Positions 1 to 48,503 of a DNA stretch of 48,503 nt are shown piece after piece; positions within the stretch are counted from its first letter, which is position 1; every line of letters starts with the position of its first letter. This DNA comes from Lachnospiraceae bacterium. Its GTDB lineage: Bacteria > Bacillota > Clostridia > Lachnospirales > Lachnospiraceae. The notes below the pieces were generated by a model, which was not told where the DNA came from, made no database searches, and saw nothing but the letters and a program-made list of their open reading frames with translations. The DNA lies in assembly GCA_017614155.1 (NCBI GenBank), contig JAGACK010000019.1, forward strand, positions 1-48,503, read 5' to 3'. The translations under genes and the position numbers were made by a program.

Positions 1-10
1 GGTGAAAGAA

Positions 11-60
11 TTGAGGCGACCCACTGACGGATGTTAGAGGGCCCAGCCTCTTCTTTTATA
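11..60. other. Unassigned window edge with weak GAGGC/GCCTC repeat
   Basis: The first 214 bases hold no gene I can support. A GAGGC at 12-16 and a GCCTC near 47-51 followed by TTCTTTTA could be a weak plus-strand terminator of something left of the window. The pairing is only five bases with a long loop, so this is a note rather than a call. Confidence 0.15.
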
Positions 61-210
61 CTCAAAAATAGATTCTTGGCAATAGTGGGGCAGATCTGCG
101 CCTCTTTATTTTAAGCTATGTGTCCGTTTTGTACTATTTACAATATTATAAATATCTGTATTATTAATACATTTTTTCATAGTGTTATTAGAACCTCCTT
201 CCTCCATTAA

Positions 211-250
211 CAACACACCCCCGGGAGTGATCCCGGGGGTGTGGGTGTTG
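211..250 (-). terminator. Very stable hairpin downstream of the surface-protein gene
   Basis: A perfect 12-base inverted repeat (215-226 with 231-242, four-base loop) is made almost entirely of G and C, and further pairing (CAACAC with GTGTTG) extends it outward to about 211-250. It starts about 50 bases after the stop codon at 295. Neither strand has a proper T-run after the stem, so it may act as a 3'-end stabiliser or a Rho- or processing-dependent end rather than a textbook intrinsic terminator. Confidence 0.6.
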
Positions 251-294
251 CTATGGTTTATGTCCGTCTGTTGCTGTCTGCTCTGATCCGGATA

Positions 295-3200
295 TTACTG
301 GTTCAGGATCAGGTTCTGGTTGGTCTGAGGTACGATAGAATACTTCTGAGTGACCGATCCTCCTGAAGGATATGCATTAGTCTTGGAATCCTTCTTCAGA
401 GTAACCGTAACTGTCATCTTATTCTTTCCTACCTTAACATTGTTGTTGTACTTCACGATGAAGTTGCTGGATTCACTGATTCCGCTCGGGAAGCTGGTAG
501 TAGTTCCATCGATCGTGATGCTTGTGATCGTAGGCGTGATAGCCTGTCCGGTGTAGGTATAACCCTTCTTCGCAGCATCAAATCCTGCATCTGATACAGT
601 AAACGAAACCTTTACCTTCTTGCCATAAGTATTGAAGAGACCTTCTGACTCAAGTGTAGCACCGCTTTCCTTGTGTGTAGCATCAATGAATGCAAAGCTT
701 CCTGCTGCAGGTGCTTCAAATTTAATGCGCTGTCCCTGTCCACTTACGGTTGTTCCAAGCTTCCAAGTGTAGTCCTTCTTTGCCTTGAGTGCTGTCACTC
801 CGTCACCCTTGGCATTAACCTGATACAGATTAACGGTAGGCTTAGGATCTTTGCCTGCATTAGGTGATATGGTATCAGTGATCACTGCAACAAGAGCGCC
901 GGCTTCATCAAGTGCATCCTGATCATAAACGCCGATTGTATCAATCTTCTTGTCCACGATCGTGAAAGGAACAACAAGTGAGCCCGTAAGATATTTCTTT
1001 GCATTTGTCGTATAAGGCTTGATTGTTGCCTTTGCTGTTCCGGTCTTCTTATTGGCTGAATACTTAACCTCACAAGTATATCCCTTGATAGAAATTCGTG
1101 CTGTCTTTCCGTCATTATTACTGTAAAGAGGTCTTATCACTTCATTTCCTGACAATTCATATGTTCCGCCGTTAGCTACCGAGTCGCCTTTGATCTTAAG
1201 CTTAAATGCTGCCGGTGTACCTCCAACATTAGCTTCAACATCCTTATTTATTACGGAAATGAGCTTTTCAGCCTTCTTCAGGTTGATCTTGCTGTATGCA
1301 TAAGTGAGTTCAACCCATCCGTCTTCGGTATCTGCATAATACCTTCCTGAAGGCTTGATATTGATATGGTAAGTTTTAATAGAAGTATTATTCGTTGCAG
1401 GCGCAACACTGTATACTCCGCTCTTTACGAGGCTGGCTGCCGGTGATGTACCGTTGTCATAATAACCATCCTTCTTATCGTAGCTACCATTATTATAAAC
1501 AGTTATAGCCGTATCAGGATCAGCTGCCTTAAATGTATACGACGAATCAGCCAAAGGTATCTTGCTGTTTTCATCTACAGGCAGATTCTTCTTAAGAGTT
1601 ACCTTGATAGGTGTATTCTCGCCCGTGTACTCAAGCTTCTTTCCTTCGTTGATCTTGAAATCCTTGGCTGCAAGCTTCGTTCCCTTAACCTCTACCTGGA
1701 TTGTCTTCGTTCCCTGGATAGAGTTGGACTCAAGAAGTTTGTCGTTTGCGATATAAGTCACATAATATACACCTGCATCCTTGAATTTAAATGCATCCAC
1801 TTCAGCGGCAGTATCGTAGTCATAATCAACCATCCTGAGTTTATTCTTTCCTGCCTTTTTGTAAATGCTGTAAACATATATGCCCGGCTTCTCATTTGCG
1901 GTTCCATCAACAGTTGAAAGAACATCGATCGCTGCTTTCTTCTTCTTATCCTTTGCTGTAACCTTGAAGTCGGCAATTGTCAGAGGTGTTGATGACCAAT
2001 CCTTCTTCTTTGTCCACTTGAAGGACTGCTTGTCAAGAAGATATGTTGTTTTAACTTCAAACTCTTTCTCATCTGTTCCCATGTAGTTATTTACGTATTT
2101 AATAACTGCAACATAGTACCCTTCCTGTATTCTCTTGAAGTTTGTAACAAGCTCTCTCTTTTCCTCTTTTCCTGCCGCATCCTTCGTGATTTTGTAAATT
2201 TCCTTTACGAAATCCTTAGTATATGTTCCCTTATTTGAATTATACTTTCCTTCTTTAAGAACATATTTTTTCTCTATATCTTTTTCATAGTTTGTCCATA
2301 TATAATCATACGGCTTAGGTGTAACCTTCAGAGTCTTGTTAGCATCATAGTATGCGTTTACATTCTCTACATCTGTAACACCGGTAGGAAGTATATCAAA
2401 GAGTATCGTAACCTTTGTACCCTTGTAGTTTCCAAGACCAGTTACTATAACCTGAGGCCTCTTGTTCTCAGGGAAGAGCTGCTTGAAGGTAGCATCCTTT
2501 CCGCCTGTTCCACTGTCTGCAGCGTCTCCGCTAACTGTAGGATCATATGCTACGGATGCATTCTTGTTATTCTTGTAAGAAACTTTGTAATCCTTCTTCT
2601 GTTCAAGAGTATAACGCCAGATATCTGACTTTCCTGCTACTCCAACATGTATTCTTTCTCTTGCACCCATCTTAACAAGCTTCAGATACTCATTATAGTG
2701 AGGATCTGCAGGATTCTTGTATGCATAATTTCCATCTGTATCGACGATCTCAAATTCCTCATAGATATTGAAGTTCAGATTGCCCCTCTTGTTGGCTTTA
2801 GCATCCGTACCTATAACATGATTTGTGCCGTCATACTCTACAGGTGCTATGGAATCAACAAATACAGCCTTTCCATCCCCCTTCTTTGTCGCGGTACCTT
2901 TAACTACTGCAAATACAACATAATCGTTCTCAGCATAATCATTGTCACCGTCACCGTAAAGAGTATCGACAATCGTATTCAGATCATCTGCTTTTCTTAT
3001 GATCCAACTGGTTATAACACTGTCGTTTCCGAGAACACCGGGTTCCTTTCCGTCAACGCTTCCCCAGCTGAGAGTCTTGTACTTCGTAGGCTTAATGTTA
3101 ATCTGTCCTGCGTTAGCATCGAGTTCTGCCTTGTCTACAACATTGCTGGACACATACTTCTTTCCGCCATACTCAAGCACATACTTGACATAATATCTAG

Positions 3201-6200
3201 CTTCAATCTCATAGTCTACAAGTTTTGATCCAAGAGTATAGTTTGTTGCAAAGTTGCTTGAAAGATTTGCATCCGTCACATTAAGAAGGACATTATATGT
3301 ACCGGGCTTGCTTGAATCAACAAGTGAAGTATTAAGCTTGATGTCAACGCTGTTTGCTGCGTCAAACAATTTGTCAATGTTGATCGGATTCTTGAAAGGT
3401 TCCTCATTTATGACATAGTTCACATCATCAGTGTTTGCTTTCGCTTCTATCTTGTTTGTGCTTACCTTTTCTTCAAGCTTGCCTCCTCTGACAGATCCAA
3501 GCTTCACTCCAGTCTTAAGATCAAGATCTATAGGTCTCTTCTCGATCTTTACAGGAATTGCAGCTGAAGACACAGTCTGTCCGCCATATGTTGCATTGTA
3601 GAAGTATGCATATACGGTCTGATTAGCGCTTATCTTGCTGATCTTTGCATCGTCAAGAGGTGTAACTCCTGCCAGATTATCTGACTGAGAATCGTAAACT
3701 TTCAAACTAGTATACAGACCTGTAGTTATAGGGTCCCCGTCTGAATCTACAAGTTTTTCTCCATCAAGAGTGTAATATCCTACAATCCTGTCGGTAACAC
3801 TTTCAACATCGGTTCCATAGTATACAGGACTCTGCGTTGTATCAACGCTACCCACTACCGCAAGGCCCGTCTTATCAACGACCTTCAGATCAGCTTCTGT
3901 GTTGTAATCAGTATTAGCCGTATCTTTTATATCAGTGAAATACAAAGTACTATCAAGGTCATTCTGGCTTACCTTTATCTTGTAGCTTCCGGCAGGAAGA
4001 TTATTGAAACTCGTGGGCATTACAGCCTTTGAGCCATTAATATAATAATCCTCGTCTCCAGAGAAAACTGCATCAGCAGGAGCACCTGTTATCTGGTTTG
4101 TTACTTTAAGGCTAGGAACTCCTACATTTCCTGACATCTGAAGAGGAACTATTTCCGGCTCATATTTTGCGGGAGCCTTGATGACATTGAAAGATACATG
4201 ATTGCTTTCTCCAACTGCCATATCGCCATATGTTGCTCCTACATCGCCAACGCCTGCAAACTGTGCGCTTACTGCATAATGGCCGGGCTCAAGAGCATAC
4301 ATAGGAACCGGTTCTGAAGTATAAGGATCTTTTACTTCATTTGCCCAATTATAAACATTAGGTGTTCCTGTTCCGGGATAGAAATGAAGCGTTAATGTAC
4401 CGATCTTAAATCCATAACTATCCTTGACATACAGAGTATTATTCTCGTACTTAGGAACTTTCTCGTACGCAGTTTCATCATCGTCGTCAATATCCTCTGT
4501 TACGGTGATGCCGGGCACTTCAGTTGCAGAAGGATAATTGAAAGTCCACTTGAAGAAATTGGAATTAAGCACCCTGCTGTTCTGAGACTCGAAGAATGCC
4601 AATTCTTTATCATAATCTGAGAAATTGTCCACATCACCGGCATAGTTGGGTGAAATTGTTGATGCCAGACCGACTGAGATCGAAGTGAGCTTCAGTGTCG
4701 TGAACTCTCCGATAAACTTGGCTTCAGAACGGAAAAGTCCATCACCGCCCTGATTGCTCTTTCTACGGGCATACAGAGAGTATGTCTTACCCTTCTCAAG
4801 AGTCGCACCATTTGCAACTTTCGTTACTAAACCGGATGAATCTGTCAATGATGTATCCCAATCGCCGGTCCACTTCAGTGAATCTGCCTGTGTAGCTGCT
4901 TTATTATTGGAAATGATGAATTCATATTTTCCGACCAGCTTTTTCTGATTTACATTTCCCTTTGTCACGTCAACACCATTGGTCCTCTGCTGGCCATCTA
5001 CAAGGCCTGTAGGGAATTCATTGGCTGCACGTGCGGGTATATATGAATATGTGAAAGTTAAAGGTGCAGTCGCGTCATCGGCAAAAAGAACCCTTCCATG
5101 TCCGAACTCAAGTGAGACGCCGTCAATCTTATCTTCACTGATCTTCAGAGTTCCTCCTGCAACAGCCGTAAATGCTTTATTGTTGCTGAGCACCGCATCT
5201 GCAAGAACTGTTTCAGCATTAAAATTAGGATTAACCTTTGCTGCAGTAACTGAACAAATCTTAAGACTTCCGCCAATTGTCGTTGTAGCTGCATCCTCAC
5301 CATTTACAACAAACTTATATTCCTTATTCGAATCTGTTGTATTAAGGATGACAAGTGCTTCGTCGGAATCTGTATTGTTGTTACTGATAGTAACTTTTGT
5401 ATCAACTCCTTCGTATGTAGCACTGGCAGCATCCACCTTGAAAAGTCCTTCATTCTTAAGAGTTATGGGATAATCGCCTGTCATTGAACTATCAGCTACC
5501 AAAGTAACATCTTTTCCAATGTTTACAGAAAGAGCCTTCTTTGCTCCGGAGGGATCTTTAATAGTAACTTCCGGTTTATTATTCCCACTTGCAGTAAACT
5601 TCAGTTCTGCAATACCACCTGTATAACTGATTTCTGAAACGGTGGTAGCTTTGTCCATTTCAAATGTGAAACCGCTTACTGTGAAGGTGCCTTCAGGTGT
5701 AGGTGCAGGTGCAGGAGTATAATCAATCGCAACAGCATCTGAAGAAAGTGTTGTTATCGTCCCAGATGTTTTAGTGGGATCCTCATCAAATACTGCCTTA
5801 ACCCTGACATACATCTTTTTGCTTGCTTCTCTGTCTGCGGCTGTTATTTCTGCACCAGTTGAATTATCAAGATTAGCATATGATCCTGTGCTGGATGTTG
5901 CAACAAGATACTCAAGGCGCTTGCTTGCATCAGCTGCTTTCACTGTCCACTTATCAGCCGGTGTTTTGTCAATCGTATAATCTGTCGTCTCAACAGGATC
6001 ACTGGGCTTGGCTCCAACTTTTTTTATTGTCACGCCTGTTGTATCTGTAGCTTCTATAGATGTCAAAGTGCTGGCAAATGTACCATTATTCAGGATAACA
6101 TACTTTCCAGACCCAATATCAACTGTTGTTGCTGTTCCTTCTCCGTTAGATTTAACCTTGATTGTATCTCCGGATCCATCTGAAGTTTCAGCAATACCCA

Positions 6201-6549
6201 CAGCTGCTTCACTCAAGGTCACAACTGTACTTTCACCGGACCCCTCAATCTCAGGAGCCGAGGTCGTATAAGTAAATGTCCATCCCTGAACTGCTATCGT
6301 ACCGCCAGCGGGCTCTTCCGCCTCTGTAGGAGCAGGCTCCTCAGCTGCGGGAGCTGCTTCCTCTTCCGGAGCAGGCTCTTCTGCTGCAGGTTCCTCAGCT
6401 GCAGGAGTTTCTGCAGGCTGCTCTGCTGCGGGCTCTTCGACAGCTACCGGATCGGCAACTTCGTCTGCGAATGCGGTGATATTCATGGAGAATACCATTG
6501 CAAGCGCGAGAACCACTGACAGGATCTTTTTCCATTGTCTTTTTCTCAT
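295..6549 (-). CDS. Very large secreted surface protein with adhesin-type repeats
   Basis: The product has 2084 residues. Residues 1-28 are a classic signal peptide (charged start RKRQWKK, hydrophobic core, cleavage after ITAFA). Residues 30-85 form a Pro/Glu/Ala-rich linker (repeats of AEEPA). The rest is Thr/Ser/Asp/Lys-rich beta-type sequence with almost no cysteine. The C-terminal third contains units of the pattern YTG-x-AITPT, Y-NN-x-KVGK and GLGNYKGTKV, which I know from clostridial cell-surface and adhesin-like proteins. No LPxTG, SLH or choline-binding repeats are visible at the C-terminus, so it may be released or held non-covalently. The start at 6549 has an AAAGGA site eight bases upstream. 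The gene is monocistronic, with its own promoter and a long leader. The ligand and role are unknown. Confidence 0.85.
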   Translation of the reverse strand: MRKRQWKKILSVVLALAMVFSMNITAFADEVADPVAVEEPAAEQPAETPAAEEPAAEEPAPEEEAAPAAEEPAPTEAEEPAGGTIAVQGWTFTYTTSAPEIEGSGESTVVTLSEAAVGIAETSDGSGDTIKVKSNGEGTATTVDIGSGKYVILNNGTFASTLTSIEATDTTGVTIKKVGAKPSDPVETTDYTIDKTPADKWTVKAADASKRLEYLVATSSTGSYANLDNSTGAEITAADREASKKMYVRVKAVFDEDPTKTSGTITTLSSDAVAIDYTPAPAPTPEGTFTVSGFTFEMDKATTVSEISYTGGIAELKFTASGNNKPEVTIKDPSGAKKALSVNIGKDVTLVADSSMTGDYPITLKNEGLFKVDAASATYEGVDTKVTISNNNTDSDEALVILNTTDSNKEYKFVVNGEDAATTTIGGSLKICSVTAAKVNPNFNAETVLADAVLSNNKAFTAVAGGTLKISEDKIDGVSLEFGHGRVLFADDATAPLTFTYSYIPARAANEFPTGLVDGQQRTNGVDVTKGNVNQKKLVGKYEFIISNNKAATQADSLKWTGDWDTSLTDSSGLVTKVANGATLEKGKTYSLYARRKSNQGGDGLFRSEAKFIGEFTTLKLTSISVGLASTISPNYAGDVDNFSDYDKELAFFESQNSRVLNSNFFKWTFNYPSATEVPGITVTEDIDDDDETAYEKVPKYENNTLYVKDSYGFKIGTLTLHFYPGTGTPNVYNWANEVKDPYTSEPVPMYALEPGHYAVSAQFAGVGDVGATYGDMAVGESNHVSFNVIKAPAKYEPEIVPLQMSGNVGVPSLKVTNQITGAPADAVFSGDEDYYINGSKAVMPTSFNNLPAGSYKIKVSQNDLDSTLYFTDIKDTANTDYNTEADLKVVDKTGLAVVGSVDTTQSPVYYGTDVESVTDRIVGYYTLDGEKLVDSDGDPITTGLYTSLKVYDSQSDNLAGVTPLDDAKISKISANQTVYAYFYNATYGGQTVSSAAIPVKIEKRPIDLDLKTGVKLGSVRGGKLEEKVSTNKIEAKANTDDVNYVINEEPFKNPINIDKLFDAANSVDIKLNTSLVDSSKPGTYNVLLNVTDANLSSNFATNYTLGSKLVDYEIEARYYVKYVLEYGGKKYVSSNVVDKAELDANAGQINIKPTKYKTLSWGSVDGKEPGVLGNDSVITSWIIRKADDLNTIVDTLYGDGDNDYAENDYVVFAVVKGTATKKGDGKAVFVDSIAPVEYDGTNHVIGTDAKANKRGNLNFNIYEEFEIVDTDGNYAYKNPADPHYNEYLKLVKMGARERIHVGVAGKSDIWRYTLEQKKDYKVSYKNNKNASVAYDPTVSGDAADSGTGGKDATFKQLFPENKRPQVIVTGLGNYKGTKVTILFDILPTGVTDVENVNAYYDANKTLKVTPKPYDYIWTNYEKDIEKKYVLKEGKYNSNKGTYTKDFVKEIYKITKDAAGKEEKRELVTNFKRIQEGYYVAVIKYVNNYMGTDEKEFEVKTTYLLDKQSFKWTKKKDWSSTPLTIADFKVTAKDKKKKAAIDVLSTVDGTANEKPGIYVYSIYKKAGKNKLRMVDYDYDTAAEVDAFKFKDAGVYYVTYIANDKLLESNSIQGTKTIQVEVKGTKLAAKDFKINEGKKLEYTGENTPIKVTLKKNLPVDENSKIPLADSSYTFKAADPDTAITVYNNGSYDKKDGYYDNGTSPAASLVKSGVYSVAPATNNTSIKTYHINIKPSGRYYADTEDGWVELTYAYSKINLKKAEKLISVINKDVEANVGGTPAAFKLKIKGDSVANGGTYELSGNEVIRPLYSNNDGKTARISIKGYTCEVKYSANKKTGTAKATIKPYTTNAKKYLTGSLVVPFTIVDKKIDTIGVYDQDALDEAGALVAVITDTISPNAGKDPKPTVNLYQVNAKGDGVTALKAKKDYTWKLGTTVSGQGQRIKFEAPAAGSFAFIDATHKESGATLESEGLFNTYGKKVKVSFTVSDAGFDAAKKGYTYTGQAITPTITSITIDGTTTSFPSGISESSNFIVKYNNNVKVGKNKMTVTVTLKKDSKTNAYPSGGSVTQKYSIVPQTNQNLILNQ

Positions 6550-6888
6550 TTTCTTCGTCCTTTCTGAAAAAATTTTTTGTTTTCGAATGCGTTCAACCCT
6601 TTTTTGCGGTAACGATCTCGTACATCCTCACCGCTTCATGTGCCAGCGAAAAAAGTCTCGTACACCTTCTCCACTATTCCGGTTACTCTTTCATAACCGC
6701 TTTCCGGTTTTTGTGACGGGCTGTGGACCCGGCCGGAAAACTCTCCCTTTTGAAGAGGTCCGTGCAAAAGGCTCACACTTCCTTTTGCACGGGGCACACA
6801 TTCCCCGGATGACATGTGAAATGATTTTTAGGGAATCCTCTTCCTTTGTCTTTTTGCATACGCAAATAGACAGAGTTTCACACACTCT
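6550..6888 (-). promoter_or_regulatory. Long structured 5' leader of the surface-protein gene
   Basis: From the predicted start near 6888 the leader runs about 340 nt before the ATG at 6549. It contains a perfect 11-base inverted repeat (6761-6771 with 6781-6791, nine-base loop), a smaller GGTTA/TAACC hairpin (6681-6698) and a nine-base direct repeat TCTCGTACA (6616-6624 and 6656-6664). I match it to no known riboswitch class by eye. No T-run follows the large stem, so attenuation is not obvious; translational or stability control is possible. Confidence 0.5.
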
Positions 6889-6894
6889 TTCCAC

Positions 6895-6923
6895 ACAATA
6901 ACCCCCTGTGTTTTAAAAGTCAA
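6895..6923 (-). promoter_or_regulatory. SigA-type promoter of the surface-protein gene
   Basis: On the minus strand there is a TTGACT -35 box (6918-6923), a 17-base spacer and a TATTGT -10 box (6895-6900). It is the only well-spaced candidate I see in the 600-base gap between this gene and the hydrolase terminator. The remaining part of the gap, 6924-7037, shows nothing recognisable. Confidence 0.6.
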
Positions 6924-7037
6924 GCATTTGTTCAAAATAAATGCTTTTCTTTTATTATAGGGGCTATACATCTATTCGATTGTCTATATGGATTTTTCGG
7001 GGATGTACCGGGATTTTTTATTATGCAACTCTTTGAC

Positions 7038-7080
7038 AAAAAAAGAACGGTCTGCACGGGGGTTAATCCATGCAGACCGT
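7038..7080 (-). terminator. Intrinsic terminator of the cell-wall operon
   Basis: The 10-base stem ACGGTCTGCA / TGCAGACCGT (7047-7056 with 7071-7080) is followed on the minus strand by TCTTTTTTTG. It lies about 75 bases after the alpha/beta hydrolase stop codon, so it closes the operon that runs down from 14560. Confidence 0.85.
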
Positions 7081-7153
7081 CCTTGTTCTTATTATTATCC
7101 TTCTTAAACTTAGATGTCCATTTTACAAGGTATTTGATGGGTTTGAAATTAAC

Positions 7154-7903
7154 TCATATTTTGAAATAGGATTTCATGACCCTGTCAAAGATGACAGGCT
7201 GATCGAGGAAGGAGAAATGACCTGCTCCCTCCAGTTTCACCAGGCCGGATCCTTTGATGTGCTGTTCCATGTATTCCCCGTCGCTTAATGGGGTTGCTGT
7301 GTCGGCAGTGCCCCAGATGAGCAGGGTCTCGGCTTTGATGTTCGGGATGAGCTCTGTCAGGTCTTCATTGATGGACTTTACCATGGTTGCCCTCATAAGG
7401 GGAGTGGCGTTCCGGTAGTCTGCCGATCCATGGGACTTTTTGTATTCCTCCAGCTGTTTTTCGGACATGAATTTTTTTGCAACTTTGAAGGCTTTCTGTT
7501 TGAGGGCAGCTTTTCCCTTCACCTGATGTCTGATACCAGCCGCGTCAATGAGGACGAGCTTTTCCACCTCAAAGGGAAGATTTTCCCTGTTCATGAGTTT
7601 GATGATGATCCGCCCACCGAAGGAATGCCCTATTATGGAAAGTTTTCCTATATTAAGCGCTTTTATAAATTCTGTGACAAAATCCGCGTAGGCATCTACA
7701 TCCCAGGGTTCGGGAGGTTCGGGTGTCCCTCCCGTAAAGCCGGGAAGATCGAGGAGAATGACGCGGTATCCTGAAGATATGGTATCGGCAATACTTTTGT
7801 ATAGTTCCTTTTTTGCGCTCCAGCCCGGGAGCATCAGGACCCAGGGGCCGTCTGCCCCCTTTATTTCGTATGCAGTTTCTATATCGAATACTTTTATAGT
7901 CAC
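7154..7903 (-). CDS. Alpha/beta hydrolase
   Basis: A 249-residue cytoplasmic hydrolase of the alpha/beta fold. The visible catalytic elements are the oxyanion region MLPGWSA, the nucleophile elbow GHSFGGR (Ser), the acid in LIWGTADTATP (Asp) and the histidine in GAGHFSFLDQP. A longer reading frame reaches 8047, but its first 48 residues lie over the Ddl gene and do not resemble a hydrolase. I choose the GTG at 7903, which has GGAG seven bases upstream and overlaps the Ddl stop codon in GTGA. This is the last gene of the cell-wall operon and is translationally coupled to ddl. The substrate is unknown; esterase or a similar role is the general expectation. Confidence 0.85.
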   Translation of the reverse strand: MTIKVFDIETAYEIKGADGPWVLMLPGWSAKKELYKSIADTISSGYRVILLDLPGFTGGTPEPPEPWDVDAYADFVTEFIKALNIGKLSIIGHSFGGRIIIKLMNRENLPFEVEKLVLIDAAGIRHQVKGKAALKQKAFKVAKKFMSEKQLEEYKKSHGSADYRNATPLMRATMVKSINEDLTELIPNIKAETLLIWGTADTATPLSDGEYMEQHIKGSGLVKLEGAGHFSFLDQPVIFDRVMKSYFKI

Positions 7904-9099
7904 TTCTTTGCTCCGGAGAAGGATGCTTTGTCGAGAAGGTTTGTCTCGAAGGAGAAATTGACACGGCGATTGTCCCTGGCGCGCTTCAGGGCCAGTTCGA
8001 TGAGCCTGTCGAGAAGTTCTTTGTAGGACATGCCGTCTGCTTCCCACAGATAAAACGACAGAGAACCGGGGATGGTATTTATCTCGTTGAGGAAGAGTTC
8101 TTTCGTATCCTCGTCCAGTATGAAATCAAAGCGGACCACCCCGCTGCAGTCAAGCACCTTGAAGGCTTTGACCGAAAGCTCCCGGATCCTTTCCGACAGT
8201 TCGTCCGGTATGTCTGCCGGGATCTTTCTTTGCAGGGACGCCATGCCCTTTGAGCCGGAGGCTCCCGTCTCCTTTGAGCCTTTGCTTCCTTTGCCGCCGC
8301 TCAGGTATTTATCCTCGTAGCTTAGTATCTCGTCTGTGTGGAAGGGTTCCTCACAGGGTGAAGCCTTGGCATCTGCAGCATCTCCCAGTACCGAGCAGTT
8401 TATCTCCCTTAAGTTTTTCACGGCTTTTTCAATGAGGATGGTATTTGTGAAAAGAAAGGCATTGTCCACTGCCTTTATGAGGCCGTTCCTGTCATCTGCA
8501 ACCATGATCCCGACAGAGGAGCCGGAGTTTACGGGCTTGACTATGACGGGATATCCTATTTTTTCCTCAGTCTTTTTTGCAAGACTGTCCATATCACTGT
8601 AATCTGCCAGTGTGAATCTGAGGCAGTCGAGGACCGGAATATCGTTGTACCTGAAGGCCGTCTTTTGAAGGTATTTGTCCATTCCGACCGCTGCCGAGGT
8701 GACATCACAGCCCACAAAGGGTATGCCGATGGTTTTGAGGTGTCCCATCAGGGTTCCGTCCTCCACATTTGTGCCGTGGACCACGGGAAAAGCAATATCT
8801 ACTTCTATTTTAGTATTCCCGCCGAATTTCTTTGAAGGGTAGTTTACAAGATAGAATCTTTTGTTATCGTTTATGAGGATCACTCTTTCGGAGGATGAGA
8901 GCAGGGACGGGATCTGCCTGTAGGCTTCGATATCGCCGGTCTTTTCCCCGTAGTAGAATTCGTTCTCTTTTGTCATATATACGGGATAGATCTCGTATTT
9001 TTCGCTGTCCATATTGGCCATGGCCTGCAGAGCCGAGATAACGGACACTTCATGTTCTACGGATCTTCCTCCGAATATCAGTGCAATTCTTATTTTCAT
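7900..9099 (-). CDS. ddl: D-alanine--D-alanine ligase (ATP-grasp)
   Basis: This enzyme joins two D-alanines with ATP to make the dipeptide used in peptidoglycan stem peptides. At 399 residues it is longer than the usual 300-370. Residues 4-21 hold the N-terminal signature FGGRSVEHEVSVIS, residues 183-198 the ATP-grasp loop YPVIVKPVNSGSSVGI, and residues 338-346 the metal-binding NEINTIPGS. A Gly/Ser/Lys-rich stretch at about 267-287 (GGKGSKGSKETGASG) sits after YEDKY, where the omega loop closes the active site, and accounts for much of the extra length. The ATG has AAAGGAG upstream and lies ten bases after the MurF-like gene. D-Ala-D-Ser or D-Ala-D-Lac specificity cannot be excluded by eye, but no VanH- or VanX-like gene is present, so ordinary Ddl is the best call. 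Confidence 0.9.
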   Translation of the reverse strand: MKIRIALIFGGRSVEHEVSVISALQAMANMDSEKYEIYPVYMTKENEFYYGEKTGDIEAYRQIPSLLSSSERVILINDNKRFYLVNYPSKKFGGNTKIEVDIAFPVVHGTNVEDGTLMGHLKTIGIPFVGCDVTSAAVGMDKYLQKTAFRYNDIPVLDCLRFTLADYSDMDSLAKKTEEKIGYPVIVKPVNSGSSVGIMVADDRNGLIKAVDNAFLFTNTILIEKAVKNLREINCSVLGDAADAKASPCEEPFHTDEILSYEDKYLSGGKGSKGSKETGASGSKGMASLQRKIPADIPDELSERIRELSVKAFKVLDCSGVVRFDFILDEDTKELFLNEINTIPGSLSFYLWEADGMSYKELLDRLIELALKRARDNRRVNFSFETNLLDKASFSGAKK

Positions 9100-9109
9100 T
9101 ATATCTCCT

Positions 9110-10567
9110 TTATGATAGGTTGTCCGGCAGGTCGTTTTCGATCAGCAGCACTTTGTGCTGCTGGCCGGGTATGGAATACACCCTTGTCAGGGCATCGTTG
9201 AAGGTTTCTTCTATGAAAAGATTCTTTTCATCAAAGCCTTCTTCACGTATTCCCTTTGCTATGGGCTCGGTTCGCTTTTTTCCGACCAGAAGGATGTAGT
9301 CTGCGCTGACCGCTGCCTGCCTGCCAAAGGCCTCGTTCAGCTCGTCCTCTTTTTCGCCCAGCTCAACCATGCCGGGTGTGATGAGGATCTTTGCGGCATC
9401 CTCAAACATCGACAGTGTATCAAGGGCAGCCTTTGCCCCGGCCGGATTTGAATTGTAGGCATCATCTATGATGGTGATGCCGTTCTTTTCTGTCATGTTG
9501 AGCCTGTGCTCGACAGGGCGGAGTGTCCTGACGGGGATCTTCAGCTTTTCGAGGCTGATGCCCAGCGTGTTTGCCACGGCTATCGCACCCACCACATTTA
9601 CGACATTGTGGCAGCCTATGAGTCTAGTGTTAAACCTCGCGCTTTCTCCGTCGGGCGATGTTACCGTGAACGAGGTCCCGTTTATGGAGGTCACTATGTC
9701 ATCCGCATTGTATTTCCCGTTTCCTATGGTTGAATAGGTGATCGCTTTTCCGTTTTTATTATGTTCCCGTATATATTCGTTGTCATAGTTCAGGAACAGG
9801 AAGCCGTCGGACGGAAGCGCATCTGCCAGCTCGAATTTTGTTTTTATTATATTTTCCTGCGTTTTGAAGGATTCAAGATGCTGCGCCCCGATGGAAGTGA
9901 TGATCCCGTGCGTGGGATGGACTATGTCGCAGAGTTCTTTGATATCACCGACATTCCTGGCGCCCATCTCGCAGAGGAAGATCTTGTGCGTAGGCCTCAT
10001 ATACTCGTTTATGGTCTTTACCACGCCCATCGGCGTATTGTAGCTTTCGGGAGTGGCCAGCACCTCATATTCGGAGGAGAGCAGGGTCTCGAGATAGAAC
10101 TTGACGCTGGTCTTGCCGTAGGAACCGGTGATGCCCACCACGACAAGGTCGTCCATCTTTGAGAGCGTTCCCATGGCTTTTTTGATGAATCCGCGCGCAA
10201 TTGATTTTTCAATCGGGGAATTTATTATATTGCTGATCACCGGCAGGAAGGGTCCGAGGATGAATGTATATACGATCACAAAGATGAAGAGCGTGACACT
10301 GCTGCCGATGAACCTGTTCAGGATGCAGCAGATCGAAAAAAGAAGAACCGTGGTCACAAACAGACGGATGACCCTCGGTGTATATACCAGAGGTTTTTTG
10401 GAAGGCTTCATGTCAAACGGACCGGTAAAGCAGCGAAGATGGTTGGCCCGTATCCATTTCAGGTGAACCTTGTTTTTGTACCCGTTCTGCTGGAACATGT
10501 GGATCCCGAACCGGATCATCAGATATGCGTATATGGTGATGATAAGCGATATGATCAGAAGCAGCAT
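9110..10567 (-). CDS. Membrane-anchored MurF-like ligase
   Basis: A 485-residue Mur ligase family protein. The P-loop GITGSYGKTS lies at 145-154, followed by a MurF-like central region (CEMGARNVGDI at 199-209, SIGAQHLESF) and a C-terminal ligase domain with DDAYNSNPAG. The first 140 residues are different from soluble MurF: there are hydrophobic segments at about 1-20, 67-85 and 90-112, so the enzyme is probably tied to the membrane. The expected reaction is addition of D-Ala-D-Ala to the UDP-MurNAc-tripeptide, which fits the adjoining ddl. The start at 10567 has GAGGAG six bases upstream and overlaps the aminotransferase by 13 bases. Whether it replaces or supplements a housekeeping murF elsewhere cannot be told from this window. 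Confidence 0.85.
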   Translation of the reverse strand: MLLLIISLIITIYAYLMIRFGIHMFQQNGYKNKVHLKWIRANHLRCFTGPFDMKPSKKPLVYTPRVIRLFVTTVLLFSICCILNRFIGSSVTLFIFVIVYTFILGPFLPVISNIINSPIEKSIARGFIKKAMGTLSKMDDLVVVGITGSYGKTSVKFYLETLLSSEYEVLATPESYNTPMGVVKTINEYMRPTHKIFLCEMGARNVGDIKELCDIVHPTHGIITSIGAQHLESFKTQENIIKTKFELADALPSDGFLFLNYDNEYIREHNKNGKAITYSTIGNGKYNADDIVTSINGTSFTVTSPDGESARFNTRLIGCHNVVNVVGAIAVANTLGISLEKLKIPVRTLRPVEHRLNMTEKNGITIIDDAYNSNPAGAKAALDTLSMFEDAAKILITPGMVELGEKEDELNEAFGRQAAVSADYILLVGKKRTEPIAKGIREEGFDEKNLFIEETFNDALTRVYSIPGQQHKVLLIENDLPDNLS

Positions 10568-11712
10568 ATGAACTCCTCTATCCGGGATAGAGCCTCTTTC
10601 AGGTTCTCGATGGAATAGGCATAGGATATGCGAAGGAAGCCCTCGCCGCAGTCACCGAAGGCCGTGCCCGGAACGACGGCGACCTTTTTTGCTTCAAGGA
10701 GCTTTATGGCAAAATCATCCGAGCTCATATTGAAGCGTTTGATGCTCGGAAATACATAGAAGGCGCCGTAGGGCTCAAAGCAGTCAAGACCCATCCTCCT
10801 GAATTCGTGCATGAGGAACCGCCTGCGCTCGTTATATGCAGTCCTCATCTCCTCAACATCTCTCTCTCCGTGCTTTAGTGCTTCTATCGCAGCGTACTGG
10901 CTCGTGGTCGGAGCGCACATGATGCAGTACTGATGGAGCTTTGTCATCTGCGAGATGATGTTTTCGGGACCGCAGGCATAGCCCAGTCTCCATCCGGTCA
11001 TGGCAAAGGCCTTTGAAAAACCGTTGATGAGGATGGTTCTTTCTCTCATACCGGGAAGGGATGCTATGGATGTATGTGTTCCTTTGTAGGTCAGCTCGGA
11101 ATAGATCTCGTCGCTGAGCACATATATGTCGTGATCTTTTATTATGGGAACGATCTTTTCAAGATCCTCTCTTTCCATGATGGCGCCGGTCGGGTTGTTG
11201 GGGAAAGGCAGGATCAGGACCTTTGTCTTTTCAGTGATGGCTCCGAGGAGCTTTTCCGGTGTCAGGCGGAATTCGTCCTTTTCTTCAAGCTCGACTATGA
11301 CGGGCTTCCCTCCGGCCAGGATCGCGCAGGGCTCATAGGAAACATAGCTTGGCTGGGGGATGATGACCTCGTCTCCGGGATTGATGAGGGCGCGCAGCCC
11401 CATGTCTATGGCTTCGCTTCCTCCGACAGTGATCAGGACTTCCTGTTTCGGATCATAGGTGATGTTGGTCCCTTTGGCGATATATTTTGATATCTCGCGG
11501 CGAAGCTCCATCAGGCCGGAATTTGATGTATAGAAAGTCCTTCCCTTTTCAAGCGAATAGATGCCCTCATCCCTGATATGCCAGGGCGTGTCAAAATCCG
11601 GCTCCCCGACTCCCAAAGATATGGCATCCTTCATCTCCGAAACTATATCAAAAAATTTTCTGATGCCCGAAGGCTTCATGTCGCGAACTACTGAGGCAAT
11701 GGGATCTTTCAT
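10555..11712 (-). CDS. PLP-dependent class I/II aminotransferase
   Basis: A 385-residue fold-type I aminotransferase. Lys234 in NGFSKAFAMTGWRLGY is the expected PLP lysine. PNNPTGA (171-177) and SDEIYSELTY (200-209) are the usual cofactor-contact motifs, and the N-terminus has the substrate-contact pattern GVGEPDFDTP. Proteins of this type usually act on aromatic amino acids, aspartate or branched-chain substrates; specificity is not determined here. Its start codon overlaps the Lrp regulator stop in ATGA, a pairing with an Lrp/AsnC regulator that is common in Firmicutes. Within a cell-wall operon a role in supplying amino acids for stem peptides is possible, but that is inference. Confidence 0.88.
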   Translation of the reverse strand: MKDPIASVVRDMKPSGIRKFFDIVSEMKDAISLGVGEPDFDTPWHIRDEGIYSLEKGRTFYTSNSGLMELRREISKYIAKGTNITYDPKQEVLITVGGSEAIDMGLRALINPGDEVIIPQPSYVSYEPCAILAGGKPVIVELEEKDEFRLTPEKLLGAITEKTKVLILPFPNNPTGAIMEREDLEKIVPIIKDHDIYVLSDEIYSELTYKGTHTSIASLPGMRERTILINGFSKAFAMTGWRLGYACGPENIISQMTKLHQYCIMCAPTTSQYAAIEALKHGERDVEEMRTAYNERRRFLMHEFRRMGLDCFEPYGAFYVFPSIKRFNMSSDDFAIKLLEAKKVAVVPGTAFGDCGEGFLRISYAYSIENLKEALSRIEEFICCF

Positions 11713-12212
11713 GGTGTGATCAGCATCCTTTCATCCTCGTATTTCTTTGCCAGAATGGTTCCGTTAACCTTGTATTTCCTCATAATAAAATGCGTGGCGC
11801 AGCTGAGCACCGATTCCAGGGCAGACAGTTTTTCCGAAACGAATCTCGAGACCTCTTTGAGGGTCTGTCCCTCCATGATCACCATCAGGTCAAAGCCTCC
11901 GGATATGAGGTAAACCGAATCGACCTCGGCAAATTTGTATATCCTTTCCGCTATGACATCAAAGCCCTGTCCTCTCTGCGGCGTGACGCGGACCTCTATG
12001 AGAGCCGTGACCTTCTGCTCGTCAGTCTTGTCCCAGTCTATGAGAGTATGATATCCGCAGATGATCCCCTCTTTTTCCATGTCGGACATCTCGTTTGCAA
12101 CATCTGTCTCATCTACACCGAGCCTGATCGCCAGATCGTGAAGATCCACCCTGCCGTCATGTTCTATGGACTTTAATATCCTCTGTCTTAATTCGTTTAT
12201 CTCGTTTGACAT
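11709..12212 (-). CDS. Lrp/AsnC-family transcriptional regulator
   Basis: A 167-residue regulator. An N-terminal winged helix-turn-helix occupies about residues 8-60 (DLHDLAIRLGVDETDVANEM is the HTH). It is followed by an effector/oligomerisation domain at about 68-150 with the typical pattern VTALIEVRVTPQRG, VYLISGGFDLMVIMEG and V-x-S-CATHFI. Such proteins bind amino acids and control their metabolism, often including their own operon. It overlaps the upstream PurM-like gene by 16 bases and the downstream aminotransferase by four, so the three are made together. Autoregulation of the operon is likely from family habits, but no operator is evident. Confidence 0.9.
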   Translation of the reverse strand: MSNEINELRQRILKSIEHDGRVDLHDLAIRLGVDETDVANEMSDMEKEGIICGYHTLIDWDKTDEQKVTALIEVRVTPQRGQGFDVIAERIYKFAEVDSVYLISGGFDLMVIMEGQTLKEVSRFVSEKLSALESVLSCATHFIMRKYKVNGTILAKKYEDERMLITP

Positions 12213-12751
12213 TTATAATTCTCCCTTTGCTTTTTTTCGGCTTCTATACGCGACAGGGGAGTCAGAAACCTTCTTTCTCCGTCTCTGCCGATCAGCAGCC
12301 TGTCCCTGTCCTTTGTTTCATATCCTATCAGAAAGGCTGCTATACCGTTTTCCCGGAGTTTCTGCATGACCCTGTCAGTATCCTCACCGTTTATTATGAA
12401 GAGAAAGCATCCCGTGCTGTCATCCTCGTAGGGATTGATATCAAGAATATCCGCTATCTCTATGGTCTCCTGCAAAATGGGAATGGATGCCGTATCTATC
12501 CGCATCCCGCAGTCTGCTGCCTCGCCCAGTTCCCAGAGCGCGGCAAATATCCCATCCTTTCCCGCAGCGACTATGCAGTCTGCCCTGCTTTTTTGAAGTA
12601 TATTCTCTGTAAGTTCTGACGCCTTTTCGGGATCATATGCCGGTATATCATCAAGGAAGGTCTTTGAGAAGCGTTCCAAAAGCTTTTCCTTTTTTTCCTC
12701 AAGCGCAGACTGTGTCCCGGCAAGTCCGGCAAAACCGGTCATGATGATCAT
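12197..12751 (-). CDS. Stand-alone PurM/HypE C-terminal-domain-like protein
   Basis: A 184-residue protein of no certain function. Residues 65-145 follow the pattern of the AIR-synthase-related C-terminal domain seen in PurM, HypE and ThiL: AGKDGIFAALWELGEAADCG, IPILQETIEIADILDINPY, GCFLFII and LRENGIAAFLIG. The ATP-binding N-terminal half that normally precedes this domain is missing; instead there are about 60 charged helical residues. It could be a regulatory or structural remnant, or a ligand-binding subunit. The start overlaps the VanW stop in ATGA. Confidence 0.65.
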   Translation of the reverse strand: MIIMTGFAGLAGTQSALEEKKEKLLERFSKTFLDDIPAYDPEKASELTENILQKSRADCIVAAGKDGIFAALWELGEAADCGMRIDTASIPILQETIEIADILDINPYEDDSTGCFLFIINGEDTDRVMQKLRENGIAAFLIGYETKDRDRLLIGRDGERRFLTPLSRIEAEKKQRENYKCQTR

Positions 12752-14409
12752 TGTGACTGCTCGCCGCCTCCCTGCTCAGCAGTGTTTTCAGGAGCCACTT
12801 CCGCATCCTGGGGCGCCGCTGCCTGCTGTCCCGCAAGGGCTGATGCTCCCCCGTCGATTGCTACGGAGGCAGCCACAGCCTTGCAGTAGGCTATGGACTG
12901 GGTCGCGATCGCTGCGCTGATTGCCGACTGTGTCACGGGATTCGATGTAGCCGTGCCCATGGTGAGCGTCGCAGGGACTGCATTATATTTTGAAGAATTG
13001 ACCTTTATCCTGTCTATTTCCTCTCCGTTCTGTTTTACGATCTTCCAGAATTCGGATTTGTAGCCTACATGGGCTGACTGGCCTTTTGCGTAGCCTGCCG
13101 GCTGCGAGGAATCGGCTATGACCTTTTCTCCAACAGGTTCTGTGGTCTCAAGATCCACGCTCTCAAATGAAAGCTTTCTCGAAGGGTCTCTTGTCTCCAC
13201 TCCGTAGATCGTGAAGGTTATCGTCTTTTCCGGACTTGTGTAGCCCTCGATATATATGGGATACTCAAGGTTATTTGTAAATTTGAAATCCTTTCCTCCG
13301 CTCTCGGCTATTGCCGCATCAGCCGAGTGATCGACATAGTTTACGACCATGGAATGGTTGTGTCTCTCATCCACCTGGAGCTCGGCTCTGAGCACTGCCT
13401 GATAGAGTGTCGTGCTGACCTGGCATATGCCGCCTCCGAAGCTCTCAACTACCACTCCGTTCAGGTATGAGCCTGCCAGAGCATAGCCGTTCTCCTCGGT
13501 AAAGGGTGTAATGCACCCGAGCACGGAAAGCTGTTCTCCCGGGAAGAGTGTCCTGCCGTTAACAAGACTGCATCCGTTTGATACATTTGTCACCCTGTCC
13601 TTGCCGGAAGAAGTAAACTTTGTGGTAAATGTGCCCAGTACATCCTTTACTTTTGCAAGCTTTTCGGGATCTCCCTTCGGATATTCCATATCGACCTTCA
13701 TCTCGAGGGTTACCGGGGATCCGTTAAAGGATGATGCCATGTAGTCTTCGATCAGCTTTGCTGACTCACTGACATTGAGGCTCTTTCCATTCTGCCCGCC
13801 GACTACCGTAAATTCTCCGTTTTCGCGTTTCAGGGTCGCATCCTCTGCCGGAGTGTCAAAAGCGCTGCATTGTGTCTCCAGGACCCGCCTGACTGATGTA
13901 TCATTTGCCTCAAAAGTAATAGGAAATACCTTGTTCGTCCTTTTCAGGTCTGAGATATCCTTGAACCGTTTGATGATATTGCCCTGCTTGCACAGGCCCA
14001 TGGCTTCGTCGATCAGGTCTTTGTTCGTCCAAGCCAGTCCCAGATCCCCTGCTGTGACGGAAACCGCGTTTTCTCCGACCTTCAGGCTTACCGCTGTCTG
14101 GCCCATGCTCTTTACATATTGGCTTACAGCTGATTCTGCTTCAGCTGCAGTCATACCGGAAAGATCGACCGGCCCGGCAAATACACCTGGTTTGATCGTA
14201 TCCGTTGCGGAATAAACCTTTTTTTCCTCGACTCCCGTGACCCCGCTGTCAGTGCTCTGCATCTGATTTGTATTATCTGTCGGGGTCTTGCCGTGTGCAC
14301 CTGCGCCGAGTCCGTCCAGTACCGACATGCCGCCGCTGTCAGCGAAGGCAGATACTGTTATGCCCGATATCAGTATCAGGCTTAATAAAACACATAAAAA
14401 CTTCTTCAT
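12748..14409 (-). CDS. Secreted VanW-family protein
   Basis: A 553-residue exported protein. Residues 1-23 are a signal peptide ending in VSAFA. Residues 70-245 look like the putative peptidoglycan-binding region that precedes VanW domains (GPVDLSGMTAAEAESAV and later repeats). Residues 258-390 are the VanW domain, with LFPGEQLS, GGGICQVSTTLY (325-336), ERHNHS and the FTNN-x-YPIYI tail. The last 100 residues are Ala/Gln/Glu-rich and low in complexity. VanW is named from vancomycin-resistance clusters, but its biochemical role is unknown and many sensitive anaerobes carry it. AGAGGA lies five bases upstream of the ATG. Location with ddl and a MurF-like gene supports a cell-envelope role. Confidence 0.88.
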   Translation of the reverse strand: MKKFLCVLLSLILISGITVSAFADSGGMSVLDGLGAGAHGKTPTDNTNQMQSTDSGVTGVEEKKVYSATDTIKPGVFAGPVDLSGMTAAEAESAVSQYVKSMGQTAVSLKVGENAVSVTAGDLGLAWTNKDLIDEAMGLCKQGNIIKRFKDISDLKRTNKVFPITFEANDTSVRRVLETQCSAFDTPAEDATLKRENGEFTVVGGQNGKSLNVSESAKLIEDYMASSFNGSPVTLEMKVDMEYPKGDPEKLAKVKDVLGTFTTKFTSSGKDRVTNVSNGCSLVNGRTLFPGEQLSVLGCITPFTEENGYALAGSYLNGVVVESFGGGICQVSTTLYQAVLRAELQVDERHNHSMVVNYVDHSADAAIAESGGKDFKFTNNLEYPIYIEGYTSPEKTITFTIYGVETRDPSRKLSFESVDLETTEPVGEKVIADSSQPAGYAKGQSAHVGYKSEFWKIVKQNGEEIDRIKVNSSKYNAVPATLTMGTATSNPVTQSAISAAIATQSIAYCKAVAASVAIDGGASALAGQQAAAPQDAEVAPENTAEQGGGEQSQ

Positions 14410-14446
14410 ATCAATCCTCTGAAATGGTATATTATAGAAGACACGC

Positions 14447-14560
14447 TTACGGTACGTAAAAGAGATTTACACATACCGGAATGATCAAGGCCAGGACCAG
14501 GATTCCTATTATTATCCCGGTAAAGACCTTCTTATTTTTGCCCTGAAACCATTGGAACAT
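14447..14560 (-). CDS. 37-residue single-pass membrane peptide
   Basis: A small frame encodes a basic N-terminus (FQGKNKK), one hydrophobic segment of about 18 residues (TGIIIGILVLALIIPVCV) and a short tail. AGGAGG stands ten bases before the ATG at 14560; the closer ATG at 14570 is too near the site and opens only an 18-codon frame. It ends 37 bases before the VanW start and is the first gene after the promoter at 14617-14645. The combination of a good ribosome binding site, a clean transmembrane profile and operon position makes it a credible gene. The function is unknown; a membrane-tethered accessory of the cell-wall operon is a guess. Confidence 0.65.
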   Translation of the reverse strand: MFQWFQGKNKKVFTGIIIGILVLALIIPVCVNLFYVP

Positions 14561-14589
14561 TTTTTCATAACCTCCTGAAAGGAAAAACC

Positions 14590-15204
14590 ATGAACCGTTT
14601 TCCCCCTGTTTTTATTATAATAGTAGTTGTCGGTCTCTTTTTCAAGGTGTTTATGAACCGTTCCATCAAAAAATACAACCCGAATGAAGAGTTTCTCGAG
14701 CTTGAGAGAAAAGCCGACCTGACACCGAAAAAGAATATTGACGATCTTCCCTATATTGATGTCAGTTCGAAGGAACTCCCGCTTGATATCCCCACGGATA
14801 ACGAAGAAACAAAGGAACACCAGTACAATATCCGCACTCTTGAGGGGAAAAAGATCCTCAATTTCACCGGAATATCAAATACCGAGCTGAAACTGGCCTA
14901 CGGTGCCGCAAACATCCATTTCCTGCAGTCCTGCGACCTGAATTTCACGCGCCTTGCTCAGAATATCTCCCGGCTTGCAGAGGATTACCTGAATGAGGGA
15001 CATGAGCAGGAGGCCAGGCAGCTTTTGGAATTCGGCATCCGCATCGGAACCGATGTCAAAAAGAACTATACGCTTCTGGCGGATATATACCAGAAAAGCG
15101 GTGAAAGCGAAAAAATATCCGGGCTGAAGGATACAGCCCGGGATATCAATTCTCTGTCAAAAGACGGCATTTTGAAGGCTCTTGACGGGTACAGCCCCTC
15201 ATAA
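14590..15204 (+). CDS. Membrane-anchored TPR-like protein
   Basis: A 204-residue protein with an N-terminal membrane anchor at about 5-22 (PVFIIIVVVGLFFKVF), a charged linker, and a helical C-terminal half. Residues 98-190 form two to three helix pairs of TPR character (ISRLAEDYLNEGHEQEARQLLEFGI, YTLLADIYQKSGESEKISG). It probably acts as a protein-interaction module at the membrane; which side of the membrane cannot be fixed. AAAGGA precedes the ATG. Only 29 bases separate it from the divergent small gene, and that operon's promoter lies within this gene's first 60 bases, so the two transcription units overlap head to head. I do not recognise a named family. Confidence 0.75.
   Translation: MNRFPPVFIIIVVVGLFFKVFMNRSIKKYNPNEEFLELERKADLTPKKNIDDLPYIDVSSKELPLDIPTDNEETKEHQYNIRTLEGKKILNFTGISNTELKLAYGAANIHFLQSCDLNFTRLAQNISRLAEDYLNEGHEQEARQLLEFGIRIGTDVKKNYTLLADIYQKSGESEKISGLKDTARDINSLSKDGILKALDGYSPS
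14617..14645 (-). promoter_or_regulatory. SigA-type promoter of the cell-wall operon, inside the divergent gene
   Basis: On the minus strand there is TTGAAA (14640-14645), a 17-base spacer and TATTAT (14617-14622). Transcription would begin near 14610, within the coding sequence of the plus-strand gene that starts at 14590, giving a leader of about 50 nt before the 37-residue gene. Confidence 0.65.
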
Positions 15205-15215
15205 GGAGCTTTCTG

Positions 15216-15722
15216 TCAGAATTTGCTGATCGTATCGTTGCTGTCGTCGGTTGACTTGTCTATGTTTTTTATCACCACATAATAGCTGTATTTGTCATTT
15301 ACGGCAATCTTTACGCGGCTTCCCACCTTTTTCCCCATGAGCGCTTTTCCCATGGGAGATTCGTTTGATATCATACCCTTGATGGAGTTTCCCCTGATGG
15401 ATGTCACTATCTTGAAGGTCTGCTCCTCATCATCTTCCTCAAAATAGACGGTGACCGTATTGTTCAGGCCGACTTCATCCTTTTTTGAGCTGTCTGATAT
15501 GATCTCCGCTGTCCTGAGCAGTCTTTCCAGGTAGCTGATGCGGCTTTCATTCTCATTTTTCGCTTTTTTTGCCGCATAGTACTCAAAGTTCTCGCTCAAG
15601 TCACCCTGGGCTCTTGCTTCCTGGACCTCTTTTATCAGCTTTTTTCTGACATTGACCTTTCTGTCTTCTATCTCTGCCTCTATCTTTGCAACATCATTTT
15701 TTGTAAGCTGTTCTCTTGCCAT
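15216..15722 (-). CDS. greA: GreA/GreB transcription elongation factor
   Basis: A 168-residue protein of normal GreA length. Residues 1-78 form the antiparallel coiled coil, with the acidic tip GDLSENFEY (Asp41 and Glu44) that enters the RNA polymerase secondary channel and stimulates cleavage of backtracked RNA. Residues 85-160 are the FKBP-like C-terminal domain, with SPMGKALMGKKVG near its end. GGAGGAGG lies upstream of the ATG at 15722. It stands between the terminator of the ABC ATPase and the convergent TPR-like gene, so it is probably transcribed alone. Confidence 0.92.
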   Translation of the reverse strand: MAREQLTKNDVAKIEAEIEDRKVNVRKKLIKEVQEARAQGDLSENFEYYAAKKAKNENESRISYLERLLRTAEIISDSSKKDEVGLNNTVTVYFEEDDEEQTFKIVTSIRGNSIKGMISNESPMGKALMGKKVGSRVKIAVNDKYSYYVVIKNIDKSTDDSNDTISKF

Positions 15723-15810
15723 TATTGTTTCATCCTCCTCCGGTCATTTTTTCTATCGGAAAGGGAAATATCCCTTTTTTCATAAATATCCCCGTCGCCG
15801 GGCGTGGCAT

Positions 15811-15838
15811 AAAAAAGCGGGCCCTGTAAAGAGCCCGC
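15811..15838 (-). terminator. Intrinsic terminator after the sugar-ABC ATPase gene
   Basis: GCGGGC (15817-15822) pairs with GCCCGC (15833-15838), and the minus strand continues with TTTTTT. It starts 17 bases after the stop codon of the ATPase gene. Confidence 0.85.
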
Positions 15839-15854
15839 CTGAAAAACCTTTGTT

Positions 15855-16970
15855 TTAGTTTGTGATCGTAAGGGATGTCTCCTTGTCGAAGATGTGGATC
15901 TTTTCGACATCCATCGCAAACTTGACTGTATCTCCGGGTCTTGCTGTCGTCCTGGGATCGACACGAGCGGTGATCGGGAATTCTTCCAAATCGAAATACA
16001 GGAAAACTTCTGCTCCAAGAAGCTCGTATACCTTGATCGTTGACTCGAATACTGCTTCCTGAGGAAGAGTGTTGATGGTCATCTCGGAATCGTATACATT
16101 TTCGGGACGGATACCAATGGTAACTGTCTTTCCGTCGTAGCCGCCTTCTATCAGCTTCTTTGACTTTGCGGGAGGAAGAGGAATGTTGTGTCCTGCAACC
16201 TTGAGGTTTGCCTTGTCGCCGTTTACCTCAACAACCGCATCCAGGAAGTTCATCTGAGGCGATCCCATGAAACCTGCAACAAAGAGGTTGCCGGGCTTCT
16301 CATAGAGATTCTGGGGAGTATCTACCTGCTGTACCACGCCGTCCTTCATAACAACGATCCTGGTTCCCAGCGTCATAGCCTCTGTCTGGTCATGTGTAAC
16401 ATAGATGATGGTGGTTCCCAGTTTCTGATGAAGCTTTGCGATCTCTATTCTCATCTGTACACGAAGCTTTGCATCAAGGTTTGAAAGAGGCTCGTCCATG
16501 AGGAATACCTTTGGATTACGTACTATCGCACGTCCCATGGCAACACGCTGTCTCTGTCCACCGGAGAGAGCCTTCGGCTTCCTGTCAAGGAGCGCCGTAA
16601 GGTCGAGGATCTTTGCTGCTTCCTTGACCATCTTGTCTATCTCATCCTTCGGAACCTTGCGAAGCTTCAGTCCGAATGCCATATTGTCATAAACCGACAT
16701 GTGAGGATAAAGAGCGTAGTTCTGGAAGACCATCGCGATATCCCTGTCCTTGGGCTCTACATCATTTACAACCTTGTCGCCAATCTTGAGTTCGCCTGAC
16801 GAAATCTCCTCAAGACCTGCTATCATACGAAGCGTAGTGGATTTTCCGCATCCTGAAGGACCAACGAAGATGATGAATTCCTTGTCCTGGATCTCAAGGT
16901 TGAAATCCTTTACAGCTTCGAACCCATTGGGATATACCTTGCATACATTTTTTAACGATAAACCTGCCAT
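15855..16970 (-). CDS. ugpC: UgpC/MsmK/MalK-type sugar ABC transporter ATPase
   Basis: This 371-residue cytoplasmic ATPase powers CUT1-type sugar importers. It has Walker A GPSGCGKS (37-44), the Q-loop in VFQNYALYPH (81-90), signature LSGGQRQR (135-142), Walker B VFLMDEP (155-161) and the switch histidine in VTHDQTEAMT. Residues 240-371 form the MalK-like regulatory/TOBE part, with IGIRPENVYDSE. No permease or solute-binding gene is adjacent. In many Firmicutes a single orphan MsmK/UgpC serves several importers, and that is the likely arrangement here. AGGAGG lies seven bases before the ATG. It has its own extended -10 promoter and its own terminator. Confidence 0.92.
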   Translation of the reverse strand: MAGLSLKNVCKVYPNGFEAVKDFNLEIQDKEFIIFVGPSGCGKSTTLRMIAGLEEISSGELKIGDKVVNDVEPKDRDIAMVFQNYALYPHMSVYDNMAFGLKLRKVPKDEIDKMVKEAAKILDLTALLDRKPKALSGGQRQRVAMGRAIVRNPKVFLMDEPLSNLDAKLRVQMRIEIAKLHQKLGTTIIYVTHDQTEAMTLGTRIVVMKDGVVQQVDTPQNLYEKPGNLFVAGFMGSPQMNFLDAVVEVNGDKANLKVAGHNIPLPPAKSKKLIEGGYDGKTVTIGIRPENVYDSEMTINTLPQEAVFESTIKVYELLGAEVFLYFDLEEFPITARVDPRTTARPGDTVKFAMDVEKIHIFDKETSLTITN

Positions 16971-17038
16971 AAATTCCTCCTGTTAATCATTATCATTTGG
17001 TCCCAAAACGGGACTTTGCAGTTACGCCTGCATCAATC

Positions 17039-17047
17039 AGTATAGCA
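17039..17047 (-). promoter_or_regulatory. Extended -10 promoter of the sugar-ABC ATPase gene
   Basis: The minus strand has TGC-TATACT (TATACT at 17039-17044), an extended -10 element, with only a weak TGGAAA-like -35 box 17 bases upstream. The leader would be about 60 nt. Confidence 0.4.
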
Positions 17048-17081
17048 AAGAGGCCTGTGTTTTTCCATGTGCCAATTAGAC

Positions 17082-17127
17082 AAAATTAAACCCGGATATT
17101 AGTCAACATGTACTACTATCCGGGTTT
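17082..17127 (-). terminator. Intrinsic terminator of the yesL-like/cyclase operon
   Basis: A perfect 11-base inverted repeat AAACCCGGATA / TATCCGGGTTT (17088-17098 with 17117-17127) is followed on the minus strand by a T-rich stretch (TTTAATTTTGT). It lies ten bases after the stop codon of the diguanylate cyclase gene. Confidence 0.8.
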
Positions 17128-17135
17128 GTCTCTCA

Positions 17136-19646
17136 TCAGAAATCCGTATATCCGCTTCCGGGTACTCCGCGGGGAAGATCGTCCTCCGGCTCCTGCTCCG
17201 GTTCTTTCTCCGGTTCAGCCTTTGTATCCTCAGGCTTCTCCTTTTCCGCTTCGTCCGATGTCGGTTTTATATCTTCCGGCTTTGTTTCCTCAGGTTTTAC
17301 TTCTTCAGGAACCGGCCGGGAAGGTTTCTCTGTTTCGGGTTTTGTTTCCTCCGTCAGCGTTTCTGAAGGTTTTTCCTCTTCGGATTTTTCTGCTTCATCC
17401 TTCTTTGCTGAAGATTTCTTTGCTGCAGCAGTCTTCTTTGCCGTAGTCGTCTTTTTGGCTGTCGCTGTCTTCTTTGCTGCCGGCTTCTTTTCTTCTTCTG
17501 CAGGCTTTTCCTCAGCAGGCTTCTTTGCTGCGGCTGTCTTTTTTACAGTTGTGGTCTTCTTTGCCGCAGTCGTCTTTTTGGCTGTCGCTGTCTTCTTTGC
17601 TGCCGGCTTCTTTTCTTCGGTCTCTTTCTTTTCTTCTGCTGCAGACTTTATATCTTCAGGTTTTTCCTCTGTCAGTTTTTCTTCTGCAGGCTTTTCCTCA
17701 GCAGGCTTCTTTGCTGCGGCTGTCTTTTTTACGGTTGTGGTCTTCTTTGCCGCGGTCGTCTTTTTGGCTGTCGTCGTTTTCTTTGCTGCCGGCTTCTTTT
17801 CTTCTGCTGCAGGCTTTATGTCTTCAGGTTTTTCCTCTGTCGGTTTTTCTTCTTCAGGCTTTTCTGCTGCAGGCTTTTCTGCTGCAGGCTTCTTTGCCAG
17901 ATCGACCTTTTTTTCGGTCGTGGCCTTCTTTGCCGCGGTCGTCTTTTTAGCTGCTGCAGGCTTCTTTGCCGCAGGTTTCTTTTCCGTTTCGCCTTTTATC
18001 AGTTTTTCAGGCGTTGTCACCGCTGCAGGAACAGCAGCTGCTGCCATGCCCTTTTCGTCTTTCTTCTCCTCAACGGGCTTTGCCTCGATCGCCGCTGCAG
18101 TATCGTCTTCCCTTCCGGGAACCTCTCCTGCATCGTTTATAAAGCTCCTGTCAAAGAAGGTCAGCCTGTTCTTGCCATGTCTCTTTGACTGATATACTGC
18201 CTGGTCTGCAGCCTTGTACAATGACTCAAAACTTGTGCCGTCTTTAGGATACATGGCGGCGCCGATACTTGCGGTAGCAGAATACTTGACATATTCTCCT
18301 GCCTTGAAGTTTTTGAAGAAATCGGCAACACGGGCTGCTTCCCTGTCGCGGATCTCGTCAGTTTTTATATCCTTCAGGAATACAACAAATTCATCTCCGC
18401 CGATACGGCCAAAGATGTCGGTAGCACGGAATTCGGTGGAGATCTTTTCACCGAGGGTCGCCAGAACCTCATCTCCGAACGCATGACCCATGGTATCGTT
18501 GATCTTTTTGAAATTGTCTATATCCAGCAGGAAGAACAGTCCCTTCTTGTCCTTGCCTTCACCCTCCAGATAATCCTGGATATATTTCTCCGTAGAGATC
18601 TTGTTGAGAAGGCCTGTCAAAAGATCTGTCTCGGCCTTTCCCTTCAGCATCTCGCTCTGCTTGTTGTACAGAAGCTTTGATATTACGTTCACGCCTATGA
18701 TGATCATAAAGAAGAGCGCCATCGAAAGGATAACCCTGACGATCAGATCCTTCATAACCTTGCCGTATCTTTCGACCTGTCCTGTTACATACTGTCCGTG
18801 AACAAGCTCGCAGACATACCAGTTGTTGAATTTCATGCTCCTGTAAACGAGGTATCTGTCTTCACCGTTTACCGTACAGGAAACAACTCCGCTCCGTCCG
18901 TTCTCAAAATGTCTTTCCATCTTGACAACAGTGGTCTCCTCGCCGAGTACCAGCTTCGGGTTGTCTATGACATTTTCATCCACATCCAGGATCTTTTCTC
19001 CCGTTACATGAGCTATGTGTCCGGTGGAATCCGTGATCAGGTACTGCGTTCTGCCGCTGAACTTGGAGGATGTGGGAAGTGTGTCAAATGTATCGGTGTT
19101 CACATACAGGATCACATATCCTGAAACCCTGTCAGACCCGATGGGCGCAATGACCGGTATGAGAACATCGGATCCGTCAGTGAAGAAGTCACCTATTCCG
19201 GAACCCTCATACTCGGTTATATTCTCAAAAAACGGCATGCCGGATACATCGGCAGCTTTTCCGTGACTGTCATAGCCGGCGCCCTTTGTATCCACTACAA
19301 CTCCATCGAATACAAGAGCATTTGACGCCGCATCCCCGACATATTTCTCTGCAAAAACCTTGTTTGAGACACCGCTCTGAAGCCTGGCGGCCTCGGCAAG
19401 GGAATCTGCCGTACTCTGAACGCCGCGAAGCTGAAGCCTGAATTTGTCTCCAAGCTCCGTAGCATAATTGCTCATATCGTTGTATGTATCGGTCAGTGCA
19501 CTGCTTCGTATGTCCTTGTTTGCTCCGTTGAGTGAAACGATCATAAAGATCAGCAGAGCAACTGCCGGGACACCCCACTGAAAAATACTTACGGATGTGG
19601 TATTGTTGTTGTCTTTCTTTTTGAAGAGATCCTTCATTTCTTTCAC
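17136..19646 (-). CDS. Transmembrane diguanylate cyclase with histone-H1-like tail
   Basis: An 836-residue protein that should make cyclic-di-GMP from two GTP. There are transmembrane segments at about 24-41 and 301-326, and between them an extracellular sensor region of CACHE type (GVVVDTKGAGYDSHG, PVIAPIGSDRVSGYVILYVNTDTF). The GGDEF domain spans about 338-500 with GGDEF intact at 416-420, the substrate motif DIDNFKKINDTMGH, and a product-inhibition RxxD (RATD, 407-410) five residues before the signature. From about 510 to 836 there is a very long tail, first Lys/Ala/Thr repeats (AAKKTTAAKK, VKKTAAAKK) mixed with EEKPAEEK, then an acidic Pro/Glu/Lys end. The start is GTG at 19646 or the ATG three codons later. 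It is co-transcribed with the YesL-like gene, 11 bases upstream. The tail is cytoplasmic and resembles nucleic-acid-binding H1-like tails; its function is unknown. Confidence 0.88.
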   Translation of the reverse strand: MKEMKDLFKKKDNNNTTSVSIFQWGVPAVALLIFMIVSLNGANKDIRSSALTDTYNDMSNYATELGDKFRLQLRGVQSTADSLAEAARLQSGVSNKVFAEKYVGDAASNALVFDGVVVDTKGAGYDSHGKAADVSGMPFFENITEYEGSGIGDFFTDGSDVLIPVIAPIGSDRVSGYVILYVNTDTFDTLPTSSKFSGRTQYLITDSTGHIAHVTGEKILDVDENVIDNPKLVLGEETTVVKMERHFENGRSGVVSCTVNGEDRYLVYRSMKFNNWYVCELVHGQYVTGQVERYGKVMKDLIVRVILSMALFFMIIIGVNVISKLLYNKQSEMLKGKAETDLLTGLLNKISTEKYIQDYLEGEGKDKKGLFFLLDIDNFKKINDTMGHAFGDEVLATLGEKISTEFRATDIFGRIGGDEFVVFLKDIKTDEIRDREAARVADFFKNFKAGEYVKYSATASIGAAMYPKDGTSFESLYKAADQAVYQSKRHGKNRLTFFDRSFINDAGEVPGREDDTAAAIEAKPVEEKKDEKGMAAAAVPAAVTTPEKLIKGETEKKPAAKKPAAAKKTTAAKKATTEKKVDLAKKPAAEKPAAEKPEEEKPTEEKPEDIKPAAEEKKPAAKKTTTAKKTTAAKKTTTVKKTAAAKKPAEEKPAEEKLTEEKPEDIKSAAEEKKETEEKKPAAKKTATAKKTTAAKKTTTVKKTAAAKKPAEEKPAEEEKKPAAKKTATAKKTTTAKKTAAAKKSSAKKDEAEKSEEEKPSETLTEETKPETEKPSRPVPEEVKPEETKPEDIKPTSDEAEKEKPEDTKAEPEKEPEQEPEDDLPRGVPGSGYTDF
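17495..17804. repeat. Two near-identical 124-base direct repeats in the cyclase tail
   Basis: Positions 17495-17618 and 17681-17804 are almost the same sequence, 186 bases (62 codons) apart, with about five mismatches. The repeats are in frame and encode the AKKTTAAKKTTTVKK / AAAKKPAEEKPAEE blocks. A shorter partial copy adjoins at 17461-17494. In-frame gain or loss by recombination would change the tail length without breaking the gene. Confidence 0.8.
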
Positions 19647-19657
19647 TCTACCCTTAT

Positions 19658-20350
19658 TTATTCTGCATCAGACCCTTCCTGCCCTGAGATCTCATCACCT
19701 GATGTCTCTTCAGCAGGCATATATGCATCAAAGATCACTACCAATATCCTGGAACAAAGATAGGCGCTTGCCGATACCCCGAACAAAATCATCACCGGTA
19801 TCACCCACAGCGCTTTTCCGGTCACAACAACCGCATAAGTCAGAGCCGGAAAAAGTGCATTTGTGATCATAAGCGCCACTGTCTTCGGAAAATGCACTAT
19901 GCTCATCAAAAAGGCATTTCTGACAGTATTTGCCGTTGTATTGTCAAACCTTGCCAGCAACGGGTAAACATATGTGGAAGTCATCATGAGCAAAAAATGC
20001 AATATACCCGTGACCACAAGTATTACATTTGAAAGAGGAATCGTCCCTGCAGCCTTTGTTGTTATTATCCGGAAGTCTGCAAAGAAGATAAAGAGCATCA
20101 CCGCCTCCATGATCCAGATCAGAGTGCTCTGCCTGAAATTCATCCTGAAGGACTTGAAAAAACTCTTTGTCAGGTAACCTTCCTCATTCCTTGCCATCTT
20201 TAATGTCACATAGTAACAGGCCGTGACAGCAGCTCCTGCCGTAATGACCGGTATACAGCAGACGATCGTCAGGATATTGATCCAGAATAAACTTGCTATC
20301 TTATCCATGAAGCCGAAAAATCCGCCTTCACCGCTGAAAAACTTCTTCAT
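19658..20350 (-). CDS. YesL-like membrane protein (DUF624)
   Basis: A 230-residue integral membrane protein with five to six hydrophobic segments (about 20-45, 80-97, 103-125, 150-170, 175-200). The start MKKFFSGEGGFFGFMDKIA and the following INILTIVCCIPVIT-x-GA match the DUF624/YesL pattern. YesL-like proteins usually sit beside carbohydrate-uptake genes, and their function is not established. The C-terminal tail is acidic (EETSGDEISGQEG). It is the first gene after a strong promoter and lies 11 bases before the diguanylate cyclase. The ribosome binding site is poorly placed, with GGAG about 14 bases away. Confidence 0.8.
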   Translation of the reverse strand: MKKFFSGEGGFFGFMDKIASLFWINILTIVCCIPVITAGAAVTACYYVTLKMARNEEGYLTKSFFKSFRMNFRQSTLIWIMEAVMLFIFFADFRIITTKAAGTIPLSNVILVVTGILHFLLMMTSTYVYPLLARFDNTTANTVRNAFLMSIVHFPKTVALMITNALFPALTYAVVVTGKALWVIPVMILFGVSASAYLCSRILVVIFDAYMPAEETSGDEISGQEGSDAE

Positions 20351-20392
20351 CCTATGAACGACCGCTCCAACCAGTGAACATTATCGTTTCAG

Positions 20393-20421
20393 ATTATACA
20401 CCTATCATCTGTAATTAGCAA
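20393..20421 (-). promoter_or_regulatory. Strong SigA promoter of the yesL-like/cyclase operon
   Basis: On the minus strand there is TTGCTA (20416-20421), a 17-base spacer and a consensus TATAAT (20393-20398). The leader is about 35-40 nt. Confidence 0.75.
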
Positions 20422-20460
20422 CAAAAATGACGCTTTACGGACAGTTAAAAGTATAAAAAA

Positions 20461-20508
20461 ATAATAATTTAAATGAAACACGGCGCCCCATTTTTCAATG
20501 AGACGCCG
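20461..20508 (-). terminator. Terminator of the flagellar operon
   Basis: A 12-base stem with two G-U pairs and a four-base loop (20481-20492 with 20497-20508) is followed on the minus strand by T-rich sequence ending in TATTTTTTTA. It lies about ten bases after the fliS stop codon. Confidence 0.7.
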
Positions 20509-20518
20509 GAAGTCTGTC

Positions 20519-20974
20519 TTACCTTCTGACAGTATTTATATTGGTCTTTCCTCTGGCATTGTATGTGAGACCGTCGTAGACCTCATCGGCACCGCTCATC
20601 ATCGGCGGGGAATCATCCGATCGTGCCACTTCTTCAAATGATGATTTAAGCTTTTTCAGGATCTTTTCGGGTTCTTCAAGCCCCCCTATATCCATGCTGT
20701 AGGATACCTTCCTGATGCATTCGAGTACATAGTTGTATATCCTCATGAGATACAGGGAAAGCGCATAATCAAAGTTCAGGGCGGCCAGAAGCTGCTCGAC
20801 GCATCTGCATGCATTCCTCAGCTGAACACGGCACTCTTCCGTGTTTCCCTTTTCCGCTGCCTCTTTTGAATCCGACAGATATCCAAGGGCGATCTCATAG
20901 GTTATAACTATTATGCCTGTACGATTTGCGGATGTTATCCTTCTGGTGTACTCCTGTTTTAATTCGGGTGTCAT
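20519..20974 (-). CDS. fliS: Flagellin export chaperone FliS
   Basis: A 151-residue, mostly helical protein matching FliS: EYTRRITSANRTGIIVITYEIALGYL at the start, a central region of NTEECRVQLRNACRCVEQLLAALNFD, then LYLMRIYNYVLECIR. FliS caps the flagellin C-terminus and prevents polymerisation before export. A frame upstream reaches 21016, but the ATG at 20974 has AGGAGG six bases away and the upstream 14 residues fall into a hairpin, so I use 20974. It follows flagellin with a long inverted repeat between them, and is the last gene of the operon. Confidence 0.88.
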   Translation of the reverse strand: MTPELKQEYTRRITSANRTGIIVITYEIALGYLSDSKEAAEKGNTEECRVQLRNACRCVEQLLAALNFDYALSLYLMRIYNYVLECIRKVSYSMDIGGLEEPEKILKKLKSSFEEVARSDDSPPMMSGADEVYDGLTYNARGKTNINTVRR

Positions 20975-20993
20975 GCAGAACCTCCTGATTATG

Positions 20994-21142
20994 TGTCCCA
21001 CTTTCCGCTCAAACATGAGTTTCTTCGGGGACGCTTCCGCTCGCTACAAACGCAGCGGTACTAACCTCGCAAAGAACGCTCGGAAGTACCGGCGTTTTCC
21101 GAACGCCCCGCAGAAATCTCATGTTTCGCTTCAAGTGGGACA
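20994..21142 (-). repeat. 149-base imperfect hairpin between flagellin and fliS
   Basis: The two outer arms, about 38-43 bases each, are imperfect inverted copies: TGTCCCACTT (20994-21003) pairs with AAGTGGGACA (21133-21142), and AAACATGAG (21011-21019) with CTCATGTTT (21117-21125). An inner GCGGTACT / AAGTACCGGC pair adds a second stem. It begins 15 bases after the flagellin stop and ends seven bases before the fliS ribosome binding site. There is no T-run, so it is not an intrinsic terminator. A 3' mRNA stabiliser that sets the flagellin:FliS ratio, or a small REP/MITE-like element, are the two readings. Confidence 0.7.
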
Positions 21143-21156
21143 TGGATATGTCTCTA

Positions 21157-22593
21157 TCATTGTAACAATTGCAGTGCCTGCTGAGGGAATTCGTTTGCCT
21201 GTGCCAGCATCGACATTCCTGCCTGAGTGAGCACCTGGAGATTTGTATACTCGGTCATCTCTTCTGCCATGTCTGTATCCTTGATCCTGGAATACGAGGT
21301 CGTCAGCGCCTCATCTGAGGTATTTACAAAGGATATGGTATTTTCGAGACGATTGTCATAGGCGCCAAGCTTTGAACGGACGGAATTCACATACGACAGG
21401 GCTTCCTTCAGTTTTTCGATCCCTATCGTCGCTCCCCTCATGGTCGTCATGTCAAGGTCCTCTATATGCAGCTTTGTCAGGCTCATCTCAGGTATCGAAA
21501 GGGTAAGTATTTCTCCTTCATCCGGACCTACCTGCAGTCTCATTGCGCCTTTTCCGCAGATCTCCATCTCCATTACATCTTTATAGGTTCCTTTTCCGTC
21601 CGCATCTTCTGTAAGCTTTGACGGATCTTTCAGGAGCTTTTCCCTGTTGAATTCAAAGGTTACCTCTGCTCCGTTTTTTGAGGTAACGGTCACATGATCA
21701 ACTCCGTCCCAGGTACGGGTCTTTATCCTGTAAGAAGTGTCGGGACCAAAAAGATCCGTTGCCTTTTTTATGCCTTTATCAGATCTGTCAACCGACGAAT
21801 CCTGAATCTTGTAATCATACTTTTCGTTAAAGCTGAAAATAAGGTCTTTTGAAGGATCTGTCTTTGATTTTACCTTCACAACGCCATCAGCAGGTATGTC
21901 GGACTTTGGTATGCTGTGAGTCTCGGATACTACCGATCCGTCATACCTTTCTGCAGATACCGTAAATGAATACTGTCCTGCCGAATAGGATACCTCAGAT
22001 ACATTCGGAAATGCCGTTTCGAACACATCAAACACATCCCCTGTCACACAGTAGCTGTCAAGACTGTAACCCTTTTCATAGGAGAATATGATATCATACA
22101 CTCCGCTTGCGGTCTCATCTGAATAATTCTCAACCCCGACTCCGACCACATTCCTGCAGTAGCCTTTATTCTCAAAATCTCCGTTCAGCAGGTTCATGCT
22201 GTTAAATTCCGTCGTGTCGCTGATACGGGTGATCTCTGCCTTGAGCTGATCGACCTCTTCCTGGATAGTCGCCCTGTCCGAAGAAGACATTGTTCCGTTT
22301 GCTGCCTTGACTGCCAGCTCGCTCATCCTGTGGATCATGGACTGAAGTTCGGCTACGGCCGATTCTGCCGTCTCTACCACTGACATGCCTGTCGTGGCAT
22401 TTGTCTTTACCTTGTTGAGGGCTTCCAGCTGCGCCTTCATCTTGCTGCCAATGGCATAGTTTGCGGGATCGTCGCCCGCCCTGTTGATCCTGAATCCGCT
22501 CGAAAGACGCTCGGACGATGCCGAATAACGCTTTTCGTTTCTCAGATATGCGTTGTTTGTGGTATAAGCTGTGATGTTACTGTTGATCTTCAT
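21157..22593 (-). CDS. hag: Flagellin
   Basis: A 478-residue filament subunit. The conserved N-terminal D0/D1 region spans 1-140 (ERLSSGFRINRAGDDPANYAIG, NATTGMSVVETAE, and TEFNSMNLLNG at the end). Residues 145-375 are the variable surface-exposed part, with Asp/Ser/Tyr-rich beta sequence. Residues 395-478 are the conserved C-terminal D1/D0 (SKLGAYDNRLENT, ANEFPQQALQLLQ). It is exported by the flagellar type III apparatus, so there is no signal peptide. AGGAGG stands seven bases before the ATG at 22593, and the start overlaps the stop of the upstream large gene by 17 bases. Expression is probably from the SigD promoter at 25505. Confidence 0.93.
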   Translation of the reverse strand: MKINSNITAYTTNNAYLRNEKRYSASSERLSSGFRINRAGDDPANYAIGSKMKAQLEALNKVKTNATTGMSVVETAESAVAELQSMIHRMSELAVKAANGTMSSSDRATIQEEVDQLKAEITRISDTTEFNSMNLLNGDFENKGYCRNVVGVGVENYSDETASGVYDIIFSYEKGYSLDSYCVTGDVFDVFETAFPNVSEVSYSAGQYSFTVSAERYDGSVVSETHSIPKSDIPADGVVKVKSKTDPSKDLIFSFNEKYDYKIQDSSVDRSDKGIKKATDLFGPDTSYRIKTRTWDGVDHVTVTSKNGAEVTFEFNREKLLKDPSKLTEDADGKGTYKDVMEMEICGKGAMRLQVGPDEGEILTLSIPEMSLTKLHIEDLDMTTMRGATIGIEKLKEALSYVNSVRSKLGAYDNRLENTISFVNTSDEALTTSYSRIKDTDMAEEMTEYTNLQVLTQAGMSMLAQANEFPQQALQLLQ

Positions 22594-25384
22594 AGATAAA
22601 ACCTCCTATAAATGCCCTGGCTGTAAGGTACAATTCCCGTGTATCTGTCGCTTCGCCTTCCGTGGCATTTACAGGCGGTTCAAAAGATGCTTTATCCGCC
22701 CTGATCACTTCCATTGTGACCGTTCTTTCATTTATCGCAAGGGCCTTCATTATCCGGTCCCTGTTATCGTTTATATAGGCCAGGCCCGCATTTTTGCTGC
22801 ATGCGACCATGCCTTCGGTAGCCGTTTTTGTTAATGTAAATGATGCGGATACCCTTCCGAGACTTTCGCTCTCAAATAGTATATCGACATTTCCGCGTTT
22901 TTCGCCATGCCTTATCTGAAGATTTATCGAAGTCAGCTCTCCGTTTATCTCCACGGGCACCTGATAATTCTCGCTCTCTGCCAGGGTTTTCTGGATGGCA
23001 GTGACTTTGTGCCCGTTTTTGAGCACCCTGATATCCAGCTTTTCGCCTTCAAACGCGGCTATGATCTCCTCGTTTACCATCTCATCATAGGCACTGGCAA
23101 ATTCTTCCGGATCTCCCATCTTTTCTACGGCCCTGTCGCGGCTTTCCTTCAGTCTGGATGAAGATCTGTCTTTTTCTCCCTCAAAGAGTTTTTTCAGAAA
23201 ACCGTTCCCGGAAGTCTGCAGTTCGGCAGCCGCGTTTATATTATCAGCTGACGGCTCGATGCTGCTCCTTTCGAGAAGCCTGTATATCCTTTCCTCTTCT
23301 TTTGCTGCATCGGCAAATTTCTGTGTCTCCTCCTCATAATACTCATCTGAAAAAGCCGTGCTTATCTGGGTATCGATCTTCAGGATGGCGGCATCTTCGA
23401 CCTTTTGCGCTCCCCCGAAATCATTGTCTATCACATAATCCAAAGAACCCCGTCTGGCTGTACGTAGGGATGTCAGGAGGTTTTTCATCGTCAGAGATGA
23501 GTCCCGGCTGATAAGGGCTCCTATGGCTGCCCCGTCGCTTTTCACAATCTTGTCTATCAGCCTGTAGATACCGATATAGGATGCCGCTTCGTCTTCGGAG
23601 ATCTCTCCTCTGTCCCTGATCTGTACGAGATGCCTGGCAAAATCCTCTGTACCGGCATCTTCTTCATCCTCATAGGTTCCAAGCTTTTGAAGGAGATCAT
23701 CCATGTCCTGCTGCAGAGGATTGATGTTCTCACGGATGAGCCTCAGGACATTTTTCGGAGTCAGAAGCTTTATCATGTCATTTACTTTTCCGTCTGCTTC
23801 CCTGACCCTGCCGATATTATCCTCATTGATCTCCATCCGGCCGTAACCGAGTATCCTGACCGCGCGGCGGTTTTCATCGTTCACTTCAAGACCGGTTTCT
23901 TTTATCAGTTCATCTACATTTCCAAATGCCTTTCTGATACTGTCTCCGAGGTCGCTTCTTACCTGGGTTCCGACAGCTTCATAGGTTTCATTCATCCTGT
24001 CGTACCTGTCCTTCAGGACCGCTCCCTCTTTTTGCAGGGATGAAAGTGAAAGGGTATCTCCCCCGGCGGTTTCTTCAAAGAACCTGTTATTGCCGATACC
24101 GAAAAATGCCGTTTCGCCGATAAGGACAGCCGGAGAAGACTCAACATCTCTTACAGCTGTGATAGTTTCTTCAAGAAGATCAAATATTGCCTTCTCGTCG
24201 TTTTTCAGAGCTTCAACTTCATTCTCAAGCTTTTCCGTATCTATGCTGAAATCCGACTTCAGAAGCTTTCTGTTTGCCTCGGATGTCATTGCAAGCTCCG
24301 TTTCCTTCAGCATCCTTTCAGCCTTTACTTTTCTGTAATCCCTGTAAAGGTATGCATCTGCCGGCCTTTTTCCCTCCGCGATCGCGGAAGTCATTTCTCT
24401 GATATCCGGTATCAGGTCTATGGATTTAACATCCTCAAACAGACGGACAGTTTCCTTTGTCAGGGGAATGCCTCTTTCGATCAGCTGCATGGCATCCTTT
24501 ATTATCCCGTCCTCAGCCTCAAATCCTGCAGCCTTTATTACATCGCATATCTGTTCATGCATGGACCCGCTCTCTGCCTGTGAGATATCGCTGCCCGCTG
24601 CCGAAAGATATGGCAGATCGCCCTCATAGAAGTATCCGGCCTGCCTTGTTGACCCGGCGCTTCCCGTAGAATACTGCGCCTCGTAAACATTTGCTATGGT
24701 AGGCTCCATGCCGTTTTCGACCATGTATCCCATGGCGGCTTCCGTCGGCGGCTTTAAGAGCGCTGCTGTCTCAAATGCTTTTCTGATATCCTTTACATTC
24801 TCTTCCGTAGCGGGAAGATCGGAATCCTTCAGTTCCTTTATTATCTGCTTTTCATCCGGTATCTGAAGGGGCTGCGCATCCGCCTCTGCCTTTGCGATGT
24901 CAGGCTTCAGTCCCTGTACATCAGATGTGATCTTTGCAGCACGGGTAACAGAGCCGGTGATGTTCTCTGCCTCGCTTGCCGAAATGGTATCGGTATAGCC
25001 TGCAACCTCTATTCCGGCTTCCGCAAGCTTTACCTTCATGCGGTCAAGGGAGTTTACGGCATCCTTTCCCGACATCTGACCGGGAGAATAACCGTTTTCT
25101 ACCATTTCCCTGAAATCCCTGCCGGACATGGTATTTCCCATCACGACCATGAAATTGCGCTGTACCTTTTCATCGTAGGTATCAACCTTTGCCAGCTCAT
25201 CCGCTGCCGTTCTGCGTTTTTTGCTGTATGCATGGATGTCATCCATGGCATTTTTTCCTATCTCGGTAAATACTCCGGCCGCATTGATTTCAGACGCGCT
25301 TAAATGCTCCTGCCTGTCTGAGCCGGAAATCCTGGGATACATCTTTTCTTTTTTGATCTCTGTCTGGGAAAAATCGATCTTCAT
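22577..25384 (-). CDS. Large flagellar-operon protein, FliK-like C-terminus
   Basis: A 935-residue, mostly helical acidic protein with no signal peptide or membrane segments. Residues 1-800 are long charged helices with several repeated sub-patterns (ENGMEPTIANVYEAQYS, TGLEVNDENRRAVRILG), each resembling an 'x-PT-x-EN' helical repeat. Residues 835-915 (QVPVEINGELTSINLQIRHG, LGRVSASFTLT) look like the C-terminal domain of FliK hook-length regulators. I recall related large proteins of unknown function (DUF6240-type) beside flagellin in Lachnospiraceae. GGAGG lies four bases before the ATG. It is the first gene after the SigD promoter and is translationally coupled to flagellin. FliK-like is inference from the C-terminus only. 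Confidence 0.65.
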   Translation of the reverse strand: MKIDFSQTEIKKEKMYPRISGSDRQEHLSASEINAAGVFTEIGKNAMDDIHAYSKKRRTAADELAKVDTYDEKVQRNFMVVMGNTMSGRDFREMVENGYSPGQMSGKDAVNSLDRMKVKLAEAGIEVAGYTDTISASEAENITGSVTRAAKITSDVQGLKPDIAKAEADAQPLQIPDEKQIIKELKDSDLPATEENVKDIRKAFETAALLKPPTEAAMGYMVENGMEPTIANVYEAQYSTGSAGSTRQAGYFYEGDLPYLSAAGSDISQAESGSMHEQICDVIKAAGFEAEDGIIKDAMQLIERGIPLTKETVRLFEDVKSIDLIPDIREMTSAIAEGKRPADAYLYRDYRKVKAERMLKETELAMTSEANRKLLKSDFSIDTEKLENEVEALKNDEKAIFDLLEETITAVRDVESSPAVLIGETAFFGIGNNRFFEETAGGDTLSLSSLQKEGAVLKDRYDRMNETYEAVGTQVRSDLGDSIRKAFGNVDELIKETGLEVNDENRRAVRILGYGRMEINEDNIGRVREADGKVNDMIKLLTPKNVLRLIRENINPLQQDMDDLLQKLGTYEDEEDAGTEDFARHLVQIRDRGEISEDEAASYIGIYRLIDKIVKSDGAAIGALISRDSSLTMKNLLTSLRTARRGSLDYVIDNDFGGAQKVEDAAILKIDTQISTAFSDEYYEEETQKFADAAKEEERIYRLLERSSIEPSADNINAAAELQTSGNGFLKKLFEGEKDRSSSRLKESRDRAVEKMGDPEEFASAYDEMVNEEIIAAFEGEKLDIRVLKNGHKVTAIQKTLAESENYQVPVEINGELTSINLQIRHGEKRGNVDILFESESLGRVSASFTLTKTATEGMVACSKNAGLAYINDNRDRIMKALAINERTVTMEVIRADKASFEPPVNATEGEATDTRELYLTARAFIGGFIYEDQQ

Positions 25385-25408
25385 AACGCCTCCACAGATA
25401 GGTGTACG

Positions 25409-25426
25409 GGTCCCTGACGAGGGACC
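25409..25426 (-). promoter_or_regulatory. Leader hairpin upstream of the flagellar operon
   Basis: GGTCCCT / AGGGACC form a perfect seven-base stem with a four-base loop, closed further out by GGTGT (25401-25405) and ACACC (25431-25435). It ends 16 bases before the start codon region of the FliK-like gene. Its nearness to the ribosome binding site suggests translational control; no protein partner can be assigned. Confidence 0.4.
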
Positions 25427-25504
25427 TTAAAACACCGGCGGCGTCCGTGCCGATACACTTTTTTTGTGAAATCCGTTTCACGAAATTCTTATTTATGTAC
25501 TGTG

Positions 25505-25531
25505 TATATCGGACACAACTGTGGATTTTTA
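25505..25531 (-). promoter_or_regulatory. SigD/sigma-28 flagellar promoter
   Basis: On the minus strand TAAA (25528-25531) is followed by exactly 15 bases and then CCGATATA (25505-25512). This fits the Bacillus SigD consensus TAAA-N15-CCGATAT. It lies about 120 bases upstream of the first flagellar gene and should drive the FliK-like, flagellin and fliS genes late in flagellar assembly. Confidence 0.85.
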
Positions 25532-25572
25532 AAGAGAAACAGGCATCTTCACTTGTTTTTTGTGAAGATGCC
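25532..25572 (-). terminator. Intrinsic terminator after glgB
   Basis: GGCATCTTCAC (25542-25552) pairs perfectly with GTGAAGATGCC (25562-25572), and the minus strand continues with TGTTTCTCTTT. It stands between the glgB stop and the SigD promoter, insulating the two operons. Confidence 0.8.
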
Positions 25573-25591
25573 CGCTATTTTTTCAAAAGAA

Positions 25592-27520
25592 TCAGAACCT
25601 CAGGACTATCGCGCCGAACGGAGGCAGCGTAAATCCTACCGAATACGGCTTTCCGTCCCACGGAATCTCCTCAGCCCTCAATACGGACTCTATCTCGGTA
25701 CCTGTACCTCCATACTGCTTATCATCGCTGTTTAATAAAAGTGTGTATTTTCCGGCCTTCGGAACACCCACCCTGTAATCGGTCCTCTTCATCGGGGTAA
25801 AGTTCACAACAAATACCAGGCTGTCCTTTCCGGAGGAATTTGTTCTGATAAAGGAATACAGGCTTTTTTCGGTGTCATCCGCATTGATCCATTCAAATCC
25901 TTCATTTGAATTGTCAAATTCCCACATGGACTTATACTTTCTGTAGAGTTTCAAAAGATCCGAAACAAAAAGTTTCATGCCGGCATGAAGAGGATCATCC
26001 AGACAGTACCAGTCAAGCTCTCTTTCTTCGCTCCATTCTCTTTCCTGGGCAAATTCCTGTCCCATGAAAAGAAGCTTCTTGCCACAGTGTCCGAACATGA
26101 ATGCGTACCCTGCCCTCAGGTTCGCAAATTTATCCACCTTGAAACCGGGCATCTTCATCAGCATCGAGCACTTCAGATGAACGACCTCATCGTGGCTGAG
26201 CACGAGGATATAATTCTCCGATGAATTATAGCTCATGGCAAAGGTCATCTTGTAGTGATTATCCTTTCTGAAATAGGGATCCAGCTTCATGTAATCACAA
26301 AAATCATTCATCCATCCCATATTCCACTTGAAAGAAAATCCCAGTCCGTCATCTTCGGGCTTGCCGGTGACCTTTGGCCATGCCGTGGACTCTTCCGCTA
26401 TCATCACGGCGCCGGGGAATGCTCCCAGGACTTCAGAGTTCAGATGCTTGAAAAACTCGATAGCTTCGAGGTTTTTATTACCGCCGTATTTATTGGCAAC
26501 CCACTGCCCGCTCTGCTTGCCGTAGTCAAGATAAAGCATGGATGCCACCGCATCGACACGCAGGCCGTCTATATGAAACTCCCTCATCCAGTAGTTGGCA
26601 TTTGCTATGAGGAAATTCTTCACCTCATTCTTCCCATAATCAAAGATCTTTGTGCCCCAGTCAGGATGCTCTCCCTTCTTGGGATCTGCGTATTCATAAA
26701 GCGGAGATCCGTCAAACATGGCCAGTCCGTGCGCATCTCTGGGGAAATGTGCGGGAACCCAGTCAAGGATCACTCCTATTCCGTTTTCATGGAATTTATT
26801 GATCATGTACCTGAAGTCGTCAGGACATCCATACCTTGAGGTTGGCGCATAATAACCCGTGACCTGATAACCCCAGGACCCGTCAAAAGGATATTCCGAC
26901 ATTCCCATCAGCTCTACATGGGTATAGGGCATTTCCTTTAAATACTCCACGATCCTGTCCGTGAACTCACGATAGGAATAAAAACCATCATTCTCCTTGG
27001 TGGGATGTCTCATCCAGGAGCCGAGATGGACCTCATATATGGCCATGGGCTCCCTGTTCATGTCAAGACCTTCCCTTCGCTTCATCCATTTGGAATCCGT
27101 CCATTTGAAATGTGAAAGATCATAGGTTTTTGAAGCCGTTCCGGGTCTCATTTCCGCATAGACCGCATAGGGATCGGCCTTGTAGAGCACACTTCCGTTC
27201 TCGGAAATGATATAGTACTTGTACAGGCTTCCCTCCGTGACATCCGGTACGAAGCAGGTCCAAATCCCTATGTCCTCCATCCTGGTCATGGGATTTGCAT
27301 CGGGCCTCCATTCATTTATGTCTCCGACAAGACTGACATATTTTGCATTGGGAGCCCATACGGCAAAGAAATATCCGTTCTTTCCGTCTTCACATGAAGG
27401 ATGCGCTCCCAGTTTTTTGTATATCTCATAATTCCTGCCGTTACCGAAAAGGTAGGCATCCATCTGGCTGATCTCAATCTTTTGTATCTTCTGGGTTTTT
27501 TCTGCTTTTGTCATCTTCAT
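25592..27520 (-). CDS. glgB: 1,4-alpha-glucan branching enzyme
   Basis: A 642-residue GH13 enzyme that forms alpha-1,6 branches in glycogen. Residues 35-130 are the CBM48 domain (FAVWAPNAKYVSLVGDINEW). The catalytic barrel begins near 160. Key residues are visible: nucleophile Asp323 in DGLRVDAVAS, acid/base Glu376 in AVMIAEES, and Asp444 in LVLSHDEVVH. GVILDWVPAHFPRD gives the first conserved region, and the C-terminal beta domain follows 545. The start overlaps the TPR/AAA-like gene in ATGA. The first 20 residues are a Lys-rich extension before DAYLFGNGRNYEIY. Confidence 0.95.
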   Translation of the reverse strand: MKMTKAEKTQKIQKIEISQMDAYLFGNGRNYEIYKKLGAHPSCEDGKNGYFFAVWAPNAKYVSLVGDINEWRPDANPMTRMEDIGIWTCFVPDVTEGSLYKYYIISENGSVLYKADPYAVYAEMRPGTASKTYDLSHFKWTDSKWMKRREGLDMNREPMAIYEVHLGSWMRHPTKENDGFYSYREFTDRIVEYLKEMPYTHVELMGMSEYPFDGSWGYQVTGYYAPTSRYGCPDDFRYMINKFHENGIGVILDWVPAHFPRDAHGLAMFDGSPLYEYADPKKGEHPDWGTKIFDYGKNEVKNFLIANANYWMREFHIDGLRVDAVASMLYLDYGKQSGQWVANKYGGNKNLEAIEFFKHLNSEVLGAFPGAVMIAEESTAWPKVTGKPEDDGLGFSFKWNMGWMNDFCDYMKLDPYFRKDNHYKMTFAMSYNSSENYILVLSHDEVVHLKCSMLMKMPGFKVDKFANLRAGYAFMFGHCGKKLLFMGQEFAQEREWSEERELDWYCLDDPLHAGMKLFVSDLLKLYRKYKSMWEFDNSNEGFEWINADDTEKSLYSFIRTNSSGKDSLVFVVNFTPMKRTDYRVGVPKAGKYTLLLNSDDKQYGGTGTEIESVLRAEEIPWDGKPYSVGFTLPPFGAIVLRF

Positions 27521-29961
27521 TTCTTTTCAAAATCCTTTTCTCTGATAATGATCAGATCATCTTCATTGTACCGTTTTGCAAAGAGAACATCCATAAGATG
27601 TGACATGTTCTTTTTATTTACATTCCTTATCGCATCATCAACTATCGCTTCCACCTCTGTCGCAGTCACCTGATGATCGATAGTCTGCATTTCGTCTATC
27701 CTGCTGTACAGAGCAAGGATTGCCATCTCATCGATCAGATATTCCTGCGCTCTGGCATAATCCTTTGCATGCTGCACCAGATCGTTGTTTGAAAAAGTCG
27801 GGATCTCTATAGCCACGCTGAAAACCTTGTTGAAAGCCCCGTCATCCCACGGAAGATTTCGAAGGGAATTCTTTTCATCTTCAAGGATTACCAGAAGCGA
27901 CAATCCTTCCGATGAAAGAGTTTCTACCAGCTTTCCTGTGGTCTGTCTGGTAAGTCTGCCGGCTTTTTCGACCACGAGCACATTTCCGTCAAGAGCTTTT
28001 AAGGATCTGGCTATGTCCTTTGTATTGAAAACATCGGCATCTATCTTTGCAACTTTGATTCCCATGTAGGAATTCTTCTGCTGCTGGTCTCTCGCAAGTG
28101 ACTGGGCCATAGCCATACGCAGCGTCTCTTCGTTTCCGGCAACCACCACATTTCCTCTGGAGCCTGTCATGGAAACACGGGAGAGCGCCTTCAAAAGTCT
28201 GTCCTGCATGCCTCCCATAGATATGAAGGGAGCAAATATCTGCCTTTCTTCGGCAGTAAAGTCCGTTTTTTCTACTATTCTTTCTTCTTTCGGCTCTTCC
28301 CTGCGTTCCGGCTTTTTTTCCGGTGCCTTTTTTTCTTTTCTTTCAGCTTTCTCCGGTCTTACCGGCCTCTGAGGTCTTTCGGCCTTCTCAGGTCTCTGTG
28401 GCCTTTGCGGTCTTTCAGGACCTTCCGGCCCTTCACTCTGCGACATTCCCTCAGGAACATTCTTTTCGGATCTTTCCGATCCGTTTTCCCTGACCTGTCT
28501 GGGCGTCAGGGTTTCAAAACGCCGCTTGCTCTGTGCCCTGACCTCTTCCCACTGCGCCAGCACGGTAGCCAGATCCATCTGTCCGGTGATCTGCTTTTCA
28601 ACCTGAGCCGGCTCATCCGGAACATTCATCCCCATCTGTCCGTCATAGTCTTCCTTGAGCAGGTTTCTGTACTGCTGCGGCATCCTGGGAAGGCTTTCTC
28701 CGAACTCCGTCTTTTTGATGACTGTCGGTTTTAATACTTCCTCGGTATGATACAGGGTCTCTGAAGATCTTTCCTGTCTGTAAACAGGGATATCCTGTAC
28801 TTCCGGGGCCCTTTCAAGATCCTCCACTACCGGCTCTGCATAAGCATCCTTTCCGTTGAATATCTCTGTCATGCCTACATCGGGTTCAGGGATACTCTGT
28901 TCAGGCTGGGTCATGACTTCGCCGGTCTTTTCTTCAAGCTCGTCTATATTGGCCTTTAACTCTTCCTGCAGATTGATGGTACTGTATTTGTCTACATTTA
29001 TGAATATCTCATTCTGTTCCGGAGGCAAAGACGGCTGCTGTACGGCCGATGAAGCCAGCTGCTCCTCAAGCTGTCTGTCCGGCATCCTGATCGTCGGTTC
29101 ATTTGATGCATAGACATTTCTGACCTCTATGGACATCCCCTCCGGATGGGGCTGCTGCATCGCTGCCTGCTGCATTACCGGATCGGCTTCCTGCTGCATC
29201 ATCCCGTTATATGCCTGTCCGTCATACGGCTGTCCGTCATATCCCGGCGCATATCCCTCATTTCCGGTCTGATAACCCATTCCCGTATAATAAGGGTCGT
29301 TTCCATACATGCCGCCATTCTGTGCAGGCTGCGTATATCCATCATTTACCGGACCGTGTGAAAGATCCTCTTCCGATACAAATAATGTCTTGAGTTCTTT
29401 TGCCTTCTGTACATAGGGCCCTTTCACGAACCAGAGGATTATCTCATCACAGGCATTTATGCACTGCTGTGACTGACCTGTCTGATAATACAGATAGGCC
29501 AGTTCATAAGCCCATCTTTCCAGGAAGTCTCCGAAATAGTTCTTCTTGAATTCCTCCAGGACTTCTATCATCTCCGAACGATCGGCGCCTACAGCCTTTA
29601 ATATCTTGTATTTAAGTATGTATCTGCCCGGATCGTTAGGCGAAAGCTCTATAAATTCCTTCAGGAATTTATCCGCATATGCGTACTGGCCAATCTTTGT
29701 TGAGATCTCGCAAAGGTCGTAGACCACCTTTCTTTTAATCGGATCCTCAGGATCCCTGTCATAAGCTATGCCCAGCACAATAAATGCATCGTCGTAGCGT
29801 CTGTTAATTTTATATACTTCGCTTACCATCCTGAGTGTTCGGACACTCTTTTCCGTACGCCAGTCTATGGTATCTGCTATCTCAAGCGCCTCACCAAACT
29901 CATCTCTGTCGATCAGCGAAAGGATCTGATTGACGCGCACTCTTCTCTCGTACTTATCCAA
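27517..29961 (-). CDS. TPR protein with degenerate AAA-like C-terminal domain
   Basis: About 814 residues. The N-terminal 215 are TPR-like helix pairs (YDDAFIVLGIAYDRDPEDP, YADKFLKEFIELSPNDPGRY, LAYLYYQTGQSQQCINACDEI). Next are a Gln/Gly/Tyr/Met-rich stretch and a long charged linker with repeats of PERPQRP and RPEKAER. The last 230 residues look like a CbxX/AAA-type domain (VKIDADVFNTKDIARSLKALDGNVLVVEKAG), but the Walker A position reads GNEETLRMA without the GKT, so ATP hydrolysis is doubtful. The start is uncertain: ATGs at 29985 and 29973 have no ribosome binding site and lie in a hairpin, while TTG at 29961 has GGAGG five bases upstream, which I prefer. The gene is coupled to glgB, suggesting a link with glycogen, but the role is unknown. 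Confidence 0.75.
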   Translation of the reverse strand: MDKYERRVRVNQILSLIDRDEFGEALEIADTIDWRTEKSVRTLRMVSEVYKINRRYDDAFIVLGIAYDRDPEDPIKRKVVYDLCEISTKIGQYAYADKFLKEFIELSPNDPGRYILKYKILKAVGADRSEMIEVLEEFKKNYFGDFLERWAYELAYLYYQTGQSQQCINACDEIILWFVKGPYVQKAKELKTLFVSEEDLSHGPVNDGYTQPAQNGGMYGNDPYYTGMGYQTGNEGYAPGYDGQPYDGQAYNGMMQQEADPVMQQAAMQQPHPEGMSIEVRNVYASNEPTIRMPDRQLEEQLASSAVQQPSLPPEQNEIFINVDKYSTINLQEELKANIDELEEKTGEVMTQPEQSIPEPDVGMTEIFNGKDAYAEPVVEDLERAPEVQDIPVYRQERSSETLYHTEEVLKPTVIKKTEFGESLPRMPQQYRNLLKEDYDGQMGMNVPDEPAQVEKQITGQMDLATVLAQWEEVRAQSKRRFETLTPRQVRENGSERSEKNVPEGMSQSEGPEGPERPQRPQRPEKAERPQRPVRPEKAERKEKKAPEKKPERREEPKEERIVEKTDFTAEERQIFAPFISMGGMQDRLLKALSRVSMTGSRGNVVVAGNEETLRMAMAQSLARDQQQKNSYMGIKVAKIDADVFNTKDIARSLKALDGNVLVVEKAGRLTRQTTGKLVETLSSEGLSLLVILEDEKNSLRNLPWDDGAFNKVFSVAIEIPTFSNNDLVQHAKDYARAQEYLIDEMAILALYSRIDEMQTIDHQVTATEVEAIVDDAIRNVNKKNMSHLMDVLFAKRYNEDDLIIIREKDFEKK

Positions 29962-29971
29962 AACTTCCTCC

Positions 29972-29992
29972 ATGATGCATTTCATGCATCAT
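29972..29992 (-). repeat. Perfect hairpin over the possible start codons
   Basis: ATGATGCAT (29972-29980) and ATGCATCAT (29984-29992) with a three-base loop form a nine-base stem that covers both in-frame ATG codons at the head of the TPR/AAA-like gene and abuts its GGAGG site. It could hold the ribosome binding site or simply be the reason translation starts at TTG 29961. Confidence 0.55.
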
Positions 29993-30062
29993 TTTTACAT
30001 ATATTCAGGCACAGCATTACCGAACGGCAAAGTGTTATCCGTTCGGGAAGTCATACTTTTTT

Positions 30063-30091
30063 AGTGTATCATAGGCAATTTCTTATGTCAA
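30063..30091 (-). promoter_or_regulatory. Promoter of the TPR/AAA-glgB operon inside the end of rsmA
   Basis: On the minus strand the last codons of rsmA supply a consensus TTGACA (30086-30091). Seventeen bases later comes TACACT (30063-30068) with a TG one base before it, an extended -10. Just downstream a CCGAACGG / CCGTTCGG hairpin (about 30023-30049) lies in the leader. Confidence 0.65.
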
Positions 30092-30940
30092 AATATCCGC
30101 CAGCCTGGCAAACTCTGAAAGTGTCAGCTCTTCTCCCCTTACCGACGGCTTTTTTCCAAGCTTTTCTATGGCGTCTTCTATCTGTTCTTTTGAAAGGTTC
30201 AGGCCGGCATAATTCTTCAGTCCGTTCACCAGCGTCTTTCTTCGCTGATTGAAAGAACCCCTGATGAGCCTGAACATCAGATCCTGATCCTTTACTGCGA
30301 CCGGTTTTTCCCTGTAGATCCCAAGCCGCAGAACCACGGAGCCCACATTCGGTCTCGGAACAAAACAGGACGGCGCAACCTGAAGGGCTACAACGGGATC
30401 CGAATAATACCGGACCGCCAGTGAAAGGGATCCGTATTCCTTTGTTGACGGTTCAGCCTTGATCCGCTCTGCCACTTCCTTTTGTATCATAACGGTCACG
30501 CTTTCAAACGGACATCCGGATTCAAGTATGTACATCAGTACCGGAGTGGTAATGTAATAAGGAAGATTTGCAACAACCTTGATGCTGCTGAAATCCTCCG
30601 CATTTTTTAACAGCTCATAAAGATCGCACTTCAGGATATCATCATTTATCAGGGTCAGATTATCATATCCGGAAAGCGTATCCTCCAGGACCGGCATGAG
30701 TTTTTTGTCTATCTCTACGGCTACAACCCTTCCCGCTTTTTCGCAGAGCATCTGGGTCAGCGTCCCCAGTCCGGGCCCGATCTCAAGAACAAGATCCTCT
30801 TTATTGACCCCGGATATCTCTACTATCCTCTCGAGCACATTCCCATCGATCAGAAAATTCTGTCCGTATTTTTTCTGCGCCCTGATCCCATATTTTTCAA
30901 GTGTCGCTCCGGTAACTGAAGGATTTCCCAAAAAAGCCAT
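30083..30940 (-). CDS. rsmA: 16S rRNA dimethyladenosine transferase
   Basis: This 285-residue enzyme (KsgA) dimethylates two adjacent adenosines near the 3' end of 16S rRNA using S-adenosylmethionine. The visible motifs are GQNFLIDGNV, the SAM-binding EIGPGLGTLTQ, VAVEIDKKL, and NLPYYITTPVL, the catalytic NLPY of N6-adenine methylases. The C-terminal helical domain follows at about 205-285 with SFNQRRKTLVNGL. It starts two bases after the tatD stop codon and the order tatD-rsmA is widespread in Firmicutes. The ribosome binding site is weak (GGAT), so coupling to tatD is likely. Confidence 0.95.
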   Translation of the reverse strand: MAFLGNPSVTGATLEKYGIRAQKKYGQNFLIDGNVLERIVEISGVNKEDLVLEIGPGLGTLTQMLCEKAGRVVAVEIDKKLMPVLEDTLSGYDNLTLINDDILKCDLYELLKNAEDFSSIKVVANLPYYITTPVLMYILESGCPFESVTVMIQKEVAERIKAEPSTKEYGSLSLAVRYYSDPVVALQVAPSCFVPRPNVGSVVLRLGIYREKPVAVKDQDLMFRLIRGSFNQRRKTLVNGLKNYAGLNLSKEQIEDAIEKLGKKPSVRGEELTLSEFARLADILT

Positions 30941-30942
30941 AT

Positions 30943-31731
30943 CTATCCGATCCCATATAAAAGCTTTGCGTTTTCAAAAGTTGCCTGACAGGTTTCCTCA
31001 TAGGAGATCTCTTTTATCTGCGCTATCTCCCTTGCGATGTATACCAGGTTCAGGGATGAGTTCCTCTCCCCTCGAAAAGGAACCGGAGCAAGATAAGGAC
31101 AGTCGGTTTCCAGCACTATCTTTTCGATCGGTATCTCTTTTACTACACTTTTGAGCTTCTTTCCGTTTTTGAAGGTGACTACTCCCCCGACTCCGATGAC
31201 AAAACCAAGTCTGATATACTTTTCAGCCTCCTCGGGCGCATAAGAAAAACAGTGCACGATCCCGTTTCTCCTGTCCGTGCAGCTGCCAAATTCATCAGAA
31301 AGAACCCTGTATGTATCTGCCGCCGCCTCCCTGCTGTGGACTACCAGCGGAAGATCCAGTTCCTTTGAAAGCCTGATCTGCCTTCTGAACCATTTTTCCT
31401 GTATTTCCTTTGGAGGATAGCCCTCCTGCAGGTCAAAACCCGCTTCGCCTATCGCCCTTATCTTTTTATTTGACAGGGCAAGCTCCTTTATAACTAAGAT
31501 GTCTTCCTCACTCAAACTGTCTGCCGACTCGGGATGAACGCCCAGAGCTCCGTAGATATAATCATATTTTTGAGTAAGCTCTGCCGTGGTCTTCACCGAT
31601 TCCATGTCCGCTGCGATATTTACCGCATAACGGATGCCGGCTTCAGGAAGCTTTGTCCCCAGGAGTTCCTCCCTGTCAGGATCAAAGCGCGCATCATCAA
31701 AATGCGCGTGCGTTTCAAATATTTCCGTCAT
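30943..31731 (-). CDS. tatD: TatD-family metal-dependent hydrolase
   Basis: A 262-residue TIM-barrel hydrolase, usually described as a 3'-5' exonuclease or DNase. Metal ligands are visible: ETHAHFDD (His8 and His10), the glutamate in IGEAGFDL, the histidine in LVVHSR, GIVHCFS and the aspartate in LETDCPYLAP. The usual EIGLDY is EAGFDL here, a mild variation. The start overlaps the AI-2E-type permease by 17 bases, and the gene is followed at once by rsmA. Confidence 0.93.
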   Translation of the reverse strand: MTEIFETHAHFDDARFDPDREELLGTKLPEAGIRYAVNIAADMESVKTTAELTQKYDYIYGALGVHPESADSLSEEDILVIKELALSNKKIRAIGEAGFDLQEGYPPKEIQEKWFRRQIRLSKELDLPLVVHSREAAADTYRVLSDEFGSCTDRRNGIVHCFSYAPEEAEKYIRLGFVIGVGGVVTFKNGKKLKSVVKEIPIEKIVLETDCPYLAPVPFRGERNSSLNLVYIAREIAQIKEISYEETCQATFENAKLLYGIG

Positions 31732-32884
31732 TTTTTTCCGCCAGACGCGCGGCCTTTTTTGCCGCCTTTCTCTTTTCGAGTTTTTTCAGGATCCAGTCCT
31801 CATAGATGAAATCGCAGATCGCTGCAAGAGGAATGGCAAGAAGTATGCCCATGAACCCGAAGATCTTTCCAAAAAGTATGATCGCTATCAGTATCCATAT
31901 GGATGCAACCCCGAGAGATGATCCGAAAAGCTTGGGTTTTATTATATAACCGTCAACTGTCTGTATGATCACGGTAAATATCAGGAAAAGAAGGGCATCC
32001 CACGGGCTTGCAAAGAGGAGGATGAATGTCCCTATGAGAGCACCGACTATGGGTCCGAAAGTAGGCGCCAGATTTGTCAGGCCCACCACCACGGATACGA
32101 GGATCTTGTAATTCATCCCCGTTGCGGTCATGAAAATGAAATTTGCCACTCCGACGATCAGTGAATCAAGCAGCTCGCCTCCGACATAGCTTAAAAGGAT
32201 CTTGTTGCATCTCTTCCAGAAAAGAGCCGACTCTGCATACCTTCTGTCAGATAATATGAGCCTCAGCAGATGCTTCAGCCCTTTTATCATGCGCTCCTTG
32301 TCAAGCAGGAAATAAATGGCAATGATAAAGGCAAGGATAGCATTGAAAAAACTCTTCCCTATGTTCATGGAAGTATTTATTATGCTGCCCACATTTTTTG
32401 GTATGTTCTGGGTCAGAAATTTGATCACATTGTCACTGACATTCGTGAAATTTGAAATGTCTATATTGAATCTTGCAGCCGTCTGTCTGAACTGGCCAAG
32501 CATCTTTATAAGCTGATTTGCGTAATTGCCGAAGCTGTTGACAAAAAGAACGATATTGCCGATGATCTGGGGAATTATGGCAACAAGGAGCAGAGTCACC
32601 AAAGCGATGACAATGATGGTCGTAAGAAGTACTCCCAGCGCTCTTTTGAGTTTGACCGATTTGATCTTTGAAAAGATGGTACGCTCAAAAAACACCAGTA
32701 CCGGGTTTAGCAGATATGCGATCACCACGCCTGCGATCACAGGCTTCAGATATCCGACCGCAACCTTCACATAACTGATAAAGATGGGGATATTCATCAA
32801 CAGCACAAAAAGCAGCACTGCACTGCAGGCCGCTATAGTATATCCCACCCATTTTTTTTCAAGCCAGTTCTTGTCAAATCTCAT
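31715..32884 (-). CDS. AI-2E-type (PerM/YtvI-like) permease
   Basis: A 389-residue membrane protein with about eight hydrophobic segments (15-35, 38-60, 85-115, 165-195, 228-255, 263-285, 290-318, 325-355). The pattern PVIAGVVIAYLLNPVLVFFER near the start and GLTNLAPTFGPIVGALIG later are typical of the AI-2E transporter family (PF01594). The transported substrate is unknown: members are linked to quorum-signal export, sodium/proton exchange or sporulation proteins, and the name alone is not evidence. The start overlaps the acyltransferase stop in ATGA. Confidence 0.88.
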   Translation of the reverse strand: MRFDKNWLEKKWVGYTIAACSAVLLFVLLMNIPIFISYVKVAVGYLKPVIAGVVIAYLLNPVLVFFERTIFSKIKSVKLKRALGVLLTTIIVIALVTLLLVAIIPQIIGNIVLFVNSFGNYANQLIKMLGQFRQTAARFNIDISNFTNVSDNVIKFLTQNIPKNVGSIINTSMNIGKSFFNAILAFIIAIYFLLDKERMIKGLKHLLRLILSDRRYAESALFWKRCNKILLSYVGGELLDSLIVGVANFIFMTATGMNYKILVSVVVGLTNLAPTFGPIVGALIGTFILLFASPWDALLFLIFTVIIQTVDGYIIKPKLFGSSLGVASIWILIAIILFGKIFGFMGILLAIPLAAICDFIYEDWILKKLEKRKAAKKAARLAEKNDGNI

Positions 32885-33972
32885 TGATCTTTCCCGTCCG
32901 AAATCTTCGACTGTATTATCATTTTACATATTTCATATATTTTAATCAATACGAATTCCGCGGCAAGTACGAAAAAAACGGTTGAAAAATTGAATATGAT
33001 ATTCTTTGCCCGCGGTATGTATTCCGTAATCTTGAAAGACAGCACCTCCGCGCAGTAAAGGATATAGAAATTGATATGCGTTATCATGATGAAAAGAGAA
33101 TTTCTCCCGAAAAATTCAAGAAAAGACAAGGGAGACACGGGGACGGTCCTATTGTCTCCTTTTTTCCTGTCGACAGCCATCGATATAAGGATAACCCCCA
33201 GGCTTCCCATGATCGCATTTATATAATAAAGGCCGATGTTTCCGTATACTCCAAAATGCATGTCGACGGTGCCGTTAAAATTGTGGATCAGAATCAGCAG
33301 CAGCAAAAGGACTGCCCCCGCTGCCGCCAAAAACAGTCTTTTAATATTGATCTTTTCAATAAACAGGTACATCAGATATCCCGTGGCAGCAAAAAACGCT
33401 GCCGGGAAGAACCTGACCAGGGCGATAAAGAAATGCTCCCCTCTGTTCCCCAAGGTAAAATAAATGATCAGTGAAACAAATAAAGTAACGGCGGCCGTGA
33501 TATAAGCCGCATATTTTTTCGAAAATGACAGGGCTGCCTTCATAACCAGAAAGAACAGCATGTCTCCAAAAAACGCCGTGGGCAGAAACCAGAGCACGGA
33601 ATTGCCGTAAAGAACAAGTGTATCGGATATGTTCTGACGAAGGCTTCCAAAAGGGTCTCCGTTCCCGGTCACATAGAAGTAGGCCAGGTCTATCAGAGGA
33701 TAAAGAACGGAAAATACAAGATAGGGAAGCATGATCCTTTTTAATTTTTTTAAAAGGACTGTTTTTATATCCCTGGCAGTCTCATTGATATGACATGAAA
33801 GCATGCCGGATACAACAAAAAACAGCGGCATGTGAAAGGAAACGATATAGTTCCTGATGCCGAAATCCACATATTCGATATGGGCGATGATGACGAGGAT
33901 GATACCTATCCCCTTGGCTATGTCAAAATAACCGAGCCGGGGTCTCCGGTCTTTTCTTTTTTCTGTATCCAT
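32881..33972 (-). CDS. Acyltransferase-3 family membrane protein
   Basis: A 363-residue protein with about ten membrane segments. The N-terminus GYFDIAKGIGIILVIIAHI and SFHMPLFFVVSGML match the acyltransferase-3 family (PF01757), whose members O-acetylate sugars, peptidoglycan or exopolysaccharide. The substrate is not identifiable. A longer frame starts at 34023 inside the tRNA-Pro gene. I use the ATG at 33972, which has AGAGGTG two to eight bases upstream and gives the normal family start. A terminator for the tRNA transcript ends just ten bases before the start, so transcription of this operon must come from read-through or a promoter I cannot see. Confidence 0.85.
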   Translation of the reverse strand: MDTEKRKDRRPRLGYFDIAKGIGIILVIIAHIEYVDFGIRNYIVSFHMPLFFVVSGMLSCHINETARDIKTVLLKKLKRIMLPYLVFSVLYPLIDLAYFYVTGNGDPFGSLRQNISDTLVLYGNSVLWFLPTAFFGDMLFFLVMKAALSFSKKYAAYITAAVTLFVSLIIYFTLGNRGEHFFIALVRFFPAAFFAATGYLMYLFIEKINIKRLFLAAAGAVLLLLLILIHNFNGTVDMHFGVYGNIGLYYINAIMGSLGVILISMAVDRKKGDNRTVPVSPLSFLEFFGRNSLFIMITHINFYILYCAEVLSFKITEYIPRAKNIIFNFSTVFFVLAAEFVLIKIYEICKMIIQSKISDGKDQ

Positions 33973-33981
33973 GACACCTCT

Positions 33982-34003
33982 AAAAAAAGCCGCCAAGGGC
34001 GAC
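33982..34003 (-). terminator. Terminator of the tRNA transcript
   Basis: The short stem GTCGCC / GGCGGC (33998-34003 with 33989-33994, three-base loop, one G-U pair) is followed on the minus strand by seven T residues. It lies eight bases after the tRNA-Pro 3' end and immediately before the acyltransferase start. Confidence 0.75.
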
Positions 34004-34011
34004 TTTTTTGA

Positions 34012-34085
<74 letters not shown>

Positions 34086-34108
34086 TTTATCAATTCTGTT
34101 TTTGAAAG

Positions 34109-34147
34109 AAAAGCATCAACCCCGTCTTTTGCGGAACCGATGCTTTT
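34109..34147 (-). other. Hairpin between the two tRNAs
   Basis: AAAAGCATC (minus strand, 34139-34147) pairs perfectly with GATGCTTTT (34109-34117), a nine-base stem with a 21-base loop, followed by CTTT on the minus strand. It may be a processing signal or a leaky terminator between tRNA-Lys and tRNA-Pro. Confidence 0.45.
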
Positions 34148-34150
34148 TAG

Positions 34151-34223
34151 TGCGCCTCCAGGGACTCGAACCCTGGACACCCTGATTAAGAGTCAGGTGC
34201 TCTACCAACTGAGCTAGAAGCGC
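34151..34223 (-). tRNA. tRNA-Lys (anticodon CTT)
   Basis: A cloverleaf with acceptor GCGCTTC (34217-34223) pairing GAGGCGC (34152-34158), anticodon stem CCTGA/TCAGG with loop CTCTTAA giving CTT, T-stem CAGGG/CCCTG and discriminator A. CCA is not encoded. It reads AAG and is the first product of the tRNA transcript. Confidence 0.93.
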
Positions 34224-34244
34224 ATCCTGCATAACGCAAGTGCT

Positions 34245-34273
34245 ATTATATTATATTATTTTTGCGTATGCAA
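34245..34273 (-). promoter_or_regulatory. Strong tRNA promoter overlapping the EAL gene end region
   Basis: On the minus strand there is TTGCAT (34268-34273), a 17-base spacer and consensus TATAAT (34245-34250). Transcription should start near 34238, about 15 bases before tRNA-Lys. The same stretch contains an imperfect hairpin (GCATAACGCAA at 34229-34239 with TTGCGTATGC at 34262-34271) that could end the EAL transcript. Confidence 0.8.
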
Positions 34274-34285
34274 GCACTTTTTTCC

Positions 34286-36202
34286 TCATGCCTGTTCGGC
34301 TTTTTCAAAGAAGTTCCGAAGTTCTCCTATAGGTATAGGCCTGGAATATTTATATCCCTGCAGATAGGATGCCGACATATTCCTGCAGCGCTCCTCATCT
34401 TTCTGATCCTCTATCCCTTCGTACAGTACCGCGTAGTCCAGCTGGGCAAAAAGTCCCGCCAGGCTTCCGACCATCTTTTCGGATCTGGCATTCATATCAC
34501 TTGCTATCACCAGAGAACGGTCAAATTTTATGATATCGAACGGAAGCTCAAGGATCCTCTCCATGTTGGAAAAGCCTGTTCCGAAATCATCCAAATAAAA
34601 CTTGATGCCGTGATCTTTCAGTTCTTCGATCCTGCTTTTTATCATAATAAAATCATATTCGCTCTGGGTCTCTGTTATCTCAAAAGCTATCTTGTTTTCG
34701 GGTATCCCGGCATTTCTTATTATACTCAGCGCAGTCCGTGAAAGATCTTCCTCACGAAGATCGAGTACGGACAGATTGACCGACAGACGCTTGAAATCAT
34801 AGCCCTCGTCCAGGAGTTTTCTTATCTCATCGCAGGTCTTTTTCAGGATGATGCAGGTAAGTGTATGGATGTAGCCGTTCTGCTCAGCTGCGTCAATGAA
34901 CTTGTAGGGCGCAACGATGCCTGTTTCCGGAAGATCAAGCCTCATCAGAGTTTCTGCCGTGTCATATTTTCCGGTCTTGAGACTGTAGACAGGCTGGCAC
35001 CATGCTAGTACCCGGGAATCATCAGGATCGTTTTTCTGACAGATATCTGCCAGCTGAGCCAGGATATACTTGTTTTCGCGGAAACGTTTGATATCCGAAT
35101 CATCAGCAATATGTATCCCGGTTGCTGCCATCCTGTGTTCTATGTCCCTGATAAAAGAGGGATACTCGTTATTCAGGCTTATCTCGTCTATCGACTCTCC
35201 CACTACTATCCGATAGGTGTATGCGAACTGATCCAGTTTTTCCCTGACGGAACCAAGCATGGATTTGCATTTTTCAATATAATCCAGATTCCGGTCTTTT
35301 CTTGCTATGAAGATAAAATGACCCGGTGACAGCTGGTACAAAGAGCCAACCTTGGATATGCGGCCTGCCGTATTTCTTATCATATCTCTCAGCTCATCGG
35401 GCAGTTTTGTATTTTCCTGATCTATCTCCTTGAGATGAAGGCTCACAAACAGGAATTTCTTTTTAATGCGCCGGTAATAATTGATCGAATCTACAAGAGA
35501 ATCCGTATCAGCCGCCCCCAGCATTGCATCTATGGGATTGGAATGCAGAAGATAAAGGATCGCAATTGTGGGGGGTATGAAGGATACGACCGTAAAAGAA
35601 TTCTGATTATGTCTCCCCTGTGAAACCAGTATGATTAAAGACAGGCCAATAGTTGCATAAAAGCCCATCATGACTCTCTTGTATATATGCCTTCCATACC
35701 TGAGGGTAAGTATCACTATGATGATCAGAAACAGGATATACCCGACCAGAAAAACATTGATCATTCTGTATGAACGGTTTGCAGGATCTGTACTGATGCC
35801 TATAGTAAAAACTGATACAAATACATCCCCTGCTATCACAAGGATATATAAAGCCATGCTGTTTGCCATGATGATCTTTTTCCTGACGCCCTTCAGGTCA
35901 AGCAGGGCAACAATGTAGACCACATAGAGCAGCAGATCTGAAAAGAGAAGCGCGTGATAAATGATCCTTATAATATTGACAAACCGGAAATCTCCATTCG
36001 TGATATTCCCGTAGGAAACATGATAGATCACATCGGCAATAGCTGCCAGACCGAGATAGATCACAATATTTATAAAAATACCGGAGTTTTTGTTCTTTTT
36101 TATATAAGAGCCGAAAAGAAGCGCAAAGATCGTCATGCACACTGCCATTACGGTAATGTCACCAACCGGCGAATAATTGTCTAAATAAATCTGTGCCCCC
36201 AT
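34286..36202 (-). CDS. Membrane EAL-domain phosphodiesterase with dead GGDEF domain
   Basis: About 638 residues. An N-terminal block of seven or eight membrane segments (about 11-225) is the likely sensor. Residues 233-365 look like a GGDEF domain that has lost its signature: the strand where GGDEF should stand reads SPGHFIFIA. Residues 378-638 are an EAL domain with the catalytic set in place: ETL for EAL at 417, SVNLS, FEITET, LDDFGTG, IIKFDR, YEGIED and YLQGYKYSRP. It should hydrolyse cyclic-di-GMP, with the dead GGDEF possibly sensing GTP. The frame runs upstream to 36679, but that part lies over the divergent lipoprotein gene. ATG 36202 is preferred; 36223 is an alternative. The ribosome binding site is poor in both cases. 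Confidence 0.85.
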   Translation of the reverse strand: MGAQIYLDNYSPVGDITVMAVCMTIFALLFGSYIKKNKNSGIFINIVIYLGLAAIADVIYHVSYGNITNGDFRFVNIIRIIYHALLFSDLLLYVVYIVALLDLKGVRKKIIMANSMALYILVIAGDVFVSVFTIGISTDPANRSYRMINVFLVGYILFLIIIVILTLRYGRHIYKRVMMGFYATIGLSLIILVSQGRHNQNSFTVVSFIPPTIAILYLLHSNPIDAMLGAADTDSLVDSINYYRRIKKKFLFVSLHLKEIDQENTKLPDELRDMIRNTAGRISKVGSLYQLSPGHFIFIARKDRNLDYIEKCKSMLGSVREKLDQFAYTYRIVVGESIDEISLNNEYPSFIRDIEHRMAATGIHIADDSDIKRFRENKYILAQLADICQKNDPDDSRVLAWCQPVYSLKTGKYDTAETLMRLDLPETGIVAPYKFIDAAEQNGYIHTLTCIILKKTCDEIRKLLDEGYDFKRLSVNLSVLDLREEDLSRTALSIIRNAGIPENKIAFEITETQSEYDFIMIKSRIEELKDHGIKFYLDDFGTGFSNMERILELPFDIIKFDRSLVIASDMNARSEKMVGSLAGLFAQLDYAVLYEGIEDQKDEERCRNMSASYLQGYKYSRPIPIGELRNFFEKAEQA

Positions 36203-36275
36203 ATCATTCCGCTTTCCTGCCATCTGCCTGCCCGTATCCGTTCCGGACCGACAATGTGTCATGAACCTAAACAAA

Positions 36276-36304
36276 ATTATAACAAATACTCCCTCTGTTC
36301 GCAA
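36276..36304 (-). promoter_or_regulatory. Promoter of the EAL gene
   Basis: On the minus strand there is TTGCGA (36299-36304), a 17-base spacer and consensus TATAAT (36276-36281), preceded by TG one base away. The start would be near 36269, giving a leader of about 65 nt. Confidence 0.7.
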
Positions 36305-36394
36305 CGACGAGGGGTTATCGGGACAGAAGCCTTTGCGGGCTGTTAATGAAGTGTCCTTTATGATAAACACAGTGATGGGAAACAGAGGTTCCCG

Positions 36395-36423
36395 TTGAGA
36401 ATCGATAAGTGTCGGTGTATCAT
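36395..36423 (+). promoter_or_regulatory. Promoter of the lipoprotein gene
   Basis: TTGAGA (36395-36400), a 17-base spacer and TATCAT (36418-36423), each one base off consensus. The start near 36430 gives a short leader of about 22 nt carrying GGAGGG. Confidence 0.7.
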
Positions 36424-36452
36424 GGAATGTATAAATCATGGAGGGCGAAAGT

Positions 36453-37802
36453 ATGAATAAACACACGAAAAAGATCAGAAGCTTTATCGGGATCCTGCTT
36501 ATAGCAGCCATGCTGTCCGGGCTTACCGGATGTACTGTAACCATAAAACCGGATGGAGCAGGAAAGGATATAGTGCTGTCTGATCCTTCCGAAAAATCCG
36601 GCCCGGATGAAACCCGCAGCGAGGCCTCTCTCGCGTTGAAGAAGTATCTGGATGATGATCCGGAACTCATGGCGCTCATGGAAAAGTCAATTCAGAAAGC
36701 GCATGAGATCAATCCGGACCCTGACACTGCACCGGTCACAAATGTAGAAGAGCTTTATGATTTTATCGACTGGAATGTTAAAGCGCTTCCCTGGAATCTC
36801 CTGACAGATGCCGAGTATCCTACGCTGTATAACCATATCGATCAGAGCATTGATTATATATGGTTTCTTATGGATCAGCCTCTCGATGAGCTTGAAGGAA
36901 AGGGCTATTATTATCCGACACTGCAGTATCACGAACCGATAGCATCCTGGTGGAAAGAATACGGCGATGAATGGGGAGCTTTTCTTTCCACGGAAGACAG
37001 CTGGAATGACGAATACTATGAAAAGATAAAAAATGACCCGAGCATGAACATGCAGCAGGGCTGGTATGGAGACGCCAATATATGGAATACCTTTAACGAA
37101 TGGTTTTCCAGACATCTGGTGGATCCGTCAGTAAGACCGATTGCGGACAGCGAAGTGGTTGCGCCTGCAGATTCTACTCCGCAGGGAATATGGCCGGTTG
37201 ATGAGAACGGTGATCTTGTTCAAAAAGAAGGTGTGGTCATCAAGTCTGCCAATTTTACGTCCATTCCGCAGCTGATAGGGCCGGACTCGGAATATGCAGA
37301 AGCATTCAAGGGCGGAACTCTCACACATACTTTTCTGGATGTAAATGACTATCACAGGTATCATTTCCCTGTAAGCGGTACGATCAGGGAAGTCAGAAAG
37401 ATCCGCGGAATAGATGGCGCAGGCGGTATAACGGCATGGGATCCAGAGAAAAAGCGTTATATTCTGGAAGACAGTATCCCGGGATGGCAGATGATCGAAA
37501 CAAGAGACTGCGTTATCGTGGATACTGATGAATTCGGACTCGTGGCAATCCTTCCTATAGGAATGTCACAGATATGCTCATGCAACTGGGAGGATTCGGT
37601 AAAAGTCGGCGCGCAGGTTAAAAAAGGCGATCCCATGGGCTACTTCCTTTTCGGCGGAAGCGATATCGTTATGGTGTTCCAGTCAGGCATCAAAGCGGAA
37701 CTTGTATGTCCTGAATCCGAAACAGAAGATGGATACGATCATGTTCTGATGGGAGAGCCCTATATGAATCTTACCAGAGAAGATAAGGACTTCTCTTCAT
37801 AA
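36453..37802 (+). CDS. Lipoprotein with phosphatidylserine-decarboxylase-like domain
   Basis: A 449-residue protein starting at the ATG with GGAGGG seven bases upstream. Residues 1-26 are a lipoprotein signal with lipobox LSGLTGC (Cys27). Residues about 213-425 follow the phosphatidylserine decarboxylase pattern: FNEWFSRHL with RPI, VAPADS, VNDYHRYHFPVSGTI, and the self-cleavage region GYFLFGGSDIVMVF, where canonical enzymes have LGST; the serine that would become the pyruvoyl group is kept (about Ser403), but Leu and Thr are replaced. Known enzymes are membrane-associated and cytoplasmic and make phosphatidylethanolamine. Here the signal peptide places the domain outside the membrane, so it may act on a different substrate or be non-enzymatic. 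The gene is alone between its promoter and terminator. Confidence 0.75.
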   Translation: MNKHTKKIRSFIGILLIAAMLSGLTGCTVTIKPDGAGKDIVLSDPSEKSGPDETRSEASLALKKYLDDDPELMALMEKSIQKAHEINPDPDTAPVTNVEELYDFIDWNVKALPWNLLTDAEYPTLYNHIDQSIDYIWFLMDQPLDELEGKGYYYPTLQYHEPIASWWKEYGDEWGAFLSTEDSWNDEYYEKIKNDPSMNMQQGWYGDANIWNTFNEWFSRHLVDPSVRPIADSEVVAPADSTPQGIWPVDENGDLVQKEGVVIKSANFTSIPQLIGPDSEYAEAFKGGTLTHTFLDVNDYHRYHFPVSGTIREVRKIRGIDGAGGITAWDPEKKRYILEDSIPGWQMIETRDCVIVDTDEFGLVAILPIGMSQICSCNWEDSVKVGAQVKKGDPMGYFLFGGSDIVMVFQSGIKAELVCPESETEDGYDHVLMGEPYMNLTREDKDFSS

Positions 37803-37838
37803 ATGATGATCTGAAATGGTGGCAGGAGACGATTGCTT

Positions 37839-37884
37839 ACGAGCCAGATAACGGCATAATTTGCCGGGTCTGGCTCGTTTTTAT
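37839..37884 (+). terminator. Intrinsic terminator after the lipoprotein gene
   Basis: ACGAGCCAGA (37839-37848) pairs perfectly with TCTGGCTCGT (37869-37878), with a small inner hairpin CGGCA/TGCCG, followed by TTTTATT. It separates the lipoprotein gene from the proteolysis-linked cluster. Confidence 0.88.
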
Positions 37885-37908
37885 TATCCAGAAAAACTTC
37901 CCCAAATT

Positions 37909-37938
37909 TTCACACAAAAAATCAACCCCCTGTATTCA
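37909..37938 (+). promoter_or_regulatory. Candidate promoter of the ClpP/VirD4-like operon
   Basis: TTCACA (37909-37914), an 18-base spacer and TATTCA (37933-37938). It is moderate in quality but is the only reasonably spaced pair in the 106 bases between the terminator and the ClpP-like gene. Confidence 0.4.
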
Positions 37939-37990
37939 TAGTGAAAGCACCAACGCGCAGCAAGCGCACGCACATGAAAGGAAGGCGCAT

Positions 37991-38572
37991 ATGAACGGTC
38001 TTATTTTGAAAGAATCATCAAGGGGGATCGATGCGTTCTCACCGGAGAGCAGCCTGTTGAAGAAACGGATACTGTTCTTCACGGAAGAGTTCACGCATGA
38101 AAGCAGCGACCGCATGATACAGTATCTGCTCTATCTGGATTTGGATGCTCCCGGAAAGGAGATTACCATCTGTATCAACAGTCCCGGTGGGGAGGTCACA
38201 AGCGGTTTAGCCGTATACGATACGATCCGCACACTTAAGAGCCCGGTACGTACCGTATGCACGGGTACCGCAGCCAGCATGGCTTCCATACTTTTCCTTG
38301 CAGGAGAAAAGAGGGAGATGCTCCCGCATACCAAGATCATGATACATGATCCGCTGATCAGCGGCCTTTCAGGCAGCAAGAGGGCCCTGGAACTTGATAA
38401 AGAAGCTGCCCGGCTCATGGAGACCCGCTCAATCATAGCCGGGATAATCGCGGAACGCAGCGGACATGAACTTGAAGAAGTATATGCCAAGACGAAAGAG
38501 GACTGCTTCTTCAACGCGCAGGAAGCCATCGGCTTCGGCATCGCAACAGGTATCGCCGATACGATACTGTAA
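37991..38572 (+). CDS. Accessory ClpP-family serine peptidase
   Basis: A 193-residue ClpP-like peptidase of normal length. The catalytic triad can be placed: Ser96 in GTAASMASIL, His119 in MIHDPLISG and Asp171 in TKEDCFFNAQEA. ICINSPGGEVTSGLAVYDTI is the family strand and helix. ClpP normally assembles into rings and needs an AAA+ unfoldase such as ClpX or ClpA. No ClpX is adjacent; the nearest AAA+ proteins are the VirD4-like ATPase downstream and the 1196-residue protein converging from the other side. GGAAGG lies five bases before the ATG. It opens the plus-strand operon. Being separate from a clpX neighbour, it is more likely an accessory than the housekeeping ClpP, but that is inference. 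Confidence 0.85.
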   Translation: MNGLILKESSRGIDAFSPESSLLKKRILFFTEEFTHESSDRMIQYLLYLDLDAPGKEITICINSPGGEVTSGLAVYDTIRTLKSPVRTVCTGTAASMASILFLAGEKREMLPHTKIMIHDPLISGLSGSKRALELDKEAARLMETRSIIAGIIAERSGHELEEVYAKTKEDCFFNAQEAIGFGIATGIADTIL

Positions 38573-38614
38573 CAAAAGCTACCGTTAACTTCAGTTTCCA
38601 AAAGGAGAAAAATA

Positions 38615-39928
38615 ATGAAAAATGAAAAGGATGAATCATTCCGAATACTTGCAAAAGGGGTAAGGCAGTCCGAAAACAGCCGCGTGACCGGGCTCAACAA
38701 CAACATGCTCGTAACGGGCATATCCGGGTGCGGCAAGACCGGCTCGTTCGTCAACCCCAACATCAACAGCGCACATAACAGCATAGTGGTGGTAGATACC
38801 AAAGGACTGCTCTATGACCGGCACCGTGCCGCGCTTAAGAAGCGTGGCTACCGGACAATGCTGGTGGACTTCGTTCACCCCGAAAAGTCGGTACCTTATA
38901 ATCCGCTCGACGGCGTGAAGAGATTTAAGAAGAAGGTCACACGGGTGATATGGCCGGGTGATTATGACGAAATGAACGATCTCGCGATCGATGCTGAGGT
39001 CGCCGAAGAAGAGATCGTCTCATACCGCCAGCAGGATCTCATGCGCATATCCCAGCTGCTCATACCGCGCAATATGGATGATGAGGCTTTCTGGCCTATG
39101 TCTGCCCAGCAGGTCCTCGAGAGTCTGATGGCCTATGTACTGGAAGTGCTCCCCGAAAAAGAGCAGAACTTTGGCTCCGTGGCCAGGCTGTTCAGGGAGA
39201 TGTGCCGTGAGACAGGGGCTAAGGATTTTCAGGATGTTTCTTTCTTCGCGGAACTTGAGCATGAGTATCCCGAGAGCTTCGCGGTAAACAAGTACCGCAT
39301 GTATTACGGCAACATCAAGGCAGAGAAGTGCTGGGCATCCATAATTCAGTTCGTGTCCAACGCGCTTGCGGTATTTGACTATGACGAGAATGCTGCGATG
39401 CTCTGTAATAAAGGCATTGATCTTGCAGACATCGGCCGCGAAAAGACCGCTCTTTTCGTCAATGTGAGTGACACCGACCGCTCGATGGACAGCATAGTGA
39501 ATGTTTTCTACACCCAGATGTTCCAGTTGCTCTGCAATGAAGCCGACTCAAGGCCCGACGGACGCCTTGCGGTGCCGGTACATATCATGCTGGATGATTT
39601 TGCCGCGAATGTCTACATACCTGATTTCGACAAGATCATCTCCGTGATAAGATCGCGTGACATCAGCGTGAGCGTCATGCTGCAGTCAATATCCCAGCTC
39701 AGGGGGCTTTACACCGACGGACAGGCGTCGACCATCATCAACAACTGCGATACCATGCTCTACATGGGCGGGCAGGATGTCGAAACGGCCAGGTTCTTCG
39801 CCGATAAGGCGGGCCGGCTCCCGGAGGGCATACTCAGCCTCGATCTCAATCAGGAATGGCTGTTCGTCAGGGGCCAGGCTGCCAGGATAGTCGAAAAGAT
39901 CCCGCCATATTCGACACAGATAGAGTAA
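38615..39928 (+). CDS. Soluble VirD4/TraG-like ATPase
   Basis: A 437-residue member of the T4SS coupling-protein family. It has Walker A GISGCGKT (35-42), Walker B HIMLDDFA (323-330, Asp-Asp instead of the usual Asp-Glu), and the family's downstream block: RSRDISVSVMLQSISQLRGLY, INNCDTMLYMGG and ETARFF-x-KAG. Coupling proteins pump DNA or proteins through type IV secretion systems, usually anchored by two N-terminal membrane helices. Here the protein begins almost directly at the nucleotide-binding domain and no membrane helix is present. No relaxase, VirB4 or other secretion gene is nearby. AGGAGA precedes the ATG. A soluble motor recruited to another job is the likely reading. Confidence 0.82.
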   Translation: MKNEKDESFRILAKGVRQSENSRVTGLNNNMLVTGISGCGKTGSFVNPNINSAHNSIVVVDTKGLLYDRHRAALKKRGYRTMLVDFVHPEKSVPYNPLDGVKRFKKKVTRVIWPGDYDEMNDLAIDAEVAEEEIVSYRQQDLMRISQLLIPRNMDDEAFWPMSAQQVLESLMAYVLEVLPEKEQNFGSVARLFREMCRETGAKDFQDVSFFAELEHEYPESFAVNKYRMYYGNIKAEKCWASIIQFVSNALAVFDYDENAAMLCNKGIDLADIGREKTALFVNVSDTDRSMDSIVNVFYTQMFQLLCNEADSRPDGRLAVPVHIMLDDFAANVYIPDFDKIISVIRSRDISVSVMLQSISQLRGLYTDGQASTIINNCDTMLYMGGQDVETARFFADKAGRLPEGILSLDLNQEWLFVRGQAARIVEKIPPYSTQIE

Positions 39929-39953
39929 CCGGATAAAAAAGGAGGTATAAAAC

Positions 39954-40685
39954 ATGGAACGGATAAGCATAGATAAGGTCATAAGCAATGCAAGGACCGG
40001 CAGGGCTATCAGCCCTGTCGGTATCAGATCTGCGGCACTGAAGCTCCTTTCAACACCGATAGATAAACTTGTCAAACCGGTCCGGGATGACTGCGGACCG
40101 GAATGGAAGGATGAATTCTGCGGATTCGCTCACCTGTCCAATCCCGGAAAACCGTATATCGAAGCTGTACGGCACATAAACAGTCAGCTGGATTCGGGAT
40201 TTCCCCGGCTCACTTCGGATCTGTTCCTTTTTATGTCCGGACTGGGTTATCTGGCCAATGATCCGATCAAGCCCTGGCTTGCCATGTGCGCCGAAGATGC
40301 CCTGAAGGAAGCCGGAATGGACAAAGAGTTTGAACTATGGCTGGCCGCGGATGCAAGGGAATGGGAAAAAGAGAACGGGCGGGTCCCTTCAATAAGGAAT
40401 ATTCTCATTGAAACTTTTGATGGTTTCGGCGATATGGGCAAAGAGAAAATGGACATCAGCTGTGATGATCTGACAGATGAACTGGCAGAAAAGGTCAGCC
40501 TGGATGAGTACTCCGAACCCTTCAGCAGGACAGACCATATGCTCGGGCTTTCGTATTCCAAAGAGGAGATACGGCAGGATTTTGCAACATATTATACCCG
40601 GCTGTTCTGCAAATGGATGTTGCTTATTATGGTAGAGGCCCCCTACAGGATATATTTGCGAGAGTTGTCACCTTCCGTGGCTTGA
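39954..40685 (+). CDS. Unrecognised 243-residue protein of the ClpP/VirD4 cluster
   Basis: I do not recognise a family. It is a largely helical, soluble protein with no signal or membrane segment; recurrent aromatic/acidic patches are EWKDEFCGFAHLSNPG, FELWLAADAREWEKENG and EEIRQDFATYYTRLFCKWM. It has two CPxxG-free cysteines and no metal-binding cluster. AGGAGG stands eight bases before the ATG and the gene follows the VirD4-like gene by 25 bases, so it belongs to the same transcript. It may be a partner of the ATPase or of the two unknown proteins downstream; no catalytic motif is visible. Confidence 0.7.
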   Translation: MERISIDKVISNARTGRAISPVGIRSAALKLLSTPIDKLVKPVRDDCGPEWKDEFCGFAHLSNPGKPYIEAVRHINSQLDSGFPRLTSDLFLFMSGLGYLANDPIKPWLAMCAEDALKEAGMDKEFELWLAADAREWEKENGRVPSIRNILIETFDGFGDMGKEKMDISCDDLTDELAEKVSLDEYSEPFSRTDHMLGLSYSKEEIRQDFATYYTRLFCKWMLLIMVEAPYRIYLRELSPSVA

Positions 40686-40717
40686 CCTATAATCGGATTT
40701 GAAAGGTGGTGCAAGAT

Positions 40718-41845
40718 ATGGCATTCAGATACCATAATGAACGGTTAAGGATCAGCATGGACGAAATGCTCCGTCGTTTTAAGGAAGTATGCGAAGGCAA
40801 GGACATCTCCGTCGTCAGCCTGGCAAAGGACAAGACCGGTAATTACGATGATAAGAAATTCAAAAAACTCCTTAAGGAGATAGCGCTGGCAGATATTTCG
40901 GAGCCCCAGCTCATGATCATGACGGATGATGAAACAAAGGCGCTCGAAGATGATGCCGAATATATGACTGCCCTGCTGTATGTCCTCATAAGAGCAGCAC
41001 AGGCAGGCCTTGGAAAAGTGCTCGTACATAACGGGAATAACGGTGACTGCGCGCCGGTAAGCGACGACTCATTCGCGTCTGTCATACGGCATGCAAGCGA
41101 TGAAGAATGCATCATGTTCTATGGCACCAGCATAGCCCAGAAGGATCGAGCGAAGATGTTCAGCGATTCCATGGAAGTCACCGCGGAAACCGTATACACG
41201 ATGCTGACCGGCAGGTATCTTCCTTTCCCCGATCCGTACAGGATGAAGAACAAAGCAGCATGGGACGCATATATGAAAGACAAAACAGACGGCGAAGCCC
41301 TGTCCGTTAAGGATATTGGCGCTCCTGACTTACCGTCGGATGACTATGTTTATCCCGACGATGATCTCTATGACTCCGACGATTCCTACGAGCCCGGTGA
41401 TTTCTACGAGCCCGATGAATACAGCATGATGGATATGTACTCCTTTTACCAGGAACAGGAGATGGAAGATTACTACCACGGAGATCCTCAAAGCGACCGG
41501 GACTGGCATAAGTATCTTGAATTCGATCCCGAAGAAGGCAGTTATTATCTGGAAAGGCAGTACGGCGACTTAAACGATCCCAAGACAAAAGAGATCTATG
41601 ACAGGGATGTAACCCGGCTTAAGCTCTTCTTCCCGGAACAGCATGAATATGTCAGGATGTATGAACATCTTGTCGAGATCACAACAACCGAACATGCAGG
41701 GTGTGAAGGCGGGATCGAGCGTAAGATCGACGAATGGCTGAAAGAAAATGAGAAGATGATCTATTCGGACGAGGATGGTTTTATATCCGTTTTCGAGATG
41801 GTCTGTACCGCCGCAAAGGAAGCGCGCAGGTTCCGGAGAAAATAG
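40718..41845 (+). CDS. Unrecognised acidic 375-residue protein of the cluster
   Basis: I do not recognise a family. Residues 1-175 are globular and mixed (RISMDEMLRRFKEVCEG, YMTALLYVLIRAAQAGLGKVLVHNG). Residues about 205-255 are an extremely acidic, tyrosine-rich stretch with repeats like DSDDSYEPGDFYEPDEYS. The C-terminal 110 residues are helical with charged pairs (RKIDEWLKENEKM, MVCTAAKEARRFRRK). A GTG twelve bases upstream at 40706 is in frame; I choose the ATG at 40718, which has AGGTGG at a normal distance. The acidic tract may be a flexible binding surface for a basic partner. The next gene starts four bases after its stop, so the two are translated together. Confidence 0.7.
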   Translation: MAFRYHNERLRISMDEMLRRFKEVCEGKDISVVSLAKDKTGNYDDKKFKKLLKEIALADISEPQLMIMTDDETKALEDDAEYMTALLYVLIRAAQAGLGKVLVHNGNNGDCAPVSDDSFASVIRHASDEECIMFYGTSIAQKDRAKMFSDSMEVTAETVYTMLTGRYLPFPDPYRMKNKAAWDAYMKDKTDGEALSVKDIGAPDLPSDDYVYPDDDLYDSDDSYEPGDFYEPDEYSMMDMYSFYQEQEMEDYYHGDPQSDRDWHKYLEFDPEEGSYYLERQYGDLNDPKTKEIYDRDVTRLKLFFPEQHEYVRMYEHLVEITTTEHAGCEGGIERKIDEWLKENEKMIYSDEDGFISVFEMVCTAAKEARRFRRK

Positions 41846-41849
41846 CATT

Positions 41850-43097
41850 ATGGGCGATATGTGTTTTACCGACAGGCTTTATAACAGAATACGCGCCCAA
41901 TATGATGCCGACCCCCAGGGATCACTCATCTACAGGATCAAAAAGGCAGAACTCGAAGCGGAAGGATCTTCATCCGTAACGGATAATAAGTCCGGGAAAA
42001 AGAAGCAGCGGTATGCTTATCATACCCTGTATTTCCTGGAACTGCGTGAAGCATTTGAAAAGGCCTCTTCCGGAAACGATGATGATATGCGACGATACCT
42101 TGAAAAGGTGACCGGACTGCTTACAAAGAAGGGACGGGAGCAGATATTCATCCCGAAGGACAAAACAGAACTGGAGAACTTCTGCGAGAGATGGAACCGT
42201 TATCTGAAAGCATTTAATAAAAACTATGAGGATGTAATAACCGGGAGCGATTCCAAAACGCGCACACGGGTCAGCAGGGCGGCTGAAAGGATGACCGGCC
42301 TCATATGTGTCGGAAGGGATGCGTTCGCGGAGCAGAAGATAATAGAGAAGATGCAGGAAGAATTCACCGATGCCTGCGTAAGAAGGGCCTCTGAAGTTTA
42401 CCTTGGGATCGATGACGATCACGATCACGAAGCGAAGACCATCGACAGGACTATCCTGGATGAGTGCGAAAAAGACGGATGGTTTGCCGAACTGTTCTCC
42501 GGCGACGGGAATGATGATGAAACCGCGGATGATATCGAAAACGACAAGGCCATGTTTGCGGCTGTCATCAGGAAAGGAATGGACCGCAATACCAGAGGCA
42601 GCGAAGAATGCCGTAATCTTTTCATCCCGCTGTATGTCGACCGCCTGACCGGCGTAAGTCTTGTCATGATCGGAACCGACTATTGCATCGACAATCATGA
42701 TCATACCGTCCCCTGCGGCCTTGCGGTGATGGAAGCGGATGATGCCCTGATGATCACGGGCAGGGGCCCGGGGCGCTCTTTTTACCGGGCGTATGATGAT
42801 TTTGCCTTAAAATATGAATCCGCTGCCCCGGATGAGGAGAAGTGCCGCAGGGTCTGCTACTCTTATTTTCTGAAAAGATATGACGATTACAGGGTCGCAT
42901 GCCTTAGGGCAAGGCGGCTGTTAAAGGAGACCGGCATAGGGGTTTTCAGCGATATCCCGGAAGAGCTGAAGAAAAGCCGCTTCTACGCAGAGCTGTATAA
43001 ATCACATGAAAAGGATGAAGCCTCGGCGCAGGCGGAACTTGATCGTATCGGTGCAAAGATCACGCATTCTGCACGCCTTAAGAAAGCCTTTCGTTGA
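41850..43097 (+). CDS. Unrecognised 415-residue protein of the cluster
   Basis: I do not recognise a family. The product is helical and soluble. Two features stand out: an acidic and histidine-rich stretch DDDHDHEAKTID near 188-200 and a beta-like segment (FIPLYVDRLTGVSLVMIGTDYCIDNHDHTVPCGLAVMEADDALMI cut short here as VDRLTGVSLVMIGTDY) near 272-290 that could form a small sensor or metal-binding domain. The longer frame starting at 41775 overlaps the previous gene and lacks a ribosome binding site. ATG 41850, four bases after the previous stop, fits coupled translation; 41859 is an alternative. The last 20 bases overlap the convergent minus-strand gene. Confidence 0.7.
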   Translation: MGDMCFTDRLYNRIRAQYDADPQGSLIYRIKKAELEAEGSSSVTDNKSGKKKQRYAYHTLYFLELREAFEKASSGNDDDMRRYLEKVTGLLTKKGREQIFIPKDKTELENFCERWNRYLKAFNKNYEDVITGSDSKTRTRVSRAAERMTGLICVGRDAFAEQKIIEKMQEEFTDACVRRASEVYLGIDDDHDHEAKTIDRTILDECEKDGWFAELFSGDGNDDETADDIENDKAMFAAVIRKGMDRNTRGSEECRNLFIPLYVDRLTGVSLVMIGTDYCIDNHDHTVPCGLAVMEADDALMITGRGPGRSFYRAYDDFALKYESAAPDEEKCRRVCYSYFLKRYDDYRVACLRARRLLKETGIGVFSDIPEELKKSRFYAELYKSHEKDEASAQAELDRIGAKITHSARLKKAFR

Positions 43098-43923
43098 GCC
43101 TTTCCCTGCGCCTGCGTATGCGCGACAGGCAGGAGCGTATATAAACGGCAGTATAAGCCCGGTCCGTTCCGGCCTCTTCCTCGGAAGCCAGTTCCTTTCC
43201 GAGCCCGTTCAAAAGATCATGGACATCCTTATTTCTGTCGTTCTCCGTGCCTATGGTATTAAGGACTTCGGGTATCAGCATATCGACAGGAGGCAGCGCG
43301 TCCTGAACACTGTTATTCCTGTAATACCTTTTTAGAAAGTGCCTGTTATACCTGCCGTCCGTGTAGATGTTCACTATCAGTAATTCCACCAGGGCACGGT
43401 CTCTTTCCGAGAAGTACTCCTCCGGGAAAGTCCTGAGAACTGCCGCCCTTACCGCATCACGGATCTCTTGGTGATGCTTATTGAACACCTCGTTGCTTTG
43501 CTGTGTTTTGCTGCTGTAATCGATACTGTCTCCCGGATCAAACACTTCGGCGTTTTTTATCCTGTCATCCCGGTATCCGCTGTTGAGCCTCCACGCGCAC
43601 TGCTCTGTGAGATAATTCTTAAGCGTTACCCCTTTCGAAGGATCATACTGCGGTATGAGATCATAAAGCGCCAACGGTATGCACCCAAGCATATCATACC
43701 CGTCATACCCCACACTTTCCTTTGTGCGCAGTTTCTTAAAGCGTGTAAGCACGCTTTTCACAAAAGGCGGCAGCGCCGTCGTACTGTCACTTATAAAGAA
43801 ATCCTCCGGATACAGCCGCCCTATCATCTCAACGAGAAGCGCATCCCTCTCCTCCCCCTCGGACTTCTCCGCAAGTTCCGCTGTCTTTTTTTCCAGATAA
43901 TCCCAGTCAATGGCGGTGGTCAT
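43078..43923 (-). CDS. Protein with sigma-region-2-like segment
   Basis: A 281-residue basic protein. Residues about 76-120 resemble sigma-70 region 2 (YDMLGCIPLALYDLIPQYDPSKGVTLKNYL, a few residues of which are the classic 'DPSKG-x-x-x-x-YL'). The middle 150-215 is rich in Arg and Tyr (FSERDRALVELL, HFLKRYYRN), and the C-terminus is a helix with RIRRRRERLNERL. A clear region-4 helix-turn-helix is not evident, so it may be a divergent sigma factor or a sigma-derived regulator. Its start codon shares a base with the stop of the AAA-FtsH gene (TGATG), so it is translated by reinitiation. A regulator controlled by the protease, or controlling the cluster, is a reasonable guess only. Confidence 0.55.
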   Translation of the reverse strand: MTTAIDWDYLEKKTAELAEKSEGEERDALLVEMIGRLYPEDFFISDSTTALPPFVKSVLTRFKKLRTKESVGYDGYDMLGCIPLALYDLIPQYDPSKGVTLKNYLTEQCAWRLNSGYRDDRIKNAEVFDPGDSIDYSSKTQQSNEVFNKHHQEIRDAVRAAVLRTFPEEYFSERDRALVELLIVNIYTDGRYNRHFLKRYYRNNSVQDALPPVDMLIPEVLNTIGTENDRNKDVHDLLNGLGKELASEEEAGTDRAYTAVYIRSCLSRIRRRRERLNERLS

Positions 43924-46900
43924 CAGGGCATACCTATTATCGTCTTCATTTCTTCCGTATTCAGCATCGATCTGTCAAGCAATGCATTTGCAAGATTCTC
44001 TATCTTGTCCCTGTTCGCTCTGATGATCTTTTGTGTCTCTGTAAGCTGATCCGTAAGTATCTCATTTAACCTTGTGTGATACTTTCCTGCAAGCGGTGAT
44101 GTTAACATCATCTCCATAGAAAGCACGGGCAGGAATCCATCTTCCATTCCATAGCGTGTGATCAGGGCTTCCGCCAGCTTTGTCGCCCGCTCAAGATCAT
44201 TAGATGCACCAGTGGTAAGTCCATCTTCCGGAGAAGCCGAGAATTCCATCTCGGCTGCACGGCCTGCCAGCAGTATCCTGATCCTTGCCAGCAGTTCCTC
44301 CCGTGTATATCCCTTTGCTTCTTCATCCTCTATCTGCCTGACCATACCGAGAAAACCACCGCGTGCGATAATAGTCGCCGATTCAGGCGTAAACCTCTCG
44401 CCGCTTATGAAGCTCACATAAGCATGGCCGGCTTCATGCAGCGCTGTCATCCTGAGATGATCCTGTGAAACCTTCTTGACTTCACCGTAAATCATTTCAT
44501 CGAAACAGTCCTTCAAAATTTTAAGCGTAAGGTTCGTTTCTTTTTCAGCCGCCCTGCCGATAGCAATGGTGAGCGCATTCTCTATCTCTGCTATGGAATG
44601 TCCGGCTGTCTGTATCGCGAATTCGTTCAGCGCCTTATCATTCAGTCCGTTCATATTAACGGTAAAATCCTTCATACGGTGCTTCTGCAGCTTAAGGAAA
44701 TCCAGACGCTCCGCCTTATTTGGCCAGCGCATATATACCTTCTTCGTAAAGCGCCTTAAAAGCGCAGGGTCAAGATAAATGTTCTGTTCTCCGAGATTCG
44801 GTTCGGAAGCAGCATTGGTCGCAGCAATCACAAATACGGGTTTATCACCCGGCTGCTTGTCAAAACCGTCCATCTCCGTCATGAGTTCGATCAGTATCGA
44901 CGCAAATAAGTTTCCTCTGTCCCTGTCACCACCGAAGGCATCTATCTCATCGATAAATACAATACTCGGTGCATATTTCCTCGCCAGCCTGAACACCTCG
45001 GCTACCTTCTTCTCGCCCCTGACAAACTGAGTACCCTTGACCGCGATGAACGGACAGTCCGCCTTGGCTGCAAGAGCCCTGGCAAGTTTTGTTTTACCGG
45101 ATCCGGGAGGCCCGTACATCAATATCCCGCGTGATATCATCTGACCGCTTCGCATAAATTCCTGCGGATCCCTGATATACTTGACAAAATGCATGAGTTC
45201 TTCCTTGGCCTGCTGTCCTCCGATCACATCATCCATATCCTCATCCAACTGTCCGGAATCACTCAAGAATACATCCTGCGCGTCAATGCCCATGTTGCTG
45301 ATCAGCCTCATATCCTTTAGCAGCACCGTGATATTTACTTCCTCCTTTGTTATCGCGATACTGTGACCCATTTCGAAATCAAGCGCCCGGCCGCGTGACT
45401 GGAGGCGGGAAAGTGTCTCGGAAAGGAATCTCTCGTGCACCAGATCCGAAATGATGCTCCGGCAGTCTTTCTCTTTACAATTATGTAATGAGATCACACC
45501 CGCAAGGCCCTTCTCTTCCAGCTGTTCACGATCAAGTACCCCTATCCTGTCTTCTCCGAGTTCCATGGCATAAACCGGAGGCATATCCTTCTCCTCGAAC
45601 AGCCAGTGCAGTATCGTATTGCCTTTTGAATCAAAATCAGCGACACCCTGTCCCGATCCTTTATGCTTTTTTTCGACACGCATGAAAGGATCCACCAATA
45701 TGGCCGTTACTTCCTTCTCCCTGATCGTTTTACATATGAATTCCTCACCGGTCTCGACATTTTTCTCGGCATATGCAAAATAGACCTTGTAACTTCCTCT
45801 GACAGGCTTAAAAAGATACCTGTCATTTGTGTTGCACACTATGATGACTGCCGTTTCCTTAACCGGCCGTATAAGCTCCTCGGCAAGTTCCTCATCGGCA
45901 GTTTCTATCTTCAGTGAAATGGGTTTGTCCGCAAAACTCTTTCTTTCTTTTTCGGATAATTCCTCTCCGAGCTGTTCGACCAGCCTGAAAACACAGTCTT
46001 TTATCATGGACTCACTTCTAACGGACGCTACCCTTGCATCCAGCTGTGCTCCCATATGATAAAGGAACAGATACGGCAGCACGACATTGTCATAACTGCA
46101 GTTCACATCAAGCTCGTTCTTCACTGTCTCTGTTGCCCTTTCCATTCCTTTTCGTATAAGCGGCAGAAGCTTCGCCGGTTCCATGTGGTCAAACCCTATG
46201 ATAGATCCCTTGGCAAGTCTTGAAAGAAGCTCCGTCGGCATTCTTTCCGATCCGTTCGTCGGTTCACTATTCAATGCATCGATCATCGTCGTTTCCGATA
46301 TCGAAGAGATCCTTCGCTCCCGGTTATTCTCATAAAAACCCCGGCCCGCATTTGTCGTAAATATAAATATCGTCCCGGTAAAATCTATGTTCTTTTCCAG
46401 GCAGATGTCATGCAAGAATCCCCCATCCAATACAGACAGGAACTGATGCAGCGTATTAATGTGCGCTTTTTCAATCTCATCAACTATTATCACCGCATTG
46501 GGATTGTCCAATACGAACTGTGTCAGTTCGCCTGAATGACCTTTCCTGTACACCTGATCCGAACCTATCAGATTCATAAATGATTCATGCTGGGCATACA
46601 GGTTCATCTGCAGCAGCTTACACGGCCTGTCAAGAAGCTCCGCGGCATTCTTTGCAAGAAATGTCTTGCCCACGCCCGGAGGACCCACGAACAGGAAACA
46701 TGACTCTGGTCCGTTCTTCTTCTCTTCCTTTCTAAGTTCTCCGTTAAACAGCCCCCTTAGGAACTTTTGGATCGCAGGATCCTGGCCGATGATCCTTTCC
46801 GAAAGCTCGCTCCTCAAATGCTCGTACTTGGAAGAAAGATCCATAAGTATCACATCGGATCCTGCATTCTTTTTTTCTTTCCTGTTCTCTTTTTCCCACT

Positions 46901-47513
46901 TGATCCCAAACCTGATGATCTCATCAAGACTCCGCATTGAACCGGAAGCTGTCTCTTTGAAAAACTCATCTAATGCCTTCGCAAATTCCCCATCCGAAGA
47001 ATTCCGTATATACTCCGCCGCTTTTATTGATAATTCCGGTCTGAGTTCCTGTGTGGCATATTTTAGAAACTTAAAGAAATCATCGTGTTTTTTCGCACGC
47101 TTATGCATAACCTCCCTTAACCAAAGGTTTACATACCGCTCAATATCTCCTTTGACATAGTTTCGAAGACAATTCATTAGAGGATCGTATACCGGATTAT
47201 CCGTGATGTTTTTTAGTTCATCTATCAATGCATTAATCTTATTCTCATTGGTCTCTGACTGTAATTTCTTTTTGATGGAGATCACTGTCATATCCCTGGT
47301 GATCGCATCTGTATAAGTGATGATGGAAAACAGCAAAAGCATATGGGGGTGCATGAGCCTGTCCATATTAAAATCCTTAATGCCGCCCTGCGTATTAGTA
47401 ACCTGCGTCAGAGTCGACCCATAATAGATATCATAGAGACCGTAATCCAACACGGCCATAACCTGCTTATCAATATAAAAATAATACTGCTCAACCCATT
47501 CATTGTAAGTCAT
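43923..47513 (-). CDS. Fusion of ClpA/B-type AAA+ and FtsH-type AAA+/M41 protease
   Basis: A 1196-residue protein with no membrane segments. Residues 1-225 are unrecognised helices. Residues 235-470 are a ClpA/ClpB-type AAA+ module: GQDPAIQKF, Walker A GPPGVGKT (277-284), Walker B IIVDEIEKAH (342-351), sensor TTNAG and arginine finger MPTELLSRL (425-433). Residues 552-760 are unassigned. Residues 763-1000 are an FtsH-type AAA+: IGGQQAKEEL, Walker A GPPGSGKT (801-808), Walker B VFIDEIDA (852-859), arginine fingers LRRF. Residues 1020-1196 are the M41 protease with HEAGH (1026-1030, Glu1027 catalytic) and a third zinc ligand in GASNDLERAT (Asp1106). All active-site residues are kept, so two ATPases feed a zinc protease in one chain. 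Real FtsH is membrane-anchored; this one is soluble. No clean IGF/IGL loop for docking ClpP is seen in the first module. GGGAGG stands seven bases before the ATG. Confidence 0.88.
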   Translation of the reverse strand: MTYNEWVEQYYFYIDKQVMAVLDYGLYDIYYGSTLTQVTNTQGGIKDFNMDRLMHPHMLLLFSIITYTDAITRDMTVISIKKKLQSETNENKINALIDELKNITDNPVYDPLMNCLRNYVKGDIERYVNLWLREVMHKRAKKHDDFFKFLKYATQELRPELSIKAAEYIRNSSDGEFAKALDEFFKETASGSMRSLDEIIRFGIKWEKENRKEKKNAGSDVILMDLSSKYEHLRSELSERIIGQDPAIQKFLRGLFNGELRKEEKKNGPESCFLFVGPPGVGKTFLAKNAAELLDRPCKLLQMNLYAQHESFMNLIGSDQVYRKGHSGELTQFVLDNPNAVIIVDEIEKAHINTLHQFLSVLDGGFLHDICLEKNIDFTGTIFIFTTNAGRGFYENNRERRISSISETTMIDALNSEPTNGSERMPTELLSRLAKGSIIGFDHMEPAKLLPLIRKGMERATETVKNELDVNCSYDNVVLPYLFLYHMGAQLDARVASVRSESMIKDCVFRLVEQLGEELSEKERKSFADKPISLKIETADEELAEELIRPVKETAVIIVCNTNDRYLFKPVRGSYKVYFAYAEKNVETGEEFICKTIREKEVTAILVDPFMRVEKKHKGSGQGVADFDSKGNTILHWLFEEKDMPPVYAMELGEDRIGVLDREQLEEKGLAGVISLHNCKEKDCRSIISDLVHERFLSETLSRLQSRGRALDFEMGHSIAITKEEVNITVLLKDMRLISNMGIDAQDVFLSDSGQLDEDMDDVIGGQQAKEELMHFVKYIRDPQEFMRSGQMISRGILMYGPPGSGKTKLARALAAKADCPFIAVKGTQFVRGEKKVAEVFRLARKYAPSIVFIDEIDAFGGDRDRGNLFASILIELMTEMDGFDKQPGDKPVFVIAATNAASEPNLGEQNIYLDPALLRRFTKKVYMRWPNKAERLDFLKLQKHRMKDFTVNMNGLNDKALNEFAIQTAGHSIAEIENALTIAIGRAAEKETNLTLKILKDCFDEMIYGEVKKVSQDHLRMTALHEAGHAYVSFISGERFTPESATIIARGGFLGMVRQIEDEEAKGYTREELLARIRILLAGRAAEMEFSASPEDGLTTGASNDLERATKLAEALITRYGMEDGFLPVLSMEMMLTSPLAGKYHTRLNEILTDQLTETQKIIRANRDKIENLANALLDRSMLNTEEMKTIIGMP

Positions 47514-47607
47514 TGAAAAACCTCCCTTAATCCGTCACACACCGGTCGCAAAAAACAGCTAATCTCCCTTATTTTCCGTATTTATGCAGAATAACCACCA
47601 GATCCTG

Positions 47608-47636
47608 ATATTAAATATTTTAGTATAGTTTTGCAA
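47608..47636 (-). promoter_or_regulatory. Promoter of the AAA-FtsH gene
   Basis: On the minus strand there is TTGCAA (47631-47636), a 17-base spacer and TAATAT (47608-47613), with a second -10-like TATACT inside the spacer. The leader is about 85 nt. It stands in the 151-base gap after the acetyltransferase gene. Confidence 0.5.
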
Positions 47637-47664
47637 TAATAACTGCATTGGTATCATCACTGCT

Positions 47665-48503
47665 TTACCCTTCAGGCGACCATGACGGCTGCAGCTCTTC
47701 GATCTGAAGATATCCGTCAGCCTTTGCAGCGATCTGATACCTGTCTTCATAAACAATCTCTCCGGGATTGTTTGTATATACCACGAAATAGGGATGGTCA
47801 TACCGTTCCAGAAGCCACATGGCCGGACGGATCATCTTTATCATCTCATCGGAGTTTTCCGTCTTGAACCAGCAGACGACCGGCTCCTGTGCTTTGCATT
47901 GGGGCGGCCATGGAAGATTTTCCGCAAACCAGCTGTCGATCTCCTTAAACAGATCCGCATCTTCTCCTGCCATGACATCCTTCTGTATAAGCTGCCAGCA
48001 CATGCTGAATATACCCTTGGCATGCATGGTATTTTTTGCCAGTTCTTTCCCCTGGATACGGACATATTTGAATCTGGCTTTGCCCGGGGCCGGCTTCAGT
48101 GACATTATATATATCTGGCAGGGATTGTCTTCTCCCCAAAGCTCCGGGATCACCTCGAGTTCCTTAAAACCGCAGTCAAGATAGAATCTGTTGGTTATGT
48201 CATAGTCTTCATACATACCCATCCGCACGGTTTTTACCTGGATAAAAGAATAACCCGATTGAGTGGCTGTTATTTTTGCCTGCTCGAACAGCGCCCGTCC
48301 TAATCCTTTGCGGTGATACTTTTTCTTCACACCCATGACTGCAAGTTCAACGGTAGCTTTTCCCGTTTCCTTAAGGCAAAGGAAGCCTGCGATCTCCTCT
48401 TTTTCCTTTGCCGCAAGAAAAATCTGATCAGCACTTTCTTCTATATATTTCTCCCTGCTCTCCTCCACCTCAAACCATTCGGTCAGGTCTTCAAGGATCG
48501 TAC
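47665..48503 (-). CDS. GNAT N-acetyltransferase with extra C-terminal domain (5' end outside window)
   Basis: The gene runs off the right edge: the frame stays open upstream of the GTG at 48468 (residues of the pattern TILEDLTEWFEV precede it), so that GTG is not the true start. The visible 267-plus residues hold a GNAT domain with the acetyl-CoA motif KKYHRKGLGRALFEQAK and the family pattern ITNRFYLDCGFKELE. After about 130 residues comes a second unit of some 130 residues (MHAKGIFSMCWQLIQKD, QEPVVCWFKTENSDEM) that I do not recognise. The acceptor substrate is unknown. It ends about 30 bases before the promoter of the AAA-FtsH gene with no terminator seen. Confidence 0.8.
   Translation of the reverse strand, partial: TILEDLTEWFEVEESREKYIEESADQIFLAAKEKEEIAGFLCLKETGKATVELAVMGVKKKYHRKGLGRALFEQAKITATQSGYSFIQVKTVRMGMYEDYDITNRFYLDCGFKELEVIPELWGEDNPCQIYIMSLKPAPGKARFKYVRIQGKELAKNTMHAKGIFSMCWQLIQKDVMAGEDADLFKEIDSWFAENLPWPPQCKAQEPVVCWFKTENSDEMIKMIRPAMWLLERYDHPYFVVYTNNPGEIVYEDRYQIAAKADGYLQIEELQPSWSPEG

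Follow-up and report, generated by a model that had tools for sequence, protein, structure and literature searches.

ClpP is established as forming a sealed proteolytic barrel and, to our knowledge, the motors of ClpP, the proteasome and HslV are all AAA+ proteins. ClpXP, encoded by the housekeeping clpP-clpX operon, resembles the system described here in its ClpP-family peptidase with an intact triad and its adjacent, co-directional ATPase gene. However, the ATPase of the present system is a coupling-protein-type P-loop protein rather than an AAA+ protein, its representative in this locus (P2) lacks a ClpP-docking tripeptide, and the docking pocket of the system ClpPs is altered. The CD1115-type VirD4 coupling proteins (NCBIfam NF045973, conju_CD1115) share the ATPase core of P2, the one soluble VirD4-like protein (sVirD4) scored, which exceeded the model cut-off (291.5 bits against 250), and they are the sister clade of the sVirD4 proteins. 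Unlike these coupling proteins, sVirD4 lacks a membrane domain, carries DDF for DEF, has no PF03432 relaxase nearby and has ClpP as a neighbour. Cag5 (8dol) was the best sequence relative among solved structures (E 1.5e-18). It represents the Cag5/DotL-type effector-coupling ATPases, which share protein substrates and adaptors with the mechanism proposed below but are anchored in the membrane and supply a secretion channel. FtsH (M41) shares with P7, the last protein of the locus, an AAA module and an M41 protease with HExxH, whereas P7 lacks a membrane segment, has an extra ClpB-like AAA module and fell below the FtsH equivalog (277.2 bits against a cut-off of 600).

The locus (37991..47513) lies in the window, which is the whole stretch of DNA analysed (48,503 nucleotides of a Lachnospiraceae bacterium). 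Its seven genes are genuine, at the coordinates and in the order originally predicted, and are split into two separate pieces as follows:

P1, 37991..38572, plus strand: ClpP-like serine peptidase, 193 aa, triad S96/H119/D171
P2, 38615..39928, plus strand: soluble VirD4/T4CP-like ATPase (sVirD4), 437 aa, Walker A from residue 35, DDFA replacing DEF at Walker B
P3, 39954..40685, plus strand: acidic protein, 243 aa, family of four (window, L221, L223, L229)
P4, 40706..41845, plus strand: acidic protein of at most 379 aa, listed with a GTG start
P5, 41850..43097, plus strand: 415 aa, family of 15 loci
P6, 43078..43923, minus strand: 281 aa, convergent to P5, without recognised domain
P7, 43923..47513, minus strand: ClpB-like AAA, FtsH AAA and M41 protease, 1196 aa, without membrane segment

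The ClpP-like peptidase and the soluble VirD4-like ATPase

P1 was assigned to CLP_protease by Pfam (165.3 bits), and the complete triad noted in the original prediction, which consists of Ser96-His119-Asp171, was invariant in 40 aligned sequences, one of which is a housekeeping ClpP (L093:2006-2587) that is also contained in the profile made from this alignment. P1 was 76-79% identical to its counterparts in L223, L229 and L221 and 68% identical to that in L065, and it scored below the ClpP equivalog TIGR00493 (142.9 bits against a cut-off of 308.6). The docking pocket of the system ClpPs was partly kept, with leucine L114 in 36/39 and Y, F or L at position 62 in 35/39, and P1 carried C and T at the positions equivalent to 62 and 82, in the numbering that we take to apply to the ClpP pocket (62, 82 and 114). 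The system ClpPs did not form one clade in a quick tree. Eight ClpPs longer than 225 aa were searched for a fusion with the helical family F2 described below and gave no significant F2 match; their extensions are probably start-codon artefacts. A phage origin was rejected: head-maturation protease models scored lower (best PHROG, 138.1 bits) than the Pfam model of cellular ClpP.

P2 matched the Pfam family T4SS-DNA_transf and is, as first described, a VirD4/TraG-type ATPase without membrane helices. Its highest 19-residue Kyte-Doolittle mean was 1.11, and no segment above a mean of 1.9 was found in 126/128 sVirD4 proteins, in which Walker A started at a median residue of 37. These proteins, including P2, formed one clade (83/93). 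DDF was present in 126/128 of them and DEF in 14/15 conjugative relatives, a replacement that may slow ATP hydrolysis. The ClpP-docking tripeptide (hydrophobic-G-F/L) was absent anywhere in P2 and no conserved one was found in sVirD4, such a tripeptide being present anywhere in 37/128 proteins. The relaxase search covered PF03432 only; for 30 sVirD4 loci (25 genomes; draft contigs, some short) it gave no hit on the contig up to a distance of 100 kb, and none in the draft genome of the window. Among five conjugative copies checked, the relaxase lay within 18 kb in three and at 31 kb in one, with none on the contig in the fifth. Matches of the sVirD4 type occurred in at least 36/397 family genomes, the window's own genome and one contig-edge fragment counted. 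Up to four candidates were scored per genome, with the best matches listed, and 80 of 257 relatives were kept, so the genome counts are lower bounds.

Linkage of the two genes

The suggested association of the ClpP-like protein with the VirD4-like one is borne out by the recurrence of the pair across many loci, and the ClpP-sVirD4 partnership is well supported. Removal of copies with identical sVirD4 stretches reduced 134 fetched loci to these 128; a divergent locus (L075), a fragment (L114) and the conjugative controls (L076, L077 and L115-L117) had been excluded at an earlier step. ClpP was co-directional in 120/128 distinct loci and no more than 100 bp away in 110, and 49 of the 120 pairs overlapped, 22 of them by 4 nt; the overlap figures are approximate because the gene calls, and hence the ORF starts, are mechanical. 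No scored ClpP was found in the other eight loci: contig ends truncate L173 and L209 (a ClpP fragment remains in L209), and other genes stand in the place of ClpP in L067, L073, L110, L174, L178 and L185, with L073 and L185 no more than 1.8 kb from a contig end.

Moreover, a genus sample not selected for sVirD4 (48 genomes) contained 12 ClpPs of 159-182 bits, a score class taken from the result and not fixed beforehand. Ten of these adjoined a full sVirD4, the eleventh lay 1.35 kb from a truncated sVirD4 at a contig edge, and the twelfth belonged to a genome with its sVirD4 on another contig. All ClpPs of 151-194 bits (16/16) in 12 genomes picked for sVirD4 lay within 1 kb of an sVirD4, and the pair was kept in 5/5 loci outside the family. 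The ClpP and sVirD4 distance matrices of 118 pairs were correlated with r 0.864, a value inflated by shared ancestry, against 0.161 for the best of 1000 permutations. Housekeeping clpP was followed by clpX in 12/12 genomes, the same layout with a different ATPase, and L093 carries both kinds of pair.

No dominant function emerged among the neighbours by Pfam and PADLOC (140/394 eligible; 25 of ~200 matched families listed), and, in agreement with the original prediction, the pair had no visible transfer or phage genes as neighbours in the window. ClpP and sVirD4 make up a recurrent module of gut and rumen bacteria, usually side by side, which suggests a protein-destroying machine. This machine seems to be undescribed so far; searches of the open-access PMC literature listed no paper that links ClpP to a VirD4-type ATPase, although such a negative carries little weight. 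Gene order within the system varies between genomes; this variation and the wide spread of the module were invisible to a reader of the single sequence.

Accessory proteins and convergent genes

The three acidic proteins, P3, P4 and P5 (pI 4.89, 4.52 and 5.64), are indeed unrecognised: neither Pfam nor NCBIfam gave a match at E 0.1, nor did PHROG at E 0.001. Their proposed membership of the same system agrees with the recurrence of the order ClpP-VirD4-P3-P4-P5, followed by convergent P6, in Lachnospiraceae bacterium AB2028 and UBA4364 (L223, L229). The association of P1-P5 is beyond chance, and P6 occupies an equivalent position in three loci.

The all-helical family F2 accompanies the ClpP-sVirD4 pair in 65 loci and P3 occurs in four, with an overlap of 0. 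Named isolates that carry ClpP, sVirD4 and F2 include Schaedlerella arabinosiphila DSM 106076 (L191) and Butyrivibrio sp. AE2015 (L193). The mutual exclusion of F2 and P3 hints that P3 is an F2 member, but the profile comparison was not significant, and P3 is perhaps a counterpart of F2. The predicted F2 model was confident (89.5) and all-helical, and neither PDB nor BFVD yielded a match to it at E <0.001; the P5 model was poor (mean pLDDT 56.1), and neither offered a functional hint. The P4 family was found in 16 loci, 14 of them with P5, and the two are fused in one locus (L178), so P4 and P5 seem to act as one unit. By eye, an in-frame ATG lies 15 bases downstream of the listed GTG start of P4. 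A longer P5 ORF from 41775 overlaps P4, and 41850 is the likelier start.

P6, formerly described as sigma-like, was 22-23% identical to the proteins at the equivalent place in L223 and L229. Its reading as a sigma factor is not supported: no Pfam match was obtained and the NCBIfam sigma-54 model was insignificant (E 0.062). P7 retains its predicted identity as a double-AAA+ M41 protease, with AAA_2, AAA and Peptidase_M41 domains and HEAGH at 1026; its highest 19-residue mean was 1.16. The homologues of P7 found were in G265 (45% identical over 1064 aa) and G013 (31%, 1613 aa), and the stretches fetched around them contained no ClpP or sVirD4. The conserved order that the original prediction had proposed to look for held for P1-P6 in L223 and L229 and failed for P7, which was absent next to P6 there. 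P7 is judged to adjoin the system without belonging to it.

Possible mechanism and alternative explanations

We place at about even the chance that P1 and P2 are the core of an ATP-dependent protease with a coupling-protein-type ATPase as motor or substrate receptor. ClpP-like subunits, assumed to include P1, would form the barrel, and a soluble ring ATPase of type IV coupling-protein kin would fill the place of ClpX beside it. The sVirD4 ring would take in protein substrates, pull on them and thread them into the barrel; the helical partner (F2 elsewhere, perhaps P3 here) would be the likely substrate adaptor, and P4 and P5 could be further specificity or regulatory subunits. Conjugative secretion requires unfolding of the protein substrate (PMC5826034), and a coupling-type ATPase is therefore a plausible unfoldase. 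The conserved linkage and co-variation, the intact triad and P-loop, and the lack of a membrane segment and of a relaxase nearby are observed; a physical complex, the motor and adaptor roles and the nature of the degraded targets are inferred. The system may serve quality control, regulation or defence. The fuller proposal, a self-compartmentalised protease with its own adaptors that works beside housekeeping ClpXP and is driven by a soluble FtsK/HerA/VirD4-class ring and not by AAA+, is tentative, possible rather than probable. If it is true, chambered proteolysis could also be powered by a DNA/protein-transfer ATPase, a second solution to the task, and the standard model would be wrong in naming P2, and probably its relatives at the 128 loci, conjugal transfer proteins. 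The pair provides a context for the nameless families F2, P4 and P5.

Alternatively, sVirD4 might be a substrate receptor or regulator while a conventional AAA+ unfoldase, either an own ClpA/X-like protein or housekeeping ClpX or ClpC, drives ClpP; we consider this unlikely, though a serious candidate. The partly retained docking pocket agrees with it, and nine loci encode ClpA/ClpX-like AAA+ proteins in the operon (ten members, the housekeeping ClpX of L093 excluded) with [LIVM]GF in nine and FGF in one at the ClpP-loop position, so ClpP may use AAA+ motors with sVirD4 otherwise employed. However, 119/128 loci have no member of this AAA+ cluster in the operon as drawn, and the clpP-sVirD4 layout mirrors clpP-clpX. 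The plus-strand operon of the window contains no AAA+ partner with a docking tripeptide. The single system of all seven genes that was originally envisaged is highly improbable. In its favour, the seven genes lie together in the window, P7 abuts P6, itself conserved in L223 and L229, Clp-type AAA+ proteins share the operon of the pair in the nine loci just mentioned, and IGF occurs at residue 439 of P7; but neither P7 homologue has hydrophobic-G-F near the equivalent of residue 439, and the first AAA of P7 has no tripeptide right after TTNAG, the site of the tripeptides of the ClpA-like neighbours. The seven-gene system was rejected for lack of linkage of P7 in relatives: each operon occurs without the other, the finding that the original prediction itself had named as contrary to it.

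An anti-conjugation defence, in which an sVirD4 decoy binds relaxases or other transfer proteins and passes them to ClpP, appears improbable. The kinship of sVirD4 with CD1115 coupling proteins of ICEs, the patchy distribution among family genomes, the DpdF-like helicases near some loci and the recognition of relaxosomes by coupling proteins (PMC7434980) speak for it. So does the finding that, in G271 and G272 (contigs of ~6 kb), the flank gene has an orthologue without the block next to it. Against it, PADLOC-DB 2.0.0 had no model match for P1, P3 and P4 and only weak ones for P2 (mad8, E 1.2e-5), P5 (Cyclase, 0.014) and P6 (Cas11b, 0.031), P7 matching AAA models; the helicases lie within the operon in 2 loci only, and PF03432 relaxases are still present in 13/25 genomes carrying the system. 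Hardly credible is a decayed conjugative module, that is, a coupling protein that lost its membrane domain beside a chance ClpP neighbour. NCBIfam labels P2 a conjugal transfer protein, and there are coupling proteins that lack a membrane domain yet still transfer their plasmids (PMC7434980). Such a remnant was nevertheless rejected, as the linkage to ClpP and the genus test contradict chance, the P-loop is kept, the pair has spread beyond the class, and a membrane segment and a nearby PF03432 relaxase are lacking.

Comparison of P2 with phage and plasmid collections gave 31 and 1106 records, respectively, all below 60% identity. The one record inspected (H20) is a 620-aa form without ClpP, and soluble sVirD4 forms may be among these records. 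The IMG/VR scan yielded one locus kept with the pair (L249), and the best of the 41 plasmid records matched by ClpP proved to be a clpP adjacent to clpX.

Genes of the window and recurrence of the ClpP-sVirD4 pair

The draft genome to which the window belongs measures 2.64 Mb in 59 contigs, of which the window is contig 12. All seven genes of the original prediction (P1-P7, 37991..47513) were present in it at the given coordinates. P1 was a peptidase of the ClpP type, its triad complete; P2 was a VirD4-type ATPase with the NCBIfam name conjugal transfer protein; and P7 was a combination of ClpB-like AAA, FtsH AAA and M41 protease without a membrane segment. P3-P6 had no Pfam match and no significant NCBIfam match, and P6, previously called sigma-like, was not recognisably so. 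Genes for tRNA-Pro and tRNA-Lys lie at 34012-34223 (-), approximately 3.8 kb upstream of the operon.

P2, a soluble VirD4-like ATPase (sVirD4), was used as the query against 48 genomes of the genus. The search returned membrane coupling proteins of approximately 600 aa and a separate class of 400-520 aa, in whose neighbourhoods ClpP repeatedly adjoined. The search was widened to 397 family genomes, 398 phylum genomes and a named GTDB collection (298 pattern matches, of which 257 encode relatives, with 80 of these kept), and the set comprised 128 loci once identical copies were removed. The predicted association of the two proteins was borne out, as ClpP lay on the same strand as sVirD4 in 120 of the 128 loci and within 100 bp in 110. 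The two ORFs overlapped in 49 loci, by 4 nt in 22 of those, with ORF starts assigned mechanically. Outside the family, ClpP was present in all five loci found, and it was absent from the fetched stretches of five control coupling proteins (L076, L077, L115-L117).

Moreover, a reverse test took all PF00574 matches in the 48 genus genomes, without sVirD4 as a selection criterion. Twelve matches scored 159-182 bits, distinct from the 283-295 bits of the housekeeping class. Ten had a full sVirD4 beside them, one of these with one gene in between (contig 47 of the window's own genome); another lay 1.35 kb from a truncated sVirD4 at a contig edge, and for the last (G259) the sVirD4 of that genome was on a different contig. 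No sVirD4 was found in the fetched stretches of four further matches at 120-247 bits (L252-L255), three of which cluster with housekeeping ClpPs; a fifth further match scored 20 bits. ClpP and sVirD4 are very likely partners of some kind. No description of the pair was found in the open-access literature; the component families are known, and their combination appears to be undescribed.

Accompanying families and the protease P7

The family F2 consists of helical proteins of approximately 250 aa, represented by two shorter ORFs in some loci. It was present in 65 of the 128 loci, mostly immediately upstream of ClpP, and many operons consist of F2-ClpP-sVirD4 only. Its structure model was confident, and searches of PDB and BFVD gave no match to it at E < 0.001. 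The P4 family occurred in 16 loci and the P5 family in 15, both together in 14, and their position relative to F2, ClpP and sVirD4 was not fixed.

Gene orders and selected coordinates
Window, L223, L229: ClpP-sVirD4-P3-P4-P5
L066, L194: P4-P5-F2-ClpP-sVirD4
L068 (second copy in the window's genome, G000 contig 47): P4-P5-sVirD4-F2-ClpP
L068, 7314-8438 (+): P4
L068, 8435-9232 (+): P5
L068, 9446-10687 (+): sVirD4
L068, 10761-11513 (+): F2
L068, 11510-12115 (+): ClpP, missed by greedy gene calling (longer ORF on the opposite strand)
L178, 5295-7040 (+): P4 and P5 families in one frame, 582 aa; F2 and sVirD4 present, ClpP absent

In L223 and L229, P3-P5 accompany the pair in the window's order, with P6 convergent to P5 as in the window, and elsewhere the order varies. 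That order is shuffled while content is kept speaks for one function of the system genes.

The original prediction had also joined P7 and the second operon to this system. P7 was not next to P6 in L223 or L229, and the fetched stretches around its homologues in G265 (45% identity over 1064 aa) and G013 (31%, 1613 aa) contained neither ClpP nor sVirD4; the clpP-sVirD4 pair of G013 is on another contig. P7 was consequently rejected as a member. In its first AAA module, no hydrophobic-G-F sequence directly follows TTNAG, the site of that loop in ClpA-like neighbours; an IGF approximately fifty residues past TTNAG is absent from both homologues. Published work links loops of this type to ClpP docking and describes ClpB as without them (PMC10149685).

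P7-related protein of G013
L033 (G013:C21), 10127-14968 (+): 1613 aa, three Walker A motifs and HETGH

This protein is predicted to be an unusual protease in its own right, and two short neighbouring proteins resemble its N-terminus by eye.

Nature of sVirD4 and its possible role beside ClpP

The sVirD4 proteins formed a single clade (support 83/93) beside conjugative coupling proteins of the CD1115 type (NF045973; 100/99). Walker A was found in 124 of 128, with a median start at residue 37. Three of the five controls had it further in, starting at 152, 157 and 173; it began at residue 38 in the short L115, and L076 yielded no match. DDF was present in 126 of 128, and 126 of 128 were without a strongly hydrophobic segment. 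A search for PF03432 relaxases around 30 sVirD4 loci from 25 genomes found none on the same contig at a distance of up to 100 kb, and one at 107.6 kb (G088). The window's draft genome contained none at all, and neither did 12 of the 25. Among five conjugative copies checked, three (G118) had a relaxase at 4.6-17.9 kb and one (G088) at 31 kb, and the contig of the fifth had none. These observations make a working role in conjugation improbable for sVirD4. The solved structure most similar to it in sequence was Cag5 (8dol, E 1.5e-18).

All 12 genomes checked have clpX after the housekeeping clpP in the same orientation, and L093 carries both clpP-clpX and clpP-sVirD4. Since clpX encodes the motor there, sVirD4 would, by analogy, occupy a motor's place. 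Compared with housekeeping ClpP, the system ClpP has the same triad and differs at several positions of the N-terminus and of the pocket; these changes fit a different partner and are no proof of one.

The most likely machine would pair a ClpP barrel with a ring of the coupling-type ATPase that serves it. Such an ATPase would be a reasonable unfoldase because conjugative secretion requires its protein substrate to be unfolded (PMC5826034). A motor role for sVirD4 is given an even chance at best, perhaps slightly less. It is countered by the lack of the docking tripeptide, by the DDF change, and by nine loci that encode their own AAA+ protein with a hydrophobic-G-F loop. These features could mean that AAA+ proteins unfold the substrate and sVirD4 chooses it.

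Candidate dedicated unfoldases beside the pair
ClpA-like (double AAA) or ClpX-like, with hydrophobic-G-F loop: L070, L192, L213, L220, L236, L245
Likewise: L066, L086, L208

Distribution and neighbouring genes

The ClpP-sVirD4 system was patchy in distribution. G271 and G272 have the orthologous flanking gene but no block next to it, on short contigs that cover one flank. No dominant theme emerged among neighbour genes (a sample of 140 of 394), and the system may serve regulated proteolysis, quality control or defence. Members of a DEAD-box helicase cluster were encoded no more than nine genes away from the pair in 11 of the 128 loci, and 2 loci had them inside its operon; the one member scanned (L197) matched PADLOC DpdF (E 1e-94).

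DEAD-box helicase examples
L187, 3904-6372 (+)
L197, 4733-7075 (+)

An ATPase-like gene cluster, often as tandem pairs, was also observed near the pair (L199, L201, L214, L218, L222, L237, L243); one member in L199 had no Pfam match, and one in L214 matched DnaB_C.
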